NCBI GenBank assembly: GCA_030824075.1
Contig: JAVBYJ010000020.1
Coordinates: forward strand, 1-64,000
Direction of reading: 5' to 3'
From: Geothrix sp.
GTDB taxonomy: Bacteria; Acidobacteriota; Holophagae; Holophagales; Holophagaceae
Length of the DNA: 64,000 nucleotides
Shown: piece by piece, positions 1 through 64,000 of the stretch
Layout of the letters: every line of letters begins with the position of its first letter
How positions within the stretch are numbered: position 1 is the first letter of the stretch
Position numbers and translations under genes: made by a program
The notes under the pieces: model-generated
Seen by the model: the letters and a program-made list of their open reading frames with translations, nothing else
What the model was told of the DNA's origin: nothing
Databases searched by the model: none

Positions 1-8
1 AACACCCC

Positions 9-1703
9 ATGAACTCCCGAATCATGCTCGCCCTCGTCGCCATGCTGGCGCCTGCGGCCCTGAGCGCCCAGTCCAACCAGGATCTGCAAAAGCAGATCGA
101 GCAGTTGAAGGTCCAGCTGAAGGCTGTTGAAGAGAAGGCCGCCGCCGCACAGGAAGTCGACACCCGTCTCGTGAAGGTCGAGACCAAGGTCGCCGGCGAC
201 AACATCCAGTGGGGCGGCGATCTCCGCACCCGCTTCGAAAGCAGCAAGTGGGGCTTCAAGCCCTACCAGCAGTTCATGGGCTTCATCCAGAATCCCGGCC
301 CCGGCCCCGCGACGGGCATGCCCATGCCCGTCACCCAGCAGGTGCAGGCGCAGGATTGGACCAACTCCGTGCAGTGGTCCACCCGCCTGCGTCTCAAGAT
401 GGGCATCACCATCAATGAGAACGCCAAGATCATGGGCCGCCTGACGATGTACAAGGTCCACGGCGGCGCCGACGTGCCCACCTTCAACGGCTCGCCCAAT
501 ACCGTGGCCAACTCCTTCAACAGCGCCAAGGTTCCCGGCACGGATGTGCTTCGCGTCGAGCGGGCCAGCCTGGTCTACAACTTCCCCGTGGGCGTCCTGT
601 CCATCGGCCGCCAGAACACCTCCGATGGGCCTCCGTTCGAGGTGAAGGAAGGCGTCGAACGTCAGGCCACCCCGCAGGCCCTGGCCGTGAACGCCCAGGT
701 GGATGGCATCGGCTTCAAGTTCCATCTCGACAAGATCGGCATGCCCGAAGGCACCCTGCTGGGCATCTGCTACGGCGTGGGCTATGAATCCGGCTTCGGC
801 GGCGGTGGCTCCACCAAGGGCAACGCCGCGGTGGTGGGCTTCAACTTCACCAACGCCACCATGGCGAACCCCGCCAATGCCAGCCTTCAGGTCAATTCCA
901 TCGGACCCCTCAAGGACACCACCGTCCTGGGCGCCATGTTCGACATGCCCCTGCTCTTCCAGCTCGGCGAGAGTGTCCAGAGCGCGAACTTCTACCTGGG
1001 CTACAACCGCATGGGCAACATGACGGACATCCCCTACGGCAGCACCAACAACTTCCCTGTGCCCGCCACCCCCGGCATGGGCGGCATGCCCGCCACCCAG
1101 TTCGTGACCGCCACCAACAACCTGGGCGATATCGATCAGTGGACCGCCACCTGGAAGCACAAGATCGGCGATACGTTCACCTACTTCGCCAGCTACGGCT
1201 ACATCAAGTCCCAGCCGAATGGCAAACAGAGCCAGTATGGCGCCTACTGGGATTTCCCGGCGGTCATGCCCCCGGGCTACCCCTCAGGCCCGAACGTGCT
1301 TCTGACCGGCTTCGGCGGCCTCCTGGGTGACCCCAACAACAGCCAGACCGCCAGCGCCTACTACGTGGGCATGCGCTGGGATCCGACTGAAAAGATCGGG
1401 TTCGGCGTCGAGTTCAACCACGGCTCCCCGCGGTGGTGGACCTACAGCCCCGCCGCCGGCGAGGCCACCGAGAAGCTCGGCACCCGCGGCGACGTGTGGG
1501 AAGGCTACATTCACTGGCAGTTCGCCAAGAACTCCGCCTTCCGCCTGGGCTACCTGGACTACAAGTACAGCCACGCTTTCAGCGGCTGGCACATCGCCCC
1601 CATGGCCCTGGAGAACTTCGACCTGTCCATGAACCCCATGATGCAGTACAGCTTCCCCGCCACGGTGAAGACCATGTATGCCTCGATCGAAGTGAAGTTC
1701 TAG
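9..1703 (+). CDS. Outer-membrane porin-like protein (DUF3373-type)
   Basis: The 564-residue product has a Sec signal peptide ending near ALSAQS, then a short coiled coil (about residues 22-60, heptad-like K/E/Q/V pattern). The rest is a long stretch of alternating hydrophobic residues and aromatics ending in VEVKF/IEVKF style, with a C-terminal phenylalanine as in outer-membrane beta-barrels. This architecture matches putative porins of the DUF3373 type found next to respiratory gene clusters in anaerobes. The gene lies 79 bases before a molybdoenzyme operon on the same strand, but a strong hairpin with a T-tract separates them, so expression is probably only partly shared. I infer a role in solute passage into the periplasm; the substrate is unknown. 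The start at position 9 cannot be tested because the ribosome binding site would lie at or beyond the window edge. Confidence 0.72.
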   Translation: MNSRIMLALVAMLAPAALSAQSNQDLQKQIEQLKVQLKAVEEKAAAAQEVDTRLVKVETKVAGDNIQWGGDLRTRFESSKWGFKPYQQFMGFIQNPGPGPATGMPMPVTQQVQAQDWTNSVQWSTRLRLKMGITINENAKIMGRLTMYKVHGGADVPTFNGSPNTVANSFNSAKVPGTDVLRVERASLVYNFPVGVLSIGRQNTSDGPPFEVKEGVERQATPQALAVNAQVDGIGFKFHLDKIGMPEGTLLGICYGVGYESGFGGGGSTKGNAAVVGFNFTNATMANPANASLQVNSIGPLKDTTVLGAMFDMPLLFQLGESVQSANFYLGYNRMGNMTDIPYGSTNNFPVPATPGMGGMPATQFVTATNNLGDIDQWTATWKHKIGDTFTYFASYGYIKSQPNGKQSQYGAYWDFPAVMPPGYPSGPNVLLTGFGGLLGDPNNSQTASAYYVGMRWDPTEKIGFGVEFNHGSPRWWTYSPAAGEATEKLGTRGDVWEGYIHWQFAKNSAFRLGYLDYKYSHAFSGWHIAPMALENFDLSMNPMMQYSFPATVKTMYASIEVKF

Positions 1704-1715
1704 CACCTGAACCAT

Positions 1716-1749
1716 CCGGGCCGGATGGGCGACTTTCCGGCCCGGTTTT
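1716..1749 (+). terminator. Intrinsic terminator or attenuator between porin and molybdoenzyme gene
   Basis: A perfect 10-bp stem (CCGGGCCGGA at 1716-1725, TCCGGCCCGG at 1736-1745) with a 10-nt loop is followed directly by TTTT. It sits 13 bases after the porin stop. As the next gene is on the same strand, it may act as an attenuator that lowers read-through into the reductase operon. Confidence 0.7.
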
Positions 1750-1782
1750 CGAAACCATCGCCGCATCATCAGGGAGACCCCG

Positions 1783-3969
1783 ATGGGAACCACACGCATG
1801 GATCGCCGCCTGTTCTTGAAGGCCGCGGGCGCCACCGCTGGAGCCGTCGCCACCGTCCAGGTGGGATGCCTCAAATACTTCAAGAAGGGCCGGAGCTCTG
1901 CCGCCGACAATCGGGAAGTCCCGACGACCTGCGAGCTGTGCCCAAACAAGTGCTCCGCCATCGCCGTGGTCGAGGGCGGCTTCGTCAAGAAGCTGAACCC
2001 CAATCCCGAGAACCCGAAATCCCGTGACATGCTTTGCGCACGCGGCAACGCGGCCATCAAGCAGGTCTACGATCCCGACCGCCTCAAGCAGCCCATGATC
2101 CGTGTGGGGGCCCGAGGCGAAGGCAAATGGAAACCCGTCAGCTGGGACGAGGCCTTCGACTTCGCCGCCAAGAAGCTCTCCGAAGTGAAGGAGAAGCATG
2201 GTCCCGAGGCTTCCCTCTGGTCCTCCACCGAGGGCTTCCAGGAGGTTTTCTTCAAGAACCTGGGCCTCGCCTTTGGCTCCCCCAACCTCGTGCGGCACCC
2301 GACCCTCTGTCTGGCTTCGGTGAACCTGGCCTATAGCGCGACGTTCGGGACGGTCCCGAGTTTCGACCTCCTGAACAGCAAGTTCGTCATCATGTCCGGC
2401 GCGAACCGCTTTGAAAGCATCATCACCCCCGACACGATGGATCTCATCGGCAGCGTGATGGAGCGCAAGGCCAAGCTGGTCTACCTCGATCCCCGCTTCA
2501 CGGTCACCGCCGCCAAGGCCGACGAGTGGTACCCCATCAAGCCTGGTACCGACTTGGCGTTCATCCTCGCCATGATCCACGTGATCATCAAGGAGAACCG
2601 CCACAGCAAGGACTTTGTCACGGCCTACACCACCGGCTTCGATCAGCTGACTGAGCATGTCAAGCAGTACACCCCCGAGTGGGCCGAGAAGGAGACGGAG
2701 ATCCCGGCGGCCGACATCGTCCGCATCGCCCGCGAATTCTCCGATGCCGCGCCCCGCGCCCTGTACTACGCCGGCCGCCGCTCCTCCTGGTACCAGAACG
2801 ATTTCCAGATGCGCCGCGCCCAGGCCATCCTCAACGCCATCGTCGGCAACTGGGATCAGCTTGGAGGCATGGTGCCCAACGCCAAGCTGCCCAAGGGCGA
2901 GTTCCTCTTCATGCCCTGGGACGAGCCCAAGGCCGCCCGCGTGGACGAGATCGAGAAGCACTTCCCGCTTGCAGCCAAGGGCGACGGGGTCTACCTGAAG
3001 CTGCGCGAGAACGTGCTCAGTGGAAAGCCCTATCCCGTCAAGGCCTGGATGGTCTACAAGCAGGATCCCATGAACGCCATGCCCGACCAGGCCAAGACGT
3101 TGAAGATGATCGAGCAGATGGATTTCATCGGCGTCATCGACATCCACATGAGCGACATGGCCTGGTATGCCGACGTGGTCTTCCCGGAGAGCACCTACCT
3201 GGAGCGCACGGATCCCGTCGAAGTGATGCCGGGCATCTGGCCCGCCGTGGTCTACCGCCAACAGGTGGTGAAGCCCATTCACGATACGAAGCCGAACCTG
3301 GAGATCGTGCAAGGCCTGGCCAAGCGCCTCGGCTTGTCGGACTACTTCGACTACACCATCGAGCAGTGGGTCGAAGCTGAGTTCAAGGAGTTGCCGATCC
3401 CCATGGCCGCCGATCACATGAAGAAGCATGGCGTATGGGCCGCCAGCGGCCAGCCCAGCTTCGGGAAGACGCTGAATCCGGACCACCGCTTCGTCACCAA
3501 GACCGGCAAGATCGAACTGTTCTCCGAGCGCCTCCAGGAGGCCGGCTATGACGCGCTGCCTGTCTACAGTGCGCCCGTTCCGCCGCCCAACGACCGCTTC
3601 CGGCTGATTCTCGGTCGGGTGGGCTACTTCACCCACGGCAACCAGTCGAATAACGTCTGGCTGAACGAGTTCATGAAGGAAAACGATCTCTGGATCAACC
3701 CGAAACCCGCCGAACGACTGGGTATCAAGGACGGGGCTTACGTGAACGTCACCAGCAGTGTGGGCAGCGTGAAGCTCAAGGTCCGCGTCACCGAGGAGAT
3801 TCGCCCTGACTGCGTCTTCATGCTCCACGGCTTCGGCAAGAAGTCGAAAATGCAGAGCCTGGTCTACAACGTAGGCGCCAGCGACGCGGTGATCCTAGAG
3901 ACCGCCTGGGACAAGGTCTCCGGCAATGCCGCATTCCACGAAACCTTCGTCAAAGTCGCGAACGCCTGA
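1783..3969 (+). CDS. psrA: Molybdopterin oxidoreductase catalytic subunit, PsrA/PhsA-like
   Basis: This 728-residue protein is the catalytic subunit of a periplasmic complex iron-sulfur molybdoenzyme. A twin-arginine signal (RRLFLK) starts near residue 8. Cysteines 50, 53, 57 and 85 form the CX2CX3CX27C pattern for a 4Fe-4S cluster. Cys176, in the context HPTLCLAS, sits where PsrA-type enzymes place the Mo-coordinating cysteine. The C-terminal part carries the molybdopterin dinucleotide-binding domain. Length and the downstream B (ferredoxin) and NrfD genes fit polysulfide or thiosulfate reductase. The true acceptor cannot be fixed from sequence; sulfur, polysulfide, thiosulfate or a related oxyanion are all possible. 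An AGGGAG ribosome binding site six bases upstream supports the start at 1783 rather than the ATG at 1798. A TorD-like chaperone gene lies three genes downstream. Confidence 0.85.
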   Translation: MGTTRMDRRLFLKAAGATAGAVATVQVGCLKYFKKGRSSAADNREVPTTCELCPNKCSAIAVVEGGFVKKLNPNPENPKSRDMLCARGNAAIKQVYDPDRLKQPMIRVGARGEGKWKPVSWDEAFDFAAKKLSEVKEKHGPEASLWSSTEGFQEVFFKNLGLAFGSPNLVRHPTLCLASVNLAYSATFGTVPSFDLLNSKFVIMSGANRFESIITPDTMDLIGSVMERKAKLVYLDPRFTVTAAKADEWYPIKPGTDLAFILAMIHVIIKENRHSKDFVTAYTTGFDQLTEHVKQYTPEWAEKETEIPAADIVRIAREFSDAAPRALYYAGRRSSWYQNDFQMRRAQAILNAIVGNWDQLGGMVPNAKLPKGEFLFMPWDEPKAARVDEIEKHFPLAAKGDGVYLKLRENVLSGKPYPVKAWMVYKQDPMNAMPDQAKTLKMIEQMDFIGVIDIHMSDMAWYADVVFPESTYLERTDPVEVMPGIWPAVVYRQQVVKPIHDTKPNLEIVQGLAKRLGLSDYFDYTIEQWVEAEFKELPIPMAADHMKKHGVWAASGQPSFGKTLNPDHRFVTKTGKIELFSERLQEAGYDALPVYSAPVPPPNDRFRLILGRVGYFTHGNQSNNVWLNEFMKENDLWINPKPAERLGIKDGAYVNVTSSVGSVKLKVRVTEEIRPDCVFMLHGFGKKSKMQSLVYNVGASDAVILETAWDKVSGNAAFHETFVKVANA

Positions 3970-3980
3970 GGGGGTGAACC

Positions 3981-4532
3981 ATGGCCATGAAGAAAAGGCG
4001 TTACGCCCTCGTCATCGACTCCAGGAAATGCATCAACTGCAAGGCCTGTGTCGTCGCATGCAAGGCTGAGAACGACGTCCCCGTCGGCAACTTCCGGAAC
4101 TGGATCAATGAGGATCGTCAGGGCGAGTACCCGAAGCTCCGCATCGACTTCGAGCCGGAGCAGTGCCATCACTGCGAGAGCCCCTCCTGCGCCCGCGTGT
4201 GCCCCACCGGCGCCACCTGGCAGCGCAAGGATGGCATCGTGCTCGTGAACTACGACGAGTGCATCGGCTGCCGCTACTGCATGATCGCCTGCCCCTATGA
4301 CGCCCGCTACTTCCACGAGGAGAGCGGCACCGTCCACAAGTGCACCCTGTGCAATCACCGGGTGGACCGGGGCGACGTTCCCGCTTGCGTGGAGACCTGC
4401 CCCTCCAAAGTGCGCATCTTCGGCGACCTGGAGGATCCTGCCAGCCGGATCCACGAACTGCTCGCCACGCGACGCTATCACGTGAAAGAACCCCAGACGG
4501 GCAACGGCCCTCAACTCTATTACCTGCTTTAG
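3981..4532 (+). CDS. psrB: 4Fe-4S ferredoxin subunit of the molybdoenzyme, PsrB/PhsB-like
   Basis: The 183-residue protein is the electron-transfer B subunit. It holds four cysteine clusters: CINCKACVVAC near residue 17, CHHCESPSC..C near 60-75, CIGCRYCMIAC near 95, and CTLC...CVETC near 115-135. This is the usual four-cubane layout of DMSO reductase family B subunits. There is no membrane segment and no signal peptide, so it is expected to be exported together with the TAT-bearing A subunit. It starts 11 bases after the A gene and ends nine bases before the NrfD gene, so the three are surely one operon. Electrons would pass from the quinol-oxidising NrfD subunit through these clusters to the Mo site. 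Confidence 0.9.
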   Translation: MAMKKRRYALVIDSRKCINCKACVVACKAENDVPVGNFRNWINEDRQGEYPKLRIDFEPEQCHHCESPSCARVCPTGATWQRKDGIVLVNYDECIGCRYCMIACPYDARYFHEESGTVHKCTLCNHRVDRGDVPACVETCPSKVRIFGDLEDPASRIHELLATRRYHVKEPQTGNGPQLYYLL

Positions 4533-4541
4533 GAGGAAGCC

Positions 4542-5522
4542 ATGCACGAGGTTAACTGGGGTCTCCTCATCGTTGTCTACCTGTTCCTGGGCGGCCTGTC
4601 CGCCGGGCTCTTCTTCGCCGCGGGGCTTGCCAACTACCTGGAAGTGGATGGCAAACCCGCCTATCCCCGCATCGCCCGCATGGGAGCCCTCCTGGCCCCC
4701 TGGCCGGTGGCCATCGGCTCCGGGCTGCTCATTCTCGATCTGGGCAACTGGTACCGCTTCTACAAGCTGTTCACCCATTTCCGATGGGAAAGCCCCATGT
4801 CCATCGGTTCCTACCTGCTGACCATTTTCACCGTCATCGCCTTCGTGTACGCCTTTTCATGGCTGCCCGAGGACTGGCGACAGAAGCTGTTCAGCAAGGT
4901 GCCGCCGACCTGGAAGCTGGTTCACCGCCTGAACGTGGATATCTCCGCCCATCGCAAGACCATCGCCATGGTGGGTTTCCCCTTCTCCATCGGCGTGGGC
5001 ATCTACACCGGCGTGCTGCTGGGTGCCGTATCCGCCCGGCCCTTCTGGAACACCAACCTGGTGGCCCAGATGTTCCTGTTCTCCGCCCTCTCCAGCGGCG
5101 CAGCTGCCCTGCTGCTGGCCATGGTGCTCGACAAACGCAATCCCATCGAGGCCCATGAAACCAAGTTCCTCATCACCCTGGACATCGTGTTCATCGTGCT
5201 GGAGCTCTTCATCATCCTGCCCTACCTCATCCACGGGACACTGTCCGTGTTGGCCGTGAAGCAGGCCCTCTGGCTCATCCTGGGCGGCCCCTACACCCTG
5301 GTGTTCTGGGTCTTCTTCATGGGCCTCGGTTTGCTGGTGCCCCTGGGCATCGAGGTCTACGAACTGGCTCCCAGCCTGCTCAAGGGCAAGCCCTTCCATG
5401 GCGATCGCAACTTGGCCCTGGCAGCCTCTGGCCTCGTCATCTTCGGCGGGTTCCTGCTTCGCTACATCTTCGTCTACGCTGGTCAGGCAAGCAGCTTCCA
5501 CAAGATGGGGATGCTCCACTGA
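4542..5522 (+). CDS. psrC: NrfD/PsrC-type membrane anchor subunit
   Basis: This 326-residue polytopic membrane protein has about eight hydrophobic helices and starts with the HEVNWG..VVYLFLGGLSAG pattern typical of NrfD/PsrC proteins. It should oxidise menaquinol in the membrane and pass electrons to the ferredoxin subunit. There are no haem ligands of the cytochrome b type, which sets this locus apart from the second molybdoenzyme locus near 32 kb. The ribosome binding site AGGAGG lies just before the ATG, and the gap to the preceding gene is nine bases. The lumenal loop residues that bind quinol cannot be assigned with certainty. Confidence 0.88.
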   Translation: MHEVNWGLLIVVYLFLGGLSAGLFFAAGLANYLEVDGKPAYPRIARMGALLAPWPVAIGSGLLILDLGNWYRFYKLFTHFRWESPMSIGSYLLTIFTVIAFVYAFSWLPEDWRQKLFSKVPPTWKLVHRLNVDISAHRKTIAMVGFPFSIGVGIYTGVLLGAVSARPFWNTNLVAQMFLFSALSSGAAALLLAMVLDKRNPIEAHETKFLITLDIVFIVLELFIILPYLIHGTLSVLAVKQALWLILGGPYTLVFWVFFMGLGLLVPLGIEVYELAPSLLKGKPFHGDRNLALAASGLVIFGGFLLRYIFVYAGQASSFHKMGMLH

Positions 5523-5546
5523 TTTAGATGTGATGAAGGGATGGAT

Positions 5547-6134
5547 ATGACGCTCGCGCTCAAGGCGGACCTCGCCCAGATCCTCGCCGAAGCCTTTCTC
5601 GAGCCCGACGCCGACCTGAGGGAGGGGATGGGGGAGCTGCTCGACAGCGGCCCAATCCCCTCCTTCGTGGATCCCCTGGGCCGCATGGCACGGAACGCCC
5701 TCGATCCCACGGCCCAGTCCGTGGAATACGCCCGCCTCTTCCTTCATGCGAAGGACACGGACACCATCCACCTGTTCGAATCCGTTCAAGCCCGGGGCCA
5801 CCACATGGCACCGGTGGTACTCGATCCGCTGAAGGCCATCTACGACGAAGCCGACATCCGCCTCCAGGACGACCTGGGCATTCCACCGGATCACCTGGGC
5901 CTGGAATTCGCATGCCTGAGCTACCTCCTGGGCCAGGTGATCGAAGGCGATTTGTCCGAACGGCCGCGGTTCGTGGAACTGGCCCTGCGGCTGATCCGGG
6001 AGCACCTCCGTCCCCTGATGAACGCCGTGGCTGAACAACTGCCCCAGGTCGCCGCCCATCCGTACTATCAGGCGGCTTCGGACCTGGGCACAACCCTTCT
6101 GGCAGAAACCGACAAGTCGTTGGCGGAAATCTAG
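5547..6134 (+). CDS. TorD/DmsD-family molybdoenzyme chaperone
   Basis: The product (195 residues from the preferred start) is an all-alpha cytoplasmic protein with family landmarks: EYARLF near residue 60 and the PDHLGLEFACLSYLL block near residue 115. TorD-family proteins bind the TAT signal peptide of a molybdoenzyme and hold the apoenzyme until the cofactor is inserted. The likely client is the catalytic subunit encoded at 1783. A GAAGGG ribosome binding site at 5535-5540 is directly against the ATG at 5541 but six bases from the ATG at 5547, so 5547 is chosen. No second chaperone gene accompanies the other molybdoenzyme operon at 33-35 kb, so this one could serve both. Confidence 0.83.
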   Translation: MTLALKADLAQILAEAFLEPDADLREGMGELLDSGPIPSFVDPLGRMARNALDPTAQSVEYARLFLHAKDTDTIHLFESVQARGHHMAPVVLDPLKAIYDEADIRLQDDLGIPPDHLGLEFACLSYLLGQVIEGDLSERPRFVELALRLIREHLRPLMNAVAEQLPQVAAHPYYQAASDLGTTLLAETDKSLAEI

Positions 6135-6181
6135 GCAACCCGCTGCTGGACAAAGGCTTGCCCCGCGCCCAGCATGGATTC

Positions 6182-7561
6182 ATGCGCGCCCCCACAACCA
6201 TCCTCCTGGTGGATGACGAGCCGGGTATCCGGCGATCCCTTGGCGAAGCCCTGAAGGATGAGGGCTACCACGTGGTGAAGGCCGAGCGTGGTGAGCAGGC
6301 CATTGATCTGCTTCACAACCCGGACGGTGAGGGCATCCAGCTCGTGCTGCTCGATGTGTGGCTGCCAGGGCAGGACGGCCTGGAGACCCTGAAGCAGGCC
6401 AAGCAGATCCGGCCCGACCTCCCGGTGGTGATGATCTCGGGCCACGCCAGCATCGACACTGCGCTGCAGGCCACCAAGCTCGGTGCCTTTGACTTTCTAG
6501 AGAAGCCCATCGACCTGGACCGCCTGCTCCTGGTGACGGGCAATGCCCTGCGCCAGGCGAGGCTGGAGCAAGAGAATCAGCGCCTCCTGGCCGAAGTGGA
6601 AAGTGGCCGATTCTTCCTGGCGGACAGCCCTGCCATGAGGCGGCTCATGGCCGACGTGGCCTTGGTCGCTCCGACGGAAGGCCGTGTGCTGCTCACGGGC
6701 GAGAACGGCAGTGGCAAGGAGGAGGTGGCGCGTCTCATCCACCTGCAAAGCCCCCGCAAGGGCGCCCCCTTCGTCGAGGTGAACTGCGCGGCCATTCCCG
6801 AGGAACTCATCGAAAGTGAGCTCTTCGGCCATCAGAAGGGCGCCTTCACGGGCGCCGTCCGCGACCAGAAGGGCAAGTTCCGCGAGGCCGATGGCGGAAC
6901 CCTGTTCCTGGATGAAGTGGGCGATATGTCCCTCAAAACCCAGGCCAAAGTGCTGCGCGCCCTCCAGGAGGGCCGCGTGGAACCTGTGGGTGGGGGTGGA
7001 GCCCTCGGCGTGGATGTCCGCGTGATCGCCGCCACCAACAAGGATCTGCCCGGCGAGATCACCCGCGGCCGGTTCCGTGAGGATCTCTACTTCCGCCTGG
7101 CCGTGGTCCCCCTCCGCATCCCCGCGCTGCGGGAACGCCCCGAGGACATCCTGCCGCTGGCTGAGGCCTTCATCAGCCGCATCGGCCGTCAGTACGGTCG
7201 CCCGCCCAAGCACCTGGGCCCCGAGGCCAAGGACACGCTGTTGCGCCATGACTGGCCCGGCAATGTGCGCGAGTTGAAGAACCTCATGGAGCGCGCCGTC
7301 ATCCTGGGCCGCGGCAGCGAGATCGGCCCCCGCGATCTGGGTTCCCTGGCCACCCGTCACATCGCTGATCAGGACCCCTTTTCCTTCCCCGAGTTCGCCA
7401 GCCTCAAGGAGGCCAAAGACTGGTTCGAGGTCCAGTATCTCCAGCGCGAGATGCGTCTCCAGAACGGCAACATGACCCGCGTCGCCGAGCGGGTGGGCAT
7501 GGACCGCTCCAACCTCTACAAGCGCCTCAAGGCCCTGGGCATCGAGCCCAGGGAGAGCTAG
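6182..7561 (+). CDS. Sigma-54-dependent response regulator (NtrC family)
   Basis: The 459-residue protein has three parts. A receiver domain (about residues 5-120) carries DDE and the phospho-acceptor in [12 protein letters not shown] sigma-54 AAA+ domain follows (about 145-380) with Walker A GENGSGKE, the sigma-54 contact loop GAFTGA, Walker [12 protein letters not shown] and the arginine-finger region. A Fis-type helix-turn-helix ends the protein ([19 protein letters not shown]). It would activate sigma-54 promoters after phosphorylation. No partner kinase lies beside it; the nearest histidine kinase in the window is the NtrY-like one near 49-51 kb. Being immediately downstream of the reductase operon, it may control it. 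The start is uncertain: a TTG at 6158 is in frame, but the ATG at 6182 gives the family-typical N-terminus. Confidence 0.88.
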
Positions 7562-7628
7562 GCGTCACGACTATGTGGGGAGCGAATCACAACCGACCGA
7601 GCCAGGACCTGACCACCGGAGGCAGGCC

Positions 7629-8030
7629 GTGACCGACAAGAAGTGGTTCAAGATTGGCGAAGCCGCCGCCCTCATCGGGGTCGGCCCCAAGGACCTGCGC
7701 TACTGGGAAGATGTCATCCCCGACATCAAGCCCCGCCGCAGCAAGGGCAACCTCCGCTACTACCATGTGGACGAACTGCCTCGCCTGAAGCGCATCAAAG
7801 GTTGGCTGGCCGAGGGCCTCACCGTGGCCGACTGCGCTGAATTGTTGGCCCACGGCCACCTCGTCCAGCGCCTGGACCTGGGTCTCGACGCCGACGAACT
7901 GCCCGCCGCCCCGGCCCAGAAAACCAAACCCACCATCCCCAGGCTTCTCCGCACCAGTTCCGACCTGCAGCCCATCCTGAAGGCCGTGCGAACCCTGCAC
8001 GAACGCCTCTCTGCGCCACCCAAACCTTGA
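7629..8030 (+). CDS. MerR-family transcriptional regulator
   Basis: The 133-residue product begins with a winged helix-turn-helix of the MerR type ([21 protein letters not shown]...[25 protein letters not shown]). After it comes a short, cysteine-free tail that ends the protein near residue 133. Without effector-binding cysteines it is unlikely to be a metal sensor. A short MerR of this kind is often grouped with HspR/MlrA-like or generic members; I cannot name its target. The start is the GTG at 7629, preceded by GGAGG at 7618-7622 with a six-base spacer. A longer in-frame reading from 7575 lacks such a site. Confidence 0.78.
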
Positions 8031-8065
8031 CCCCAGGCTCAGGTCGGTCTACAGTCAGAGGTTCA

Positions 8066-8142
<77 letters not shown>

Positions 8143-8220
8143 AATACACTCCTGCAAGACAAGGACTTGGCATCAACCCCACCGAGTGGCATTACAAGAA
8201 ACACACTCTGAGCCGAGACC

Positions 8221-8256
8221 AAAGGAAAAGCCACTCCCATGAGTGGCTTTTCCTTT
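8221..8256 (+). terminator. Terminator after tRNA-Pro
   Basis: A perfect 16-bp inverted repeat (AAAGGAAAAGCCACTC, loop CCAT, then its complement ending in TTTTCCTTT) lies 79 bases after the tRNA. The T-rich right arm and A-rich left arm make it usable in both directions, so it may also end the converging efflux operon. Confidence 0.8.
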
Positions 8257-8323
8257 GGTGCGCGGGGACATGAATGTCCCGGTTGGACCCAAACCAACGC
8301 GGGTGCCAGCGAGGCTTACGCGA

Positions 8324-9808
8324 TCAGGAGACCGGTCCCCCGGTGCTCTTGGCGGGTTCCACGACCGCCTTCACGACCGCCTTGGGTGCCAGGGGGCGCC
8401 CTGGCTGATTCCAGCCACCGCCCAGGACCTTATAGAGCAGGACCAGGTTGCCGTAGGTGGCCTGGCGAAGAGAGATGAGACCCTGTTGGGCGGCGTAGAG
8501 GGAGCGCTGCGCATCCAGTACGCTCAGGTAGCCATCAATGCCGGCGTCATAGCGGGCTTGGGCGAGCCGATGGGTGGCTTCCGCCGCCCGGGTGAGGGAT
8601 TCCTGGGCCGCAAGCTGGTCGTTGAGGCTCCCCCTGGTGACCAACGTGTCCGCCACCTCCTTGAAGGCAACCTGGATGGCTTTTTCGTACTGGGCCAGTG
8701 AGATGTCACGATCGGCCCGGGCTGCGGCGAGGTTCGCACGCCGGGCACCCATGTCGAAAATCGGGAGAACGATCTGGGGCGAAAAGGCCCAGGTGTCGGA
8801 TCCGGACTGGAAGAGCCCGGACAATTCGTTGCTCATGGTACCGATGCTCGTCGTGAGGGAGATGCGGGGAAAGAACGCCGCTCTAGCCGCACCGATGTTG
8901 GCGTTGGCAGCCTTGAGCTGGTTCTCGGCCATGAGGATGTCCGGACGGTGGGTCAGCACTTCGGAGGGGAGCCGCGGGCTGAGATCCTTGAGGGCCGTCA
9001 CGCTGTCGAAGGTCTCCGGGAGCAGGGTGGCCGGTACGGTGGTGCCCACCAGGAGGTTCAGGGTGCTCCGGTCCAACGCAACCATGCGGGTGTACCGGGC
9101 CGCATCCCCGCGCGCCACCTCCAGGCTGATCCGGGCGCGCTGGGCATCAATCTCGGACGTGGCGCCAACCTCGAATCGCCGCTGGATGAGCTTGAACGAA
9201 GCCTCTTGGCTCTGGAACGTCTCCTGGGCGAGTTTCAGGCTTTCGCGATCGGCAGCGAGGGCCAGATACACGTTTGCGACCTCAGAAAGCAGTGTCACCT
9301 GGGCGCTGTTGCGGGCCTGCTCCGTGGCCATGTACTGCTCAAGGGCCCGGTTCTTCAGGCTCCTGACGCGCCCGAAGAAATCCAACTCCCAGGCGCTGAT
9401 TCCCGCGTTGACAGCGTACTGTTCCGTGATGATGGACTGACCTACGCCGGAGACGCTGGCCGGAAGCCGCTGTTTGTTCCCCATGCCGACCGCGCTGACC
9501 GTCGGGAGCAGCTCGGCACGCTGGATCCGGTAATAGGCTCTGGCCTTGTCTGTGTTGAGTGCGGCAATCCTCAGGTCGCGGTTGTGCTGCAGAGCCAGTT
9601 CCAGGACCTTCTTCAACCGTTCATCGGAGTAGAAGTCCTGCCAGGCCAGGCTGTCCGCGGAGGGACTGGAGGTCCTGGCCGGGTCAGCAGAACCCTCCGG
9701 CCAGGCCTCGGGTACTGGGGGCGAAGGCACCCGGTACCGCGGGGCCATGGACACGCATCCCGTCATGGCGACGAGGAGGAAAGCAGGCACGGCTGCGGCT
9801 GGCCTCAT
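8324..9808 (-). CDS. RND efflux outer-membrane lipoprotein (OprM/NodT family)
   Basis: The 494-residue protein is the outer-membrane channel of a tripartite pump. A lipoprotein signal with lipobox MTGC places the lipidated cysteine near residue 18. Two TolC-like repeat halves follow, rich in long helices with Ala/Gln/Arg (for example IAALNTDKARAYYRIQRAELLP and the equivalent RAANIGAARAAFFPRISL). It overlaps the RND permease gene by four bases (the ATGA-type junction at 9805-9808), so the two are translationally coupled. It forms the exit duct for substrates delivered by the adaptor and permease encoded upstream. Confidence 0.92.
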   Translation of the reverse strand: MRPAAAVPAFLLVAMTGCVSMAPRYRVPSPPVPEAWPEGSADPARTSSPSADSLAWQDFYSDERLKKVLELALQHNRDLRIAALNTDKARAYYRIQRAELLPTVSAVGMGNKQRLPASVSGVGQSIITEQYAVNAGISAWELDFFGRVRSLKNRALEQYMATEQARNSAQVTLLSEVANVYLALAADRESLKLAQETFQSQEASFKLIQRRFEVGATSEIDAQRARISLEVARGDAARYTRMVALDRSTLNLLVGTTVPATLLPETFDSVTALKDLSPRLPSEVLTHRPDILMAENQLKAANANIGAARAAFFPRISLTTSIGTMSNELSGLFQSGSDTWAFSPQIVLPIFDMGARRANLAAARADRDISLAQYEKAIQVAFKEVADTLVTRGSLNDQLAAQESLTRAAEATHRLAQARYDAGIDGYLSVLDAQRSLYAAQQGLISLRQATYGNLVLLYKVLGGGWNQPGRPLAPKAVVKAVVEPAKSTGGPVS

Positions 9809-12800
9809 GACCGCCCCTCATGGGAAGCATCGGCGTCTGGTGCCGGTGCGGGCTCTGCTTGTTTCTTCTTGAACATCTGGCTCACCAGGACGAAGGAAAG
9901 GGGAATGTAGAAGACGGCGATGAAGGTGGCGGTGAGCATGCCGCCGATCACGCCGGTTCCAATGGCGTTCTGGGCCGCCGCGCCTGCGCCGGTCGTGATG
10001 GCCATCGGCAGCACACCGAAAGTGAAAGCCAGGGAGGTCATCAGGATGGGCCGGAGCCGCATGCGGGAGGCTTCGATGGCCGCCTCGACGAGCCCTTGGC
10101 CTTCGGCCATGAGTTCCTGGGCGAACTGCACGATCAGGATGGCGTTCTTCGCAGCCAGGCCCAGGGTGGTCAGCAGGCCGATCTGAAAATAGACGTCGCT
10201 GCTGAGCCCGCGGCCCCAGGTGGCGGCCACCGCGCCGAAGATCCCGATGGGAAGGATCAGCAGCACCGAAAAGGGAATGGTCCAGCTCTCGTACAGGGCG
10301 GCGAGGCACAGAAAAATGACCAGGACCGAGAAGGCGTAGAGCGCCGGGGCCTGACTTCCCGCCTGGCGCTCCTGGAAGGAGAGCCCCGTCCACTCGAAGC
10401 CAATGCCAGGCGGCAGCTTCGCGGCGATGTTCTCCATGGCCTGCATGGCATCCCCGGTGCTCTTGCCGAGGGCGGGTTCGCCGTTGACATTGATGGCGGG
10501 GTAGCCGTTGTAGCGCTGAAGGTTCGGGGAACCCTGCGTCCATTCACCCTTGGCGAAGGCCGAGAAGGGCACCATCCCACCGGACTTGTTGGGCACATAG
10601 ATCTTGTTCAGGTCCTCCAGTTGCATCCGGTACTTGGCGTCGGCCTGCATGTAGACGCGCTTGACCCGGCCCTGGTTGATGAAGTCGTTCACGTAAGAGC
10701 CGCCCCAGGAACTGGACAGGGCGTCCGCAATGGCCGCAGCCGGGACACCCAGGGCACCTGCCCGGTCCTGGTCGATCTGGACGTTGTACTCCGGCTGGTC
10801 ATCCGCTCCGACCGGTCGCACGCTCTTCAGGTTGGGATCCGTCGCCGCCATGCCAAGCAGCGTGTTGCGGGCCTCCATGAGCTTCGCGTGACCGACGCCG
10901 CCGCGGTCTTCCAACTGGAAATCGAACCCGGTGGCGCTGCCCATCTCGAGGATCGCCGGAGGCGCAAACACGAAGGCCAGGGCGTCCCGGCGGGCCATCA
11001 GCTTGCCCATGGCCCGCTTCACGACGGCGGCAACCCTGAGCTCCGAACGGTTGCGCAGCTTCCAGTCCTTCAGCTTGATGAAGGCCATGCCGTTGTTCTG
11101 GCCTTGGCCAGCCATGCTGAAACCGGAGACGGACATGATGGAGTCCACCGCGTCCTTCTCATTTTCCATGAAGTGTTGCTGGACCTCCTTCATGACCGCC
11201 TCGGTGCGCTCCAAGGGTGCCCCCGCAGGAAGCTGGACCATCGCCATGAGGATTCCCTGGTCCTCCTCCGGCAGGAAGGCGGTGGGCAGGCGCAGGAACA
11301 ACAAGCCCGTCACCAAGACGATCGCCGCATAGATGGCAACGTAGCGAGCGCGCTTGCCGAGCACCCGCTCGAGCTGGCCAGTGAAGATGTCGCGAAACCG
11401 GTAGTAGGTCCGGTCGAACCATATAAAGAAGGGCCGAGTGACCTTCCAGCCGCTCTCAGCCGCCTCGTGCCCCTTGGGCACGGACTTCAGGAAAGTCACG
11501 CAAAGCGAGGGAGTGAGGATCAGGGCCACCACCACCGACAGCAGCATGGCCGTGATGAGGGTGAGGGAGAACTGGCGGTAAATGACGCCGGTGGACCCCC
11601 CGAAGAAGGCCATGGGGCCGAACACGGCCGCCAGCACCAGACCGATGCCGATCAGCGCACCGGTGATCTGGGCCATGGACTTGCGGGTGGCCTCCAGCAC
11701 GGGCAGGCCCTCGTCGTGCATGACCCGCTCGACGTTTTCCACCACCACGATGGCGTCATCCACCAGCAGGCCGATGGCCAGCACCATGGCGAACATGGTG
11801 AGCATATTGATGGACATGCCCGTGTACTGGATTACCGCGAAAGTGCCCAACAGCACCACCGGAACGGCAATGGTGGGGATCAGCGTGGCGCGGAAGTTGC
11901 CGAGGAACAGCAGCATCACCAGGAAGACCAGGATCACTGCCTCCACCAGAGTCTTCACCACCTCATCAATGGCCACGCTCACGAAGGGCGTGGTCTCATA
12001 GGGGTAGGCCACCGTCACGCCAGCCGGGAAGAACTTCGCCATCTCGTCCATCTTGGCCTTGATGAGCTTGGAGGTGTCCAGGGCGTTTGCCCCGGAGGCC
12101 AGGCGGACGATCATGCCGGCAACGGGTTTCCCGTTAAGGCTCGTTTCGGATCCGTAGTTTTCGGTGCCCAGCTCGATCCGGGCCACATCCCGAAGGTGGA
12201 CCGTCGAGCCATCCGGATTGATGCGCAGGGGGATATCCCCGAACTGCTCCGGGGTCTGCATCAGCTCCTGCACGTTGATGGTCACGTTCAGCTGCTGGCC
12301 CTTGACGGCGGGCAGGCCACCGGCCTGCCCTGCGGAGACCTGGGCGTTGTAGGCCCTGACGGCCGTGCGGACATCGTTGGGGGTGAGGCGGTAGCCGGTC
12401 AGCTTGTCCTGGTCCAGCCAGAGCCGCATGGCGTACTGGGACCCGAAGGACATGACTTCGCCGACGCCTTCGACCCGGGCCAACACAGCCTCGATGTTGG
12501 AGGACATGTAGTCGCGCAGGTCGTCGGAATTCAGGCTGCCATCCTCGGAGCGGATCGCGACGATCATGAAGAAGTTCCGGGTGGACTTGGTGACCTGGAT
12601 GCCCATCTGCTGGACCGCCTGGGGCATGAGTGGCTTGGCCGTTTCCAGCTTGTTCTGGACCTTGGCCCAGGCCACGTCCGGATCGGTACCCGGCTTGAAG
12701 GTCAGGGTGACGGTGCCCCGGCCCGACGAGTCGCTGCTTGCGGAGAAGTAGAGCAGGCTGTCCAGGCCGGTCATCTTCTGTTCGATGATCTGAGTGACGG

Positions 12801-12978
12801 TGTTCTCCACCGTCTTGGCCGATGCCCCTGGATAGTAGGCCGACACCGTGATCGAAGGCGGCGCCACGGGGGGGTACTGGGACACGGGCAAGGCCCGGAT
12901 GGCCAGAACCCCGGCCAGCATGATGATGATGGCGATCACCCAGGCGAAGATGGGCCGGTCGATGAAGAAATTGACCAT
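9805..12978 (-). CDS. RND multidrug efflux permease (HAE1/AcrB-like)
   Basis: The 1057-residue protein matches the length of AcrB/MexB-type transporters. It starts MVNFFIDRPIFAWVIAI, the standard first transmembrane helix. It has two large periplasmic loops and the membrane motif GLLVDDAIVVVENVERV with the paired aspartates of the proton relay in helix 4. The second half repeats the fold (LTTLGLAAKNAILIVQFA, AIEASRMRLRPILMTSLAF). It exports hydrophobic or amphiphilic compounds using the proton gradient. It is the middle gene of a tetR-adaptor-permease-channel operon. Substrate specificity cannot be told from sequence. Confidence 0.95.
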   Translation of the reverse strand: MVNFFIDRPIFAWVIAIIIMLAGVLAIRALPVSQYPPVAPPSITVSAYYPGASAKTVENTVTQIIEQKMTGLDSLLYFSASSDSSGRGTVTLTFKPGTDPDVAWAKVQNKLETAKPLMPQAVQQMGIQVTKSTRNFFMIVAIRSEDGSLNSDDLRDYMSSNIEAVLARVEGVGEVMSFGSQYAMRLWLDQDKLTGYRLTPNDVRTAVRAYNAQVSAGQAGGLPAVKGQQLNVTINVQELMQTPEQFGDIPLRINPDGSTVHLRDVARIELGTENYGSETSLNGKPVAGMIVRLASGANALDTSKLIKAKMDEMAKFFPAGVTVAYPYETTPFVSVAIDEVVKTLVEAVILVFLVMLLFLGNFRATLIPTIAVPVVLLGTFAVIQYTGMSINMLTMFAMVLAIGLLVDDAIVVVENVERVMHDEGLPVLEATRKSMAQITGALIGIGLVLAAVFGPMAFFGGSTGVIYRQFSLTLITAMLLSVVVALILTPSLCVTFLKSVPKGHEAAESGWKVTRPFFIWFDRTYYRFRDIFTGQLERVLGKRARYVAIYAAIVLVTGLLFLRLPTAFLPEEDQGILMAMVQLPAGAPLERTEAVMKEVQQHFMENEKDAVDSIMSVSGFSMAGQGQNNGMAFIKLKDWKLRNRSELRVAAVVKRAMGKLMARRDALAFVFAPPAILEMGSATGFDFQLEDRGGVGHAKLMEARNTLLGMAATDPNLKSVRPVGADDQPEYNVQIDQDRAGALGVPAAAIADALSSSWGGSYVNDFINQGRVKRVYMQADAKYRMQLEDLNKIYVPNKSGGMVPFSAFAKGEWTQGSPNLQRYNGYPAINVNGEPALGKSTGDAMQAMENIAAKLPPGIGFEWTGLSFQERQAGSQAPALYAFSVLVIFLCLAALYESWTIPFSVLLILPIGIFGAVAATWGRGLSSDVYFQIGLLTTLGLAAKNAILIVQFAQELMAEGQGLVEAAIEASRMRLRPILMTSLAFTFGVLPMAITTGAGAAAQNAIGTGVIGGMLTATFIAVFYIPLSFVLVSQMFKKKQAEPAPAPDADASHEGRS

Positions 12979-12990
12979 GGGGTGGCTCCT

Positions 12991-14151
12991 TTACTTCGCG
13001 GCTGCGGGTGCGGGCTTCGCGCCGAGGGGCACGATCTTCACGGCCACGCCGGGCCGGACCTTCTGGATGCCTTCCAGGATCACCCGGTCGCCGGCGTTGA
13101 GCCCTTCCGTGACCAGCCACCTCGGGCCGATGGCCCGATCCACCTTCAAGGTGCGCTGTTCAACCTTGCCAGAGCCATCCACGACCAGCGCGATGGCGTT
13201 CCCCTTGGGATCGCGGGTGACGCCTTGTTGCGGTACGAGAATAGCTTGTTCTGCCACACCCTCTTCGACGATGGCCCGGACGTACATGCCCGGCAGCAGG
13301 ACATGGCGCGGATTCGGGAAGACCATGCGAAGAATCAGCGAGCCTGTGCTGGGATCTACGGTCACATCAGAGAACTTCAGGATTCCCGTCTGGGGATAGG
13401 GGGTGCCGTCTTCCAGGAGCAGCTTCACTTTGGCCTGTTCGGGCGTGCCGCCCTTGTATCGATTGGCCGCCAGGTTGCGCTGGATGCCCAGCAGAATGGC
13501 GCTGGACTGGGGAGAATCCACATACACCTGATCCAACTGCTGGATGGTGGTGAAGGCCGGGCCCTGATAGGCCGTGGCGAGGGCGCCGGGGGTTACGTTG
13601 GATTTGCCGGCGCGGCCTGAGATCGGTGCCGTGATGCGGGTGTAGCCGAGGTTGATCCGGGCGGATTCGACCCCGGCCTTCAAGGACTGGACCTCAGCCT
13701 CGACCTGCTTGAGGGCGGCGGCGGCATCGTCATTGTCCTGCTGGCCCACGGCGTTGACGGCGAGCAGTTCCTTGAAGCGTTCGGCCCGCTTCCGGGTGGC
13801 CGGAAGGTTGGCTTCCGCCCGGGCCAGAGCCGCTGCGGCCGTATCAAAGGCGGCCTGGTAGGGCCTCGGATCGATCTGGTAGAGAACCTCGCCCTCTTTC
13901 ACATCACTCCCCTCCGTGAAGAGCCTTTTCTGGACGATCCCGTTCACCTGGGGATGGACTTCGGCCATCAGATACGCCGAGGTCCGTCCAGGGAGTTCGA
14001 AGGTGATCGCCACGCGTTCGGGCTGAAGGGTCACCACGGCCACTTCAGGGGTGGCCTTGGCCTGCTCCTTCTTGCTGCAACCAGTCATCGCCCCAATGGC
14101 CACAAGGGTGCCAAGGATGGGAATCATTCCGCCTCGATAGGGGTTCTGCAT
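12991..14151 (-). CDS. RND periplasmic adaptor lipoprotein (AcrA/MexA family)
   Basis: The 386-residue product is the membrane-fusion protein of the pump. The signal peptide ends in a lipobox (AMTGC, followed by SKKEQ). Then come the barrel-sandwich/lipoyl halves (VHPQVNGIVQKRLFTEGSDVKEGEVLYQIDPRPYQAAFD), an alpha hairpin, and LGYTRITAPISGRAGKSNVTPG. The chosen start has a strong AGGAG site about seven bases upstream; an in-frame extension to 14241 would run through the tetR intergenic region and lacks that site. The gap to the permease gene is 12 bases. Confidence 0.92.
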   Translation of the reverse strand: MQNPYRGGMIPILGTLVAIGAMTGCSKKEQAKATPEVAVVTLQPERVAITFELPGRTSAYLMAEVHPQVNGIVQKRLFTEGSDVKEGEVLYQIDPRPYQAAFDTAAAALARAEANLPATRKRAERFKELLAVNAVGQQDNDDAAAALKQVEAEVQSLKAGVESARINLGYTRITAPISGRAGKSNVTPGALATAYQGPAFTTIQQLDQVYVDSPQSSAILLGIQRNLAANRYKGGTPEQAKVKLLLEDGTPYPQTGILKFSDVTVDPSTGSLILRMVFPNPRHVLLPGMYVRAIVEEGVAEQAILVPQQGVTRDPKGNAIALVVDGSGKVEQRTLKVDRAIGPRWLVTEGLNAGDRVILEGIQKVRPGVAVKIVPLGAKPAPAAAK

Positions 14152-14212
14152 TGAAATCTCCTGGAATCGGTGAGGGTAATCGCTCAAGTCGGGGCGGCTG
14201 CCACCATCAGTT

Positions 14213-14881
14213 TCATGAATGTTTGAGGCCGTGGTAGGCAAAGTCCGTCAGGGAGTCCGCCATCTTATCGAGGGGCAATTGGCGATCCGCTGAGGTCCAC
14301 ACCAGGCGGTTGATCTCGGACCTCAAGGCATGGCCGATGCAACTGCCCTGGATAGTGATCCCCCAGAAATCAATCTCAGCCGCCGACAGACCCGGCCGAA
14401 TGGCCTGGATGCAGGCGCGGAGCTCACGCACAGGTGGCTCGAAGAGTTCCCGGAGCAAATCCTTCACTTCTTCCTTGGGCGCGTGGATCTCGCTCAAGAA
14501 CAGCCGTGCAGCGGCATCCTTCAGAGGATCCACGGAATGGAAATGGGCTTCCACCTCGCTCAGGAGCCTGCGGATGTGGGCACGAAGCCTTGTCCTGCCC
14601 TCTTCGGGATCCGTGGCGGCCTCCCCTGGAGCCGGTTTTCTCTCCTCGAACGACCCCAGCCTGAAGCGGGTCAGCAGGTACTTGAAGACTTCCCGGTACA
14701 GCCCCTCCTTGCTCTTGAAGTAGTAGGAAATAAGGGAGGAGTTCTTGCCGGCCATGGACGAAATCAGCCTGATCGAAGTGGCATCGTAACCGTACTTCGC
14801 AAAGCAGGTCAGGGCTGCTTCGATCAAACAGTCACGGGTCTCGGGGTGGGCTGTCATGGGTGGATGATTCACGTCTGTCAT
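14213..14881 (-). CDS. TetR-family regulator of the efflux operon (CecR-like)
   Basis: The 222-residue protein has a TetR N-terminal helix-turn-helix (TRDCLIEAALTCFAKYGYDATSIRLISSMAGKNSSLISYYFKSKEGLYREVF, about residues 15-65). The effector domain resembles the DUF1956 type seen in CecR. It lies 61 bases upstream of the adaptor gene on the same strand and probably represses its own operon, as such regulators usually do. It resembles the second TetR gene at 15293 in domain layout and in the helix-turn-helix region. The very AT-rich region directly upstream would hold its promoter and operator. Confidence 0.85.
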   Translation of the reverse strand: MTDVNHPPMTAHPETRDCLIEAALTCFAKYGYDATSIRLISSMAGKNSSLISYYFKSKEGLYREVFKYLLTRFRLGSFEERKPAPGEAATDPEEGRTRLRAHIRRLLSEVEAHFHSVDPLKDAAARLFLSEIHAPKEEVKDLLRELFEPPVRELRACIQAIRPGLSAAEIDFWGITIQGSCIGHALRSEINRLVWTSADRQLPLDKMADSLTDFAYHGLKHS

Positions 14882-14897
14882 GGGGAGTCTCGATGGT

Positions 14898-14911
14898 GAT
14901 CGAACGACCGA
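14898..14911. promoter_or_regulatory. Candidate TetR operator, copy 1
   Basis: GATCGAACGACCGA lies 17 bases upstream of the tetR start at 14881. A near copy (12 of 14 bases equal) occurs at 15068 at the other edge of the AT-rich spacer. Placement suggests a regulator binding site; neither copy is a perfect palindrome, so this is inference. Confidence 0.4.
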
Positions 14912-15067
14912 ATATTAAATTAAATCAATTGATCAATTCATTCAAGAATATTTTTACTTTTTTATAAAAACAATTTAAATCATGTTTTATAAGTATATTT
15001 AATATTTTATTGAATAAATCAAGATCTTGACAAATTTTATCATCTATTTATTTATATATGAATAATT

Positions 15068-15081
15068 GATCAACCGACCGA
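15068..15081. promoter_or_regulatory. Candidate TetR operator, copy 2
   Basis: GATCAACCGACCGA is the second copy of the 14-base element found at 14898, in the same orientation. The two copies bracket the AT-rich segment. It may be bound by one or both TetR paralogues. Confidence 0.35.
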
Positions 15082-15292
15082 TGATTGCAATCTGATGCGG
15101 CCAGGATTCCCGCCCCACCTGGGCCCAGAGGAGGTTCCAAATGAAATCGACCCTACGCGTGGCTTTCGACCGGACCGGCGCCCTATGGGTCAGCCGTCCG
15201 CTCTCCGCCCAGGACATCAGGTTCGGCCTCCAGGGCACGACCGCCCATGCGAAGCCCAGGCCGGAGAGGGCGAACCTTTTCGGCCCGCGTGC

Positions 15293-15958
15293 CTATCCTT
15301 CGCGTGGAGGCGACGGGTTCGCCCTCAGACCATCCAGGCAGAAATCCACCAGCAATTCCGCTTCCTGGAAATGGCTGCCGAAGGGTGGGTGTTCGCCCCA
15401 CAACACCCGATTGAGGCCCGACATCGTTCCATGTCCCGCCACCTGACCCATGATCGTGGCGCCCAGGAAGGCCACCTGGGCCGCGTTCAGTTCGGGTCGA
15501 AGCACCCGGATGCATTCCCGGATCAGATCTGCGACCGGACTAAGGTGCTGCTGAATGATGGGGTGAAGGCTGGGACGAGGCGTGCGGAACTCCTGCAACC
15601 AGAGCCGGGCTCTGTGATCCTGAAGCGGCTTGGCCGTGGCCGCATCCGGAGCCGCCTGCTGATACATGAAGTGGATCTGTTCCCTCAGCAGGCGGATCGC
15701 TCCCTGAGGGTCCCGCGGATCCAGGCCCAGGACGAGCGCAGGGTTCGCAGGCTGGGGCGCAGAGGTTTCGAAGATGTACCTGAACACTTCCAGGTAGAGG
15801 CCTTCCTTGTTCCCGAAGTAGTGGGAAAGGAGCGAAAGGGGACGACCCGCTTTTTCCGCGATCATCCGCATGCTGGTGCCGTCAAATCCGTAATCGGCAA
15901 AGCACACCAGCGCGGCCTGGAGCAGGGCAGTACGGGTGTCAGGGGCTGTGATTTCCAT
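15293..15958 (-). CDS. TetR-family regulator, paralogue of the efflux regulator
   Basis: The 221-residue protein has a TetR helix-turn-helix at residues about 8-58 (TRTALLQAALVCFADYGFDGTSMRMIAEKAGRPLSLLSHYFGNKEGLYLEVFRYIF) and a C-terminal effector domain similar to that of the regulator at 14213. The YGxDxTSxRxI block and the YF-x-KEGLY block are shared by both, which suggests paralogy. It is divergent from the outer-membrane protein gene at 16057, with 98 bases between the starts, and is likely to control that gene and itself. The inducer is unknown. Confidence 0.82.
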   Translation of the reverse strand: MEITAPDTRTALLQAALVCFADYGFDGTSMRMIAEKAGRPLSLLSHYFGNKEGLYLEVFRYIFETSAPQPANPALVLGLDPRDPQGAIRLLREQIHFMYQQAAPDAATAKPLQDHRARLWLQEFRTPRPSLHPIIQQHLSPVADLIRECIRVLRPELNAAQVAFLGATIMGQVAGHGTMSGLNRVLWGEHPPFGSHFQEAELLVDFCLDGLRANPSPPREG

Positions 15959-16056
15959 TCTGAATCCCAGGATATCAATACTTGGACACGACCGGTTCGG
16001 ACGAATAATGGCATGACATCGGAAGATGGGGATCTCGCTGCAAAGAGGGAGAGCGC

Positions 16057-17142
16057 ATGAATCGAGTTAGCATGCTTTCGTTGTGTGGCTCCTTGGTGTT
16101 CGGGCTTGCCGCGCAGGCGGAGGCGCCTTGGCCCGATCCAGGCCCGCCCTCCACTCGAGACCAGTTCCCATTGAACCTGGTGCCACTCACCTATCGTCCT
16201 GTCGGGGCAAACACCATCGGCCAGGGGGCGTGGCGATTCTCCTTCCAGGTGACCCGTTCCAATACCTTCGAGTTCTCGGATCTGATCAAGGATCGCTTCG
16301 GCAAGGACAGCTCTGGTCGGATTTCGGTGGACCAGGCGGGAACGGCCCAGTTCGCCAGTTCCCTGCCGAACGAGCCGCTGGTTTATTTCTTCGACGCAGA
16401 AATCCAACGCACCGAGTTCAGCTTCCGCTATGGCCTGACGCCCGCAACCGATCTGGCCATGACGCTTGGCTGGCAGAGCGTGGGTGGCGGTTTCATGGAC
16501 GGGCTGATCGAGGACTTCCACAAACTTGGTTTCGAGCAGACCGGACGGAATGCCATCGCACAAAACCAGCTCACGATAGCCATCATCCAGAAAGGCCAGG
16601 TGATCCATTTCACTCAGACGCCGGTCCGCTTTCGCCCGGTGGACCCGGTGCTGGCGGTCATTCACCGCCTCTACGAGGATCCCAGCCTGACCCTCAGTTT
16701 CCTTGGGGCCGTGCAGATTCCCGCGACCACCTTTGCCGGAGAGTTCCGTTCCAATTGGGACTCGAGTGCAGATGTGATCTTCCAGTGGCGGCCCACGCAC
16801 AATCAAGCCTTCAACGGGGGCGTGGCCTATCTGCGCCGTGACATGAAGGGTGGCAACGGCGTGAACCCATTCCTCATCAAGGACCAGATTGCCGGTCACC
16901 TGGGATGGGAATGGCAGGGGTGGTCGAGGGTGCGCCCATTTCTGGTGCTGGTGTACCACGATGCCCTGACCTCCCAGGGCCCTGGGGCCACCCTGGACAA
17001 GCCCTCCGTGATCCACGACCTCGGCGTCCATGTTCGCCTGGGCGCGCGCACGGCGATGACCTTCAGCTACATCAACAACATCACGCACAACGAGAACACC
17101 GCCGACATGGGGCTCGCCCTGAGGCTCACGGTGAGACCGTAA
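16057..17142 (+). CDS. Outer-membrane protein, DUF3187 family
   Basis: The 361-residue product has a signal peptide ending at AAQAEA, followed by a beta-strand-rich sequence with many aromatic residues and short turns. The start (NLVPLTYRPVGANTIGQGAWRFSFQVTRSNTF) and overall length match the DUF3187 family of putative outer-membrane barrels. Function is not known for this family. It is transcribed away from a TetR-type regulator, so it may be induced by a small hydrophobic molecule. The GAGGGAG site upstream supports the ATG at 16057. Confidence 0.7.
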   Translation: MNRVSMLSLCGSLVFGLAAQAEAPWPDPGPPSTRDQFPLNLVPLTYRPVGANTIGQGAWRFSFQVTRSNTFEFSDLIKDRFGKDSSGRISVDQAGTAQFASSLPNEPLVYFFDAEIQRTEFSFRYGLTPATDLAMTLGWQSVGGGFMDGLIEDFHKLGFEQTGRNAIAQNQLTIAIIQKGQVIHFTQTPVRFRPVDPVLAVIHRLYEDPSLTLSFLGAVQIPATTFAGEFRSNWDSSADVIFQWRPTHNQAFNGGVAYLRRDMKGGNGVNPFLIKDQIAGHLGWEWQGWSRVRPFLVLVYHDALTSQGPGATLDKPSVIHDLGVHVRLGARTAMTFSYINNITHNENTADMGLALRLTVRP

Positions 17143-17185
17143 CCCCGGCACCTGGAACCACCTGGCGTCACTGTAATGGTTTATT

Positions 17186-17213
17186 TGATATTTCGATATT
17201 TTCCGATATATCA
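17186..17213 (+). promoter_or_regulatory. Candidate ArsR operator upstream of arsR-arsP
   Basis: An AT-rich dyad (TGATAT at 17186-17191 and ATATCA at 17208-17213 with a 16-nt spacer) sits about 70 bases before the arsR start in otherwise GC-rich DNA. ArsR/SmtB regulators commonly bind such AT-rich inverted repeats over the promoter. Confidence 0.5.
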
Positions 17214-17282
17214 TGTAACGTCGTTGCCTGATCGTGCCCAGTCGGCCCACCGGGATGACGGCCTTGGAGAAGGACGCTGAGC

Positions 17283-17681
17283 ATGGCCCATGATCTGCGG
17301 ACGCTGGTGGAGCAACTGAAGGCGGTATCGCATCCGCTGCGGCTTCGGGTACTGGCGCTTCTCGTCCCGGGGGAACTGTGCGTGTGCCAGGTGGCCGAGG
17401 TGCTTCAGGTGCCGCAGTCATCCGTGTCTGAAGCGCTGCGGGAACTCCGCCGCGCGGGCTTCGTGGTGGAGCGCAAGGAAGGGCGTTGGGTCTTCGTGTC
17501 CGTGGTGCCCAAGAAAACCTCATCGCCCCTGCTCAAGGGCCTGCTTGCTGAGGCCGAGACTCTGCCCGAGGTTCTGCAGGACCGGGTTCGCGCCAAAGAG
17601 GTCAAGGACATGTCCATCCTGACGGTGTGTTCCAAGGTCCAGAAAGCAGTCATATCCAATCGCGAGGCCGCCCGTGTCTGA
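17283..17681 (+). CDS. arsR: ArsR-type arsenic-responsive repressor
   Basis: The 132-residue winged-helix protein contains the ELCVCQV motif near residue 33 in the DNA-binding helix. The paired cysteines of this ELCVC motif bind As(III) in classical ArsR repressors. The rest of the winged helix follows (SSVSEALRELRRAGFVVERKEGRWVFVSV). It should repress the downstream genes until arsenite or a trivalent organoarsenical binds. The stop overlaps the next gene by eight bases, so both are co-translated. This differs from the second ArsR in the window (25985), whose cysteines are at the C-terminus, so two sensing geometries coexist. Confidence 0.88.
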   Translation: MAHDLRTLVEQLKAVSHPLRLRVLALLVPGELCVCQVAEVLQVPQSSVSEALRELRRAGFVVERKEGRWVFVSVVPKKTSSPLLKGLLAEAETLPEVLQDRVRAKEVKDMSILTVCSKVQKAVISNREAARV

Positions 17682-18717
17682 ACCTGTTCGACCAGGCTTC
17701 CTCCGGCGCGGCGGCTGGCTTCTCCTGGCCCTGCCCTTGTGGGCTACGCTCTATGCCGTGAACCATGCGGCATCGGAATGGCTCACCTTCCGCCTTCTGG
17801 GGCTCACACCCAAGTCGCACCTGGGCGACGCCGTGGCCTTTCTCTTCTACGACACGCCGAAGGTTCTGCTGCTGCTGACGCTGGTGGTCTTCATCGTCAC
17901 CTTTCTCCAGACCTTCGTGAGCCCCACCAAGGTGCGAGACGCCCTTTCCAAGCGCCGCCCCGGCCTCGGCAACGCCCTGGCGTCGCTCTTCGGGATCATC
18001 ACGCCCTTCTGCTCCTGCTCCGCGGTGCCGCTGTTCATCGGCTTCCTGCGGGCGGGGGTGCCCCTGGGTGTGACCTTCAGTTTTCTGGTGGCCGCGCCCA
18101 TGGTCAATGAGGTCGCCCTGGGGATGCTCTTCGCGATGTTCGGGTGGAAGATCGCCCTGCTGTATGCCGGGACCGGCGTGGCCATCGCGTTCACGTCCGG
18201 ACTCATCCTGGGGCGCCTCCGCATGGAGCGCTTCCTGGAGAGCTGGGTCCAGGACGCCCTGAACGCCCCGTCCCTTGGCGAAGCCGAGGAGGAATCGTTC
18301 ACCCTTCCGGTCCGTCTCGACCTGGCGGTCCAGGGCGTGAAGGAGATCGTGGGCAAGGTGTGGCCCTACATCCTGGCGGGCATTGCCGTGGGCGCCTTCA
18401 TCCATGGTTACGTGCCTGAAAGCTTCATGGCAGGCCTGCTTGGCAAGAACCACTGGTACAGCGTGCCCCTGGCGGTGCTGATCGGTGTGCCCCTCTATTC
18501 GAACGCGGCGGGCGTCATGCCCATCGTAGAGGCCCTGCTGGGCAAGGGTGCGGCCCTGGGTTCCACCCTGGCTTTCATGATGGCTGTGATCGGGCTATCG
18601 CTGCCTGAAACCATCATCCTCAGCAAGGTGATGCGCCCCCGGCTCATCGCCACCTTCGTCGGAGTCGTGGCCCTCGGCATCCTGCTGGTGGGCTACCTCT
18701 TCAACGCCATTCTCTAG
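17674..18717 (+). CDS. arsP: ArsP/SO_0444-type permease
   Basis: The 347-residue membrane protein shows the family signature ITPFCSCSAVPLFIGFLRAGVPLGVTFSFLVAAPMVNEVAL, in which CSCS is the hallmark. Two halves of about four helices are separated by a soluble loop (about residues 180-215). ArsP proteins export trivalent organoarsenicals; other family members handle other metals. Coupling to an ArsR with an As(III) motif favours arsenic. It begins with GTG inside the end of arsR. The presence of an arsenite methyltransferase gene 8 kb away would give ArsP a methylated substrate. Confidence 0.82.
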   Translation: MSEPVRPGFLRRGGWLLLALPLWATLYAVNHAASEWLTFRLLGLTPKSHLGDAVAFLFYDTPKVLLLLTLVVFIVTFLQTFVSPTKVRDALSKRRPGLGNALASLFGIITPFCSCSAVPLFIGFLRAGVPLGVTFSFLVAAPMVNEVALGMLFAMFGWKIALLYAGTGVAIAFTSGLILGRLRMERFLESWVQDALNAPSLGEAEEESFTLPVRLDLAVQGVKEIVGKVWPYILAGIAVGAFIHGYVPESFMAGLLGKNHWYSVPLAVLIGVPLYSNAAGVMPIVEALLGKGAALGSTLAFMMAVIGLSLPETIILSKVMRPRLIATFVGVVALGILLVGYLFNAIL

Positions 18718-18725
18718 GAGCCCCC

Positions 18726-18959
18726 ATGCTCATCGAAGTCTTCGGCCCCGGTTGCGCCAAGTGCCAGACCCTGGAAAAGCACGCCAAGCTCGCGGCGGAG
18801 CAGTCCGGCGGCAATCACCAGGTGGTGAAGGTCTCCGACTACGCGGTCATGGTGGCCCGGGGCATCCTCAGCACCCCTGCCCTCGCGCTGGACGGCCAGC
18901 TCAAGTTCCAGGGCAAGGTGGTCAGCTCGGATGACATCCTGGCCCTGCTCAAAGGCTGA
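18726..18959 (+). CDS. Small thioredoxin-fold redox protein (TM0996/MTH895 family)
   Basis: The 77-residue protein has a CAKC redox motif at about residues 10-13 (EVFGPGCAKCQTLEKHAKLA) and the cis-proline region STPALALDG. It matches the short 'redox-active disulfide protein 2' family, which is often coded next to ArsP-like permeases. It may reduce the permease cysteines or an arsenical bound to them. The ribosome binding site overlaps the arsP stop codon (TAGGAG). Confidence 0.82.
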   Translation: MLIEVFGPGCAKCQTLEKHAKLAAEQSGGNHQVVKVSDYAVMVARGILSTPALALDGQLKFQGKVVSSDDILALLKG

Positions 18960-19004
18960 GGCGCGCCCCTCCTCGATCCCACCTGATCTCCACAGGGAGT
19001 TCCC

Positions 19005-19391
19005 ATGTCCTTTCCGCGCCTTGGCGCCCTCATGCTCACCCTCTCTGCATCCCTCTATGCCCAGGGGCCGGTTCCCGCCCTGGACCCCGCGGGGCTCAGC
19101 CAGATCCTGACGTCCAAGCAGTGGACCGTCATCGAGTTCGGCGGCCCCACCTGTGTACCCTGCGTGAAGATGCAGCCGATCCTCGGCGAGCTCCAGCAGA
19201 GTTTTGGAAGCCGCGCCCAGATCCGGAACTTCTATGTCACCCAGCACCCGAAGGAAGCCCAGGCTCACCGGATCATGGTGATGCCGACCCAGGTGGTGTT
19301 CGACCCGAGTGGCAAGGAAGTGACTCGCCACATCGGCTACTGGCCCAAGGATGAGTTCCTCGCGGCCCTGGCCAAGGTCGGATTGAAGTGA
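19005..19391 (+). CDS. Exported thioredoxin-family protein
   Basis: The 128-residue product has a signal peptide (to about residue 20) followed by a thioredoxin fold with the active site CVPC (FGGPTCVPCVKMQPIL) and the cis-proline MPTQVVFDPSGKEV. It would work in the periplasm. Its stop overlaps the start of the CcdA-like gene, the membrane protein that usually feeds electrons to such periplasmic thioredoxins. AGGGAG precedes the start. Confidence 0.85.
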   Translation: MSFPRLGALMLTLSASLYAQGPVPALDPAGLSQILTSKQWTVIEFGGPTCVPCVKMQPILGELQQSFGSRAQIRNFYVTQHPKEAQAHRIMVMPTQVVFDPSGKEVTRHIGYWPKDEFLAALAKVGLK

Positions 19392-20101
19392 TGGACGGCC
19401 TCATCGGCCGCCTGGCGGATCTGGTGGCACAGGCCCCGGCCTACCAGCAACTGGGTCTCGTGTTCCTGGGCGGCCTGCTGACGTCAGCCAACCCCTGCGT
19501 GCTCGTGGCAGCGCCGCTGGTGGTTGGTTTCACCGGCGGCACGAAGGAAGGCCGTCACCACCCCATGGTGCTCTCCGCGGTTTTCGTCCTGGGACTTGCC
19601 GCGGCCTTCACCATTCTGGGTCTCGTCGCCGCCCTGACCGGCAGCCTCATGGGCGATGTCGGCTGGGGCTGGAAGGCCCTGTTGGGGCTTATCCTGCTGG
19701 CCGTGGGGCTGCACCTGCTGGGGCTGTTCTCCCTCCCGACTCCGTCCCACAGCCACATGGCGCGTTTTCATGGCGCTGGGCTTCTGGGCGCCTTCGCGCT
19801 GGGTGGTCTCACTGGAACCCTTTCCGCCCCCTGCGCCACCCCAGCCCTGGCCGCGGTGCTCACCATCGTGGCCCTGCAGAAGAAGGTGCTCTGGGGCGGC
19901 GTGCTGCTGTTCACCTATGCCCTTGGCCATGTCCTGCTGTTGTTCCTGGCAGGCGCATCCTCGGGCTGGGCCAGCAAGTATGCGGAGAGCCACTTCTCGA
20001 AACTGCTGGGCCGCTGGCTTCCCAAAGGGATGGGTCTGCTGCTCACGCTATGCGCGTTCTGGGTGTTCAGCCTCGCCTGGCGTTCCCATATCCCGGGGTG
20101 A
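19391..20101 (+). CDS. ccdA: CcdA/DsbD-like transmembrane thiol-disulfide transporter
   Basis: The 236-residue membrane protein has about six helices and the family features SANPCVLVAAPLVVGF and TLSAPCATPALAAVL. The two cysteines in these prolines-flanked motifs are the redox pair of CcdA proteins. It carries electrons from cytoplasmic thioredoxin to periplasmic thioredoxin-like proteins, presumably the one encoded just upstream. The ATG at 19391 overlaps the previous stop (TGATG); a GTG three bases earlier is also possible. Gene order arsR-arsP-trx-trx-ccdA suggests the thiol relay serves arsenic handling. Confidence 0.84.
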   Translation: MDGLIGRLADLVAQAPAYQQLGLVFLGGLLTSANPCVLVAAPLVVGFTGGTKEGRHHPMVLSAVFVLGLAAAFTILGLVAALTGSLMGDVGWGWKALLGLILLAVGLHLLGLFSLPTPSHSHMARFHGAGLLGAFALGGLTGTLSAPCATPALAAVLTIVALQKKVLWGGVLLFTYALGHVLLLFLAGASSGWASKYAESHFSKLLGRWLPKGMGLLLTLCAFWVFSLAWRSHIPG

Positions 20102-20200
20102 ATTCCCCGTGCTGCTGCGACTGGCTTCGGTGTCTTGCCTCTGATCTGCGGTCTGGCTCGACCGATTCGGGCCAGACGCCCTGGGACCCGACCACATGGA

Positions 20201-20247
20201 GAAGGGAGCCCAGGGTCGTGCAGGACGCATGACCATGGGCTCCCTTC
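20201..20247. terminator. Bidirectional hairpin between convergent genes
   Basis: A 21-bp stem with two imperfect pairs (GAAGGGAGCCCAGGGTCGTGC at 20201-20221 against 20227-20247) and a 5-nt loop lies between the ccdA stop and the cytochrome stop. It has no long T-tract, but position and strength fit a shared terminator. Confidence 0.7.
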
Positions 20248-20257
20248 GCGTTTCGAC

Positions 20258-22471
20258 CTACTTCGCGTCCCCGCTGATCCGAGCGAACGCATGGCACTTG
20301 CTGCAGGAGTTCGGCATGATGTCGAAATCCTTGCCCTTGGATGGATCTGGGTTCTTAAGCACAGAACTCTGAGCGGGCCACACGATATCGAAGACATGGG
20401 AGGCAAGGTTTCCTTCGGCCACGGCGCTTTTGCCCTCCTTATCGAAATCGAGGTGATACATCGCGGGGACATTGATGTCCTGCAGCTTCCCGATCTTCGC
20501 CATATGGCAGGAGGCGCAGTTGCCCACGGGCATCTTGGGATCCTCAGGCGTATAGAGGGCCCCGCCCATGCCCGCCCCGGTCTGCATGTGCTTGGCCATG
20601 CTCCGGGCGACCCGGTTCCTGGCCAGGGCGGCATCGGCGGCCTTCACGGAAACGGCGGCTCCGTCCTTCGTCACCTTCCGCCCCGCATCGAGTTGCAGCA
20701 CGGCCACATCTGAAAGGGTGATCCCCGCGAAGGACCCCCGCTTGGCATGGCAGGCCAGGCAGAGCGTGTTGTTTCCGTAGGCGGCATTGGCGAAATCGTA
20801 GCCTCCAACCTTGAGTGAAGCGGGCCCGCCATCCTGGCTGTGGGGATCGTGACAGGAGAAACAGGTCAGTTTTTCAGTCTGGTTGTTGAGGTGGGCGGAC
20901 CGTCGCAGTTCCGACAGCTCCATGGAGTGGGAGCGGGCGTGGGTCTGGTCGGGCCAGGCATGGAACGCGCCCTCCTTCCAGTCGGGGTTGAGGCCCGTGG
21001 TCGGTTTTTCGTAGTTGGCGAAGAAGGTCGAAAGGTCATACACGCCTGGCACGAAGAACCCGTGGCCCAGCGTGTCCTTGTAGGCCCCATCAAAGGCGGG
21101 TTTGAACACGCCGCTGGGTCGCTGGCTGCGGCCATCGTGGTTCCCATGGCACTGTCCACAGGCCTCGTTCCCGGCCTTGGCGGTGAGGTACCGGGGCACG
21201 ATGATCTTGGCCTTGTCAGAGGTGGCGGCATGCTCAGAGCCGGGACCGTGGCAACGCTCGCAGCTGATGTTCAGATCCTTGTAGTCCCAGTTCACGACCA
21301 CCGACTTGTACTTGTGGGCCGGATTGGGGTCGCTGACGAAGTCCTTCATCGTGATCTGCACGCCGGTGGCGTGGCAGCCCGCGCAGTTCCGCGACAGGGT
21401 GTTGTCTGGCGTGCACCAGTGGTCCGGGGATTTCTGCCAGAACATCGGCGCGCCCAGTTGACCCTTCGCCAGCACCTTGGAACCCTCGGGCGTCCCGTCC
21501 TGCATCATGAACACCGGCATGTAGCAGATGTAGTCCTGCTTCTGCCCCTCCCGGGACACGCCGTTCTCCTTCATCCACGCCGCGACGTACGGCACGTCCT
21601 GGACCTTGCACATGTAGCGCTGCTTGCCCTCGCCGAAGTTGGGATGGCGGTCGGGCATCTTGTGCGCGGGATCAACGTAGCCCTTGCCCCAGTTGCCTTC
21701 TCCCCCGATGGTCGCGGCCACCTGGATCCAGACGGCATTCGCGGGCTTGTCCGAGGCATCCAGATCGGCCTCCGTCAACGACACGCCGGCCTTCTGCTCA
21801 GGATAGAACTTGAACCAGTACTCGCGGTTCGGATCCTGTCCCCGGGTGGTCAGCACCACATGGACCAGGCCGTTGCCATCCAAGGGATCCTGCACCTTCA
21901 GCAGGTTCCCCTTGGGATCCCGGGGCAGATACTTTTCACCCGGCGCGGGCCACTTGTCCTTGTAGACCATGTGGCTGGTGCCTTCGGTGACGAAGCGCGC
22001 ATGCACCGATGCGTTCGGACTGCCGTCCAGTGCCTTCACATGAGGGCCGTTGTGGCAGGCCGCGCAGGCCTTCATGCCGACATAGGAAGCAGCATCGCTG
22101 GGTCGCCCCGACAGCGTGATCTCCACGCCACCGGTGGTGGCGCCCGCCTTCACCGCCACGGCCTTCAGGGTTTCGCCATCCAGGTGGGTGCGGTTGGGCG
22201 CCTTCACCTGGAGGAAGACAGCGCCCGATTTCACCCCCTTGAGGCTGAAAGAGCCATCCTTTCCCGTGCTGGCCTTCATCGTCTGGCCCTCGACAGTCAC
22301 GGTGGCCCCGGGGATGGCCGCGCCATGGATGTCCTTCACCCGCCCCTGGATCCCCGCCCCCGCACTGGCTTTGGGGGCCTGTGCCTGCAGCGTTGCGTAT
22401 GCGCCCGAGGCGCCTGTCGCGAGGATGAGCCATGGAGCGAGCCATCGCAGGTTGAAGATTCGGCCAATCAT
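20258..22471 (-). CDS. Octahaem c-type cytochrome with N-terminal carboxypeptidase-regulatory-like domain
   Basis: The 737-residue exported protein has a signal peptide (about residues 1-30). A carboxypeptidase regulatory-like (Ig-type) beta domain follows at about 40-120 (GRVKDIHGAAIPGATVTVEG...GKDGSFSLKGV). Then come eight CXXCH haem motifs: CAACH, CAGCH, CERCH, CGQCH, CFSCH, CLACH, CASCH and CSKCH. Several extra cysteines and histidines lie in between (for example CYMPVF, CHGNHDG). It is likely a periplasmic or outer-surface electron carrier or reductase; the N-terminal domain could mediate surface or protein binding. I cannot assign it to a named family. It stands alone on the minus strand, with an FNR/CRP-like box just upstream. 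Confidence 0.83.
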   Translation of the reverse strand: MIGRIFNLRWLAPWLILATGASGAYATLQAQAPKASAGAGIQGRVKDIHGAAIPGATVTVEGQTMKASTGKDGSFSLKGVKSGAVFLQVKAPNRTHLDGETLKAVAVKAGATTGGVEITLSGRPSDAASYVGMKACAACHNGPHVKALDGSPNASVHARFVTEGTSHMVYKDKWPAPGEKYLPRDPKGNLLKVQDPLDGNGLVHVVLTTRGQDPNREYWFKFYPEQKAGVSLTEADLDASDKPANAVWIQVAATIGGEGNWGKGYVDPAHKMPDRHPNFGEGKQRYMCKVQDVPYVAAWMKENGVSREGQKQDYICYMPVFMMQDGTPEGSKVLAKGQLGAPMFWQKSPDHWCTPDNTLSRNCAGCHATGVQITMKDFVSDPNPAHKYKSVVVNWDYKDLNISCERCHGPGSEHAATSDKAKIIVPRYLTAKAGNEACGQCHGNHDGRSQRPSGVFKPAFDGAYKDTLGHGFFVPGVYDLSTFFANYEKPTTGLNPDWKEGAFHAWPDQTHARSHSMELSELRRSAHLNNQTEKLTCFSCHDPHSQDGGPASLKVGGYDFANAAYGNNTLCLACHAKRGSFAGITLSDVAVLQLDAGRKVTKDGAAVSVKAADAALARNRVARSMAKHMQTGAGMGGALYTPEDPKMPVGNCASCHMAKIGKLQDINVPAMYHLDFDKEGKSAVAEGNLASHVFDIVWPAQSSVLKNPDPSKGKDFDIMPNSCSKCHAFARISGDAK

Positions 22472-22509
22472 GTGACCTCCGGGTTGAAGTTATTAACGAT
22501 CACCTGGTC

Positions 22510-22523
22510 ATGATTGTGATCAT
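22510..22523. promoter_or_regulatory. FNR/CRP-type box upstream of the octahaem cytochrome
   Basis: ATGATTGTGATCAT contains the core TGAT-N4-ATCA used by FNR-family regulators. It is centred 45 bases upstream of the cytochrome start and could also act on the divergent rhodanese gene. Oxygen- or redox-dependent control would suit the cytochrome. Confidence 0.5.
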
Positions 22524-22737
22524 CTCTTGCGACCTGGCCAGTCAAATGACACAGGATCTAAAGATCCTCAGAGTGCGATCACCCGCTCCTGGCACCCGAA
22601 CAGGCACGATCCTTCACCCAGGCAGGTCCGGAGACACTCGGCGCTGGGTTTCCCGAGTGGGAATGGGAAGATGGATCCAGGTGGCTGCGAGCATTCTTTC
22701 CTGTCCACGCCAGGACGCCCTGATCCAGAGGTTCTCC

Positions 22738-23172
22738 ATGCGATTCGCCCTGTCCCTCCTGTTCGCCTTGGCCCTGCCCATCCAGGCGCAGGATGCACAG
22801 CTGTTCTCCCTCGAACAGTACCTGCTCGACTTCGACTACGCCGAGCGGCGCGACATGAAGATCAGCAGCAAGGACCTGGTGAACCTCCTCAAAGAGAAAA
22901 AAGCCGTGCTGGTGGATATCCGCTTCAAGGAGGAACATGCCGCCTGGCGCATGGGCTTCGGCCTGCACATCCCATTGAATGAACTGCCGAAACGGCTCAA
23001 GGAGCTGGATCGATCAAAAATCATCGTGACGGCCTGCCCCCACAAGGACCGCTCCGCGCTGGCCATGGTCTACCTCAAGACCCAGGGCTTTGATGTGAAG
23101 TATCTGGAGGACGGCCTGCTGGGGCTGGCGGAGCTGCTGCGGGGCGACAAGGCCCGCGACTTCAGACCCTGA
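22738..23172 (+). CDS. Exported rhodanese-like protein
   Basis: The 144-residue product has a signal peptide (MRFALSLLFALALPIQAQ) and one rhodanese domain. It keeps the catalytic cysteine in the loop TACPHKDRSALAM, so it is probably an active periplasmic sulfurtransferase. The start at 22738 has an AGAGG site upstream; the same frame is open back to 22510 but gives no signal peptide there. It is convergent with the arsenic operon whose last gene also carries a rhodanese domain. Confidence 0.8.
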   Translation: MRFALSLLFALALPIQAQDAQLFSLEQYLLDFDYAERRDMKISSKDLVNLLKEKKAVLVDIRFKEEHAAWRMGFGLHIPLNELPKRLKELDRSKIIVTACPHKDRSALAMVYLKTQGFDVKYLEDGLLGLAELLRGDKARDFRP

Positions 23173-23191
23173 ATCCACCCACCTTTCCGGA

Positions 23192-24019
23192 TCAGAACCG
23201 CTCGGCCTTCCACTGCTCCAACCGTCGCCGGATCTCATCCCGACCTGCGCGAAAGCGTGTCCGTAGATCTTCGGGCGTGAGGCTCGGATCATCGCTGGCG
23301 GGATCGGGGATGGGCCAGTGCAGGCGCTCAGCCTTGCCCAGGAACAGGGGACAGACTTCTTCGGCACAGAGGGTAATCACCAGATCCACCGTGGCCGGGT
23401 CAATGTCCTGGACGCTCTTGGAGCTGTGGGTGCTGGCGTCGATCCCTTGCTCCGCCAACACCTCGATGGCGTAGGGATTCACGTGGCTCGGACGGCTGCC
23501 CGCACTTTGGATGCGCAGCGTCGGGAAGAGCTGCCGGGCGATGCCTTCCGCCATCTGGGAACGGGCGCTGTTGGCGACACACAGGAACAGGATGGAGCGG
23601 GTCATGGGGCGCCTCTTCTTTTTAGAAATCATCACGCAGGCGCACTCACCGTGCAGCAGCGCCTCGGGATCGGTGTCGAGGGGCAGGCCTTCCTGATCCC
23701 AGGCGAGCATGCCGCCGTTCAGGCAAGCCACGTCGCTGAACCCGTGGTCCAGGAGGAGGTGGGCCGCATCCTTGGTGAACACCCCAGAAGTGTCCGCCAG
23801 AAGCAGGGAACGGTTGGTGGGTAGTTCCGAGAGCAGCCCTGATAGCTCTCGGTGCGGGATGTGGATGGCCTCGGGGACATGGAACGCCTTCATTTCCACC
23901 AGGTCATCGGTGCGGAGATCCACCAGGAGCGCCCCATCCTGCAAGGTGTCCAGGGCCTCCTTCGGAGCGAGAAATCGGAGCCCCTGGATCACCATGCCCT
24001 TGCCATCGAAGGGACTCAT
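23192..24019 (-). CDS. arsC: Fusion of an inactive rhodanese domain with thioredoxin-type arsenate reductase
   Basis: The 275-residue protein has two parts. Residues about 10-120 form a rhodanese fold in which the usual catalytic cysteine is absent ([18 protein letters not shown]), so it is probably non-catalytic. A linker with GECACV and a basic run (SKKKRRP) follows. Residues 139-275 form a low-molecular-weight phosphatase-type ArsC with P-loop CVANSARS and the two resolving cysteines in [10 protein letters not shown], as in thioredoxin-coupled enzymes. It reduces arsenate to arsenite for export by the ACR3 pump coded three bases upstream. An internal ATG at 23605 with a GAGG site could also give free ArsC. 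Confidence 0.88.
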
Positions 24020-24022
24020 CGT

Positions 24023-25120
24023 TCACCTCTTGTCGGGTTCGACCGCCGGGCAGCAGGTGACATCGGAGACTTCTTCGACGCTGCCTGGGTACCACTTCCC
24101 CTTGAGCCAGAGGGACACACTGACGAGGCCAATGAGCACGGGCACCTCCACCAGCGGGCCAATGACTGCGGCGAAGGCGGCCCCATGGGCGATGCCGAAC
24201 GTGGCCACAGCCACGGCGATGGCCAATTCGAAGTTGTTGGAGGCAGCAGTGAAACTCAGCGTCGCGCTTTGCGGGTAGGTGGCGCCCACCTGCTTCGACA
24301 TCCAGAAACTCACCAGGAACATCACCACGAAGTAGATCAGCAGCGGAATTGCGATGCGGATGACATCGAAGGGCAGCTTCACGATGGTGTCGCCCTTGAG
24401 GCTGAACATCACCACGATCGTGAACAGAAGCGCGATGAGCGTGAGGGGGCTGATCTTTGGCACAAAGACCCGGTGATACCAGTCCAGCCCCTTGAGCTTC
24501 CCGAGGAGGAAGCGGGTGAGAAATCCCGCGATGAAGGGAATGCCGAGGTAGATGAAAACGCTCTCGGCGATCTGGCCGATGGTGATGTTCACCACGGCAC
24601 CCTGCAGGCCCAGCTTCGCCGGCAGAACGGTGGCGAAGAACCACGCGTACACGCTGAAGAAGATTACCTGGAAGATCGAGTTGAAGGCCACCAGACCCGC
24701 ACAGTACTCCGTATCACCCCTGGCCAGATCATTCCAGACGATGACCATGGCGATGCAGCGGGCCAGTCCGATGAGGATGAGGCCGATCATGTACTCCGGT
24801 TTATCCCGCAGGAACAGCACGGCCAGAGCGAACATGAGCAACGGCCCCACGATCCAGTTCTGCACCAGGGACAGGCCCAGCACCTTCTTGTTCTGGAAGA
24901 CCAGGTGAAGTTCCTCGTACTTCACCTTGGCCAGGGGCGGGTACATCATGACGATGAGTCCCACAGCCAAGGGAACGCTTGTCGTGCCCACATTCCACGC
25001 GTTGATGGCGCGGTTGAAGCCGGGCACGGCGAAGCCCAGCAGGACACCGAGACCCATGGCCAGGAAGATCCAGAGGGTCAGGTACCGGTCGAGGAAGGAA
25101 AGGCGTTTCGGGACGTTCAT
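24023..25120 (-). CDS. acr3: ACR3-family arsenite efflux transporter
   Basis: The 365-residue membrane protein has about ten helices and ACR3 landmarks: [18 protein letters not shown], the conserved cysteine in [17 protein letters not shown], and [17 protein letters not shown]. It exports arsenite driven by the membrane potential. It lies in the operon arsR-arsM-acr3-arsC with spacings of 13 and 3 bases. Family and context agree, so confidence is high. Confidence 0.93.
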
Positions 25121-25133
25121 GGCGACCCTCGGT

Positions 25134-25970
25134 TCAGGCCGGTTTGCGGGCGGAGATGATCATGCTGGTGATCACATCCGAGGGCTGGGTGCCCTCGGGC
25201 AGCAGCCCTAGGAGGTGGTCGGTCATCGGATCCTCGCTCGGCAGCATGGCTTCCACCGCACCGGCCTTCGGGAGCAGGAGCTGATCCACGAGGCCGGCCG
25301 CTGCAATCATACGCCTCAGGTCCTCCACACAGGGCGCCCCGGCGATGCAGCCCACCAGCGCCTCGACGCTTTGGCGCAGGGCTTCCGGCAGAGGCTTCAG
25401 CAGCACCATGTCGGAGATGGAGACCCGCCCGCCGGGCTTCAGCACCCGGGCGATCTCCTTCCAGACGGTGGCCTGGTCGGGGCTCAGGTTCAGCACGCAG
25501 TTGGAGAGCACCACATCCACCGACGCCTCCGGCAAGGGAATCGCCTCGATCTGCCCCTGGTGGAAGGTCACATTGTCCAGGCCCGTGCGGCGCCGGAACT
25601 CGGCGGCGTTCTGGCGGGCCTTCGCCAGCATCTCCCGCGTCATGTCGACACCGTGGACATGACCTGCCGGGCCGACCCGCTGGGCTGCCAGGAACACATC
25701 CAGGCCCGCGCCGCTGCCCAGATCCAGCACGATCTCACCGGGTTTCAGTTCCGCCAGGGCCGTGGGGTTCCCACAGGACAACCCGAGGTTGGCGCCTTCA
25801 GGCAGCGTCGCCAGTTCCGCGTCCGAGTAGCCGACGCCCTGAGCGACTTCCCCGACACGGCTGGTCCCGCAGCAGGAGGACTGGGCACCGCAGCAGCCGC
25901 CGCCAAGGCTGGCGATCTTGCCGTAGGCATCCTGGATCTTCAGGTGGGTGGGATGGGTGGTCGGTTCCAT
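25134..25970 (-). CDS. arsM: Arsenite S-adenosylmethionine methyltransferase
   Basis: The 278-residue enzyme has a Rossmann fold with SAM motif I ([16 protein letters not shown]) near residue 85. The ArsM cysteines are present: GGGCCG...SCCG near the N-terminus, LGLSCGNP, and VGCIAGA in the second half. It converts arsenite to methylated trivalent species, which the ArsP permease could export. The ATG at 25970 has AGGAG upstream; an earlier in-frame start at 25994 would overlap the arsR stop. It follows arsR by 14 bases. Confidence 0.92.
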
Positions 25971-25984
25971 CGGTGCTCCTTGAA

Positions 25985-26308
25985 TCAAAGACAATGGGGA
26001 TCCCGGCAGCCGCCACCGCAGCAGTCCTGCCAGAGATACTCGGTGAGGGCCTTGAGCTGATCGAAGCAGGCGGCGTAACGGATGGTCGTGCCCTGCCGGG
26101 CCGCGATGAGCAGACCAGCCTCGGTGAGATCCGCCAGGTTGTGGCTGAGCGTCGAAGCGGGCATTCCGATCTGGGCTTGAATTTCGCCCGCGGGCGTCCC
26201 CTCCACGGGCCCCTGTACCACGGCGCGAACGATGGAAAGGCGCCCCGGATGACCCAGGGCCTTCAATTGGCGGGTCATCTCCTGGAGGGTGGGGTCGAGG
26301 TGTTTCAT
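25985..26308 (-). CDS. arsR: ArsR-family repressor with C-terminal cysteine cluster
   Basis: The 107-residue winged-helix protein (QLKALGHPGRLSIVRAV...MPASTLSHNLADLTEAGLL) lacks the ELCVC motif of the other ArsR but ends with a cysteine cluster, DCCGGGCRDPHC. C-terminal vicinal cysteines of this kind bind As(III) in the ArsR type known from Acidithiobacillus/Corynebacterium-like systems. It heads the operon arsR-arsM-acr3-arsC. A perfect palindrome directly upstream is its likely operator. Confidence 0.9.
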   Translation of the reverse strand: MKHLDPTLQEMTRQLKALGHPGRLSIVRAVVQGPVEGTPAGEIQAQIGMPASTLSHNLADLTEAGLLIAARQGTTIRYAACFDQLKALTEYLWQDCCGGGCRDPHCL

Positions 26309-26322
26309 GGCAATAATTCTAA

Positions 26323-26341
26323 ATTTCTAAAATTTAGAAAT
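26323..26341. promoter_or_regulatory. ArsR operator of the arsR-arsM-acr3-arsC operon
   Basis: ATTTCTAAA-A-TTTAGAAAT is a perfect 19-base palindrome located 14 bases upstream of the arsR start, in GC-rich surroundings. AT-rich palindromes at this position are typical ArsR/SmtB operators. An 11-base part (TTTAGAAATCA from 26333) recurs inside the arsC gene at 23621. Confidence 0.72.
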
Positions 26342-26474
26342 CAAGATCAAATTCTTCCTTTCTCACGCCTGGGCATATGTGACCCCCAACACGCCGTAAA
26401 CACAGAGTTTTAGCCTCTCCACGATTACTATTGATGACGTGGCCATCCACAGGCCCAGGCGGATCTCAGGAACC

Positions 26475-26894
26475 ATGGGCGTGCATCTTGGGGACTCCAT
26501 CTCTCGCCGGAAGGTGCTCCGACAGGTCATGGCTGCCGGTATGGGGCTTCCATTGCTCGGCGGGCTCATGGCCATGCTCAGGCGGGTCCAGACCCGCCAA
26601 GTTCCCAGCACGGTCACCCTCCCGGGCGAGGTCCCCGCAGGTCTATCCGTGATTGGATCCGTGGTCGTGCAGCAGGATGCCGACGGGACAATTCATGCGT
26701 TCTCGGGACGCTGTACCCACCTTGGATGTCACCTCGATCGGGTTCAAGGGGACGAGGCCGTGTGCCCCTGCCACGGTTCACGTTTCCGTGGCGATGGGGC
26801 CGTGGTCAAGGGGCCCGCGACCCGACCCCTGGAGGCCCTGAAAGCCGAGCCGGACAAGGCGACCGGCGGGTGGATCGTCCGTGTCCGAACCTAG
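26475..26894 (+). CDS. Rieske iron-sulfur protein
   Basis: The 139-residue protein has a twin-arginine type signal (SRRKVLRQVMAAG) with a hydrophobic anchor, followed by a Rieske domain. The two cluster motifs CTHLGCH and CPCHGS provide the two cysteine and two histidine ligands of a 2Fe-2S Rieske centre. It is short, as in menaquinol:cytochrome c reductases. The gene overlaps the cytochrome b gene by 14 bases, so both belong to one complex that oxidises quinol at the periplasmic side. The ATG at 26475 is preceded by AGGA; an in-frame GTG at 26439 is less likely because it adds a non-family extension. Confidence 0.9.
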   Translation: MGVHLGDSISRRKVLRQVMAAGMGLPLLGGLMAMLRRVQTRQVPSTVTLPGEVPAGLSVIGSVVVQQDADGTIHAFSGRCTHLGCHLDRVQGDEAVCPCHGSRFRGDGAVVKGPATRPLEALKAEPDKATGGWIVRVRT

Positions 26895-29637
26895 CGGGAA
26901 GGAAGTCATCTGGAATTCGCCCTGGGGTTCGCTGGGCGATCTTGCCACCGCCAGTTTCATGGTTGCCGCGCTCTCCGGCGCGGCGGTCGCGGTGCCGTTC
27001 AATCCTGCGGATGGCTACGGCTCCATCGCCACCATGCTGTTGGCCAACCCGGCCGGAACCTTCTTCAGAAACCTCCACTATTGGACAGGTCAGGCCTGCT
27101 TGATCCTGACCGTGCTGCACATTTGGGATCACTTGAAGGCTTCGACCGAGCAGCGGGTTCGTCGTGGCGTTTGGCTTCGGCTGTCCCTAACCCTGCCGCT
27201 GCTGGTTTTCATCATGTTGTCGGGCTTCATGCTGCGTGGTGATGCGGACGCGCGTCAGGCCCTGCGGATCGTCACCGAAGCTATTTCCCGCGTTCCCCTG
27301 GTGGGATCCGGCCTAGCGACCTTTGCATTCGGGGTCGGAGGGCGACTCGATGTGGTCTATGTGCAACATGCCGCCACGGCCACCATCCTGGTCTGGCTCT
27401 TCATCATCGAACACGCCCGCCGAGTTTGGCCCAGGCTGAACGCCTTTCTGAGCGTCCTGCTGACGGCGGGGGTCCTCTCCCTTTTCATCTCTCCGGGGCT
27501 GCACGACGGCCTCGACCCCATCATCAAAGGCCCCTGGTACTTCCTGGGTCTTCAGGAAATCCTGCACTGGACGCCCTGGCCTCTGACCGTGGTCCTCGGA
27601 GGGGCCCTGTTGGTGGCCGGGTTCTACGGGATCCGACACCTTGGGACGAACGGGGTGGTCAGGATGAAGGGGTTGCTTCTGGTTGGCCTCGCCCTCTACC
27701 TGGGCCTCTGCGGCGTGGGAGCCCTGCTCCGCGGTCAGAGCTGGACCTGGGATCCTGCCTGGCCTTCCGGTCCCGGCGATTTGAAGGTCGGTTGGGTGTT
27801 TGCCCCGGCTCAGGAAGCCCCGTCCCCCCTGCCTCTGGTGATGGGGCGACCCGAAGGCTGTCTGGTCTGCCACCCGGGTGTGACCGGACTGGGGAATGCC
27901 CACCGGCCTGAAGCCATCGGCTGCGCGTCGTGCCACGGCGGGGACACGCTCTCTCTTAACAAGGCACGCGCCCATGCCGGGATGATCCTGATCCCTGGCA
28001 ACCTCGCGACGGCGTCCCGCACCTGCGGGACTGCCGAGTGCCACGGTTCGATCATCCCCAGGGTGGCGCAGTCCCTGATGACCACCATGCGAGGCGTGGT
28101 GGAGATCAATCGGCAGGTCTTCGGAGCAGCTGCCGGCACCAAGGAGAAGGAACCGGGCCACATTCAGAAGCTAGGCCATTCCTCTGCGGACACTCATATG
28201 CGGCAGCTCTGCGCCTCTTGTCACCTGGGCATCCCCAAAACTGAGTTGGGCCCCATTGAGGACGACTTCCATCACGGTGGTGGGGGCGGCTGCCTGGCTT
28301 GTCATCTCAATCGTACCCGGATAGCCCTCGAAGCCCTCCGGACCTACCAGCACCAGAAACTGGCTGGCAGTGCCACTGCTCCCAAGGTCCATCCCAGCCT
28401 CGATCTGCAGGTGGGCAACGGCAAATGCTTCGGCTGTCATAGCCGCTCGGGGCGGATCTCCACCAGCTACGAAGGCTGGCACGAGATGCACGAACCGCCG
28501 CCCGCAGTCCCTGATCCCAGGGATCCCCGCTACCGGGTGCTGGCCGACGAACGCGTCTTCGAAAGGGCGCGCTCAGACATTCATCAGCAACGCGGGCTCG
28601 AATGCGTGGACTGCCACAGCTCCACCGAGGTCATGGGAGACGGCAAAGCCCACGCCCGCAAAAGCACCCAGGTGCGTCTCCTGTGCGTGGACTGTCACGC
28701 GCCTGCCGGGTCCAGCCTTTCCATGATTCCGGCTTCACGGCTGGATCCCGAATCGCGCCGGATCCTGGCGCTGCGCCGATGGCCAGGGCCCGCACCGAAA
28801 CAGTTCATCCAGACCCGAAAGGGCGATGCCCTGGTCAACGGCGTGCTGGAGGAATCGACCGGAAAGCCCCGGCTCATGCTCAAGCGGGATGGGCTGCGCA
28901 AGGAACTGAAGCCGACCGCCCAGGTCTGCGTGGAAGGCGCCGGTCATGCCCGGCTTTCCTGCGGCAGTTGCCACACGGCCTGGGCGCCTACCTGCACGAC
29001 TTGCCACACCTCCCGCGATGAGAAGGCCCTGGCCTATGACTGGATCAAAGGAACAGAGTCCCCCGGCAAGTGGAAGGAACAAGGTGGCCCCTTCCTGGCG
29101 GATCCCCCCACCCTGGGAATCAGAGAGACACCCTCAGATCCTGCGAATCCCCGAGGCGTGATCGAAACATTCGTACCAGGCATGGTCCTGACTCTGGCGC
29201 TACCAGGCCAATCGGGCCCCCCGCTCTTCCGCCGGCTGTATGCCCGCATCGAGCCCCACACGACTCAGAAGGGTTCCCGGTCCTGCACCTCCTGCCACAA
29301 CAACCCCGTAGCCCTCGGCTACGGTCGTGGGGATTTGCGGTATGAGAGGACGCCCCGGGGCGGGCGTTGGACATTCAGGCCCGCCGCGGAAGTCCACCCA
29401 GCTGACGGCCTGCCGGCAGACGCCTGGATTCCCTTCCTGGGTACACGCGGCGGCATGGTGTCGACTCGGGAAGATGTGCGGCCTTTCACCCTCGAAGAAC
29501 AGCAACGGATTCTCCGCGTCGGAGCCTGTCTCACCTGCCACGACGAACGCTCCCCCGTCATGCGGAACTCCGTTCGAGCTTTCGATAAGCGCCTCGCTCA
29601 GCACAGTCCCCGGTGCCTCATGCCTGTGTGGAATTGA
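26881..29637 (+). CDS. Cytochrome b fused to a C-terminal multihaem cytochrome c domain
   Basis: This 918-residue protein joins two modules. Residues 1-310 form a bc1/b6f-type cytochrome b: haem ligands His66/His80 (spacing 14) and His163/His178 (spacing 15, as in b6), then subunit IV-like helices with GPWYFLGLQEILHW near the quinol site. Residues about 327-887 hold eleven CXXCH motifs (first CLVCH at 327, last CLTCH at 883) and one CX4CH (CGTAECH), so up to 12 covalent haems. Together with the Rieske protein this would be a quinol oxidase module that hands electrons straight to its own haem chain instead of to a separate cytochrome c1. The domain order and haem number are visible; the electron acceptor is not known. 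It could also work in reverse at high potential. Confidence 0.88.
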   Translation: MSEPSGKEVIWNSPWGSLGDLATASFMVAALSGAAVAVPFNPADGYGSIATMLLANPAGTFFRNLHYWTGQACLILTVLHIWDHLKASTEQRVRRGVWLRLSLTLPLLVFIMLSGFMLRGDADARQALRIVTEAISRVPLVGSGLATFAFGVGGRLDVVYVQHAATATILVWLFIIEHARRVWPRLNAFLSVLLTAGVLSLFISPGLHDGLDPIIKGPWYFLGLQEILHWTPWPLTVVLGGALLVAGFYGIRHLGTNGVVRMKGLLLVGLALYLGLCGVGALLRGQSWTWDPAWPSGPGDLKVGWVFAPAQEAPSPLPLVMGRPEGCLVCHPGVTGLGNAHRPEAIGCASCHGGDTLSLNKARAHAGMILIPGNLATASRTCGTAECHGSIIPRVAQSLMTTMRGVVEINRQVFGAAAGTKEKEPGHIQKLGHSSADTHMRQLCASCHLGIPKTELGPIEDDFHHGGGGGCLACHLNRTRIALEALRTYQHQKLAGSATAPKVHPSLDLQVGNGKCFGCHSRSGRISTSYEGWHEMHEPPPAVPDPRDPRYRVLADERVFERARSDIHQQRGLECVDCHSSTEVMGDGKAHARKSTQVRLLCVDCHAPAGSSLSMIPASRLDPESRRILALRRWPGPAPKQFIQTRKGDALVNGVLEESTGKPRLMLKRDGLRKELKPTAQVCVEGAGHARLSCGSCHTAWAPTCTTCHTSRDEKALAYDWIKGTESPGKWKEQGGPFLADPPTLGIRETPSDPANPRGVIETFVPGMVLTLALPGQSGPPLFRRLYARIEPHTTQKGSRSCTSCHNNPVALGYGRGDLRYERTPRGGRWTFRPAAEVHPADGLPADAWIPFLGTRGGMVSTREDVRPFTLEEQQRILRVGACLTCHDERSPVMRNSVRAFDKRLAQHSPRCLMPVWN

Positions 29638-29673
29638 CGCGGGGAGTGCGGTCCTTCCTTAGCCGTACGCACC

Positions 29674-29714
29674 GAGATCCGTTCAGACCGCCATGGGCGC
29701 CCTGAACGGATCTC
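29674..29714. terminator. Terminator between convergent cytochrome and small-protein genes
   Basis: A perfect 13-bp stem (GAGATCCGTTCAG at 29674-29686, complement at 29702-29714) with a 15-nt loop lies 37 bases after the cytochrome stop and 79 bases after the small-protein stop on the other strand. It probably serves both. Confidence 0.75.
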
Positions 29715-29792
29715 TGCGCACTTCCCTCCATCTCCATTTCCAGCTCAGGTCCCAGTTGGCTCACTGGGCTGAGAACCGGATACCACGGATCC

Positions 29793-30092
29793 TTAGCACC
29801 CTGCGGCAGCAGTGCTCTTGTCAAAGGTGATGGATTGCCCTTCCTTCAGTTCGCTGGCCTTGGGCGAGGAGAGGGTCACCGAAGCACCGGATACCTCGGT
29901 GATCTTGCCGTTGTACTTGTTGTTGATCTTCACCATGGAGCCTTTCTTGGCCCAGGGCGCCAGGGCCCCGTCCACCTTCACCACCACGGCCTTGTCCTTG
30001 ATCGTGACCACGGTGCCTTTGCTGGCGGCGGCCAAAGCGAACGTGGCGCCCACCAGGGCCAAGGCGAGGGAGACTGCAATGCGCTTAAACAT
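29793..30092 (-). CDS. Small secreted protein of unknown function
   Basis: The 99-residue product has a clear signal peptide (MFKRIAVSLALALVGATFALAAA) and a mature part of about 75 residues. The mature part has alternating charged and hydrophobic residues that suggest a small all-beta, SH3-like fold (VVTIKDKAVVVKVDG, KGSMVKINNKYNGKITEVSG). It ends in a single cysteine. I do not recognise a family. It is the last gene after the porin, 45 bases downstream, in the second molybdoenzyme region, so a periplasmic accessory role is possible. Confidence 0.65.
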   Translation of the reverse strand: MFKRIAVSLALALVGATFALAAASKGTVVTIKDKAVVVKVDGALAPWAKKGSMVKINNKYNGKITEVSGASVTLSSPKASELKEGQSITFDKSTAAAGC

Positions 30093-30137
30093 GGGTTTTC
30101 TCCAAAATGGGGCTGGTTCCGGAAGGATTGGAAGGGC

Positions 30138-31469
30138 CTAGAGAACGAACTGAAGCATCATCCTGTAGGTGTTGTAGGAGGAAATCTTGGGCGTGGTTCC
30201 AGCCACATCCCCGATCAGGTTCGTGGGCGTATTGAAATCGGTCTTCAGGTATTCCACGGTGAAGCGCACATTCTGGCCGTGCATGTAGTAGTTGACGCCA
30301 GCACCCGTCTGCTTGATCCGCTGCCCGGTCACGCCCAGGAGGAAGGCCACACGCCAGTTCTCCGCGAGGACGTAGGGCTGGATGAGCCCTTCCTTGCCCA
30401 CGGTCATGGGCAGGAGGTAGGCGCCCTTGATGTAGTTGCCTTCCTTCTGCCCGTTAAGTCCGCCGATGCTGGCGAGCAGGTCGCCGGGGTTCTTGTTGGT
30501 CAGGTAGGCATTGTTGAAATCGTTCTTGAGATACTGCCCCGTGAGGGTGAAGGTGCCGATTTTAGCCGTGGGGTATTCGAACAGGAAGTCCCCGGCGATG
30601 GCCTTGTAATCCACCGTGTAGCCGTTCTGGATGACGCCCGTGTTGGTCACGTTCTTATACACGGCTGAGGGCTGGTAGGCGATGCCACCACCGATGGTCA
30701 GGATGGTGGATTGGCCAAGGTAGCTGCCGGCATAGCCCGAACCCGGTTCCGCATCCAGGAACGCATAGGCCACACGACCCACATATTCCAGGCTGTTCTT
30801 CGGCTGCATGGAGGACCTGTAGGTCGTTCCGTTGAGGGGGTTGACCGCCGCGGTGTAGCCCTCGCGGCCCTGGAAGGCGCCCAGGGAATAGGACAGCTTG
30901 TGGTCGAAGAAACCGCCCCAGGCCACGGCGCCCATGTCGCGGCTGAACTTGGCCGGAGAGCTGCCATAGGCGGTATAGACGAACATGGACCGATCCTGGG
31001 TCAACGGCGCAAAGCAGTCATCCAAGTTGGCGCGGGTCAGGGGCAGCTTGGTGAGACCGATCTTGAAGTGGAGGGCATCACTCAGGTCCGCCGTCACATA
31101 GGCATCGATGATTCGGACATCGCGATCGTTCGGATCGGTGTCCTGGCCGGAGACGCCATAGCCGAGGGAACCCTGCTTCGTGGTGCCGGTGGCCCCGCAG
31201 GACTGCCACTTGAAGCCCCACACATCGTCAAACTTGCCAGAGAGCGTGAGGCGCAGCCGCTGGAAGTGGATGTCATTGCGGGAACCCCGATTGTCCGCAC
31301 CAGCTCCCAGATCAGTGGTTTCCGAGAAGACTTGGCCTTTGAGGCTGATGTCGATGTTCTTGACCCAGTCTGGAATCTCACCGGCCTTGGCCACCGTGCA
31401 GAAAGAAAGGGAAGTCAGGGCAATGGCGCCGCCGACCAGAACTCGAGTTCCCTTTGCGAGTGCGCTCAT
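30138..31469 (-). CDS. Outer-membrane porin (OprO/OprP-like)
   Basis: The 443-residue protein has a signal peptide followed by a beta-barrel sequence with features of the phosphate-selective porin O/P family: DWVKNIDISLKGQVF, RSRNDIHFQRLRLTLSGKFDDVWGFKW, and a C-terminal MLQFVL ending in a hydrophobic residue pattern. It probably lets anions cross the outer membrane. The start at 31469 has AAAGGAG upstream. A 36-nt repeat shared with the promoter region of the molybdoenzyme gene lies 104 bases upstream, which argues for common LysR control and a role in supplying the reductase substrate. Confidence 0.8.
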   Translation of the reverse strand: MSALAKGTRVLVGGAIALTSLSFCTVAKAGEIPDWVKNIDISLKGQVFSETTDLGAGADNRGSRNDIHFQRLRLTLSGKFDDVWGFKWQSCGATGTTKQGSLGYGVSGQDTDPNDRDVRIIDAYVTADLSDALHFKIGLTKLPLTRANLDDCFAPLTQDRSMFVYTAYGSSPAKFSRDMGAVAWGGFFDHKLSYSLGAFQGREGYTAAVNPLNGTTYRSSMQPKNSLEYVGRVAYAFLDAEPGSGYAGSYLGQSTILTIGGGIAYQPSAVYKNVTNTGVIQNGYTVDYKAIAGDFLFEYPTAKIGTFTLTGQYLKNDFNNAYLTNKNPGDLLASIGGLNGQKEGNYIKGAYLLPMTVGKEGLIQPYVLAENWRVAFLLGVTGQRIKQTGAGVNYYMHGQNVRFTVEYLKTDFNTPTNLIGDVAGTTPKISSYNTYRMMLQFVL

Positions 31470-31526
31470 GGGTACTCCTTTGTGGATGGGGGTTGTGGGG
31501 GAGTGGGGATCATTCAAAGAAGATTC

Positions 31527-31543
31527 ATTGATCTGCTATCAAT
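31527..31543. promoter_or_regulatory. Dyad with LysR-type T-N11-A geometry upstream of the porin
   Basis: ATTGAT-CTGCT-ATCAAT is a perfect 6-bp inverted repeat with a 5-nt spacer, 58 bases upstream of the porin start. It contains T-N11-A, the minimal pattern of LysR-type sites. It lies between the 36-nt repeat and the porin gene. Confidence 0.45.
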
Positions 31544-31572
31544 CCATCCTCAATGTGGGCGACGCTCGGAGC

Positions 31573-31608
31573 GAAGTAAATTGAATGGTTCTCATGGGGT
31601 CCATAACA
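31573..31608. promoter_or_regulatory. 36-nt repeat, copy A (porin promoter)
   Basis: This element begins GAAGTAAATTGAATGGTTC and ends CATAACA. Thirty-one of 36 bases equal copy B at 35540, in the same orientation. Copy A lies 104 bases upstream of the porin start, copy B 128 bases upstream of the molybdoenzyme start. I take both to be binding sites for the adjacent LysR-type regulator. Confidence 0.65.
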
Positions 31609-31631
31609 GTTCGTGATGGCCTGAATCCGGT

Positions 31632-32459
31632 TCATCCGACCGTGTTCTGGCCAGGGTCGGAACCACCTCGTGCGGGAGGGACCGCATCCTCACTGGACCT
31701 GCGCTGATGGAGCCAGATTTCATCTTCCAGCTTCACTTCCCGCCACCACTTGAAGTGATGCGAGTAGGCGAACAACTCATTGACCGTTCCCGTAATCATC
31801 GAGAAGAAGGCGGGTTTCTCCTCCGGGAACACCGCACCCATGTAGACATGGACGATGAGCCCGCACACCACCACTCCCACGGTCACAAAGTGGATCAGGA
31901 CGGCCCATCCCACCGCAGCCGTGCCGAACAGGTGGAAGGCCATGATGAGGCCCGTCAGCATGATGATCGGAAGCATGGCGTAGACCATCAAGGCGAACAG
32001 TTTCTGACCAGCGTTGTAGATGCCCTGGGGTGGTAGAGGTTCCTTGGACCGGCCGAGGATCCCCAGCACCCGGATTCGCAGCCACTGGAAATCATCCCGG
32101 TCGAGGGCGATTTCCTTCTGGAGCACCTCCTTGGTCAGATAGGTTTTCCCTCCGAAGAGGCCGTAAGCCAGGAACACGACGATCCACACCATTCCGACGG
32201 TCAGATGCGCTCTGAGCAGGTTCGACCTCGGGCCAAACAGTCCCTCCACCAACTCCAGGAACCACATGGGCACCACCCGGAAATGGGGCGATGACACCAG
32301 GGCCAAACCGGTCATCAGCTCCAGCCCCCAGACCATGGCATTGAACCAATGAAGCAGCATGATGGCGATGTGGTGTTTCTTGATGTGCCGCTGTTCCATG
32401 GCCTCCGCCTGTTCAGCGGTGAGCGGCAAGGGATGGGTGGGGATCGCGCTAGTCTTCAT
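31632..32459 (-). CDS. FdnI-type cytochrome b subunit of the second molybdoenzyme
   Basis: The 275-residue membrane protein has four main helices. Histidines in HWFNAMVW, RAHLTVG, IHFVTVG and VHVYMG fit the four ligands of two b haems in the formate dehydrogenase gamma/PhsC family. The block YNAGQKLFALMVYAMLPIIMLTGLIM is highly typical. It exchanges electrons with the quinone pool for the A and B subunits coded upstream. The start overlaps the B-subunit gene by 11 bases. This anchor type contrasts with the haem-free NrfD anchor of the first locus. Confidence 0.88.
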   Translation of the reverse strand: MKTSAIPTHPLPLTAEQAEAMEQRHIKKHHIAIMLLHWFNAMVWGLELMTGLALVSSPHFRVVPMWFLELVEGLFGPRSNLLRAHLTVGMVWIVVFLAYGLFGGKTYLTKEVLQKEIALDRDDFQWLRIRVLGILGRSKEPLPPQGIYNAGQKLFALMVYAMLPIIMLTGLIMAFHLFGTAAVGWAVLIHFVTVGVVVCGLIVHVYMGAVFPEEKPAFFSMITGTVNELFAYSHHFKWWREVKLEDEIWLHQRRSSEDAVPPARGGSDPGQNTVG

Positions 32460-33180
32460 GTTCCTTCTCCCCGATCCTGAGTTGCTGGAAGAACGCCGCA
32501 GCCTGTCCCAGGAAGGTCATGGCCACGGCCCCGATCACCAGGGGCTTGGCGGCCCTTTCCCAGAGCACCCCCGCCACCGGCAGCTTGGGAGGGCGGGGCG
32601 GATAGCTGGCCATGACCAGATCCACCTGCTCCCGCTTGCCCAGGTAGTAGACATTCGGTCCCACGGCAATTTCTGGAGTATCCCGACGGCTCGCGCCCTC
32701 GGAAAAGACCATCCGGAAAACCTCGCTGTTGCGGTCATCCAGGTCTCCAAAAAACTTGGCGTTCGCTGGGCAGGTGGTGACGCAAGCCGGTAACTGTCCA
32801 CGCTCCAACCGGGGTGAGCAGAAATCGCACTTGTCCACTTTCTTGATGACCGGGTTGATGAAGCGAGCCTCGTAGGGGCAGGCCTCGACACAGAATCCGC
32901 AACCGATGCAGACATCGCGGTTCACCTGGACAATGCCCTTGGCATCCTTGGAGGTGGCCGCAGATGGACAGGCAGGCACGCAGGGCGCGTCGTCACAATG
33001 GGCGCACTGGGCCACCAAGGTGCCCGCCACCAGCTTCGGGAACGTGCCCTTGATGGGCGTCTTCCTGATCTGGGTGCGGGAGAGACCGGCAGGCACCTCC
33101 CATTCGGCGTTGCAGGAGGCCGTACAGGCTTGGCAGGCGACGCACTTCCTTAGATCAGTGACCATGGCATACCGGGTCAT
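32449..33180 (-). CDS. 4Fe-4S ferredoxin subunit with C-terminal membrane helix
   Basis: The 243-residue B subunit has four 4Fe-4S motifs: CVACQACTASC near residue 13, CAHCDDAPCVPAC near 60, CIGCGFCVEAC near 90, and CDFC...CVTTC near 115-130. A hydrophobic helix near the C-terminus (PLVIGAVAMTFLGQAAAFF) resembles the anchor of formate dehydrogenase beta subunits and is absent from the B subunit of the first locus. It links the Mo subunit to the cytochrome b. It starts nine bases after the catalytic gene stop. Confidence 0.87.
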   Translation of the reverse strand: MTRYAMVTDLRKCVACQACTASCNAEWEVPAGLSRTQIRKTPIKGTFPKLVAGTLVAQCAHCDDAPCVPACPSAATSKDAKGIVQVNRDVCIGCGFCVEACPYEARFINPVIKKVDKCDFCSPRLERGQLPACVTTCPANAKFFGDLDDRNSEVFRMVFSEGASRRDTPEIAVGPNVYYLGKREQVDLVMASYPPRPPKLPVAGVLWERAAKPLVIGAVAMTFLGQAAAFFQQLRIGEKEHED

Positions 33181-33189
33181 GGCGTCCTC

Positions 33190-35412
33190 CTAGTTCTGGT
33201 TAGCGAGGGCCAAGGGACGCACGAAATTCACGCGCATGCCTGTGCCCCCCATCAGGGGGTCCACCTTGACGCGGCTCATCAGGTCCGTATCCGAGGCACC
33301 TTTTCCACCAGCTCGGGTCAGCAAGCGCGAACGCTGGCCAAATCCATGGACGACATAGGCGCAATCGCTGCGGATCCCCTCTGTAACCTTCAGACGGATG
33401 GGCAGGCTCTTGGTCCCGTCTGCATTTTCGAGAACCACCTTTTCCCCATCCTTGAGACCGAGCGCTTGAGCTGCCTGAGCGGCAAGCCACACCTCGTTCT
33501 CGGGCATGAGCCCGTGCAGCATCTCATTGTTCTCGGTACGAGCGAAGGAGTGGACGGGGGCACGTCCATAGATCAGGCGGAAGAACCCCTTGGGTGGATC
33601 CTCCACCGGGGTGTAGCGGGGGAGCGGGTCGAAGCCGAGCTCCTTGAGCTTTTTGGAGTAGAGGTGGATCTTCCCGTTCTCAGTCTCGAAGAGAGGTTCA
33701 CCCGCCGCCACCCGGTCCTCCAGGTAGGGACGGCCTGGAAACTTATGGGCGCCTCGAGTGCGCAGCTCGGCCAGGTTGAGCTCCATGGGCTCCGTGATGC
33801 CTGCCAGGTGTTCTTCGGGACTCGCCCATGGGAAGAAGGCCTCCAGCCCGAGCCGAGCCGCCAACTGCTTGGCAATCCACCACCCCGGTTTTGATTCATA
33901 CATGGGGTCACAGGCGGGGAATCGTACCGCGATGAAGGGCTCCTTGGCCGTTTCGGCGATGGTGGGAGCGTCATACCGTTCGAGGTAGGTGGCCTCGGGC
34001 AGCACCAGATCGGCATAGAGGACCTGATCCACGGGCATCACATCCACCACCACCAGGAGGTCCAGGGACTCGATGGCCTTGAGGGTGCGCTCCGGCTGGG
34101 GGATGCTCTGCAGCACATTCTGGCCGTACACGATCCAGGCCTTGATGGGGTAGGGTTGGCTTGAAACCGTCGCATCCACGAGGCCGTTGGTGATACCCAG
34201 ATCCTTCGACCCCAGGGGAAATTTCGTGCCCGCACCGTCTGCCCGGCCCCTTTCGGATTCCGGAAAATCGGGAACCTCGAACCCTCCCCTGGGGATTGAA
34301 GTTGAGAGGAATATCCCGCCCTTGCGACCATAACTACCGAGCAAGGCTGTGAGAATCGCCATGGCCCTCGATCGCTGGGTGTCATCCCCATACCAGGTGA
34401 CATGCCGGCCAGGATGCACCACCACAGCCGGTTTGGCCTGCCCCATGGCCCGGGCGGTGTCCCGGATCTGGGCGGCCGGAAGCTGGGTGATCTCTTCCGC
34501 CCATTCCGGCGTGAATGTTTCCACGTGCGCCGCAAGCTCCGCAAAACCCTCGGCGTACTTGCGGATGTAGTCCTGGTCGTACAGGCCTTCCGCGATCAGC
34601 ACATGGATCCAGGCCAACAGCAACGCTAGATCGGTACCCGGGCGGATCGGCAGCCACCAGTCCGCCTTCTCAGCGGCTGTGCTGAACCTGGGATCCACCA
34701 CCACCAGCTTCGCCCCACGGGCAAGGCCCTTGGCGAAGGCCGTGATCTGGCTGGTGAAAACGTTTTCGCCGAGGTGGCTGCCGATCAGCACCACCAGCTT
34801 GGCTTCTTCGAGGTCCACCGGCTCGGGAGATCCAAGCCCTTTGCCGAACGTCAGCGCGTAGCCCACTTCCCGAGGCCCCCGGCACTGCGCGAAGGCAGGC
34901 TCGGCACTGTTGGGCGTTCCATAGGCTTTCATCAGGGTGTGAAAGAACGATGCGCTGACCCCATGCGGGAAAAACGCCACACTTTCCGGCCCATGTTCCT
35001 GCTTCAGGTTCTTGAGCTTGTTGGCCAGGAAATCCAGCGCCTCGTCCCAGGAAACGCGCTTGAATACGCCTTCCCCGCGCTTGCCGACCCTCATCAGGGG
35101 CCACTTGAGGCGGTCCCGATCGTAGAGCAGACCCGTGCCAGCATTGCCCCGGGCGCAGAGGCGCCCCTGGGTCATGGGGTGGTCAGGGTTCCCCTCCACC
35201 CGAAGCACCTTCCCATCGGCGACGCTTGCCAGCACACCGCAGCGCCAGAAACACATTTCACAGATGGTGGCGATCTTCTTGACCCGCCTGGTCCCGCGCC
35301 AGCCGGTGGGATGAGCCTGGGCCTTCAGGGGTCTGGCCATTCCCGTGAGGCCGGCCACGCTCGCAACCCCCACTGAACCCATAAATCCGCGCCTGGTGAT
35401 GGTCCGCTTCAT
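33190..35412 (-). CDS. Second molybdopterin oxidoreductase catalytic subunit (PsrA/PhsA-like)
   Basis: The 740-residue protein has a twin-arginine signal (TRRGFMGSVG). Its 4Fe-4S cysteines are 51, 54, 58 and 86 (CX2CX3CX27C), and the likely Mo ligand Cys177 is in FAQCRGPREVGYALTFG. It belongs to the same broad family as the 1783 gene but differs clearly in sequence. Partner subunits are of the formate dehydrogenase/PhsC style. Sulfur compounds, or another oxyanion, could be the substrate; formate is less likely because the active-site context is PsrA-like. The start at 35412 has a purine-rich site (GGTGGGA) upstream and places the TAT motif at residue 7. No chaperone gene is adjacent. Confidence 0.82.
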   Translation of the reverse strand: MKRTITRRGFMGSVGVASVAGLTGMARPLKAQAHPTGWRGTRRVKKIATICEMCFWRCGVLASVADGKVLRVEGNPDHPMTQGRLCARGNAGTGLLYDRDRLKWPLMRVGKRGEGVFKRVSWDEALDFLANKLKNLKQEHGPESVAFFPHGVSASFFHTLMKAYGTPNSAEPAFAQCRGPREVGYALTFGKGLGSPEPVDLEEAKLVVLIGSHLGENVFTSQITAFAKGLARGAKLVVVDPRFSTAAEKADWWLPIRPGTDLALLLAWIHVLIAEGLYDQDYIRKYAEGFAELAAHVETFTPEWAEEITQLPAAQIRDTARAMGQAKPAVVVHPGRHVTWYGDDTQRSRAMAILTALLGSYGRKGGIFLSTSIPRGGFEVPDFPESERGRADGAGTKFPLGSKDLGITNGLVDATVSSQPYPIKAWIVYGQNVLQSIPQPERTLKAIESLDLLVVVDVMPVDQVLYADLVLPEATYLERYDAPTIAETAKEPFIAVRFPACDPMYESKPGWWIAKQLAARLGLEAFFPWASPEEHLAGITEPMELNLAELRTRGAHKFPGRPYLEDRVAAGEPLFETENGKIHLYSKKLKELGFDPLPRYTPVEDPPKGFFRLIYGRAPVHSFARTENNEMLHGLMPENEVWLAAQAAQALGLKDGEKVVLENADGTKSLPIRLKVTEGIRSDCAYVVHGFGQRSRLLTRAGGKGASDTDLMSRVKVDPLMGGTGMRVNFVRPLALANQN

Positions 35413-35539
35413 GGATTCCCACCTTTCCTCAAGGTCCTGCACCGACCCCGGCAGATTGGCTCAGGGCACCGGGATTGGAACTTCGGTCACATCAGACCGT
35501 CCAGCCCTGGACCTCTTTGATTCTTGACCTCATCGTAGG

Positions 35540-35575
35540 GAAGTAAATTGAATGGTTCGCATGACCTACATAACA
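35540..35575. promoter_or_regulatory. 36-nt repeat, copy B (molybdoenzyme/LysR divergent promoter)
   Basis: Copy B of the element described at 31573. It lies in the divergent region between the molybdoenzyme gene (start 35412, minus) and the LysR gene. It covers the ATG at 35552, an apparent upstream LysR start, which suggests that this stretch is regulatory rather than coding. Confidence 0.65.
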
Positions 35576-35602
35576 AACGGTCATGGGCCTCGGGGAGCGA
35601 CC

Positions 35603-36586
35603 TTGGAATCTGTTTACCTGAAGACCCTGGTCGAGGTAGTCAGGACCGGAAGCCTGTCCCGAGCCGCGGAGATTCTCTGTGTCACCCAACCGGCGGTGTC
35701 CCGCCGGATCAAGTTCCTGGAAGACCAGTACGGATGCAGCCTCCTGGATCGCTCAGGGCCGAAACTCCGCGCCACCGAGTCCGGCAGAATGGTCTGCCAA
35801 AAGGCCAAGGCCCTGCTCGCCATCGAGGCGGAGCTTGAGGCGGGACTGCATCGCATTGAAGGGAAATCCCGGCTCTCGTTCAGTGCCACGCCTGCCTTCG
35901 GAACCGCTCACCTCCCTGCGGTCCTCCAGCAGTTCATGGCCAGCTGTGGCGACTCGGCCGACTTGAAATTCACCTTCAGCATGCCCAATGAAATTCTTCA
36001 GGGCCTGGGAGAAGGCATCCTCGATGTCGCCGTCCTGGAGGGTACCGCCCTGCTGGAGCCCTCCTCCCTGAGTGCATTCTCCTTGCCTGATGCGGAAACG
36101 GTGTTCCTCTCCGCTCCCGGGCTTGGGGTGCCCTCACCGCACGCCTCGATGGACACCCTGCTCAGCCTTCCCATCTATACCCGGCGCGAAGGGTGCTGCT
36201 CACGCATCCTCCTGGAGCAGGGCCTCAAGAGCCTCGGACTGGGGTTGGATGACTTCAAGAAAGTCATCATCCTGGACGACCTCCACCTGCTGATGCATTC
36301 CGTCCTGGGCGGAGAGGGGCTTGGATACCTGCCCCGCGACCTGGTGGTCAACCAGATCGCTTCAGGGCTGCTGCGGCCCCACGAGGTATTGGGCTTTGAT
36401 CATTCCCGCAAGCGGGCCCTGGTTCTGAATCATCGCCACGGCATCTCGCAGGCTGCGCTTCAACTCGCGGCCACCATCCTCCAACATTTCGGTTTGCCCA
36501 CCCGGGAACTGGATGCCCTCCCACGGCAAGTTGGGACCGCCCAGCCCCCTGCCAGGGTTGCCTGCGAGGCCTATTGCGAGGGATAA
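35603..36586 (+). CDS. LysR-family transcriptional regulator
   Basis: The 327-residue protein has the LysR helix-turn-helix at residues about 1-60 (TLVEVVRTGSLSRAAEILCVTQPAVSRRIKFLEDQYGCSLLDRSG) and a two-lobed effector domain. The TTG at 35603 is preferred: GGGGAG lies five bases upstream and it gives the family-standard N-terminus. The in-frame ATGs at 35552 and 35561 fall inside a 36-nt element that is repeated in the porin promoter, where it is not coding. The regulator is divergent from the molybdoenzyme operon and probably activates it and the porin. The effector may be the respiratory substrate or a related anion. Confidence 0.87.
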   Translation: MESVYLKTLVEVVRTGSLSRAAEILCVTQPAVSRRIKFLEDQYGCSLLDRSGPKLRATESGRMVCQKAKALLAIEAELEAGLHRIEGKSRLSFSATPAFGTAHLPAVLQQFMASCGDSADLKFTFSMPNEILQGLGEGILDVAVLEGTALLEPSSLSAFSLPDAETVFLSAPGLGVPSPHASMDTLLSLPIYTRREGCCSRILLEQGLKSLGLGLDDFKKVIILDDLHLLMHSVLGGEGLGYLPRDLVVNQIASGLLRPHEVLGFDHSRKRALVLNHRHGISQAALQLAATILQHFGLPTRELDALPRQVGTAQPPARVACEAYCEG

Positions 36587-36623
36587 CCGACCGGCCCCCT
36601 TCGGCCCGTCCCCATCCTCCCGG

Positions 36624-36953
36624 TCAGGCCTGGGACTTGTGAGTCACATCTCGGACCCAGGTGAAGGCGGCGACTGTGGCGGGCATGCCCATGGTGCCAG
36701 CGGCGAGGGCCACCACCTGCTCGAGTTCCTCGATGGTGATGCCCATATCCAGGGCCTTGCGGGCGCTGGCATGCACGGCGCCTTCCCGCAGGCCGCCGAT
36801 GGCCACGGCCAGCTTCACCAGGCGCTGGGTCTTGTCGTCCAGCGGACCCGTGGCACCGGCCTCGTGCAGGGCATCCCAGGCCTCGGCCAGTTTGGGATAG
36901 CGGGCCACGAAATCGCGGTACTTCTTCGGCGGATCGGTCTTCATGCGGGTCAT
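36624..36953 (-). CDS. Carboxymuconolactone decarboxylase-family protein
   Basis: The 109-residue helical protein matches the CMD/AhpD-like fold (KLAVAIGGLREGAVHASARKALDMGITIEELEQVVALAAGTMG). The CXXC redox pair of AhpD is missing; the position reads GAVHAS, so it is not a peroxidase partner of the AhpD kind. Function is unknown. The ATG at 36953 has AAGGAG upstream. It follows the pcm gene on the same strand but a terminator hairpin lies between. Confidence 0.78.
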   Translation of the reverse strand: MTRMKTDPPKKYRDFVARYPKLAEAWDALHEAGATGPLDDKTQRLVKLAVAIGGLREGAVHASARKALDMGITIEELEQVVALAAGTMGMPATVAAFTWVRDVTHKSQA

Positions 36954-36988
36954 GGGGGCTCCTTGGTGCAGGCTTTCAGGATGCGTGC

Positions 36989-37012
36989 AAAAGGCCCCGG
37001 CGGGAACCGGGG
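36989..37012 (-). terminator. Terminator after pcm
   Basis: Read on the minus strand, a CCCCGG-TTCCCG-CCGGGG hairpin is followed by CCTTTT. It lies about 80 bases after the pcm stop. A second perfect 8-bp hairpin (GGCCGAGT/ACTCGGCC) is at 37013-37032. Confidence 0.6.
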
Positions 37013-37093
37013 GGCCGAGTCTGAACTCGGCCATCCTTCAAGATGTATGGGTGCGGGGTCCTCGGGCCGAGGGGCCCGGTTCGGCAGGCGCCC

Positions 37094-37837
37094 TCAGTCA
37101 CCCGCACCCGCCACCCCCCGGGCCTTCGGCACCATCGGCACGAACCGCACGGGCAGCACGGCCTGCCTTTCCAGGCCCTTGGGGGTCTTGCGCAGCAGGT
37201 AGAGCTCCTGGGCTCCGCTGGGCGGTCCCACGGGAAGGATCATCCGCCCGCCCATCTTGAGCTGGTCCACCAGGGCCTGCGGCACGTGATCGGGAGCGCA
37301 GGTGACGATGATGGCGTCGAAGGGCGCCGCCTCGGGCCAGCCCAGGTAACCGTCTCCGGCCCGGACCTTCACGTGGCCATAGCGCAGGCGCTTCAGATCT
37401 GTCTCGGCGCGCTGGGCCAGGGGTGCCACGATCTCCACGCTGAAGACCTCGGCCACCAGCTCCGACAAGACGGCCGCCTGGTAGCCAGAGCCCGTGCCGA
37501 TCTCTAACACACGATCGCCGGGCCGGGGTTCGAGGGCGGCGGTCATGAATGCCACGACGTAGGGCTGGGAGATGGTCTGGCCATGGCCGATGGGCAGAGG
37601 CCAGTCCTCATAGGCCTGGCTCCGAGCCCCCAACGGGATGAACTCATGGCGGGGCACCCGGCCCATCGCTCCCAGCACCCGGGGATCCGTGACCCCCCGG
37701 GCGGCGATCTGCTCGCGCACCATGCGGGCCCGGGCCGCGGCGTAGGCCACCGCCTCTCCCGGATCCGCCGGCGGTGGCGGTTCCGATTCGCATCCCCCCA
37801 GGGTCAGCAGACAGGCCATGCCCAGAATCCTGTGCAT
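37094..37837 (-). CDS. pcm: Protein-L-isoaspartate O-methyltransferase, lipoprotein form
   Basis: The 247-residue enzyme repairs isoaspartyl residues with SAM. Family motifs are ARMVREQIAARGV, HEFIPLGARSQAYEDWPLPIGHGQTISQPYVVAFM (substrate region) and VLEIGTGSGYQAAVLSEL (SAM motif I). Unusually, it begins with a lipoprotein signal (LLTLGGC followed by a proline-rich linker), so the enzyme is probably anchored on the periplasmic side. The GGAGG site is 13 bases from the chosen ATG, somewhat far. It is downstream of the VIT/VWA gene, from which a hairpin separates it. Confidence 0.88.
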   Translation of the reverse strand: MHRILGMACLLTLGGCESEPPPPADPGEAVAYAAARARMVREQIAARGVTDPRVLGAMGRVPRHEFIPLGARSQAYEDWPLPIGHGQTISQPYVVAFMTAALEPRPGDRVLEIGTGSGYQAAVLSELVAEVFSVEIVAPLAQRAETDLKRLRYGHVKVRAGDGYLGWPEAAPFDAIIVTCAPDHVPQALVDQLKMGGRMILPVGPPSGAQELYLLRKTPKGLERQAVLPVRFVPMVPKARGVAGAGD

Positions 37838-37873
37838 GGCTATGAAGGTACCTCCTTCCCCACCCTGCGCCAG

Positions 37874-37901
37874 CGCGCCTCCCCAGCAAAGGGGAGGCGC
37901 G
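37874..37901. terminator. Hairpin between VIT/VWA gene and pcm
   Basis: A perfect 11-bp stem (CGCGCCTCCCC at 37874-37884 and its complement at 37891-37901) with loop AGCAAA lies 25 bases after the VIT/VWA stop. There is no T-tract, so it may be a weak terminator or a processing hairpin. Confidence 0.55.
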
Positions 37902-37925
37902 TGGACCTGCGAGGCGACTGGAACC

Positions 37926-40322
37926 TCAGCCGAGGGTGAGTTCGAGGCTGCCGGCCATGCCACCGGTCCAGCTTTGGAGACGCCAGACCTCGATCAGGGC
38001 CTTGGCCTTGGCCGCTCCGGGGAAAGTCCCGCTGAAGGTCGCCGACACCACCTGCCCGGCATGGTTCACGTTCAGCGCCAGCACGGTGCCGGAGGGCAGG
38101 CCCGCCAGCGCGGCCACCAGGGCTGGATCCATCAACCGGGCCTCAAGCTCCCGCCGCAGGGACCGGGGATCAGAGGTGCCCGTGATGCCCGAGAAAGCCA
38201 GGATGCGGCGGGCGGAGTGGACCTTCGGCTTCTCCCGGCGGGCCAGCCCATCCTGGGCCAGGACCTCGACGGCTGCCGAGGCTGGCGCGGCCATCTTCCT
38301 CATGGATGAGGGAGCATAGGCCGCCATCGGACCACCCACCACCCCGCCGATGATGCCACCAGCCACACGGCCGGGCGCGCCGCCCACGGCCGCATTGGAC
38401 ACGCCTTCGGGCAACGGCAGGGGCTGGGTGACGGTGGTGTGGGAGCCTCCAGCATTCCGCACCTGGGTGTCCACGGCCACAAAGGAGGTGTAGGCGGTCA
38501 GCAGGTTGTAGGCGAGCCCGAGGCGCGTGACCTCCGCCTTCCGGCCTTCGTCCTGGCCGAACTGATCGTAGTCCGACAGCATCTGGATGCGCTGGCGGGC
38601 CCAGAGCTGGCGCAGGGCGCCGTGCTCACGGTCCTTCACCTTGCCGACTTCAAACGTCTGGCTCCAGGGCCCGCTACCGCTCATGCCGGACAACGTGACC
38701 GTGCCCTTGGCCTCGCCTGTCCACTTGCCGAGGCAGATCACCGGCCGGTCCGCCAGCACGTCGGGCAGCTGGATGGGTTCGAGGTCCTGGACCTGGAAGC
38801 CGTTGGTGGTCAGTTTCAGGTTGGTGAGCACCGGCGACGACACATAGGCGCGGAACCGCTCGGCCTCGGCGGCGGCTTGCTCCGGCTTGGTGATGACGAA
38901 GGCCTCGCCCTGCCCCGCGTGGGCCATGCCCTCGATGAGGTGGCGGTTCACCGAGGAGCCGATGCCGAAGGTGAAGAGGTTGGCTGAGCCGAGGTTCTTC
39001 CGGATGAGATCGAAGACCTGGCCATCGGCACTGATGTAACCGTCCGTGGACACCACGAAGGTGCGCGAGATGCCGGGCACCCGAGGCAGCCCCAATGCTT
39101 TCCGCATGGCACTGCCCAGTTCGGTGCCGCCACCGCCGTTCTGCGACCGCACGAAGGCCAGGGCCTGCTGGGCATTTTCGGGTGTGGCGTGCTGGGATCC
39201 CGAAGGCGACCAGAGCGCCGAGCTGCCCTCGAAGACCATCACGTTAAAGAGGTCCTGGGGCCGCAGGCCCTGGATCATCTCTTTCATGAGCACCTTCGAC
39301 ACCTCGATGGGAAAGCCCATCTGGCTGCCGGAGATATCCATGATGAAGACGAACTCGCGGGGCGGCAGATCCTTGGGCGTCACGCGCTTGGGCGGCTGGG
39401 CCATGAGCAGGAAGGTGTTTTCGCCCTTGCCCTGATGGAGCAGCAGTCCCGATTGCACAGCGGTGCCCGCCAGCTGGTATTTCACGATGACGTCGCGGTT
39501 GCCGCCGTGGGCCTCGCTGGGATCCAGCCGCAGGGTCGCGTCGGCCTTGCTGTCGAAGGCGATGGCGGTCTTGTGCGTGTCGCAGACCATGCGCTGGATG
39601 GGCAGGCCCGCCGACAGCCTCACCTCCAGATCGAAGGTGGTGGCCGGTTTCTCGCCGGCGTGCGTGTAGGGGTTGGCCACCCAGGGTTCCCCTGTGGCAG
39701 ATTCCGTCCCCGCCCTGCCCGCGTAGCGCGGGCCCACCACCGTGGGATAGACGAAGGTATAGGTGCCGTCCGTGGGCACAAGCAGTTCCGTGTAGGACAG
39801 TTCCACGCGGATCTCATCGCCGGGCAGGATATTCGCCACATTCATCTGGAAGACATTGGGCCGGTGCTGTTCCAGCAGGGAGGTGCTGCGCCCCTGCTGC
39901 TTGGCCTGCTCGTAGTCGGCCCGGGCCTGGCCCCGCTCCTTGATCTGCGCCTTCAGCACCCGCTCGCCGATGGTCATGGTCATGCCGTAGACCGCCGAGC
40001 GTGTGGAACCCGGAAACACATAGATCGCTTCGAGGGGCTTGGTGCCCGTGTTGCGGTAGACCTGGGTCACCTTCACGTCGGCGATGACGCCCGCGATGGC
40101 CACCCTGGCCGAGGTGGCTTTCAGGGGCAGCTGATCCACGGAGGCGTCGTCGCTCTTCACGAAGAAGTAGGGGGACAGGGTGGCGTCCGCCGATTCGCCC
40201 TTTGCTGTGGGATCCATTCGGACCGGCAGGGGACGGCTGCGGGCCTGGGCATCCCCTTGGGTGGTCAGGGCGAGCCCCGCACAGCAGGCGAGCAGGGTGG
40301 TGGTGGACCGGCGCAGCGACAT
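37926..40322 (-). CDS. Secreted VIT and von Willebrand A domain protein
   Basis: The 798-residue product has a signal peptide. A VIT domain follows (about 45-170; VTQVYRNTGTKPLEAIYVFPGSTRSAVYGMTMTIGERVLKAQIKE). A VWA domain (about 325-500) has the metal site DISGS in FVFIMDISGSQMGFPIE. Near residue 680 there is a glycine/valine-rich run (GRVAGGIIGGVVGG). The C-terminal 100 residues form a small domain similar in style to the end of the neighbouring anti-sigma protein. VIT/VWA proteins probably bind proteins or surfaces; no enzymatic role is known. It lies downstream of an ECF sigma/anti-sigma pair and is likely part of its regulon. GGAGG precedes the start. Confidence 0.82.
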   Translation of the reverse strand: MSLRRSTTTLLACCAGLALTTQGDAQARSRPLPVRMDPTAKGESADATLSPYFFVKSDDASVDQLPLKATSARVAIAGVIADVKVTQVYRNTGTKPLEAIYVFPGSTRSAVYGMTMTIGERVLKAQIKERGQARADYEQAKQQGRSTSLLEQHRPNVFQMNVANILPGDEIRVELSYTELLVPTDGTYTFVYPTVVGPRYAGRAGTESATGEPWVANPYTHAGEKPATTFDLEVRLSAGLPIQRMVCDTHKTAIAFDSKADATLRLDPSEAHGGNRDVIVKYQLAGTAVQSGLLLHQGKGENTFLLMAQPPKRVTPKDLPPREFVFIMDISGSQMGFPIEVSKVLMKEMIQGLRPQDLFNVMVFEGSSALWSPSGSQHATPENAQQALAFVRSQNGGGGTELGSAMRKALGLPRVPGISRTFVVSTDGYISADGQVFDLIRKNLGSANLFTFGIGSSVNRHLIEGMAHAGQGEAFVITKPEQAAAEAERFRAYVSSPVLTNLKLTTNGFQVQDLEPIQLPDVLADRPVICLGKWTGEAKGTVTLSGMSGSGPWSQTFEVGKVKDREHGALRQLWARQRIQMLSDYDQFGQDEGRKAEVTRLGLAYNLLTAYTSFVAVDTQVRNAGGSHTTVTQPLPLPEGVSNAAVGGAPGRVAGGIIGGVVGGPMAAYAPSSMRKMAAPASAAVEVLAQDGLARREKPKVHSARRILAFSGITGTSDPRSLRRELEARLMDPALVAALAGLPSGTVLALNVNHAGQVVSATFSGTFPGAAKAKALIEVWRLQSWTGGMAGSLELTLG

Positions 40323-40393
40323 GGGTTCCTCCCGGAAGGGCCGCACCGGAATGGCGCGGTTCAGGAGGGAATGCCGCGGGATGGGAATCCCTT

Positions 40394-41512
40394 TCAGTGG
40401 GCGGGCCTTTTTTTCGACGCCGGGTGGATGCGGGCGCGGAACCCATCCACGGGGCCCGTTTCCGGCAGCTGGAGCAGATCCGTCACGGGCGCGTTCAACC
40501 CGTAGAGGTCCAGGACATCCCCCGGAGCGAGGCGGATGTCACCGCGCCAGTGGACCAACGCGTTTCTGCCCTCGTCGATGGCCTGGAGCTTCAAGGCCTC
40601 AAGGCCCGCCGGTCCACGCTTCAGGATCACGATCTGGGGTCCTCTCGGCGCGGTCACCGTCACGCGAAGGCTTCCGTCCGGTTGCGGATCGAGCGTCCAG
40701 GTGGGCGTCCAGGGGGCCGTCGCGGCCAGCATCCCCACGCCGCCAAGGGCCTTGGCCTTCGGTGCCGCGGACGACGATGGCGATGACGGCGATCCGGCTA
40801 CCCCGCCCACCACCCCGCCGGGCACGCGCCCGGCCGATCGGTTCTGGGCCGCGACCCTGGGTTCCGGCAAGGCCTCCTGAGTCGCGGCGACCACCTCCAC
40901 CATGGCCGCAGCCGCGGGGCGGGGCGCCTCGGTCTTTTTGGCCAGGGCGTCCCGGGCCTCCGCCTGCACCTTCAGGCGGGTCGCATCCTCCATCGCGGCC
41001 GCTGGAGCGGCAAGCGGCTGCGGTGCGGGGGCCGGGGGTGGCGTCATCGGCACCTCCCTCGCCCTGAGTGGCGGGGCGGTTTCCTTTCGGGGGGAGGTTG
41101 AGGGTGCCTTCCGCGCCGGCGCAGCGGGGGTCGGCGCCCCGGTCGGAACGGCCACGGCTTTCGCCGCCGGGGCCTGCGCGGTCTCCTCCCTCATCACCGG
41201 CGGCGCCGGCTCGGGGCTGCGCAGGTAGGCCAGGCCCGCGATCGACGCCACGAGCAGACTGGCCGCGGCGCCGAGGACACCGGTGCGGCGCCAGAAGGGG
41301 ATGATCTTGGGCGGCGCGGGCGTGAGCGCCGCGAGCAGCTGGGCCCTGGCCGCCGGATCGGCGAGCAGCTCCCGCAGGGCCTCCTCATCCACCAGGGCAT
41401 CGAAGAGTTCCTGGCAATCGAGGGCCTCCGACAACAGGAGCGTCCGCTCCGCTTCCGTAAGCGTCCCCGTGGCATAGCCGCCCAGCAGGTGTTCGGCCTC
41501 GGCGAGTTTCAC
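40394..41512 (-). CDS. Putative membrane anti-sigma factor
   Basis: The 372-residue protein starts with a helical cytoplasmic domain (LAEAEHLLGGYATGTLTEAERTLLLSEALDCQELFDALVDEEALRELLAD). One transmembrane helix lies at about residues 78-97 (GVLGAAASLLVASIAGLAYL). A long Ala/Pro-rich periplasmic linker follows, then a glycine run (GGVVGGVAGS) and a C-terminal domain. It overlaps the ECF sigma gene by four bases, which is the usual arrangement for a cognate anti-sigma factor. There is no zinc-binding HXXXCXXC motif. The glycine/valine run resembles that of the VIT/VWA protein next door. Confidence 0.75.
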   Translation of the reverse strand: MKLAEAEHLLGGYATGTLTEAERTLLLSEALDCQELFDALVDEEALRELLADPAARAQLLAALTPAPPKIIPFWRRTGVLGAAASLLVASIAGLAYLRSPEPAPPVMREETAQAPAAKAVAVPTGAPTPAAPARKAPSTSPRKETAPPLRAREVPMTPPPAPAPQPLAAPAAAMEDATRLKVQAEARDALAKKTEAPRPAAAAMVEVVAATQEALPEPRVAAQNRSAGRVPGGVVGGVAGSPSSPSSSAAPKAKALGGVGMLAATAPWTPTWTLDPQPDGSLRVTVTAPRGPQIVILKRGPAGLEALKLQAIDEGRNALVHWRGDIRLAPGDVLDLYGLNAPVTDLLQLPETGPVDGFRARIHPASKKRPAH

Positions 41513-42096
41513 GGCGCCCCCTTTCCGCCGGGTCCATTCCGGCGCCCTTCCCAGCCCCCGCCCAGTGCTTCGAGCAGCTGCTTCCGGCAGCGGTGGTCCC
41601 AGGTGTAGATGGTGTTCAGGCTGGCCGCACCCAGCAGCCCCTGGATCTCGGAGAAGGTGCGGCCCTGCAGCTTGAGGCGGAACAGCTCGCGGCAGCGGTC
41701 CCCCATCTGCGCAATGCCGCCCATGAGCCGAGCCAGCAGTTCCTTCCGCTCCAGAACCGTCGCCGGATCCGGCGCGTCGGAAGGCGGCGGGAAGACCTCC
41801 ACATCCACGGCGTCAAACTCGCCCCGGCGGGCGGCCTTGCGGCGGTGAGCCGCCAGCTTGAAGCGCAGGATCTGGAAGGCCAGGGGGAGCAGGTCCTCCA
41901 GCCGGTCGAGGTGCCCATACTTCTCATGGATCAGCACCAGCACCTCCTGCGCCAGGTCCTCGGCATGGGAGCCGGCATAACGGGATGCCGCGAAGGCGAC
42001 GATCCTTTCACGAAGGCGGGCCAGGATCTCGGCGCGGGCCTCCGGGGCCGCCGCAGCGCCTCCCGCAGAACCGGGCAGCGGCACCGCGGAGGTCAT
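41509..42096 (-). CDS. ECF (sigma-70 family) sigma factor
   Basis: The 195-residue protein has region 2 (SHAEDLAQEVLVLIHEKYGHLDRLEDLLPLAFQILRFKLAAHRRK) and region 4 (RELFRLKLQGRTFSEIQGLLGAASLNTIYTWDHRCRKQLLEAL). It directs transcription of a stress or envelope regulon and is coupled to the anti-sigma gene by a four-base overlap. The frame stays open far upstream, but the start at 42096 gives the right length; the longer reading is antisense to the GGDEF and surE genes. Paired palindromes just upstream may control it. Confidence 0.86.
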   Translation of the reverse strand: MTSAVPLPGSAGGAAAAPEARAEILARLRERIVAFAASRYAGSHAEDLAQEVLVLIHEKYGHLDRLEDLLPLAFQILRFKLAAHRRKAARRGEFDAVDVEVFPPPSDAPDPATVLERKELLARLMGGIAQMGDRCRELFRLKLQGRTFSEIQGLLGAASLNTIYTWDHRCRKQLLEALGGGWEGRRNGPGGKGAP

Positions 42097-42135
42097 CGGA
42101 AAGCCGGGAGGCAGGGAAGGGGCATGGTGGTTTTT

Positions 42136-42171
42136 ATCCTGGCAGGGTCCCGCTGGATCCTGCCAGGATCC
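42136..42171. promoter_or_regulatory. Twin palindromes between ECF sigma and GGDEF genes
   Basis: Two related palindromes have the form ATCCTG-S-CAGGRT. Site 1 is at 42136-42148 (one mismatch); site 2 is GGATCCTG-C-CAGGATCC at 42155-42171 (perfect). Their centres are 21 bases apart, two helical turns. They lie in the divergent gap, so a dimeric regulator probably binds here on one DNA face. Confidence 0.55.
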
Positions 42172-42225
42172 GTCCAGATCACAAGCCCGGGATGCTTCCC
42201 GCCGATGGAATCTTCGAGACGCGAC

Positions 42226-43359
42226 ATGACCCTGGAAACGCCCCCCAGTCTGACCCTCCTGATGACCCTCCTTGCGGGCCTGGCGGTCGGCGCGGCCCTG
42301 GGACTCTGGCTGGGCCGGCGATCCCCGGCCTCGGCCCCGCCGGAGCCCGATTACCACAGCCAACTGGAGACCCTGACCCGCGCCCAGGAAGCCAGCGAGC
42401 AGGCGAATGGGGAACTCCGGCAGGCCCTGGACCAGCTGGAACATGCCGCCGGCACGGACCGGCTCACGGGAGCCTGGAACCGCCGCCGCTTCGAGGATGG
42501 GGCCCTCCTGCTCATCTCTCTGGCCAGCCGCCGGGGCGACCCCCTCAGCCTCATCCTGTTCGATCTGGATCGATTCAAGAAGGTGAATGACACCTTCGGT
42601 CATGGGGTGGGGGACGCGGTGCTGAAGTCGGTCGCCGGCACCGTCCGCGACCAGCTCCGGGCCTCGGATGCCCTCGTGCGCTGGGGCGGTGAGGAATTCG
42701 TCGTGCTCTGCCCCGCCACCACCCTGGCCGGGGCCACCATCCTGGCGGAAAAGATCCGCCAGGCGGTGGAAGCCCGGTCCATCCCCCAGGTGGGCATGGT
42801 GACCATCAGCCTGGGCGTGGCGCATCACCAGAAAGCGGAAGCCCTCGACGCCTGGGTGGCCCGGGCGGACGGGGCCCTCTACCGGGCCAAGGAGCGGGGC
42901 CGGAACCGCACCGAGGCCTCCCTTGAAATGGTGGAGACCCATGAGGATGAGACACCTTCGGTCCTCGCCCTCATCTGGGACCCCGCCCTGGAATGCGGCA
43001 ACCCGGAGATCGATCACCAGCACCAGCAGCTCTACCACCTGTCCAACAGCCTGCTGACCTCCATCACCAGCGGCCGCTATCCCGAAGAAGCAAAACTCCA
43101 GATGCAGCTGCTCATCGCCCACGTGGCTCAGCATTTCCACGACGAGGAGGCCATCCTGGCCCGCACCGGCTACCCCGAACTGGCGCTCCACGCGAAGGAG
43201 CACAACCGGCTCATTGCCAAGGCCAAGGTCCTTCAAAAGGACATGGGCGGCGTGAGCACCGACCTCCCCACCCTGCTCACCTTCCTCGCCCTCGATCTGG
43301 TGAAAGGGCACCTCATGGCCTGGGATCGTCGTTTCTTCAAGCATCTGGCAAATCCCTGA
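42226..43359 (+). CDS. Diguanylate cyclase with C-terminal bacteriohemerythrin domain
   Basis: The 377-residue protein has one N-terminal membrane helix and a short coiled coil. A GGDEF domain follows (about 80-240) with active site RWGGEEF and DLDRFKKVNDTFGHGVGD. A hemerythrin domain completes it (about 250-377) with the iron ligands in DHQHQQLYHL, HVAQHFHDEEAIL, HAKEHNRLI and KGHLMAWD. It would make cyclic di-GMP in response to oxygen or redox state sensed by the di-iron site. The start is either 42226 or the ATG at 42205; neither has a strong ribosome binding site. Confidence 0.88.
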   Translation: MTLETPPSLTLLMTLLAGLAVGAALGLWLGRRSPASAPPEPDYHSQLETLTRAQEASEQANGELRQALDQLEHAAGTDRLTGAWNRRRFEDGALLLISLASRRGDPLSLILFDLDRFKKVNDTFGHGVGDAVLKSVAGTVRDQLRASDALVRWGGEEFVVLCPATTLAGATILAEKIRQAVEARSIPQVGMVTISLGVAHHQKAEALDAWVARADGALYRAKERGRNRTEASLEMVETHEDETPSVLALIWDPALECGNPEIDHQHQQLYHLSNSLLTSITSGRYPEEAKLQMQLLIAHVAQHFHDEEAILARTGYPELALHAKEHNRLIAKAKVLQKDMGGVSTDLPTLLTFLALDLVKGHLMAWDRRFFKHLANP

Positions 43360-43389
43360 TTCCGGAGCAGGGCCAGGTACACTGGTGCC

Positions 43390-44139
43390 ATGTCCGAACG
43401 CCTGATTCTTCTCACCAACGACGATGGCCTCTGGGCCCCGGGGCTCGCGGCCCTCGCCCGGGTGGCGGCCCAGTTCGGCCGGGTGGTCACCGTGGCGCCC
43501 GACCGCAATCGGTCGGCCATCTCCTCGGCCCTGAGCCTGCACAACATCCTGCGGCTGAATGAGATCGGGACCGACCGCTTCGCCTGCGACGGCACCCCGG
43601 TGGACTGCGTGCTGCTGGGCGTCTGCGAGGTGCTGGGCCGCCAGCCGGACTGGGTGCTTTCGGGCATCAACCACGGCTTCAACCTGGGCGAGGATGTGTT
43701 CTACTCCGGCACCGTGGGCGCGGCCTTCGAGGGGCGCCTCCAGGGTGGGCGATCGGCGGCCTTCTCCATCCATCCGTCGGGGTCGCTGGACCAGGCCGAA
43801 CCCTGGATCACGCACTTCCTGGAGCGCTGGGAGACCATGGACCTGCCCGCCAACCGCATCTGGAACGTGAACCTGCCCAAGGGCGAACCGAAGGGCTTCC
43901 GCCTCACGGGCCAGGACACCCGTGACTACCACGACCTGGTGGAACGCCGCAGCGATCCCCGCAATACGCCCTATTTCTGGATCGGCGGCGACGCGGGCCC
44001 CACCTACGCCAAGGCCCCCGGCAGTGACGCCGAGGCGGTGTTCGAGGGCTTCGCCAGCGTGACGCCCCTGCGCCTGGATCTGGGCTGCCCGGAAACCCTG
44101 GCGCGGCAATCCGACTTTGACGCGACGTTCAACGGTTAG
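43390..44139 (+). CDS. surE: 5'/3'-nucleotidase SurE
   Basis: The 249-residue metal-dependent phosphatase has the SurE signature ILLTNDDGLWAPGLAAL at the N-terminus, followed by VVTVAPDRNRSAISSALSL and LSGINHGFNLGEDVFYSGTVGAAFEG. It dephosphorylates nucleoside monophosphates. It begins 30 bases after the diguanylate cyclase gene and precedes apt, a nucleotide-salvage neighbour. Confidence 0.94.
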   Translation: MSERLILLTNDDGLWAPGLAALARVAAQFGRVVTVAPDRNRSAISSALSLHNILRLNEIGTDRFACDGTPVDCVLLGVCEVLGRQPDWVLSGINHGFNLGEDVFYSGTVGAAFEGRLQGGRSAAFSIHPSGSLDQAEPWITHFLERWETMDLPANRIWNVNLPKGEPKGFRLTGQDTRDYHDLVERRSDPRNTPYFWIGGDAGPTYAKAPGSDAEAVFEGFASVTPLRLDLGCPETLARQSDFDATFNG

Positions 44140-44212
44140 CGGGTATCTGGACTGGAACGGCTTGGATATGCGATCCTCCCTTCCCCATCCTTTCGAGATC
44201 GACAGGTAGCCC

Positions 44213-44737
44213 ATGCCACTGACCGCCCCCCTTTCCTCCTTCGTGCGCGACGTCCCGGATTTCCCGAACGCGGGCATCCTCTTCCGCGACATCACGCCCC
44301 TGCTCGCCAACGCCGAGGCCTTCGGCGAAGCCGTGGCGGCCATGGCCCAGCCGGTGCTCACCCTGCAGCCCACCCATGTGCTGGGGCTGGAAGCCCGGGG
44401 ATTCATCTTCGGCAGTGCCCTGGCCCAGAAATTAGGGGTGGGCTTCGTGCCCGCCCGCAAGCCCGGCAAATTGCCCATGGCCACCCTCAAGGAAGCCTAC
44501 GGCCTGGAGTACGGCTCCGATGCCCTGGAGATCCACCTGGACGCCTTCAAGGCCGGCGACCGGGTCCTCATCGTGGACGACGTCATGGCCACGGGCGGTA
44601 CCGCCTCCGCCGCCCAGCGCCTCGTCCAGCGCACCGGCGCCCAGCCGGTGGCCCTCACGGTCTTCATCGAGCTGACCTCCCTGCCCGGCCGCGAAAAGGT
44701 CGAGGGCCTGCCGGTCTTCAGCGTCCTGCGGTATTGA
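44213..44737 (+). CDS. apt: Adenine phosphoribosyltransferase
   Basis: The 174-residue enzyme has the PRPP-binding motif VLIVDDVMATGGTA and the Apt landmarks VRDVPDFPNAGILFRDITPLL and LGLEARGFIFGSALA. It converts adenine and PRPP to AMP in purine salvage. It lies 73 bases after surE. Confidence 0.95.
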   Translation: MPLTAPLSSFVRDVPDFPNAGILFRDITPLLANAEAFGEAVAAMAQPVLTLQPTHVLGLEARGFIFGSALAQKLGVGFVPARKPGKLPMATLKEAYGLEYGSDALEIHLDAFKAGDRVLIVDDVMATGGTASAAQRLVQRTGAQPVALTVFIELTSLPGREKVEGLPVFSVLRY

Positions 44738-44787
44738 TACGCGAAGGGCGAACCGCACCCGCCCCGGGTGCAGAGGCAGGGACGGCT

Positions 44788-44889
44788 GTGACCCCACTGG
44801 TAAAGATCGTCATCCTGGCCTGGCTCGTGCTGGGGCCGCTGGGGATGTGGCTGAGGCGGAGACGGCTTCGGCCCACCTCGCACCCGTGA
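44788..44889 (+). CDS. Possible 33-residue membrane peptide
   Basis: A GTG-started frame between apt and the terminator encodes a peptide with one hydrophobic helix (LVKIVILAWLVLGPLGMWL) followed by a basic tail. A purine-rich AGGGA lies upstream. Composition fits a small membrane peptide, but chance cannot be ruled out at this length. Confidence 0.3.
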   Translation: MTPLVKIVILAWLVLGPLGMWLRRRRLRPTSHP

Positions 44890-44905
44890 CAAGAACGAAT
44901 CGGCC

Positions 44906-44943
44906 ACAAGAAAGAGCGGCCCAGACGGGCCGCTCTTTCTTGT
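44906..44943. terminator. Bidirectional terminator between apt and the nuclease gene
   Basis: A perfect 17-bp inverted repeat with loop AGAC contains GC-rich inner pairs and A/T-rich outer pairs (ending CTTTCTTGT), giving T-tracts on both strands. It lies between convergent genes. Confidence 0.85.
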
Positions 44944-44957
44944 CATGCCCTGGCGGA

Positions 44958-47900
44958 TCAGTAACCGGTGATCTGGAAATCATCCAGGTTGAAGCGGGTG
45001 GTGGTGCCGCCGACCTTCCGGAACTCAAAGCGGATCGGTCCCGCGAGGTTCAAGTTGAACGTGGCCGGCGTCAGGGTGGTGGTGCTGCTGGTGACGGCTG
45101 GTCCCGCAAGGGTCCAGGTGCTGCCGCTGTCCGTGGAGTAGTACAGCTCCCAGGTGGAGGCAGCGTCCGTCCCATACTTCGCGTGATTCACCGTGACCGT
45201 CTGGGCGCCCTTCGACCAGTCAAAGGCCATGGTCACGATGCCGTTGCGCACACGCAGGCTCTTGAGGCCCGTCTTGGGATCGCTGGCGCTGGTGCCCACC
45301 AGGGCATCATTCAGAGTCCAGGTGCCCGAGGCGAAGGCCACGTTGGCGATGGCATAGGCGGTCTTGCTCCCGGCTTCGAAGCCTTCCGCCAGCACCGTGG
45401 TGGCCGCCGCGCTGACGCTGAGGAGGAAGCTGCGGGTCGCCACCGCCCCGTCCCCATCCGTGAGGGTCACGGTGATGGTGGCCGTGCCGTCCAGGCCTGC
45501 CACCGGGGCCAGCACGAGCGTGACGGTTCCGGCCGCATTGGTGGTCTGGATCCCGCTGTCCGGAAGCAGGGCGGCATTGTCGGACGTGGCGGCCACCTTG
45601 ATCAAGCTGGCCAGGGTGCGGTCATCGGCCACCGTGAACGTCATGGTGACGCTCTGTCCCGCCGTGCTGGTCTGGTTTCCCAGCACGGATGGATTGGTGG
45701 TGGGAGCCACGTTGCTGGCGAGCGGCGGAATGACGCGGATCACCCGGGTGATGGTGTTGCTCGTCCCCAGGCTGTCCTGGGCGGTAAAGGTCGCATTGAA
45801 GGACCCCGCGCTCGTGTACTGGTGGGCCGTCGAGAACCCGGTGCTGGTGGGGCTTCCGTCCCCGAAGGTCCAGGTCGCCGAGGCGATGGTGGTGCCGGCG
45901 TCCGCGGTCGAATGGGGGGTGGCGGCGCCATCGAAGGTCACCGAGGTGCCCAGGTCGATGGTGGTGTCGTAGCTGGGCTGGATCATGTGGACATTGGGGC
46001 CGGTCACCTGCTCAAAAGGCGTCCGCCAGCCGCGCACATCCACGGTGGCCTTCCAGGTGGGGATGTCCAGGCCAGGGGCGACCGTGGCCAGGTTGGGGAA
46101 GAACTCCAGTCCCGTCAGGGCCTCGATGCGGGCCAGGGAAGTCACATACCAGGTCAGCGTGGAGGTGCTGTTGGTCAGTCCCCAGACATTGGGCATGAGC
46201 ATGGCCAGCACTTCGGGGTGCCCCGGGACCGTCTCATGGACGACGATCTTGTAGCAGGCCTCGGGAATCGCGATCCGGAGCCCAGGGGTAACCCTGGAGT
46301 CCCACCAGACCGGGGAGGCGGGAAACACAGAGCCGGTGTAGACCCAGATCCGGCCCTTGAAGGAGGTCAAACCGTTCGTGGTGCCGCCCTGGGTACCGCC
46401 GATGGCCTCCTCCAGCTTCTGCCAGGTCTGCTGGTTGAACTGGGAAATCTGCGGAACCAGGTTGCTCATGATCGTGGCGTCGTCACCGGCCACCGGGGTG
46501 TAGCGGTAGGACACGTCAGCCCGGGGGACCTGATGCCCACGGTCGTAGCTGTCGGGGTAGCTGGCGCCCCCCGTGTAGATGCCGGTGTAGTCGTTCTTGC
46601 CGACCTGGGGCACTTCCAGCCTGGGATCCGCCTGGTAGTCCCCCGTGGAGTTCGGGTAGGGCGCGTTCACCGGGAAATTCACATAGGCCGTCCACACCGG
46701 GTTCTTGAGGGACTCGTCGTAGCCAAGCCGGAAGGCGCCGTTGGGAGACGTCACAGCGTCCACATGGAAGGAAGGCAGCACCGTCAGGGGACGGCTCGGC
46801 ACGGGAACGGGGTCACCGGCATAGGTGGGAGAAGCGACAGAGGCCGTGGCGTAGACCGTGGCGGTGTCGGTGCTCAGGTTGCCTTCGCTCACGGTGGCCC
46901 AGTAGGCGTCCGGGTTGGTGGCGAATTCGGTGGAGGGCACCGTGTACGACGACGCCGTGGCGCCGGGGATATCGATGCCGTTCTTCTTCCAGACGTAGGT
47001 CGGCGACCCGCCGTTGTTCGCCTGCGCCGACACCGTGAACGTCACCGCATCCGGCGGCTGGACGGTCTGGCTCTGGGGCTGGATCAGGATGGTCGGGGGC
47101 GTGTGGACGTTCAGCACCACGGAGAGCGAAGTGGTCGCCGTGGTCGTGCCGTTCAAGGTGTGGGTGATCACCACATCGTAGCTTCCGGCATCGGCCGCCG
47201 TGACGCTCGGGATGCTAAAGGTGTCCTGCGTGGCGCCCAGGATGGATGCGCCATCCTTCCGCCACTGGTAGCTCAGGGTTCCTCCCCCATCCGCCGAGGC
47301 CACGACGCTGAAGGTCACGCCGCTTCCCTGATCGACGGTCTGCGCCAGGGGCTGGACGGTGATGACGGGAGGGAAATTGACCGCCAGGAACGCCGCCGTG
47401 GAGACCGTGGTGGTGACCGTTCCATTCAAGGTGTTGGTGACCAGGACGTCATAGGTGCCGGCATCGGCCCCCGAAAGGCTGGTGATCGCGTACGTGGCGG
47501 AGACGGCGCCCGGGATCGCGAGGCCCTCCTTGCGCCACTGGTACCCGAGCGTCCCGCCGCTCGGCAGGCTGGCCGTGACCGAGAAGGAGACCGGACTCCC
47601 CAGGGCCCGGGTCTGGCTCAAGGGCTGCTGGCTGATGACCGGGGGCACGTTCACCAGCAGCAGGGCCGCGTGGGAGGCGGTGGTGGTGAAGGTTCCATTC
47701 AGGGTGTTGGTCACCACCACGTCGTAGCTGCCCGCATCGGCACCAGCCACAGAGGGCAAGCTCAGGGTCGCGTCATTGGCGCCGGTGATCGGGGCACCCG
47801 CTTTGCGCCACTGGTAGCTCAAGGTCCCCGAGCCGGACGCCACCACCGAGAAGCTGACCGCTCCGCCCTCGACCACGGTCTGTCCCAACGGTTGAGTCAG

Positions 47901-48347
47901 GATCCTGGGTGGAAGGTTGACCGTCAGGCGGGCGGGCTCGCTGACCACGCTGTCGACGACGTTGCTCACCACCACCGTGTAGGTCCCGGCATGCCAGGCC
48001 TGGGTCGCGGGGATCGTGTAGCTCGGAGCATCCCAGCCGACCCGGCGGCCATCCTTCCGCCATTGGTAATGAAGGTGAGGGGGCTTGCCCGTGGCCTCCA
48101 CCCTGAAGGTGGTGGATTGACCGGCCACGACCGTCTGGCTGACGGGCTGGGTGAGGATGGTGATGTGGGCGGGTCGGTGGTTCTGCGGCCCCCCGTGCGA
48201 GGCGGCTTGGCGCTCGCGGGTTTGCTCATGCCCGGCAGGGTTGCTATCGACCACAGCGGTGCGCGCGTGGGCCAGGGGTGAGAGGGCCAGGCCGCCGAGC
48301 AGCGCCAGGCAAAGGCTCCACTTGAAGGAAGGTCTGAGATTCCGCAT
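44958..48347 (-). CDS. Secreted DNA/RNA non-specific endonuclease with Ig-like and PKD domains
   Basis: The 1129-residue exported protein has a signal peptide. Five Ig-like domains follow (about residues 60-500), each with a YQWRKDG or YVWKKNG core and a DAGTYDVVVTN-type end. An endonuclease domain of the NUC1/DRGH type occupies about 500-745, with active site DRGHQVPRAD and the metal-ligand helix MSNLVPQISQFNQQTWQKLE. Next come a PKD-like domain (TFGDGSPTS), another beta-sandwich (GTATITVTLTDGDGA) and a C-terminal beta domain. It should degrade extracellular nucleic acid for nutrition or biofilm turnover. The start at 48347 has AGGAG upstream; the extension to 48428 is AT-rich noncoding sequence. 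Confidence 0.86.
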   Translation of the reverse strand: MRNLRPSFKWSLCLALLGGLALSPLAHARTAVVDSNPAGHEQTRERQAASHGGPQNHRPAHITILTQPVSQTVVAGQSTTFRVEATGKPPHLHYQWRKDGRRVGWDAPSYTIPATQAWHAGTYTVVVSNVVDSVVSEPARLTVNLPPRILTQPLGQTVVEGGAVSFSVVASGSGTLSYQWRKAGAPITGANDATLSLPSVAGADAGSYDVVVTNTLNGTFTTTASHAALLLVNVPPVISQQPLSQTRALGSPVSFSVTASLPSGGTLGYQWRKEGLAIPGAVSATYAITSLSGADAGTYDVLVTNTLNGTVTTTVSTAAFLAVNFPPVITVQPLAQTVDQGSGVTFSVVASADGGGTLSYQWRKDGASILGATQDTFSIPSVTAADAGSYDVVITHTLNGTTTATTSLSVVLNVHTPPTILIQPQSQTVQPPDAVTFTVSAQANNGGSPTYVWKKNGIDIPGATASSYTVPSTEFATNPDAYWATVSEGNLSTDTATVYATASVASPTYAGDPVPVPSRPLTVLPSFHVDAVTSPNGAFRLGYDESLKNPVWTAYVNFPVNAPYPNSTGDYQADPRLEVPQVGKNDYTGIYTGGASYPDSYDRGHQVPRADVSYRYTPVAGDDATIMSNLVPQISQFNQQTWQKLEEAIGGTQGGTTNGLTSFKGRIWVYTGSVFPASPVWWDSRVTPGLRIAIPEACYKIVVHETVPGHPEVLAMLMPNVWGLTNSTSTLTWYVTSLARIEALTGLEFFPNLATVAPGLDIPTWKATVDVRGWRTPFEQVTGPNVHMIQPSYDTTIDLGTSVTFDGAATPHSTADAGTTIASATWTFGDGSPTSTGFSTAHQYTSAGSFNATFTAQDSLGTSNTITRVIRVIPPLASNVAPTTNPSVLGNQTSTAGQSVTMTFTVADDRTLASLIKVAATSDNAALLPDSGIQTTNAAGTVTLVLAPVAGLDGTATITVTLTDGDGAVATRSFLLSVSAAATTVLAEGFEAGSKTAYAIANVAFASGTWTLNDALVGTSASDPKTGLKSLRVRNGIVTMAFDWSKGAQTVTVNHAKYGTDAASTWELYYSTDSGSTWTLAGPAVTSSTTTLTPATFNLNLAGPIRFEFRKVGGTTTRFNLDDFQITGY

Positions 48348-48803
48348 GGGAACTCCTGAACAGGGGAAGGGTTGGATTTTAAAAATTACTCTAAGGTTAT
48401 TTTTTATAAAGATATTAATTCTTAACATTTAAGACGAAATTTAATCGAACAAGCGAGGTTCGAATCCGCCCCGGGGCTTCCCCGCCACCCCTGGAAAAAG
48501 GCGGCGGCGGGCTCCGCCCTGCCGCCTCGGATCCGCGAGGGAGGCCGAGCCTCCGGCCTGCGCCCTGAACCCGGCCGCAGACCCACGCCAAGCACTCCCC
48601 TCGCCGCGCCCGGACCCGATCGCGGGGAGGCTGGTGAGGACGGCCTTCACGGTCCACAGGACCAGTGTATTCCCAGGGAACATGCCCCCTCCAGGCGCCG
48701 GGTCAGGCCGACGGATGGAGCCATATTCCCGAGCGGGCGTGACGCCCGGATGCCCTCGATGTGAACCTTTGCCGCCCACGTGCGACGGCGGGTGGCCGCG
48801 GGG
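48348..48803. other. Gap between nuclease gene and histidine kinase gene
   Basis: This 456-base gap holds an AT-rich promoter-like tract (about 48375-48430) directly upstream of the nuclease gene, a GC-rich hairpin terminator near 48494-48537, and further GC-rich palindromic sequence (GGAGGCCGAGCCTCC near 48540). No reading frame here shows family features. Confidence 0.6.
48494..48537 (-). terminator. Minus-strand terminator after the histidine kinase gene
   Basis: AGGCGGC (48499-48505) pairs with GCCGCCT (48531-48537), with further inner pairing. On the minus strand the hairpin is followed by a T-tract (A-run at 48495-48499 on the plus strand). It is about 270 bases after the kinase stop. 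Confidence 0.55.
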
Positions 48804-50906
48804 TCAGCCCTTCCCGCCCTTCGGCAGCACCAGGCTGAACCGGCTCCCGGGCTGCAGGGGCTCATAGCGGGCGTCGCCGCCGTGGTCCTGGGCGATGCGG
48901 CGGACGATGGCGAGGCCGAGGCCCGTGCCCTTCCGTTTGGTCGAGAAGTAGGGTTCGAAGAGCCGCGGGCGATCGGCTTCCGGAACGCCCACGCCCCCGT
49001 CGACCACATCGAAGCGCAGCGCGTCGCCCTCCACGGACAGCGACAGCTGGATGGCCCCCTTGCCTTCCGCCGCCGCTTCCGCCCCCCGGCCTTCCACGGC
49101 CGCCACGGCGTTGTCCACGTAGTTGATGAGGGCCCGCTTCACCATGTCGCCGTCCCAGAGGGCCGAGACCGGATCTTCGGGCAGGCGGAGCTCCCACTGG
49201 ATCTCAGGATGGTTCGGCCCGTAGAGCGCCGCCACCTGGCGCAGCAGGTCCGCCGGATCACAGGGGGAGAACTGCGGGACGGGCAGCCGTGCGAAGCGGC
49301 TGAAGCTGTCCACCAGCCGCGACAGGCTGGACACCTCCGCCAGGATGGTCTCGGCGCCCTCCTTCACGGCTTCCAGATCCAGGCGACCTTCGCGGGTGCG
49401 GCGCAGCAGGCGCTGGGCCGTGAGCTGGATGGGCGTGAGCGGGTTCTTCACCTCGTGGGCCATGCGGCGGGCGACCTCCTGCCAGGCGGCCCGCTTCTCG
49501 GCCTGGGCCAGCAGGGACAGATCCTCCAGCACCGCCAGCACGCCCCCGCCCTGGATGGGTTCGAGCATGGCGCGCACGGGGCGGCCTTCGCCTTCCCCGC
49601 CCAGGCGCAGTTCCTCCTGGGCGCCCCGCTTCGATTCCCGCACGGCGGCCAGCAGCTCGGGCAGGCGGCCCAGGCGCGGCAGGGCTTCCACCGTCGCCCA
49701 GCGGGCCTCGGTGGGGTCGAAGGACTCGAGCCCCAGCCAGGTCCGGGCGGCGGCGTTGAAGGTGCGGAGTTCACCGTCTGCCCGCCAGCTCATGACCCCC
49801 ACGGGGAGCGCCGCCAGCAGCTGGTCGAGGTAGGCCCGCTGCTGCTCCAGGCGGCTGGCCTGGGCCTCGATGGCAGCCTGGTTGGTCTTGAGATCACGGG
49901 TCATGGCATTGAAGGTGCGCGCCAGGAACGCCAGTTCATCCTCGCCCAGCTCCGGCAGCTGCACGTCCAGATCACCGCTGCCCACCCGCTGGGCCGCCTT
50001 GGCCAGGGCCCGGATGGGCTCGCTCAGGGACTTCGCCAGGGCCAGGCCCGACCACACCGCAAAGAAGAGGGTCAGCAGGGTGAGGAAGAGGAACGTGCTT
50101 TGCGGCAGGGTCTGGAGCGTATCCTTGGCCGCGCGGATCTGCTGGCTCTCCTTGAACCGCTGCTCCAGGGCCAGCATCCGGTCGAGGCTTTCCCGCGGGA
50201 TGAAGACCCCCACGGCCCAGGGCCCATCCCCCCGGGGCACGGCCCGCAGCAGCCACAGGCCCGCCTTCGATTCCTGCTCAGCCTCGGCCCCGAGAAACGA
50301 CAGGTCCGGGGGTTCCAATCCGGCACCCAGGTCCAGGGCTTTCATCCCTTCGCCGGGCCGGGCGCCCAGAGCGGCCACCAGATCCAAGCCCGAGGTGGCG
50401 CGGATCTCGGGGGCTTCGGCCGAAGACGAGGCCAGCAGGCGGCCCGCACCGAACTCCAGCCGGGCCCTCGAGGCGGCCCACAGATCCTCGGCGGCCTTCT
50501 GGCCATCCCGGATGGAGACCTCGGTCTCGGGGCTGAACCAGCGTTCCACGTTCTTGTTGATGAAGTTCCGGCCCACCACGAAGAGGATCAGGCTCGGCAC
50601 AATGCCCACCACGAACAGCGTCAGCACCAGGCGGGTGCGCAGACGGGCCCCCAAGATGCCGCTGCGGCGCTCGAAGTAGACCTTGGCCACGCTGCGGGCC
50701 ACGATGAAGAGCAGCGTCCCGATGGCCAGCGCATTGAGCACGCCCACCGCCAGCAGCGCCCAGCGGGAGGGCGCGTCCAACCCGCCCACCGCCACTCGGT
50801 TGCCCACGGCCTTGTAGACCATGATGATCATGAGGATCATCACGACCAGACCCACCGCCACGTAGAGGCGCGTCAGCTCGGGATGGCGCTTGGGGGCGGG
50901 ATTCAT
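48804..50906 (-). CDS. NtrY-like sensor histidine kinase
   Basis: The 700-residue kinase has two N-terminal helices, a third membrane helix near residue 95 and a large sensor region. Then come a fourth helix near residue 285 followed by a HAMP domain (SEPIRALAKAAQRVGSGDLDVQLPELGEDELAFLARTFNAM) and a PAS-like region. The HisKA domain has the phospho-acceptor in RRMAHEVKNPLTPIQL, and the ATPase domain has DVVDGGVGVPEADRPRLFEPYFSTKRKGTGLGLAI. This layout matches NtrY. Usually an ntrX response regulator is adjacent; here none is, and the sigma-54 regulator at 6 kb is the only such regulator in the window. The start at 50906 is the likely one; longer readings overlap the divergent methyltransferase gene. 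Confidence 0.87.
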   Translation of the reverse strand: MNPAPKRHPELTRLYVAVGLVVMILMIIMVYKAVGNRVAVGGLDAPSRWALLAVGVLNALAIGTLLFIVARSVAKVYFERRSGILGARLRTRLVLTLFVVGIVPSLILFVVGRNFINKNVERWFSPETEVSIRDGQKAAEDLWAASRARLEFGAGRLLASSSAEAPEIRATSGLDLVAALGARPGEGMKALDLGAGLEPPDLSFLGAEAEQESKAGLWLLRAVPRGDGPWAVGVFIPRESLDRMLALEQRFKESQQIRAAKDTLQTLPQSTFLFLTLLTLFFAVWSGLALAKSLSEPIRALAKAAQRVGSGDLDVQLPELGEDELAFLARTFNAMTRDLKTNQAAIEAQASRLEQQRAYLDQLLAALPVGVMSWRADGELRTFNAAARTWLGLESFDPTEARWATVEALPRLGRLPELLAAVRESKRGAQEELRLGGEGEGRPVRAMLEPIQGGGVLAVLEDLSLLAQAEKRAAWQEVARRMAHEVKNPLTPIQLTAQRLLRRTREGRLDLEAVKEGAETILAEVSSLSRLVDSFSRFARLPVPQFSPCDPADLLRQVAALYGPNHPEIQWELRLPEDPVSALWDGDMVKRALINYVDNAVAAVEGRGAEAAAEGKGAIQLSLSVEGDALRFDVVDGGVGVPEADRPRLFEPYFSTKRKGTGLGLAIVRRIAQDHGGDARYEPLQPGSRFSLVLPKGGKG

Positions 50907-50949
50907 CCTCAGCAGGCTATCCTGGAACCTTGCGGAAGGGCAGAAGCGG

Positions 50950-52206
50950 ATGGTGACGGACGGTGCGGAGGCGGTGCGGCGGAGCTTCCTCTCGGGCTTC
51001 ATCCCTGACAGCGGCCTCCCCAGCCTCGATCCGCCCCCGCCTGAGGCGGCCTGGGACACGGTGGCCGCCGAGGGGGGAACCTACCCGCGCCTGGCGTTGG
51101 AATTCTGGACCTCGAAGCAGCGCCAGGCCGCGAACCTGCATGAGATTTCCTACCGCGCCTGCTACAAGCCCCAACTGCCCCGCCACTTCATCGAGCGCCT
51201 GACGCAGCCCGGGGACCGGGTCTACGACCCCTTCAGCGGGCGGGGCACCACCGCGCTGGAAGCGGCTCTCCTGGGACGGCGCGTCGCGGCCAACGATGTG
51301 AACCCGCTCTCCCGGATGCTGGCGGAACCCCGGCTGACGCCACCGGAGCCCGCGGCGGTGGCCGCGCGCCTGCAGGAGATCCCCCGCGTCGGCCCATCCG
51401 ACGGGCTCGACTTAGACATGTTCTTCCATCCCGATACGGAGGCCGAGATCCGCGGCCTCCGCGACTGGTGCCTGGCCCGCACCGCGAGCGGGGAGCTGGA
51501 CGGTCTCGACGCCTGGATCCGCATGGTGGCCACCAACCGGCTCACGGGGCACAGCCCGGGCTTCTTCTCCGTCTACACCCTGCCCCCCAACCAGGCCCTC
51601 ACGGCGGAAAAACAGCGCCAGATCAATGCCCAGCGGAATCAAGCGCCCACCTACCGCGACACCCACGCCCTGATCCAGAAGAAGACGAAGCAGCTGCTGT
51701 CGGGACTGGCCCCCGCCCAGCTTCAGAACCTGGCGGTCGCGGCCTTTGATGCCCGCTTCCTCACCGTCGATGCCCGGGAGACCACCACCCTGCTGGACGG
51801 CTGCATGGCGCTCACGGTCACCTCGCCGCCCTTCCTGGACGTGGTGGATTACGCGGGGGACAACTGGTTGCGCTGCTGGTTCAACGGCCTGGACGCTGAG
51901 GCCATCGGCCGCGGCCTCAGCCAGCCCCGCACGGTGGAAGCCTGGTCCGACACCATGGGCGCGGTCTTTGCGGAACTGCACCGCGTCACGCGGCGCGGCG
52001 GCTTCGTGGCCTTCGAGGTGGGTGAGATCCGGCGCGGGAAACTCCGGCTCGACGAGGTGGTGCTGCCCCTGGGCCTGAGGGCGGGTTTCAAGGCCCACGG
52101 CGTCCTCGTGAACAGCCAGACCTTCACCAAGACCGCCCACATCTGGGGCGTCGGCAACAACGACAAGGGCACCAACAGCAATCGTGTCGTGCTGTTCGAA
52201 CGATGA
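50950..52206 (+). CDS. DNA methyltransferase (N4-cytosine or N6-adenine type)
   Basis: The 418-residue protein has a SAM-binding motif YDPFSGRGTTALEAALLGR near residue 97 and the catalytic motif TSPPFLDVVDYAGDNWLRCWF near 294. TSPPF is closest to the S/TPP-F/Y signature of N4-cytosine enzymes. Motif order (SAM motif first) is as in many solitary DNA methylases. There is no restriction gene beside it, so it may be an epigenetic or orphan methyltransferase. The ATG at 50950 follows a GGAAGGG stretch. It is divergent from the kinase gene. Confidence 0.82.
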   Translation: MVTDGAEAVRRSFLSGFIPDSGLPSLDPPPPEAAWDTVAAEGGTYPRLALEFWTSKQRQAANLHEISYRACYKPQLPRHFIERLTQPGDRVYDPFSGRGTTALEAALLGRRVAANDVNPLSRMLAEPRLTPPEPAAVAARLQEIPRVGPSDGLDLDMFFHPDTEAEIRGLRDWCLARTASGELDGLDAWIRMVATNRLTGHSPGFFSVYTLPPNQALTAEKQRQINAQRNQAPTYRDTHALIQKKTKQLLSGLAPAQLQNLAVAAFDARFLTVDARETTTLLDGCMALTVTSPPFLDVVDYAGDNWLRCWFNGLDAEAIGRGLSQPRTVEAWSDTMGAVFAELHRVTRRGGFVAFEVGEIRRGKLRLDEVVLPLGLRAGFKAHGVLVNSQTFTKTAHIWGVGNNDKGTNSNRVVLFER

Positions 52207-52220
52207 TCTCCGGGGGTTCT

Positions 52221-52309
52221 GCGCTGCGCGCACACTCCCGGACCCCCGCGCAGCAGCCCGGCCAAGCCGTGCTTCTGCTTGCTACCTTTCCTATTCAGGG
52301 GTTCCCCTC
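52221..52309. repeat. 89-bp direct repeat, copy 1
   Basis: This copy and the one at 52340 differ at only two of 89 positions. Each contains an inverted repeat (GCTGCGCG ... CGCGCAGC) near its left end and ends with GGGTTCCCCTC. They lie just after the DNA methyltransferase stop. I see no coding capacity. Confidence 0.85.
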
Positions 52310-52339
52310 GCAACGCATGCGTGGCGAGGATCTAAGGTC

Positions 52340-52428
52340 GCGCTGCGCGCACACTCCCGGACCCCCGCGCAGCAGCCCGGCCAAGCCGTGCTTCTGCTTG
52401 CTGCCTTTCCTATTCAAGGGTTCCCCTC
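52340..52428. repeat. 89-bp direct repeat, copy 2
   Basis: Second copy, offset by 119 bases from copy 1, with 30 unrelated bases between them. The copies might be a small palindromic repetitive element or a duplicated terminator region. Elements of this kind often occur many times in a genome; that cannot be judged from one window. Confidence 0.85.
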
Positions 52429-52451
52429 AGCGAACTGAATAGGCGTCCTCG

Positions 52452-52949
52452 CTAGGCCTGGGCCGGACCCGTAGTCTCGCACTGGTGGGCGCCCCGCACC
52501 CGCCCGATGGCCTGCACCCGCAGGTGGGCGGGCTGGTGCGCGGCGGTGCGCCGGGCCAGGGCATCGAAGCGCACCGAGGTCAGGAAGTCGTCCAGCACCT
52601 GGGTGGCGTCCACCCACACGGATTGCACGGGGCACTGGGCGGCCAGGGGGCACACGCGGCGGTCGCTCACACAGTGGTTGAGGGCGATACCGCCTTCCAT
52701 GGCGTGGACCACCTCCCCCAGGGAGATCTCCGCCGCGGGCCGCGCCAGGCTCACCCCGCCACCCGAGCCCCGGGACGTGGCCAGGATCCCGGCCTTCACC
52801 AGATCGCCCACGATGCGTCGCACGAAATCCAGGGGCAGCATCCGGTGCTTGGCGATATCGGCGATGGGCACCTTGGCGCCCGGGGCCAGACAAGCCAGGT
52901 GCAGCACCACACGGGCCGCGTAATCCGTCTGTCGCGAGATGCCGAGCAT
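52452..52949 (-). CDS. Rrf2-family iron-sulfur transcriptional regulator
   Basis: The 165-residue protein has a winged helix (TDYAARVVLHLACL...DIAKHRMLPLDFVRRIVGDLVKAGILATSRGSGGGVSLARP) and three cysteines in HCVSDRRVCPLAAQC, which give CX6CX5C, close to the Fe-S ligand pattern of IscR/NsrR. It probably senses Fe-S status, nitric oxide or redox state. The C-terminal tail is about 25 residues longer than usual. It lies downstream of rimI on the same strand with 65 bases between. Confidence 0.87.
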   Translation of the reverse strand: MLGISRQTDYAARVVLHLACLAPGAKVPIADIAKHRMLPLDFVRRIVGDLVKAGILATSRGSGGGVSLARPAAEISLGEVVHAMEGGIALNHCVSDRRVCPLAAQCPVQSVWVDATQVLDDFLTSVRFDALARRTAAHQPAHLRVQAIGRVRGAHQCETTGPAQA

Positions 52950-53014
52950 GGGGACCCCTGGGAGGAGATCAAATATGAGTGATTCGCTCCTGTTGGTCAA
53001 GACTCGCAGGTCAG

Positions 53015-53455
53015 CTATGCCCCAGAGCGCCGCATCGCACCGGAGCGCTGGAACAGGGCCGCATCCTCGCCGTCCTGGTAGTAGCCGGGGCGCAGGCCGC
53101 AGCGCTCCCAGCCGCAGGCCCCGTAGAGCCGGATGGCCGCGGCGTTGGACACGCGCACCTCCAGGTAGAGGTGGACCAGGCCTTCCGCTTCCAGGTCCCG
53201 CTGGCAGGCCTCCAGCAGGATCCGGCCCAGGCCGTGGCCCCGGTGGGCGGGATCCACGGCGATGCGCAGCAGCTCGGCTTCGCCCGCGGCCGGAATGCGC
53301 GCCCAGCGGGCGAAGGCCACCTGAGGCACCAGCCACAGGGCTTCATGCTCGGCCGGAGCCTTCCAGGCCGAGCCGAAGGCCGTGCGATCCAGCCGCGTCA
53401 CCCAGTCCGGCAGGGGCGCGTCCGCCGCGAGGCGCTGAACGTCGTCTTCCGTCAT
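53015..53455 (-). CDS. rimI: Ribosomal-protein-alanine N-acetyltransferase-like GNAT protein
   Basis: The 146-residue GNAT enzyme has the acetyl-CoA motif RIAVDPAHRGHGLGRILL and the following VRVSNAAAIRLYGACGWERCG. The neighbour tsaB is its classic partner, and the two genes overlap by four bases, which supports RimI. It acetylates the N-terminus of ribosomal protein S18 or similar proteins. Confidence 0.85.
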   Translation of the reverse strand: MTEDDVQRLAADAPLPDWVTRLDRTAFGSAWKAPAEHEALWLVPQVAFARWARIPAAGEAELLRIAVDPAHRGHGLGRILLEACQRDLEAEGLVHLYLEVRVSNAAAIRLYGACGWERCGLRPGYYQDGEDAALFQRSGAMRRSGA

Positions 53456-54147
53456 CGCGCCACGCCCTTCCGCAGGGCCTCCGGCAGGTGGGCGGCGGCC
53501 AGGGGGAAGTTCACTTCCGCGTCGGTCTCCCGCAGGTAGAAGGGCACCAGGGGCGCTTCCGGCGGCCTCTGGGAAACGCGCCGCGCCAGGGCCACCAACC
53601 CCGCGAGGGTGGCCTCGCCTTCGTCGGCCAGGCGGAGGCGGTGCGCGGGCAGGACGGTCTCCACCTTGGGCGCGAAGGTCTCGGGGGCCCACCAGGGCTC
53701 GTCGCCCACCCGTTCCGGCAGGGTGGCCAAGGGGCCCTTGGCGGCGGGTTCGGTGGGGCCAACGTCCCACCGCTGATGGAAGGCTTCGCTGCGCTGACCA
53801 TCCAGCAGGATCCAGAACGGCCCGGTCACACCCGCCTGGCGCAGGGCCTCGGCCCGCAGCTCGAAGGCGGAGAAACCCCACGTGGGCAGGCCCGCCACGC
53901 CCAGGCCCTCGGCCGTGGCCACGCCGATGCGCAGGCTGGTGAACCCCCCGGGCCCTAGGCAGGCCGCCACACCCGAGAGGTCACGCGGCGTGCCCCCGGC
54001 CTCCGTCATCAGCGCATCGAGCGTGGGGAGCAGCCGTTCGCTGTGCCCGCGTCCCACGCCCGACAGCACCCGCCGCGCCCAGACCCGCTCCCCCTGGAGC
54101 AGCGCCAGATGCAGGATTTCCGTGGTGGTGTCGAGGGCGAGCAGCAT
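53452..54147 (-). CDS. tsaB: tRNA threonylcarbamoyladenosine biosynthesis protein TsaB
   Basis: The 231-residue protein has the ASKHA fold start MLLALDTTTEILHLALLQG, and GVAACLGPGGFTSLRIGVATAEGLGVAG in the middle. It works with TsaC, TsaD and TsaE to make the t6A modification of tRNAs reading ANN codons. The start at 54147 matches the family N-terminus. Confidence 0.92.
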   Translation of the reverse strand: MLLALDTTTEILHLALLQGERVWARRVLSGVGRGHSERLLPTLDALMTEAGGTPRDLSGVAACLGPGGFTSLRIGVATAEGLGVAGLPTWGFSAFELRAEALRQAGVTGPFWILLDGQRSEAFHQRWDVGPTEPAAKGPLATLPERVGDEPWWAPETFAPKVETVLPAHRLRLADEGEATLAGLVALARRVSQRPPEAPLVPFYLRETDAEVNFPLAAAHLPEALRKGVAR

Positions 54148-54207
54148 GGGACCAGTGTATCGGCCGGGCTCCCATCTTTCCGGTCGAGGACGACGCCTCG
54201 CGACGAC

Positions 54208-54237
54208 AAAAAAAGGCGGCCACGCGGGCCGCCTTTT
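54208..54237 (-). terminator. Terminator after rpmB
   Basis: On the minus strand, a perfect 11-bp stem (AAAAGGCGGCC with complement, loop of five) is followed by a run of seven T (A-run at 54208-54214 on the plus strand). It begins 18 bases after the rpmB stop. Confidence 0.85.
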
Positions 54238-54254
54238 CGAGAGGAGAGAAGAAC

Positions 54255-54446
54255 CTAGCAGGCCTTGAGGATCTTGCCGGCCTGGATGCAGGACGTGCAG
54301 ACCCGCATGCGCTTCGCGGCGCCGTTCACCAGGGCGCGGACGCGCTGGAGATTGGGATTCCACCGGCGCTTGGTGATGTTGTTGGAGTGGGAGACGTTGT
54401 TCCCGAACTGGGGCTTCTTACCGCAAATTTCGCACTGACGGGACAT
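54255..54446 (-). CDS. rpmB: 50S ribosomal protein L28
   Basis: The 63-residue protein begins [34 protein letters not shown], the L28 signature, and has the zinc-binding pairs CEIC and CTSC. Length is normal for bacterial L28. It stands alone with its own terminator. Confidence 0.96.
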
Positions 54447-54972
54447 GGGAACCTCACGAACCAAAGGTGAAAACAGCCAAGAGAACCAGTGTAGCCAGGC
54501 ATATGCATTACGCAAGAGGAAAGGGCGGAAAGCAGGCTTAAGACTGGAACCGCAGATGGCGCAGATGACGCAGATAAGGCCTTGGGTCCACAGATTCCAC
54601 AGATGACACAGATTTTCACAGATGGCCGCCGACCCAACACGCATGGGCCCGCCGCAGGCGGCCTCCGGCTTTGCCGGAGGTCAGTGGGAGTGCCGAGGTC
54701 GCACCCCCCAAAAAGGCGCGGCCCCGGCACTCCCACTGTCGCCCATGCTTGCAAAGCACCGCCACCAGAAGGGAACCCGGCTCCCGTCTTTAATCTGTGT
54801 GGATCTGTGTCATCTGTGGATACAGTTTTTGCTCCTGAAAAGAAATCGGGCTGAGGCACGCCGATCATCGGGAAGGTCGTTTCCTGGGACCTCTCCACCC
54901 CTTCGGGCCACCGAGCGGGTTGCGCCCTGCGGGAGGTCCGGCTCAGGATGGAGCATCCCCCCTGGAACTGCC
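54447..54972. other. Gap with repeats between rpmB and dprA
   Basis: The 526-base gap contains a run of near-identical CAGAT-type units (for example GCAGATGACGCAGAT near 54561 and ACAGATGACACAGAT near 54600) and the nested inverted-repeat element described separately. The dprA promoter must lie at the right end (54830-54970). No gene is seen. Confidence 0.65.
54597..54819. repeat. Nested inverted-repeat element
   Basis: Outer arms of 27 bases (54597-54623 and 54793-54819, 24 of 27 pairing) begin CCACAGATGACACAGAT. Inside are an 8-bp pair (GCATGGGC at 54641, GCCCATGC at 54741) and a perfect 14-bp pair (CAGTGGGAGTGCCG at 54682-54695 against 54725-54738). A small hairpin, CCTCCGGC-TTT-GCCGGAGG, is also present. 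No open frame of note. The structure is like a non-autonomous mobile element or repetitive palindrome. Confidence 0.75.
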
Positions 54973-55836
54973 ATGGACCTTCGCCTCTGGGCCCTCGCCT
55001 TCACCGTGCTGGACTGGCCCGAGCGCCAGAAAGCCGAAGCCTGGGCCGCCCTGCAGGCGGGCTCGCAGCCAGCCCTTTCCCCCGAGCAGGCCCAGGCCCT
55101 CGTCCGCCTCGAAGCCGACCTGCCCGGCCGCCAACGGGAGGCCCAGGCGCGCGGCGCCCGCTTGCTGCTGCCGGGCGATGCGGGCGTGGCGGCCCTGCTG
55201 GCGCCCCTGCCCTACCCCGTGGCCCTGTGGGTGCGCGGGACGCTGCCGCCGGACGGCCGCCGGATCGCCATCGTCGGCAGCCGCCAGGCCAGCACCCGGG
55301 GCAAGGCCCGCACCTGGGCCTGGGCGAAGGCGCTCACCGAAGCGGGCGTGGCGGTCCTTTCGGGCCTGGCCCGGGGCATCGATGGCGCCGCCCACCTGGG
55401 GGCCCTGGAGGCTGACCCCGGTGCCTCCGGCCTGTCCTGCCTGGCCGCCACCTGGGGCGTCCTGGGTTCGGGGCTGGATCACCCCTACCCGCCCGAACAC
55501 CGGCCCCTCATGGACCGCATCGTCGCCGCCGGGGGCGGCGTCATCACCCCCTTTCCGCCCGAGGCCCCGCCCCTGAAATGGCACTTCCCCCGGCGCAACT
55601 GGCTGCTGGCGGCCTGGACCGACGGCGTGCTGGTCACCGAGGCCCGGCTGAAGTCCGGTTCCCTGGTCACCGCCCGCCTCGCCCTGGACCTGGGCAAGGA
55701 GCTTTGGGTCTGCCCCGGGGCCCCCGAAGATCCTTCCGCCGAAGGCCCTAATTCCTTGCTAAGGGAGGGTGCCGCCAAGATTTGCCTATCCCCCGCCGAC
55801 CTTTTAGAGGACCTTGGCCCCAACCCGGGGACTTGA
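54973..55836 (+). CDS. dprA: DNA-processing protein DprA
   Basis: The 287-residue protein binds single-stranded DNA and loads RecA during natural transformation. Rossmann-type motifs are IAIVGSRQAS, LSGLARGIDGAAHLGAL, LGSGLDHPYPPEHRPLMDRI and PFPPEAPPLKWHFPRRNWLLAAW. An N-terminal helical part is present; the C-terminal winged helix is short or absent. The start at 54973 is chosen because the long upstream frame runs through repeat DNA. It precedes topA, a common pairing. Confidence 0.9.
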   Translation: MDLRLWALAFTVLDWPERQKAEAWAALQAGSQPALSPEQAQALVRLEADLPGRQREAQARGARLLLPGDAGVAALLAPLPYPVALWVRGTLPPDGRRIAIVGSRQASTRGKARTWAWAKALTEAGVAVLSGLARGIDGAAHLGALEADPGASGLSCLAATWGVLGSGLDHPYPPEHRPLMDRIVAAGGGVITPFPPEAPPLKWHFPRRNWLLAAWTDGVLVTEARLKSGSLVTARLALDLGKELWVCPGAPEDPSAEGPNSLLREGAAKICLSPADLLEDLGPNPGT

Positions 55837-55988
55837 CAACCTGACCGGTCCAGGTTCCATCCTTAGGGGCCGTTCAGGGCAGACAGCGCTTTTCTGGCGG
55901 CCCTGTTACGGCGCCTTATGCCGCTCTTACCCCTCGAGACGAAAAAGTTGTTTTGCGATGGCGGCTTAGCCCCCAAGGGAGATGTCTG

Positions 55989-58463
55989 GTGACAAAGCTC
56001 GTGATCGTCGAAAGCCCCTCCAAGGCGAAGACCATCACCAAGTACCTCGGCAAGGGGTACAAGGTCATGGCGTCGGTGGGCCACATCCGGGACCTGCCCA
56101 AGAAGCTGGGCGTCGACATCGAAAACGGGTTCCAGGAGGAATACGAAATCAGCCCGGCCAAGGAGAAGGTGGTCAGGGAACTGCGCGCCGCCGCCAAGAC
56201 CGCCTCCGAGATCGTGCTGGCCACCGACCCTGACCGCGAGGGGGAGGCCATCAGCTGGCACCTGCTGGAGGCCATCAAGCCGCCCAAGGGCCTGCCCGTG
56301 AGCCGGGTGCTGTTCAACGAGATCACCCCGGCGGGCATCGCCAAGGCCATGGCCGCGCCCACGGTCATTAATAAGAAGCTGGTGGACGCCCAGCGGGCCC
56401 GCCGCGTGCTGGACCGCCTGGTGGGCTACAAGGTCAGCCAGGTGCTCTGGGAGAAGGTGCGCCGGGGCCTCAGCGCCGGGCGCGTGCAGAGCGTGGCCGT
56501 GCGCATCATCGTGGACCGCGAGCACGAGATTCTGGCCTTCAACCCGGTCGAATACTGGGTGCTCAAGGCCAAGTTCGCCGCCAAGCTTCCGCCCTCCTTC
56601 TGGATGAAGCTCGTCAAGCTGGGTGGGCAGCCTTTGCAGCTGGGCAACAAAGAGACCAAGCGCCGGGTGGCCGACGAGAAGCAGGCCCAGGGCCTGAAGG
56701 CCAAGCTCGAAAAAGCCGACTACAAGGTCACCGGCCTGGAAACCAAGGAAAAGAAGCGCAACCCCGCCGCCCCCTTCACCACCGCCAAGCTGCAGCAGGA
56801 ATCCGCCCAGAAGCTCAAGATGAGCGTCAGCCGCACCATGCAGAACGCCCAGCGGCTCTATGAAGGCGCCGATTTCGGCGAAGGCCCCGTGGGCCTCATC
56901 ACCTACATGAGAACGGATTCGCCCCGCATGGCCCCCGAGGCCATCGAGGCCACCCGCGAATTCATCGCCCAGAAATACGGGAAGGAGTTCCTGCCCGCCA
57001 AGGCCCGCGTCTACACGGGCAAGGCCGGGGCCCAGGACGCGCACGAAGCCATCCGCCCCACCGACATCACCCGCACGCCCGAAAGCCTGCGGGGCCACCT
57101 GGAGCCCGACCAGTTCCGGCTCTACGCGCTGATCTGGCGGCGGACCATGGCCTCGCAGATGGAGGCCGCCCGCTTCGACGAAACCGTGGTGCAGACCGAG
57201 GCCGAAGTCGGCAAGGACACGGCCCTCTTCGAGGCCAAGGGCGAGATCGAGCGCTTCGCGGGCTGGCTGGCGGTCTACCGCACCGACAAGACCGAGGTGG
57301 ATGCCGAGGCCATCGCGGACGCCACCAAGGGCCCCGAGGAAGAGGACGAGGACGACGCCCAATTGCCCGCCCTGCAGCTGGGCGAGGCCCTGAAGCTGGA
57401 CCAGCTCGACGCCGACCAGCAGTTCACCAAGCCGCCCGCCCGCTTCAACGAAGCCACCCTGGTGAAGGAGCTCGAAGAAGACGGCATCGGCCGCCCCTCC
57501 ACCTACGCCAGCATCATCAGCACCATCCAGGACCGCGACTACGTCAAAAAGCACGAGGGCCGCTTCAAGCCCACGGACCTGGGCATGACGGTCACCGAGC
57601 TGCTGCTGCAGGGCTTCCACGACCTCATGGATCCCAAGTACACCTCGGGCATGGAGGGCAACCTCGACCGCATCGAAGAGGGCAAGCTCACCTTCAAGAA
57701 GGCCATGACCGACTTTTACGGCCCCTTCGAGCTGTCCCTGGCCGCCGCCGGGAAGGACATGCAGAACCTCAAGGCGGGCGTGCCCACCGGCGAGAAGTGC
57801 CCCAAGTGCGGCGACCGCAAGAAACACCCGGGCACCCTGCTCAAGCGCATCGGCCGCAACGGCCTCTTCGTGGGCTGCACCAACTACAGCGCCGACGTCG
57901 AAAAGGACAAGTGCGACTACACCGCCGACCTGGAAAAGATGGAGGAGCCCGAGGACGCGCCGGAATGCCCGCTCTGCGGCACCACCCCCATGAACCTGCG
58001 CAAGGGCCAGTGGGGCCCCTTCTGGGCCTGCCCCAACTACCCCGCCTGCAAGGGCATCGTGAAAGCCGATCCGAAAGGCATTCCGGTTCCGCCCGACGAG
58101 CCCACCGGGGAAAACTGCCCCAACTGCGGCAAGGGCTTCGTGAAGCGGCATGGCCGCTACGGCGAGTTCGTCTGCTGCATCGACTACCCCACCTGCAAGA
58201 CCGTGAAGAAGGAGATCCTCGCGGTGCCCTGCCCCAAGTGCGGCGGCGGCCTCAGCCCCCGCAAGAGCCGCTTCGGCAAGGTCTTCTACGGCTGCACCAA
58301 CTACCCCAAGTGCGACTACACCGCCTGGGACAAACCCGTCCCCGTCACCTGCCCCGCGTGCAAGAACCCCACCATGGGCGAAAAGACCAAAAAGCCCCGC
58401 GGGAAGGATCCCATCCAGGTGCTGGTGTGCCCCGTGTGTAAGCACGAAGAACCGATGGGGTGA
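55989..58463 (+). CDS. topA: DNA topoisomerase I
   Basis: The 824-residue type IA topoisomerase relaxes negative supercoils. The Toprim domain starts KLVIVESPSKAKTITKYLG and has DPDREGEAISWH. The catalytic tyrosine is in GLITYMRTDS. Five C-terminal zinc-binding cysteine motifs follow (CPKCGDRK, CPLCGTT, CPNCGKG, CPKCGGG, CPACKNP). GGGAG eight bases before the GTG at 55989 supports that start. A TTGACA-like hexamer overlaps the dprA stop, and an AACCTG/CAGGTT dyad (55838-55856) lies between the genes. Confidence 0.95.
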   Translation: MTKLVIVESPSKAKTITKYLGKGYKVMASVGHIRDLPKKLGVDIENGFQEEYEISPAKEKVVRELRAAAKTASEIVLATDPDREGEAISWHLLEAIKPPKGLPVSRVLFNEITPAGIAKAMAAPTVINKKLVDAQRARRVLDRLVGYKVSQVLWEKVRRGLSAGRVQSVAVRIIVDREHEILAFNPVEYWVLKAKFAAKLPPSFWMKLVKLGGQPLQLGNKETKRRVADEKQAQGLKAKLEKADYKVTGLETKEKKRNPAAPFTTAKLQQESAQKLKMSVSRTMQNAQRLYEGADFGEGPVGLITYMRTDSPRMAPEAIEATREFIAQKYGKEFLPAKARVYTGKAGAQDAHEAIRPTDITRTPESLRGHLEPDQFRLYALIWRRTMASQMEAARFDETVVQTEAEVGKDTALFEAKGEIERFAGWLAVYRTDKTEVDAEAIADATKGPEEEDEDDAQLPALQLGEALKLDQLDADQQFTKPPARFNEATLVKELEEDGIGRPSTYASIISTIQDRDYVKKHEGRFKPTDLGMTVTELLLQGFHDLMDPKYTSGMEGNLDRIEEGKLTFKKAMTDFYGPFELSLAAAGKDMQNLKAGVPTGEKCPKCGDRKKHPGTLLKRIGRNGLFVGCTNYSADVEKDKCDYTADLEKMEEPEDAPECPLCGTTPMNLRKGQWGPFWACPNYPACKGIVKADPKGIPVPPDEPTGENCPNCGKGFVKRHGRYGEFVCCIDYPTCKTVKKEILAVPCPKCGGGLSPRKSRFGKVFYGCTNYPKCDYTAWDKPVPVTCPACKNPTMGEKTKKPRGKDPIQVLVCPVCKHEEPMG

Positions 58464-58500
58464 AGCCTTGGCGGGCCGCGAACCTCACGCTATCAACCCA

Positions 58501-59376
58501 TCAAGAAGCAACCAAGTGGATCGGGCCCTCAGTTGGCACGGGGATCTTTAAACCGTCGGAGAAGAACATCACCTCTCGACCCTTGTAACGGTCTCTTACG
58601 CTGTAGCTGAGTGAATATGAAATGTTTCGAAACTTGGTGTAGAGGCCTCGAATTTCTGGCTCATCGTCATAGGATACGATCCATCGAACCCCTTTGAGAC
58701 TTGCCACCATATGAGCGATTTCAACATGGTCCTTTGGGCTGTAGAGACTGTCATAAAGCCTTTTACTTTTAACGAAATAGGGAGGATCGAGGTATATCAG
58801 CGTCTTTGATGGGGCCGCAGGTTGCCATGTCTTTAAAAACTCAACGGCATCCATCCGAGTGAGATTGATTCGGTTCTTAAATCTCGCGATTTGTCGGATA
58901 CGACGGACGAGATCTTCGCGATTGAACCGGGCATCAATTTTCCATTTCCCTGTTTGATCCTTCCCTCCGATGACCCCCCCACTGATGACGCCTGAGCGGT
59001 TGCATCTGTTGAGGAAGAAGGTCGAGAAACCAAGATCCAGTGTTGAGGCAACTGGCGAAATTGATTGGATGTCCTTCTGTTGACTCCAGGTGTTCATATT
59101 TACGGGAACCGTCATGATTCGATCACAGAGTTCCTCCGTGTGATTCAGAACAGAGGCCCAAAAAGCGTGAACAGAAATATTGAGGTCGTTGATGCAGATG
59201 GTTGAAACATAATCGAGAAGTAACAACTCAAGTGCGATTGCAGCTCCCCCAGCGTATGGCTCCACATAGCAACCATCCTGAAGTTTGTTAGCGCGGACGA
59301 TCTCCTTCACATAGTCCGCGAGTTTCCCTTTACCGCCTGGGTATCTGAGTGGACTAAAGTATCGTGGTGAAGACAT
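58501..59376 (-). CDS. D12-class (Dam-like) adenine-specific DNA methyltransferase
   Basis: The 291-residue enzyme begins with the D12-class motif PLRYPGGKGKLADYV, then EPYAGGAAIALELLL (SAM binding) and YLDPPYF (catalytic DPPY motif). It methylates adenine in DNA. Base composition is clearly more AT-rich than in the flanking topA and ybaK genes, which points to horizontal transfer. It is the second gene of a two-gene unit with the ParB-like gene at 59449 (72-base gap). No restriction enzyme homologue can be recognised next to it. Confidence 0.88.
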   Translation of the reverse strand: MSSPRYFSPLRYPGGKGKLADYVKEIVRANKLQDGCYVEPYAGGAAIALELLLLDYVSTICINDLNISVHAFWASVLNHTEELCDRIMTVPVNMNTWSQQKDIQSISPVASTLDLGFSTFFLNRCNRSGVISGGVIGGKDQTGKWKIDARFNREDLVRRIRQIARFKNRINLTRMDAVEFLKTWQPAAPSKTLIYLDPPYFVKSKRLYDSLYSPKDHVEIAHMVASLKGVRWIVSYDDEPEIRGLYTKFRNISYSLSYSVRDRYKGREVMFFSDGLKIPVPTEGPIHLVAS

Positions 59377-59448
59377 CAGAGAGCCTCATGTATTCAGTAG
59401 AGTCTAGATCTAGAGAAATGATCCTGGCTAAACGCATTGTGATTTCAC

Positions 59449-60819
59449 CTATACGCGACTCCAGAGTTCTTTAAAGAACTCCTCACAAGTGTCCCAATCC
59501 CTAACAAGACCGGGGCCATCAGGGTGCCAATGTGGATTATGCACGCTCGTATGGAGATGTTTGATCGAGAGCGGTGAGCCATCAGAAGTGAAGATCGTGC
59601 AAGCAGCATTGATTATGGATTTTTCAGCACCATTGGTAATCAAGTGTTTTTTCGCGCAGATCACTTTGTGGTTGAGCCTCGGCTCACCCTTACCTGCTTC
59701 ATCGGCTAATGCTGATTTTAATTTGTGCTTCTGAATGTAGACATCAAGGCTTAGTTCAAGAAAGACTCTTGCTAAAACAGCAACAGCATTTGGGAATTGA
59801 GTGACTTTCAAATTCTTCAATTCTCTATAAATTTCATTAACGCGGGTCGACTCTATAGGGAAGTTGGTTTTCCTGGGTATCAAAGTGATTCGGTTTTTCG
59901 TCGATGGTGTCGACCCCTTCTTGGCTACCACTGCCTTACCTGCAGCCTTGGGAGAGGCCGCTAATCCTGGCCCCTCCCCTTCAGCATCAAGACGCCGAGG
60001 TTCCGGCAGTGACGCACTGGTTTTGAATTGAGGCGCTATCCGCTTCAGATAGGTCCGTCGGTCTTCTTTTGTATAGACATCCCCAACGCCCACATTAGGC
60101 GACCTGAGATCTTTCATCACTGTATATAGGTTTCCAGCTGCAACCCGAGGATCGATCACGGTATGGAGCTTCCCTTCTACAAGTGACAGGCCCATTGGTT
60201 TCCGAATATCTGGATCCGCAAGAAGACGCTCTAGGTTCGTGATTGGAAAACGATCAAGGATCTCTTCATCGACCTTGTCCTTCAACTGCGTCCGAACGAA
60301 CTCTAGCGCATCGTATCCCCTGCTATTACCTCGAAATCGCGCCGTAGCAGCCCCGGTCCACTCGACAATACCGGCGCCTTTGTTTTGCCCGGTATGACGG
60401 AGTTGGACCCAGTGGTGAGTATCTTCAATTTTCGAGGCCAAAACACAGTTGATGTTGGCGTAATTCCTTGCATCGAACTTTGAAGCTAGTTGTTTTAGTC
60501 GCTTCTTTTGGGCTGCCAGAAATGGAGTGTCCTCAATTCTGGCCGGGTGGGCTAGTAGCTTAAGAGCCGTGATGCGGCGATTTCCTTCAGCCACTATGTA
60601 CCGGCCATCAACGCTTCCCTTAATTACCAGTGTTAGGTCGATCGGACTGGTGCCCTCATGAACAATGTCTTCAGCTAACTCGATAAGTTTCACCCCTTGA
60701 TCCAAACAAATCGCATGAATTGCAGCACGTTGATCCTCAACAGGATCGAATCGTGGATTGGCTACATGCAAGTCGATTGTCTCTAATGGAGCAGAAATTT
60801 GGACATACTTAGGTTCCAT
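59449..60819 (-). CDS. ParB/Sulfiredoxin-type N-terminal domain protein, unknown function
   Basis: The 456-residue protein has a ParB/Srx-like N-terminal domain (about 10-110) with the typical GRYIVAEGNRRITALKLL, then a middle region and a basic Ala/Lys/Pro linker (about 275-310). The C-terminal domain (about 320-456) ends HTSVHNPHWHPDGPGL...WDTCEEFFKELW. Such C-termini occur in uncharacterised proteins coded beside DNA-modifying enzymes; I cannot assign a function. It is transcribed together with the adenine methyltransferase, upstream of it, in AT-richer DNA. A role in DNA modification or phage defence is inference from context. Confidence 0.7.
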   Translation of the reverse strand: MEPKYVQISAPLETIDLHVANPRFDPVEDQRAAIHAICLDQGVKLIELAEDIVHEGTSPIDLTLVIKGSVDGRYIVAEGNRRITALKLLAHPARIEDTPFLAAQKKRLKQLASKFDARNYANINCVLASKIEDTHHWVQLRHTGQNKGAGIVEWTGAATARFRGNSRGYDALEFVRTQLKDKVDEEILDRFPITNLERLLADPDIRKPMGLSLVEGKLHTVIDPRVAAGNLYTVMKDLRSPNVGVGDVYTKEDRRTYLKRIAPQFKTSASLPEPRRLDAEGEGPGLAASPKAAGKAVVAKKGSTPSTKNRITLIPRKTNFPIESTRVNEIYRELKNLKVTQFPNAVAVLARVFLELSLDVYIQKHKLKSALADEAGKGEPRLNHKVICAKKHLITNGAEKSIINAACTIFTSDGSPLSIKHLHTSVHNPHWHPDGPGLVRDWDTCEEFFKELWSRV

Positions 60820-61119
60820 GAACCCCTCCGGTCCTCACAATAATTGCTGATTGGAGCATGGTTGGTGTCAGCTTAATGATCAAGTAAAATCCCGCGATCG
60901 CCATGATGAATGTCACGCAAGAACCTAACCTATTACCAGTGTTAAACCATTTTATATCAATGATAAATAGTAATAGACACCACCTTGCTTTTCATCACTG
61001 TCCATCACCGTTCATCACCGGTTCCTTATCTTGGCGCCTTTGCGTCTTTGCGTTGATTCCTTGGCTTCCTTCCCGTCTGGAACCCATCCTTGGGGCGCTT
61101 TCTATCCGAGGAGGCTGCC
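60820..61119. other. Divergent gap between ParB-like gene and ybaK
   Basis: This 300-base stretch is AT-rich on the left and changes to GC-rich on the right, marking the border of the lower-GC island. It contains three tandem copies of a 10-base unit (TYCATCACYG, 60991-61020) and a doubled CTTTGCGT near 61038. The ybaK ribosome binding site GAGGAGG is at its right end. No gene is seen. Confidence 0.6.
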
Positions 61120-61575
61120 ATGCCCACCACGAAGCTGAAGGAATTCCTCGATGCGAACGGGGTGGCTCACGCGGTCATCCCCCACCCGGTGGCTTTCACG
61201 GCCACGTCGGTGGCTGGGGCCGCCCACATCCCCGGCAAGGAGATGGCCAAGACGGTGGTGGTGAGCCTGGACGGGCAGCACGTCCTGGCGGTGGTGCCCG
61301 CCCACCGGAAGGTGGACCTGGAGCGCCTGCGCCAGGCCACGGGGGCCCTCACCGCCGAGCTGACGGAGGAGCGGGCGTTCGTCGCCGACTTCCCCGAGTG
61401 CGAGCCCGGCGCCATGCCGCCCTTCGGCAACCTCTACGGCCTGCGGGTCTTCGTGGAGCCCCACCTGGCGACGGATCGGCAGATCGCCTTCAACGCGGGC
61501 TCGCACACCGAGCTGATCAGCATGGCGTACCAGGATTTCGAGCGCCTGGTCCACCCCCGGCTCGTGGACATGTAG
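61120..61575 (+). CDS. ybaK: YbaK/ProX-type aminoacyl-tRNA deacylase
   Basis: The 151-residue protein matches the YbaK/EbsC editing domain: TKLKEFLDANGVAHAVIPHPVAFTA near the N-terminus, the lysine of GKEMAKTVVV, and FGNLYGLRVFVEPHLA...FNAGSHTELISMAYQDFERL. It hydrolyses mischarged tRNAs. The ATG at 61120 follows GAGGAGG. Its last 82 bases, including the stop codon, recur in damaged form at 63494-63568, on the far side of the AbiE genes. Confidence 0.9.
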   Translation: MPTTKLKEFLDANGVAHAVIPHPVAFTATSVAGAAHIPGKEMAKTVVVSLDGQHVLAVVPAHRKVDLERLRQATGALTAELTEERAFVADFPECEPGAMPPFGNLYGLRVFVEPHLATDRQIAFNAGSHTELISMAYQDFERLVHPRLVDM

Positions 61576-61583
61576 CGCCCGGG
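61502..61583 (+). repeat. ybaK: Left copy of flanking direct repeat (ybaK 3' end)
   Basis: This segment is the end of the intact ybaK gene plus eight bases after its stop. The right copy at 63494 matches it exactly over 41 and 34 bases, apart from a 7-base deletion. The copies frame the AbiEi/AbiEii genes. Confidence 0.9.
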
Positions 61584-61608
61584 GGCCTGCCGCCACGCCG
61601 CCGAGTCC

Positions 61609-61643
61609 CCAGGCACCAGGCACCAGGCACAAGGCACAAGGCA
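61609..61643 (+). repeat. Five tandem heptamers
   Basis: Three copies of CCAGGCA are followed by two of CAAGGCA, in a perfect head-to-tail array directly after the left flanking repeat and before the AbiE operon. Confidence 0.85.
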
Positions 61644-61727
61644 AAGACCCCTTTAGCCGGGGATGGATGGGGATGACGAACCTGGATCAAGGTGGGCCAA
61701 GCTCTATGCACTTTTTGGCTTTGCGTC

Positions 61728-61757
61728 TGTCAGAAAAACAGGGTAGTTTTTCTGACA
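61728..61757. promoter_or_regulatory. Operator of the AbiE operon
   Basis: TGTCAGAAAAAC-AGGGTA-GTTTTTCTGACA is a perfect 12-bp inverted repeat. Its last base is the A of the ATG at 61757. AbiEi antitoxins repress their own operon through inverted repeats at the promoter, so this is the likely site. Confidence 0.72.
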
Positions 61758-62389
61758 TGATCTCCCGGGCTGCAACGACTCCAGCGCCAGGCCCCACCGA
61801 GGCGGCCATCCTGGGGCGCGTGCGCCGATCGAAACCTGGAAAGGTGTTCAAGCCCGCCGATTTCATGGACCTTGCGAATCGAAATGCCATAGACCAAGGC
61901 CTTTCGCGTCTGGTCAGCAAGGGGCTCCTTCGCCGCCTGGGCCGTGGGTTGTACGACCGGCCCCAGGTCCACGCGATGCTCGGGCCCCTGCTGCCCACGT
62001 CGGACGCCATTCGCAAGGCTCTGGAGGGGAAGGGGTCGGCGCTGCGATTGCAACCCTCAGGCGCTTACGCCGCTAACCTTATGGGCCTGTCAGAGCAGGT
62101 GCCTACCCGGGTCGTATTCTTGACGGATGGTGCTTCGCGCAAGCTGAAGGTGGGTGCGCAGGAGATCGTGCTGCGGCGGACCACGCCCCGGAACATGGCC
62201 ACGGCTGGAAGGATCAGCGGCCTGGTGATCCAGGCGCTGCGCCACTTGGGGAAAGCCCACCTGGATGAAGGGGCTTTGGCCACGCTCCGGAATCGCCTCA
62301 CCCCCAAGGACAAGGCCTGCCTCCGCCAGGATGTGGGCTACGCGCCTGCCTGGATTGCCAAGATCCTGCAAGATCTCGCGAAAGATTGA
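61757..62389 (+). CDS. AbiEi-like antitoxin (DUF6088-type)
   Basis: The 210-residue protein has an N-terminal winged helix (EAAILGRVRRSKPGKVFKPADFMDLANRNAIDQGLSRLVSKGLLRRLGRGLYDRP) and a C-terminal antitoxin domain (SGAYAANLMGLSEQVPTRVVFLTDG). This is the layout of AbiEi-family antitoxins of type IV toxin-antitoxin systems. It should repress the operon and neutralise the nucleotidyltransferase toxin. The start at 61757 is preferred because the operator palindrome lies directly upstream. The frame is open back to 61667, where an ATG at 61709 is an alternative. Confidence 0.86.
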   Translation: MISRAATTPAPGPTEAAILGRVRRSKPGKVFKPADFMDLANRNAIDQGLSRLVSKGLLRRLGRGLYDRPQVHAMLGPLLPTSDAIRKALEGKGSALRLQPSGAYAANLMGLSEQVPTRVVFLTDGASRKLKVGAQEIVLRRTTPRNMATAGRISGLVIQALRHLGKAHLDEGALATLRNRLTPKDKACLRQDVGYAPAWIAKILQDLAKD

Positions 62390-62390
62390 G

Positions 62391-63413
62391 ATGCAGCGAT
62401 TCCTGACCCTGGATCTGAAAACGCAACGTCTGGCCATGGAGCAGGCGGCCGCGGCCAAAGGGCTGGCATTCGTGGCCGTGGAGAAAGATTTCTGGGTGTG
62501 CTGGACCCTGGAGCAGCTCTTCCTACTCCCTGAGATCGGCGGTCACCTCACCTTCAAAGGCGGCACCTCCCTTTCCAAGGTCTGGGAACTCATCGAGCGC
62601 TTCTCAGAGGACATTGACCTGGTGGTGGACAAGGGCTGGTTGGGGTTCGGCGGTGAAAAGGATCCCGAGTCGGCCCCCAGCAACGAGAGCCGGAAAGAGC
62701 GTCTGAAGGCTCTCAAAACGGCCTGTAGCCGTGCCGTGAGGGGCCCCATCCAGGCCGCATTGCGCAAGGCTTTTCAAGCCGCCCTTCCGACAGGACGCAC
62801 GTGGGAACTGGCCATGGATCCAGATGACAAGGACCAGCAGACACTCCTCTTCAGCTACCCGCGCCTCGCCACGGATACGGCGGGATATTTGGGACCCTGG
62901 GTGAAGATCGAATTGGGGGCCCGATCCGACATAGATCCAGCCCGCGAGGGGACGGTCCGGTCTGAGGTGGCGGCTGCCTTTCCGCAGCTATTCGATGAAC
63001 CTGCGGTGAAGCTGCGTGCTCTTGAACCTGAACGGACCTTTCTTGAAAAGGCGATGCTGCTCCATGAGGAATCCTTCCGGCCTCCCGACAAACCCCGCGC
63101 CCAGAAACTGGCACGCCACTACTACGATGTGGCCCGGTTGATCCAGGCAGGCGTGGGCCAACGGGCCTTGGCCTCCCCAGGTCTGTTCGAGCGGGTGGTG
63201 GCCCATCGCCGGGTCTACTTCAAACAGACCTGGGTGGATTACGACACCATGGTCCGGGGCTCCATTTGCCTTGTTCCCGATGAAGCCCGGATGACCGCCT
63301 GGGCTCAGGACTACGACGCCATGCGGCGGGAGATGTTCTACGGGACGCCCCCAGCCTGGAGCGAGGTGGTCGAAGTGGTCGCCCAATGGGAAAGACTCTT
63401 CAACCACCCATGA
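62391..63413 (+). CDS. AbiEii-like nucleotidyltransferase toxin
   Basis: The 340-residue protein has the nucleotidyltransferase motif KGGTSLSKVWELIERFSEDIDLVV (G-S-X9-D-X-D pattern), as well as TFLEKAMLLHEE and the ARHYYDVARL block typical of AbiEii/AbiGii toxins. Such toxins transfer nucleotides to target RNAs and stop growth after phage infection. The ATG follows the antitoxin stop by one base, so the pair is translationally coupled. Confidence 0.9.
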   Translation: MQRFLTLDLKTQRLAMEQAAAAKGLAFVAVEKDFWVCWTLEQLFLLPEIGGHLTFKGGTSLSKVWELIERFSEDIDLVVDKGWLGFGGEKDPESAPSNESRKERLKALKTACSRAVRGPIQAALRKAFQAALPTGRTWELAMDPDDKDQQTLLFSYPRLATDTAGYLGPWVKIELGARSDIDPAREGTVRSEVAAAFPQLFDEPAVKLRALEPERTFLEKAMLLHEESFRPPDKPRAQKLARHYYDVARLIQAGVGQRALASPGLFERVVAHRRVYFKQTWVDYDTMVRGSICLVPDEARMTAWAQDYDAMRREMFYGTPPAWSEVVEVVAQWERLFNHP

Positions 63414-63493
63414 TTCACTTGACCCTGGTACCGGAGTCCCTACTCCCGACGCCAAAGAGATGCAGGCAGAGGATCACCGAAGCACGCATCTCG

Positions 63494-63568
63494 CGCACAC
63501 CGAGCTGATCAGCATGGCGTACCAGGATTTCGAGTCCACCCCCGGCTCGTGGACATGTAGCGCCCGGG
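63494..63568 (+). repeat. Right copy of flanking direct repeat (truncated ybaK 3' end)
   Basis: Two blocks match the ybaK 3' end exactly: 63494-63534 (41 bases, as 61502-61542) and 63535-63568 (34 bases, as 61550-61583). Seven bases (CGCCTGG) are missing between them, which breaks the reading frame. This is a remnant, not a gene. Confidence 0.92.
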
Positions 63569-63582
63569 CCCACCTAGACCTC

Positions 63583-64000
63583 CTAGGCGTCCAGGATCTC
63601 CCGCACCTTGTGCAGCAGGCCTGCGCGGGTGAAGGGTTTTTGCAGGAAGGCCCGGCCCTGGGCGGACTGGGATTCGAGGTCCAGGGTCCCCGAGGGGTAC
63701 CCGGACACGAACAGGACCCGCAAGTCGGGGCGGAGGGCATGGATCTGCTGGAAGAGCTCGATGCCGTTCAGGTCGGGCATGACGAGGTCGGTGACCAGCA
63801 GGGCGCACGGCAGGCCGCCGCTCCGGATCTGCGCCACCGCTTCGAGGGGATTGGCCACGGGGACGACCTGGTAGCCGGCTCCTTCCAGCACCCTGGTTCC
63901 CAGTTCCAGCAGCGCCTGCTCATCCTCGACGAGCAGCACCGTTTCGTGGCCCCCCGGCGGATCGGGGTCGGGAAGGGCCACCGTCGCAAGGCCCCCGCCC
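63583..64000 (-). CDS. Receiver-domain protein, probably the C-terminal end of a hybrid histidine kinase (partial)
   Basis: About 139 codons are visible and the frame stays open to the window edge. The receiver domain has VLLVEDE, the phospho-acceptor in LLVTDLVMPDLNGIELF, the conserved SGYPSG and the lysine in FLQKPFT. The lead-in PPGGHETVLLVEDE is typical of receivers joined to the end of sensor kinases, so a larger protein is likely. A GTG at 63981 could alternatively start a stand-alone regulator. Confidence 0.8.
   Translation of the reverse strand, partial: GGGLATVALPDPDPPGGHETVLLVEDEQALLELGTRVLEGAGYQVVPVANPLEAVAQIRSGGLPCALLVTDLVMPDLNGIELFQQIHALRPDLRVLFVSGYPSGTLDLESQSAQGRAFLQKPFTRAGLLHKVREILDA

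Follow-up and report, generated by a model that had tools for sequence, protein, structure and literature searches.

An in-frame cytochrome b–12-haem cytochrome c fusion beside a Rieske gene in Geothrix: a variant of multihaem Rieske/b complexes that probably feeds chalcogen-oxyanion or sulfur respiration

In Geobacter, GSU2930–2937 bring together genes for a Rieske protein, a cytochrome b and a 12-haem protein (PMC2825233, PMC5877670). Butler et al. proposed these separate genes, conserved in this split form in six genomes, as the bc complex of Geobacter (PMC2825233); since that proposal of 2010, we found no characterization of the inner-membrane step of the Ext cluster in the open-access literature. 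Jahan et al. describe ExtM as the 12-haem protein, ExtO as the Rieske protein, ExtP as the cytochrome b and ExtQ as a membrane protein, and an extI mutant reduced less selenite and tellurite, with fumarate and Fe(III) citrate reduction unaffected (PMC5877670). Anammox complexes use hexa- or octahaem cytochromes c (PMC12954380), and in Nitrospina an octahaem cytochrome c lies beside the bc genes (PMC3578206). The sequence-only reading of the locus described here had held that known bc complexes use only mono- or dihaem cytochromes c, which the Geobacter, anammox and Nitrospina examples contradict. The open-access papers searched yielded no description of a fusion between cytochrome b and a 12-haem cytochrome c.

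The window analyzed here, a 64,000-nucleotide stretch of a Geothrix sp. contig (JAVBYJ010000020.1), contains such a fusion, in one frame with no stop inside its 918 residues and overlapping the preceding Rieske gene by 14 bases (Table 1). Pfam searches of the two products gave Rieske, Cytochrome_B and multihaem cytochrome c matches, including PF00355 in the Rieske protein (58.3 bits; cut-off, 20) and PF00033 in the fused protein (33.1 bits; gathering cut-off, 27.2). The Rieske motif CTHLGC...CPCHGS is kept in seven of seven relatives, and the N terminus of the protein contains an RR pair (SRRKVL). Coordinates and Pfam matches thus bear out the gene order and overlap given by the sequence-only reading, the histidine pairs 66/80 and 163/178 that it placed in the b part are present, and its count of eleven CXXCH motifs and one CX4CH motif in the c part is exact. 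The observation of a Rieske gene with a fused cytochrome b/12-haem gene is confirmed.

Table 1 Features at and around the fused gene, in positions of the window
Feature	Position	Strand	Basis and remarks
Rieske [2Fe-2S] protein	26475..26894	+	139 aa, ATG start; ExtO-like in position
Fused cytochrome b–12-haem cytochrome c	26881..29637	+	918 aa, GTG start, single open frame
b6-like part, residues 1–185, four helices	26881..27435	+	PF00033, ExtP match, alignment
Subunit-IV-like part, residues 186–290, three helices; ExtQ-like in position	27436..27750	+	Alignment with L068 ExtPQ and L076
12-haem domain, residues 327–918; ExtM-like	27859..29634	+	NF040943, 12 aligned sites
ExtJ-like small exported protein, 99 aa	29793..30092	−	NF040942, 52.3 bits (cut-off, 52.5)
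ExtI outer-membrane porin	30138..31517 (ORF start; true start may be slightly downstream)	−	NF040900, 282 bits (cut-off, 150)
b561/FdnI-type membrane anchor of molybdoenzyme	31632..32459	−	PF01292, 69 bits
PsrB/TtrB-type 4Fe-4S subunit	32449..33180	−	Profile matches
PsrA/PhsA/SrrA-type molybdopterin subunit, TAT-like leader	33190..35442	−	PhsA, 534 bits; PDB 2vpw, 746 bits
Two rhodanese-type genes	22510..23172; 23192..24019	+; −	Latter fused to ArsC; possible context

Searches covered 396 genomes of the window's phylum, with the ExtM model, and 388 genomes of the phylum to which a Lacunisphaera MAG belongs; they found the in-frame fusion in the genome of the window and in G028 (locus L056), G279 (L055), G380 (L059) and the Lacunisphaera MAG (L023). 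The same fusion is thus present in four other genomes, spanning two phyla, with a Rieske gene nearby; this gene is adjacent in six of seven loci and 4.4 kb away in L059. Third codon positions vary most in the b, linker and c regions alike (over the linker, 0.58 versus 0.22–0.25 for L056 and 0.58 versus 0.33 and 0.08 for L055). Recurrence in five genomes and a coding signal across the linker rule out a frameshift or assembly artefact. Among the many congeners searched, just two have the fusion, so its distribution is patchy. The Verrucomicrobial copy from Lacunisphaera is 54–55% identical, which suggests transfer. A plasmid search returned nothing beyond partial matches to the haem domain or weak ones to the b part.

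Hydropathy, alignment and a weak model describe the b part as seven hydrophobic helices, four b6-like and three subunit-IV-like; the AlphaFold model of the full fused protein has a low pLDDT of 53 and loosely supports the helix count only. The haem b ligands H66/H80 and H163/H178 have 13 and 14 residues between them, the 14 in helix D being b6-like, and all four histidines (helices B and D) are kept in every b part aligned. By the established b6f topology, a chain with seven helices emerges from the membrane into the periplasm, the side on which c haems are attached. The Qo motifs are non-canonical, so that bifurcation would not be assured: throughout the seven aligned members of the family, fused and split, RGD replaces the PWxQ motif of the cd helix and GPW(Y/S) replaces the PEWY motif of the ef loop, which reads GPWYFLGLQEIL in the window protein. 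The RGD change is special to this family. The ef-loop change (xPWYFLGLQE) is common to the family and L076, the ordinary second bc complex of the same genome, which has a separate Rieske protein, cytochrome b and 7-haem cytochrome c; an altered ef loop therefore need not abolish activity.

The 12-haem domain aligns at all 12 sites with haem sites in 19 homologs, a few of which are without the last one or two. Because every site aligns, the CX4CH motif at residue 382 (28024–28044) is a genuine haem site; the same column is CXXCH in the ExtM proteins of L068 and L069. Judged by its NCBIfam match to ExtM (NF040943; 222 bits over 562 of 599 positions, short of the cut-off of 800), the domain is homologous to the Geobacter 12-haem protein over its full length. 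The b part matches the ExtP model (NF040969) weakly, likewise short of its cut-off (48 bits; cut-off, 290). Because both cut-offs were missed by far, we do not file the window protein as ExtM or ExtP; it would work like the sum of the two. A further model named ‘ExtO FeS subunit’ (NF040968, 416 positions) matches the haem regions of the fused gene, a name that may be misplaced because ExtO is described as a 14 kDa Rieske protein (PMC5877670). Modeled alone and without haems, the domain reached a pLDDT of 76 and a pTM of 0.78, and its fold, including a beta-rich insert at about residues 640–835, is suggestive only. Foldseek comparison of this model with the PDB gave no match at E ≤ 0.001, and a PDB profile search returned only short haem-packing stretches of NrfA and octahaem reductases.

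Relatives of the haem domain occur in several gene forms. In L057 and L061, the Rieske protein, a 7-helix cytochrome b and the haem c protein are encoded by three consecutive separate genes, and in L094 and L095 the haem protein has no b or Rieske gene nearby. The haem-domain tree unites the fused, split and b-less forms in one clade (100/99), from which the true ExtM of L068 and L069 stands apart; L095 nests inside the fused clade, so its b part was probably lost. The L095 protein (L095:9735–11864) has 12 haem sites and three N-terminal helices that could be a subunit IV remnant. In the b tree, the family is not shown as sister of ExtP. Two further loci have a Rieske gene followed by a cytochrome b fused to an 8-haem (L071:3268–6306, 1,012 aa) or a 4-haem (L070:4012–6708, 898 aa) cytochrome c. 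Their haem parts gave no BLAST match to the 12-haem domain. Because, in addition, their b parts belong to a different lineage in the tree, these are independent fusions, and b–multihaem fusion has arisen more than once.

The molybdoenzyme encoded beside the fusion does not reach the PhsA equivalog cut-off (694 bits), and its closest PDB relative is Thermus Psr, the next match scoring 221 bits. Against the ArrA model (NF041714), it scores 166 bits with a cut-off of 1,600, and with no ArrA, arsenate respiration as the main reading is ruled out. The Psr/Phs lineage includes the selenite reductase SrrA (PMC10100899), and rhodanese genes near SrrA are taken as a selenite marker (PMC8528874); that the rhodanese genes of the window, 2.5–4 kb from the Rieske/fused pair, are part of the module is something we only infer. 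ExtI scores above its cut-off in the window, L056, L055 and L023. The haem domain is linked to PsrABC–NrfD and YeeE sulfur genes without ExtI in L061 and L095, a setting that speaks for sulfur, and L059 has neither context nearby. Elsewhere in the window, another molybdoenzyme of the Psr type (A, FeS B and NrfD C subunits; 1783–5522) precedes genes for a chaperone-like protein and a sigma-54 activator, its PsrA being 38% identical to the one beside the fusion. An arsenic cluster (17674–26308) encodes an ArsP-type permease, the rhodanese–ArsC fusion, ACR3, ArsM and ArsR, and the Ext-type clusters of L069 and L096 likewise have ACR3/ArsC genes nearby. A 737-residue protein (20258–22471) has a CarboxypepD_reg domain and eight CXXCH motifs and weakly resembles the decahaem GSU2203/DmsE families. 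The congener locus L056 has a second ExtJ-like gene beyond psrA (L056:17786–18130).

Gene order relates the fused pair to the split Ext genes. L068 and L069 have the order extI-extJ-psrA-psrB-b561-extM-extN-Rieske-extP/Q, with a further gene for a haem c protein where ExtS would stand (the extI of L069 was not matched by BLAST), and in L068 ExtP and ExtQ are already fused, the subunit-IV counterpart scoring above the cut-off for ExtQ. L055 has the order extI-extJ-psrA-psrB-b561-Rieske-fusion, all in one direction. In the window and L056, the extI/psr genes face the fused gene convergently, and co-transcription of the psr and fused genes is therefore not given in the window. The PsrA proteins of split- and fused-type loci are 73–75% identical to that of the window and form one clade (97/98). 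No counterpart of ExtKL, ExtN or ExtS was noticed in the window, and ExtN had no match above the cut-off in the genome, which is 94.6% complete. In related genomes, the same extI-extJ-psrA-psrB-b561 block is continued by either the split ExtMNOPQS genes or the fused pair, a positional replacement. Because of this block replacement (L068, L069 and L055) and the intermediate forms of L057 and L061, we regard the protein as a fused variant of the multihaem Rieske/b complexes.

Sequence comparison establishes how the protein is built, its fusion and haem ligands, its homology and the way it replaces the split Ext genes; on this basis we infer quinol oxidation, the direction of electron flow, the partner and the substrate. 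One polypeptide unites the b6 and subunit IV parts with an ExtM-type 12-haem cytochrome c and would act with its Rieske partner. Menaquinol would be oxidized at the periplasmic side, one electron passing from the Rieske head to the first c haems while the other returns to the quinone pool via both b haems. With seven helices, the end of the b part would be periplasmic, and the 12 haems attached there could form a tethered wire and store. The wire would most likely lead to periplasmic or outer-membrane reduction of selenite or tellurite, or possibly of a sulfur compound, the substrate entering through the porin ExtI and being processed by the neighboring PsrA-type enzyme. Because domain order and haem count match Geobacter ExtP–ExtQ–ExtM with the ExtO Rieske protein, we favor, with moderate confidence, a Rieske/b oxidoreductase with its 12-haem wire in one chain, most likely serving ExtI/PsrA chalcogen-oxyanion (possibly sulfur) reduction. 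The sequence-only reading is supported in seeing here a quinol module of the bc/b6 type that carries its own 12-haem acceptor next to a Rieske gene, an arrangement conserved as a fusion. More tentatively, this one-piece quinol-to-wire complex, with a remodeled Qo site and a covalently tethered 12-haem domain of unsolved fold, may have taken the place of the split Ext complex in a selenite/tellurite respiratory operon and passed from one phylum to another.

Several of the same genes would also fit sulfur metabolism, in which the PsrA-type enzyme would act on thiosulfate, polysulfide or sulfur, perhaps oxidatively with electrons going to quinone, and the Rieske/b–12-haem protein would then pass electrons to an external or periplasmic acceptor. 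PsrABC–NrfD and YeeE/rhodanese genes lie beside relatives in L023, L055, L061 and L095, the window has its own rhodaneses and a PsrA closest to Thermus Psr, and ExtI homologs are present in sulfur-metabolizing bacteria (PMC5877670). We nevertheless consider this reading doubtful, as the sole genetic phenotype found for the cluster is that of ExtI with selenite and tellurite. In addition, a Q-cycle requires an acceptor above menaquinone, which selenite is and polysulfide and thiosulfate are not, so electron transfer from menaquinol to the latter two would not drive it. The potential of menaquinone is −80 mV (PMC4683180). The b part might also not bifurcate at all, acting as a simple membrane anchor or carrying electrons in reverse, from the periplasm through the haem wire to the quinone pool. 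The conserved loss, across the seven members, of residues of PWxQ and PEWY and the nesting of c-domain relatives without b or Rieske (L095 and L094) within the fused clade point this way; the Rieske gene and all four histidines that bind the b haems are nevertheless conserved, and the ef-loop change is common to the ordinary L076 complex, which makes this reading unlikely.

The sequence-only reading had linked the module to metal, humic or arsenic respiration, a link to which the locus lends little weight: the ars genes are of ordinary detoxification types, the molybdoenzyme is not ArrA and ExtI points to selenite or tellurite. Its suggestion that the wire could carry electrons towards the cell surface stays hypothetical. 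A general inner-membrane link from quinol to multihaem cytochromes for metal, humic or electrode respiration by extracellular electron transfer would agree with the proposed quinol-oxidizing bc complex of six Geobacter genomes (PMC2825233), with the greater abundance of Ext proteins with Fe(III) (PMC5877670) and with the eight-CXXCH protein of the window. It is very unlikely, however, given that we recognized no outer-membrane cytochrome conduit beside the fused gene, that Fe(III) citrate reduction is normal in extI mutants (PMC5877670), that the fusion is present in just two of the many congeners searched and that the recurrent neighbor is a molybdoenzyme. Overall, the fused variant probably feeds chalcogen-oxyanion (or sulfur) respiration and probably not metal, humic or arsenic respiration. 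Its existence suggests that the Rieske/b and 12-haem proteins operate as one unit, connects the complex with a PsrA-type molybdoenzyme and through it with chalcogen or sulfur respiration, and offers a single-gene handle for purification and structure determination.

Among known systems, the Rieske/cytochrome b complexes of anammox bacteria (Kuenenia) likewise have a b6-type cytochrome b with a multihaem cytochrome c in place of cytochrome f/c1, and in one of them b is fused to a dihaem c (PMC12954380). Their cytochromes c are hexa-, octa- or dihaem rather than ExtM-type 12-haem, the multihaem cases are separate chains and the complexes include NAD(P) oxidoreductase subunits. The L071 and L070 loci share the succession of a Rieske gene and a cytochrome b fused to a multihaem cytochrome c. 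Geobacter CbcL also joins an inner-membrane b-type cytochrome to a multihaem c domain, with a b part of the HydC/FdnI type and no known Rieske partner; a CbcL-type fusion is ruled out here by the Pfam match of the b part to PF00033, not PF01292. The closest likeness is to Geobacter ExtM, ExtO and ExtP (GSU2935, 2933 and 2932) and the next membrane protein, ExtQ, the putative bc complex of the extHIJKLMNOPQS cluster, which share the Rieske protein, the b6-like cytochrome b, the small membrane protein and a full-length homologous 12-haem cytochrome c, with ExtI and an ExtJ-like protein as neighbors. The window differs in having b, subunit IV and c in one chain, an added PsrA-type enzyme, CX4CH in place of one CXXCH and altered Qo motifs.

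Follow-up and report, generated by a model that had tools for sequence, protein, structure and literature searches.

An AbiE toxin-antitoxin operon between two copies of the ybaK end in two Geothrix species: a putative insertion with long target duplication

How does a two-gene toxin-antitoxin operon with no mobility gene of its own come to be flanked on either side by a copy of a housekeeping gene's 3' end? The question is raised by the last part of a 64,000-nt stretch of Geothrix sp. DNA (assembly GCA_030824075.1, contig JAVBYJ010000020.1, positions 1-64,000, forward strand), referred to here as the window; its genome is labelled G000. We propose, with partial support from the sequence comparisons reported below, that the locus represents an AbiE insertion with a long target duplication at a gene end, found in two Geothrix species and echoed at some unrelated loci.

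The repeat and the genes that it frames

The locus contains the following features, in window coordinates.

61120 to 61575, forward strand: ybaK, encoding an aminoacyl-tRNA editing domain protein (Pfam PF04073 tRNA_edit, 84 bits); its 3' end is the putative target
61502 to 61583, forward strand: left repeat copy, 82 nt, made up of the last 74 nt of ybaK including the stop codon plus 8 nt
61609 to 61643, forward strand: 7-nt tandem array, 5 copies
61728 to 61757, strand not applicable: palindrome with 12-nt arms (61728-61739 and 61746-61757), candidate AbiEi operator
61757 to 62389, forward strand: abiEi, predicted antitoxin/repressor of 210 aa (Pfam DUF6088, 144 bits, 4e-42; AbiEi_4, 29 bits, 1.3e-6; PADLOC AbiEi)
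62391 to 63413, forward strand: abiEii, predicted nucleotidyltransferase toxin of 340 aa (Pfam AbiEii, 134 bits, 1.1e-38; PADLOC AbiEii, 8.6e-98)
63414 to 63493, forward strand: right end of the cassette, 80 nt behind abiEii
63494 to 63568, forward strand: right repeat copy, 75 nt, an orphan ybaK end with a 7-nt deletion
63583 to 63999, reverse strand: C-terminal receiver part of a hybrid histidine kinase-receiver gene (Pfam Response_reg), the right flank of the insertion

The direct repeat of the ybaK end that frames AbiE is real. An earlier note on this DNA had claimed that the last 82 bases of ybaK recur after the AbiEii gene, exact except for a 7-base deletion, and both alignment and a genome search confirmed it. 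The copies match over 41 nt and 35 nt on either side of the single deletion, which lies in the right copy, and in G000 the match ends sharply on both sides with no further extension. When the 82-nt sequence was used as a query against the whole G000 genome (2.98 Mb, 85 contigs), it was found in two places only, namely the two repeat copies. The genuine ybaK end is the one in the left copy, where the host gene remains intact. No terminal inverted repeats were detected at the ends of the insert in G000, beyond those inherent in the repeat itself.

Open reading frame, Pfam and PADLOC scans identified an intact AbiEi/AbiEii pair as the only genes between the copies, as had been noted from the sequence. 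The claim that the interval lacks an integrase also held, in G000 and in the sister genome G030, and Pfam and PADLOC revealed none among the proteins scanned from topA to the kinase-receiver gene. The abiEii gene starts 1 nt past the abiEi stop codon, and its translation contains GG, preceded by lysine and followed after 15 residues by DID. Neither AbiEi nor AbiEii matched a solved structure by sequence. The arms of the palindrome are 6 nt apart and overlap the abiEi start codon; as a similar palindrome precedes abiEi in G030, G036 and G040, this element is likely the operator of abiEi. The 7-nt array is missing from G030, and thus is not part of the cassette. The 80-nt right end is nearly identical in G030 (77/80); elsewhere in the order, no genome gave a good match to it.

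On the right, the 'receiver-domain gene' named in the earlier note does contain a receiver domain but is not a separate gene: it is the C-terminal portion of a larger protein, a histidine kinase-receiver hybrid, that extends past the window end (complete at G000:C45:63586-65232, 549 aa). Beyond it, by-eye naming suggests an iron-type alcohol dehydrogenase-like gene and then a secreted metallo-beta-lactamase-like gene with Ig-like repeats. On the left, PADLOC identified a PD-Lambda-5 defence pair at 58501-60819, between topA and ybaK and upstream of the latter. We considered whether this pair is also framed by repeats and rejected the idea, as convincing repeats were not found around it. Both the topA-ybaK interval and the sequence behind ybaK are variable across the genus.

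Distribution and divergence within the genus

We identified ybaK in 32 of 47 genomes of the genus, and a second, partial ybaK end in G000 and G030 only. The stretches read around the 32 ybaK genes of the 30 other genomes (fetched flanks of 0.4-7 kb) contain no extra partial end, in line with the expectation that relatives carry a single copy of the target; G012 encodes a second whole ybaK paralogue. AbiEii is present in six of the 47 genomes and lies at ybaK only in G000 and G030. Among the genus genomes we found no relative with both ybaK ends but without AbiE, none with AbiE behind ybaK and a single ybaK end, and no strain in which an intact ybaK is joined directly to the same right flank. 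Nor was other cargo, for which a search had been proposed, detected at the ybaK end in the genus. Two further matches to the ybaK end (G008:C1:206485 and G017:C130:15659) are chance-like fragments in unrelated sequence, and the AbiE relatives in G036 and G040 (77% identity) were rejected as framed cassettes, with no framing repeat and no adjoining ybaK. Homologues from E. coli, sought for a comparison of filled and empty sites, gave no match.

The closest approach to an empty site is found in G028, where about 40 nt of a ybaK end directly precede the same kinase-receiver gene; the ybaK body and AbiE are absent. G028 also carries the dehydrogenase gene beside the kinase-receiver gene, as in G000. 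The predicted arrangement, in which the ybaK end leads straight into the kinase-receiver gene, was thus seen only in part, without AbiE but with the body of ybaK missing. Since G028 has this pairing without AbiE, it supports the view that the ybaK end beside the kinase gene is the older junction in the G000 lineage, with the reservations that by eye the G028 remnant resembles the second ybaK paralogue type and that its contig begins nearby.

The sister genome G030 has the same arrangement as G000, and the alignment between them is unbroken from ybaK through the right repeat copy. The right copy of G030 is without the 7-nt deletion, and its two copies stay similar past the stop codon (155 columns, 82.6% identity). 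G030 lacks the kinase-receiver gene and has other sequence after its right copy. Identity between the two genomes is 344/382 over the ybaK body, 71/74 over the left copy, 140/160 over the stretch from ybaK to abiEi and about 97% over abiEi and abiEii. Synonymous divergence (dS) is 0.055 for AbiEi (9/171 synonymous sites) and 0.073 for AbiEii (17/246), compared with 0.209 for ybaK (21/115) and 0.265 for topA (124/558); the lower divergence of AbiE is significant against both topA (Fisher p 1e-12) and ybaK (3e-4). A dS of 0.144 was obtained both for the metallo-beta-lactamase-like gene and for a gene at 46998-48428.

These values indicate that the AbiE genes of G000 and G030 parted later than most of the surrounding sequence. 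With a dS below that of topA and ybaK, the cassette or its alleles would have moved after the species split, and the cassette, or at least its AbiE genes, is apparently younger than its surroundings. The proposal that a defence cassette moved as a unit of about 2 kb to the end of a housekeeping gene is in part borne out by this lower divergence, but the AbiE alleles alone may have moved. Divergence is not the same in AbiE (dS 0.06) and in the stretch between ybaK and abiEi (140/160), and the insertion may therefore be old, with the AbiE genes exchanged much later.

Two sites within the repeat are variable; at each, the two copies of a genome carry the same base, which differs between G000 and G030. 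Because each genome's copies share its own alleles, a host-derived duplication or gene conversion fits better than an imported end. The earlier note had envisaged an element that inserted at the end of ybaK and restored the gene: the insertion at the ybaK end is supported, and restoration by an imported end agrees less well with these alleles. We also considered whether a single crossover within the repeat could account for an exchange directly between the two genomes. By our reasoning this would not yield the alleles seen, which call for gene conversion, a third donor or a duplication of host origin.

AbiE loci in other bacteria

We assembled 126 AbiE loci: 80 from many phyla, obtained in one scan for AbiEii relatives, 40 from the phylum and order and 6 from the genus. 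After one duplicate was removed, 113 had enough flanking sequence. A locus was scored when its sequences upstream of abiEi and downstream of abiEii shared a direct repeat of 28 bp or longer with an identity of 80% or higher. Inverted repeats in the same windows and windows shifted by 2.8 kb served as controls.

At this threshold, direct repeats were detected at 18/113 loci, compared with 0/113 for inverted repeats and 4/105 for shifted windows; the other 95 of the 113 loci have no framing repeat. Restricting the count to repeats of 70 bp or more that occur exactly twice in a locus gave 9/113 direct, 0/113 inverted and 0/105 shifted; with the two Geothrix loci left out, 7/111 remained (p 0.014 against each of the controls). 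Without the copy-number rule, repeats of at least 70 bp occur at 14/113 loci and in 2/105 shifted windows. In a placement test on repeat pairs of 70 bp or more in two copies, 10 of 21 pairs frame AbiE (1.85 expected at random placement), or 8 of 19 with Geothrix left out (1.78 expected, P 3.5e-5). Counted by locus without Geothrix, the result is 7/11 (1.0 expected), or 6/10 (0.93 expected) if L186 and L191 are taken as one. A first look, made before the final thresholds, had given 10/71 direct, 1/71 inverted and 3/56 shifted; the thresholds were set after it, and the survey numbers therefore guide and do not prove.

The framing repeats of the survey range from 29 to 325 bp, their length varying by locus. 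At L209, from an Opitutus MAG, the repeated sequence is the final 325 bp of clpB; an intact clpB (6087-8879, with the ClpB C-terminal domain) ends at the right copy, and the orphan end lies left of AbiE. The repeat of a Legionellales MAG (L204) is the end of an integrase-like gene, in three copies, and a 302-bp repeat (98%) surrounds AbiE plus a RadC-like gene at L294 (genome G312). Two deltaproteobacterial MAGs (L186 and L191) have in common AbiE, both repeats and about 86 bp to the left, and the rest of their sequence differs; the presence of this unit in different surroundings indicates that it has moved. We discounted four survey hits (L248, L290, L313 and L322), which fall in multi-copy sequence. 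L309 and L311 were kept in the counts, although their repeat is a multi-copy gene family in their bacterial family. In G078 and G202 the repeat lies within a gene with several copies in that bacterial family, which weakens both cases. AbiE is also found on plasmids (399 records). Because AbiE in several unrelated bacteria also lies between long direct repeats, the survey suggests that similar cassettes insert there without an integrase by duplicating their landing place.

Proposed origin and comparison with known systems

We consider it probable, at somewhat better than an even chance, that an AbiE operon entered the Geothrix chromosome as a cassette at the ybaK end and that the target end was duplicated in the process, likely by a homology-assisted route. 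On this view, the unit that arrived would have been a type IV toxin-antitoxin operon, AbiE, spanning about 1.9 kb and carrying no genes for mobility. The likeliest route is that a ybaK end on the incoming DNA paired with the ybaK end of the host, and that either a single crossover of a circle, or one-sided homology combined with an illegitimate join, gave the duplication. Linear DNA is known to integrate in the second of these ways, with homology on one side and an illegitimate join on the other, according to an excerpt of PMC3240628. The right copy would then be a remnant without coding function, from which 7 nt were later deleted. Recombination between the copies would maintain their similarity and could let the cassette leave and insert again, and AbiE may hold itself in place by addiction, penalising cells that lose it.

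Other histories of the locus can be weighed against this one. A relic of a site-specific element, in which a tyrosine-recombinase island entered the 3' end of ybaK with a replacement end and later lost everything but AbiE, seems unlikely to us. Gene 3' ends often serve integrase-bearing islands as attachment sites, SGI1 being placed at trmE in the abstract of PMC8409611, and the integrase-like gene of L204 has its own end as the repeat. However, the AbiE pair and the right end are shared by G000 and G030, and neither has an integrase between the copies, so that any loss would need to be older than both loci; no integrase turned up among the proteins scanned from topA to the kinase-receiver gene; and the repeats are long and differ in length from locus to locus. 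Less likely still is a local rearrangement, in which AbiE already lay behind ybaK and the ybaK end was copied across it by slippage or by tandem duplication and deletion. A two-step duplication and deletion can produce the same pattern, and the flanks are variable in the genus; yet two extra events would be required, the genus genomes include none in which AbiE follows ybaK and the ybaK end is present only once, and long-repeat framing of AbiE recurs at unrelated loci. An assembly artefact of a metagenome bin is very improbable. The record of G030 is that of a MAG, the G000 assembly consists of 85 contigs and short repeats can misassemble, but the arrangement occurs in two separate genomes (about 90-93% identity), each with its own alleles.

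It is possible, though we hold it to be doubtful, that a single, older insertion took place in the ancestor that G000 and G030 share, after which AbiE was exchanged by homologous recombination and the ends were gene-converted, AbiE itself not favouring duplication. The identical junctions in the two genomes agree with this, as does the greater divergence of the intergenic stretch left of AbiE than of AbiE. It leaves the origin of the duplication unexplained, however, and does not account for AbiE being framed elsewhere more often than in the controls. This alternative concerns the history of the locus and is compatible with our preferred reading of a cassette that entered at the ybaK end with duplication of its target.

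We extend the cassette reading to AbiE in general only tentatively, as a proposal that we think has less than an even chance. AbiE operons may themselves be mobile, entering at gene ends without an integrase, duplicating tens to hundreds of bp of the target, using the repeats for exit, re-entry and transfer between species, and being retained by their toxin. If so, long target duplication would be a general trait of self-retaining defence cassettes and not a product of restriction enzyme cutting. This bears on how small defence modules without mobility genes travel, and it provides a signature that could be searched for in any genome, namely long direct gene-end repeats around a two-gene addiction module. 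Its occurrence with AbiE, which is not known as a DNA-cutting system, argues that the signature would reflect recombination and selection for retention rather than restriction cleavage.

Our searches of the literature, which returned papers in part only, found none on long target duplication for AbiE or another toxin-antitoxin pair, and none on Geothrix and toxin-antitoxin systems. The AbiE type IV toxin-antitoxin and abortive infection (phage defence) system, as presented in excerpts of PMC3985639, is bicistronic (abiEi-abiEii), with the AbiEii motif hG[G/S]x15DhD and promoter inverted repeats, and stabilises plasmids in an experimental case. The Geothrix pair resembles it, here at the level of sequence, in gene order, in an antitoxin of the AbiEi family with a predicted DNA-binding domain, in the core of the nucleotidyltransferase motif and in promoter inverted repeats. 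Unlike the AbiEi of those excerpts, the Geothrix protein belongs to the DUF6088 branch, and its palindrome is compact (6-nt gap) and overlaps the start codon, whereas the two arms described for S. agalactiae are 27 nt apart (PMC3985639). With integrase-bearing islands at gene 3' ends, such as SGI1 at trmE, the locus shares a gene end at the junction and an intact host gene. It differs from SGI1-type islands in its size of about 2 kb, its long repeats and the lack of an integrase; because none lies between the copies in G000 or G030, we do not regard it as an integrase-type island.

The closest known process is insertion with long target duplication. Its original description is reportedly that of Nobusato et al. 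(2000, Gene 259:99). Excerpts of three papers describe it for restriction-modification genes in Helicobacter pylori, with target duplications on the order of 100 bp (PMC1643837, PMC3874152, PMC3031569). As far as those excerpts describe that process, the Geothrix locus is like it in having a small host-attacking gene complex, long and variable direct copies of the target and no transposase or integrase, and unlike it in carrying AbiE instead of restriction-modification genes and in having a housekeeping gene end as its target. Because the cargo is not a restriction-modification complex, we class the locus as a putative variant of insertion with long target duplication.

Genes around ybaK in Geothrix

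The genome of the window carries a second defence system upstream of ybaK, and two further features were noted in the genus:

58501-60819 of the window, minus strand: PD-Lambda-5 defence pair (PADLOC PD-Lambda-5_A, 3e-120; PD-Lambda-5_B, 1.8e-120)
G000:C45:66571-68403, on the contig of the window just past its end: gene assigned by eye as metallo-beta-lactamase-like, carrying Ig-like repeats
L095:519-557, in the Geothrix genome G028: ybaK remnant, its last dozen codons

The PD-Lambda-5 pair has topA and ybaK as its neighbours on the two sides, so that in this genome ybaK is flanked on both sides by defence systems. We found no convincing repeats framing the pair (58501-60819).

The ybaK remnant in G028 adjoins the hybrid histidine kinase-receiver gene, and the body of ybaK was not found in that genome. 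The metallo-beta-lactamase-like gene occurs in only 2 of the 47 genus genomes, that of the window and its sister G030, the same two that have AbiE at ybaK.

AbiE among repeats in other bacteria

Several loci of the wider survey place AbiE between repeated sequences:

L186:3969-6418, deltaproteobacterial MAG: AbiE unit including both repeats
L191:4074-6221, deltaproteobacterial MAG: AbiE unit including both repeats
L209:3983-6411, Opitutus MAG: AbiE insertion at the clpB 3' end
L249:2767-2799 and 4754-4786, Clostridia MAG: 33-bp perfect terminator-like hairpin, one copy on each side of AbiE
L217:4248-4276 and 6048-6076, Coriobacteriales genome: 29-bp perfect repeat with AbiE between the copies

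L186 and L191 share one AbiE unit, both repeats included, and their surroundings otherwise differ; this pair is a good case for testing the mobility of the AbiE unit. At clpB, the gene end is duplicated over 325 bp, with 91% identity between the copies.

Partial copies of one gene, its family unassigned, bracket AbiE and, separately, a RhuM-family gene in L311 (G202). In L309 (G078), partial copies of this gene bracket AbiE, and a RhuM-family gene lies immediately beyond them. The partially copied gene is present more than once, in several copies, in that acidobacterial family.

Both hairpin copies of L249 sit at the ends of the two genes neighbouring AbiE, and the repeat of L217 may resemble a dif site of XerC/XerD.
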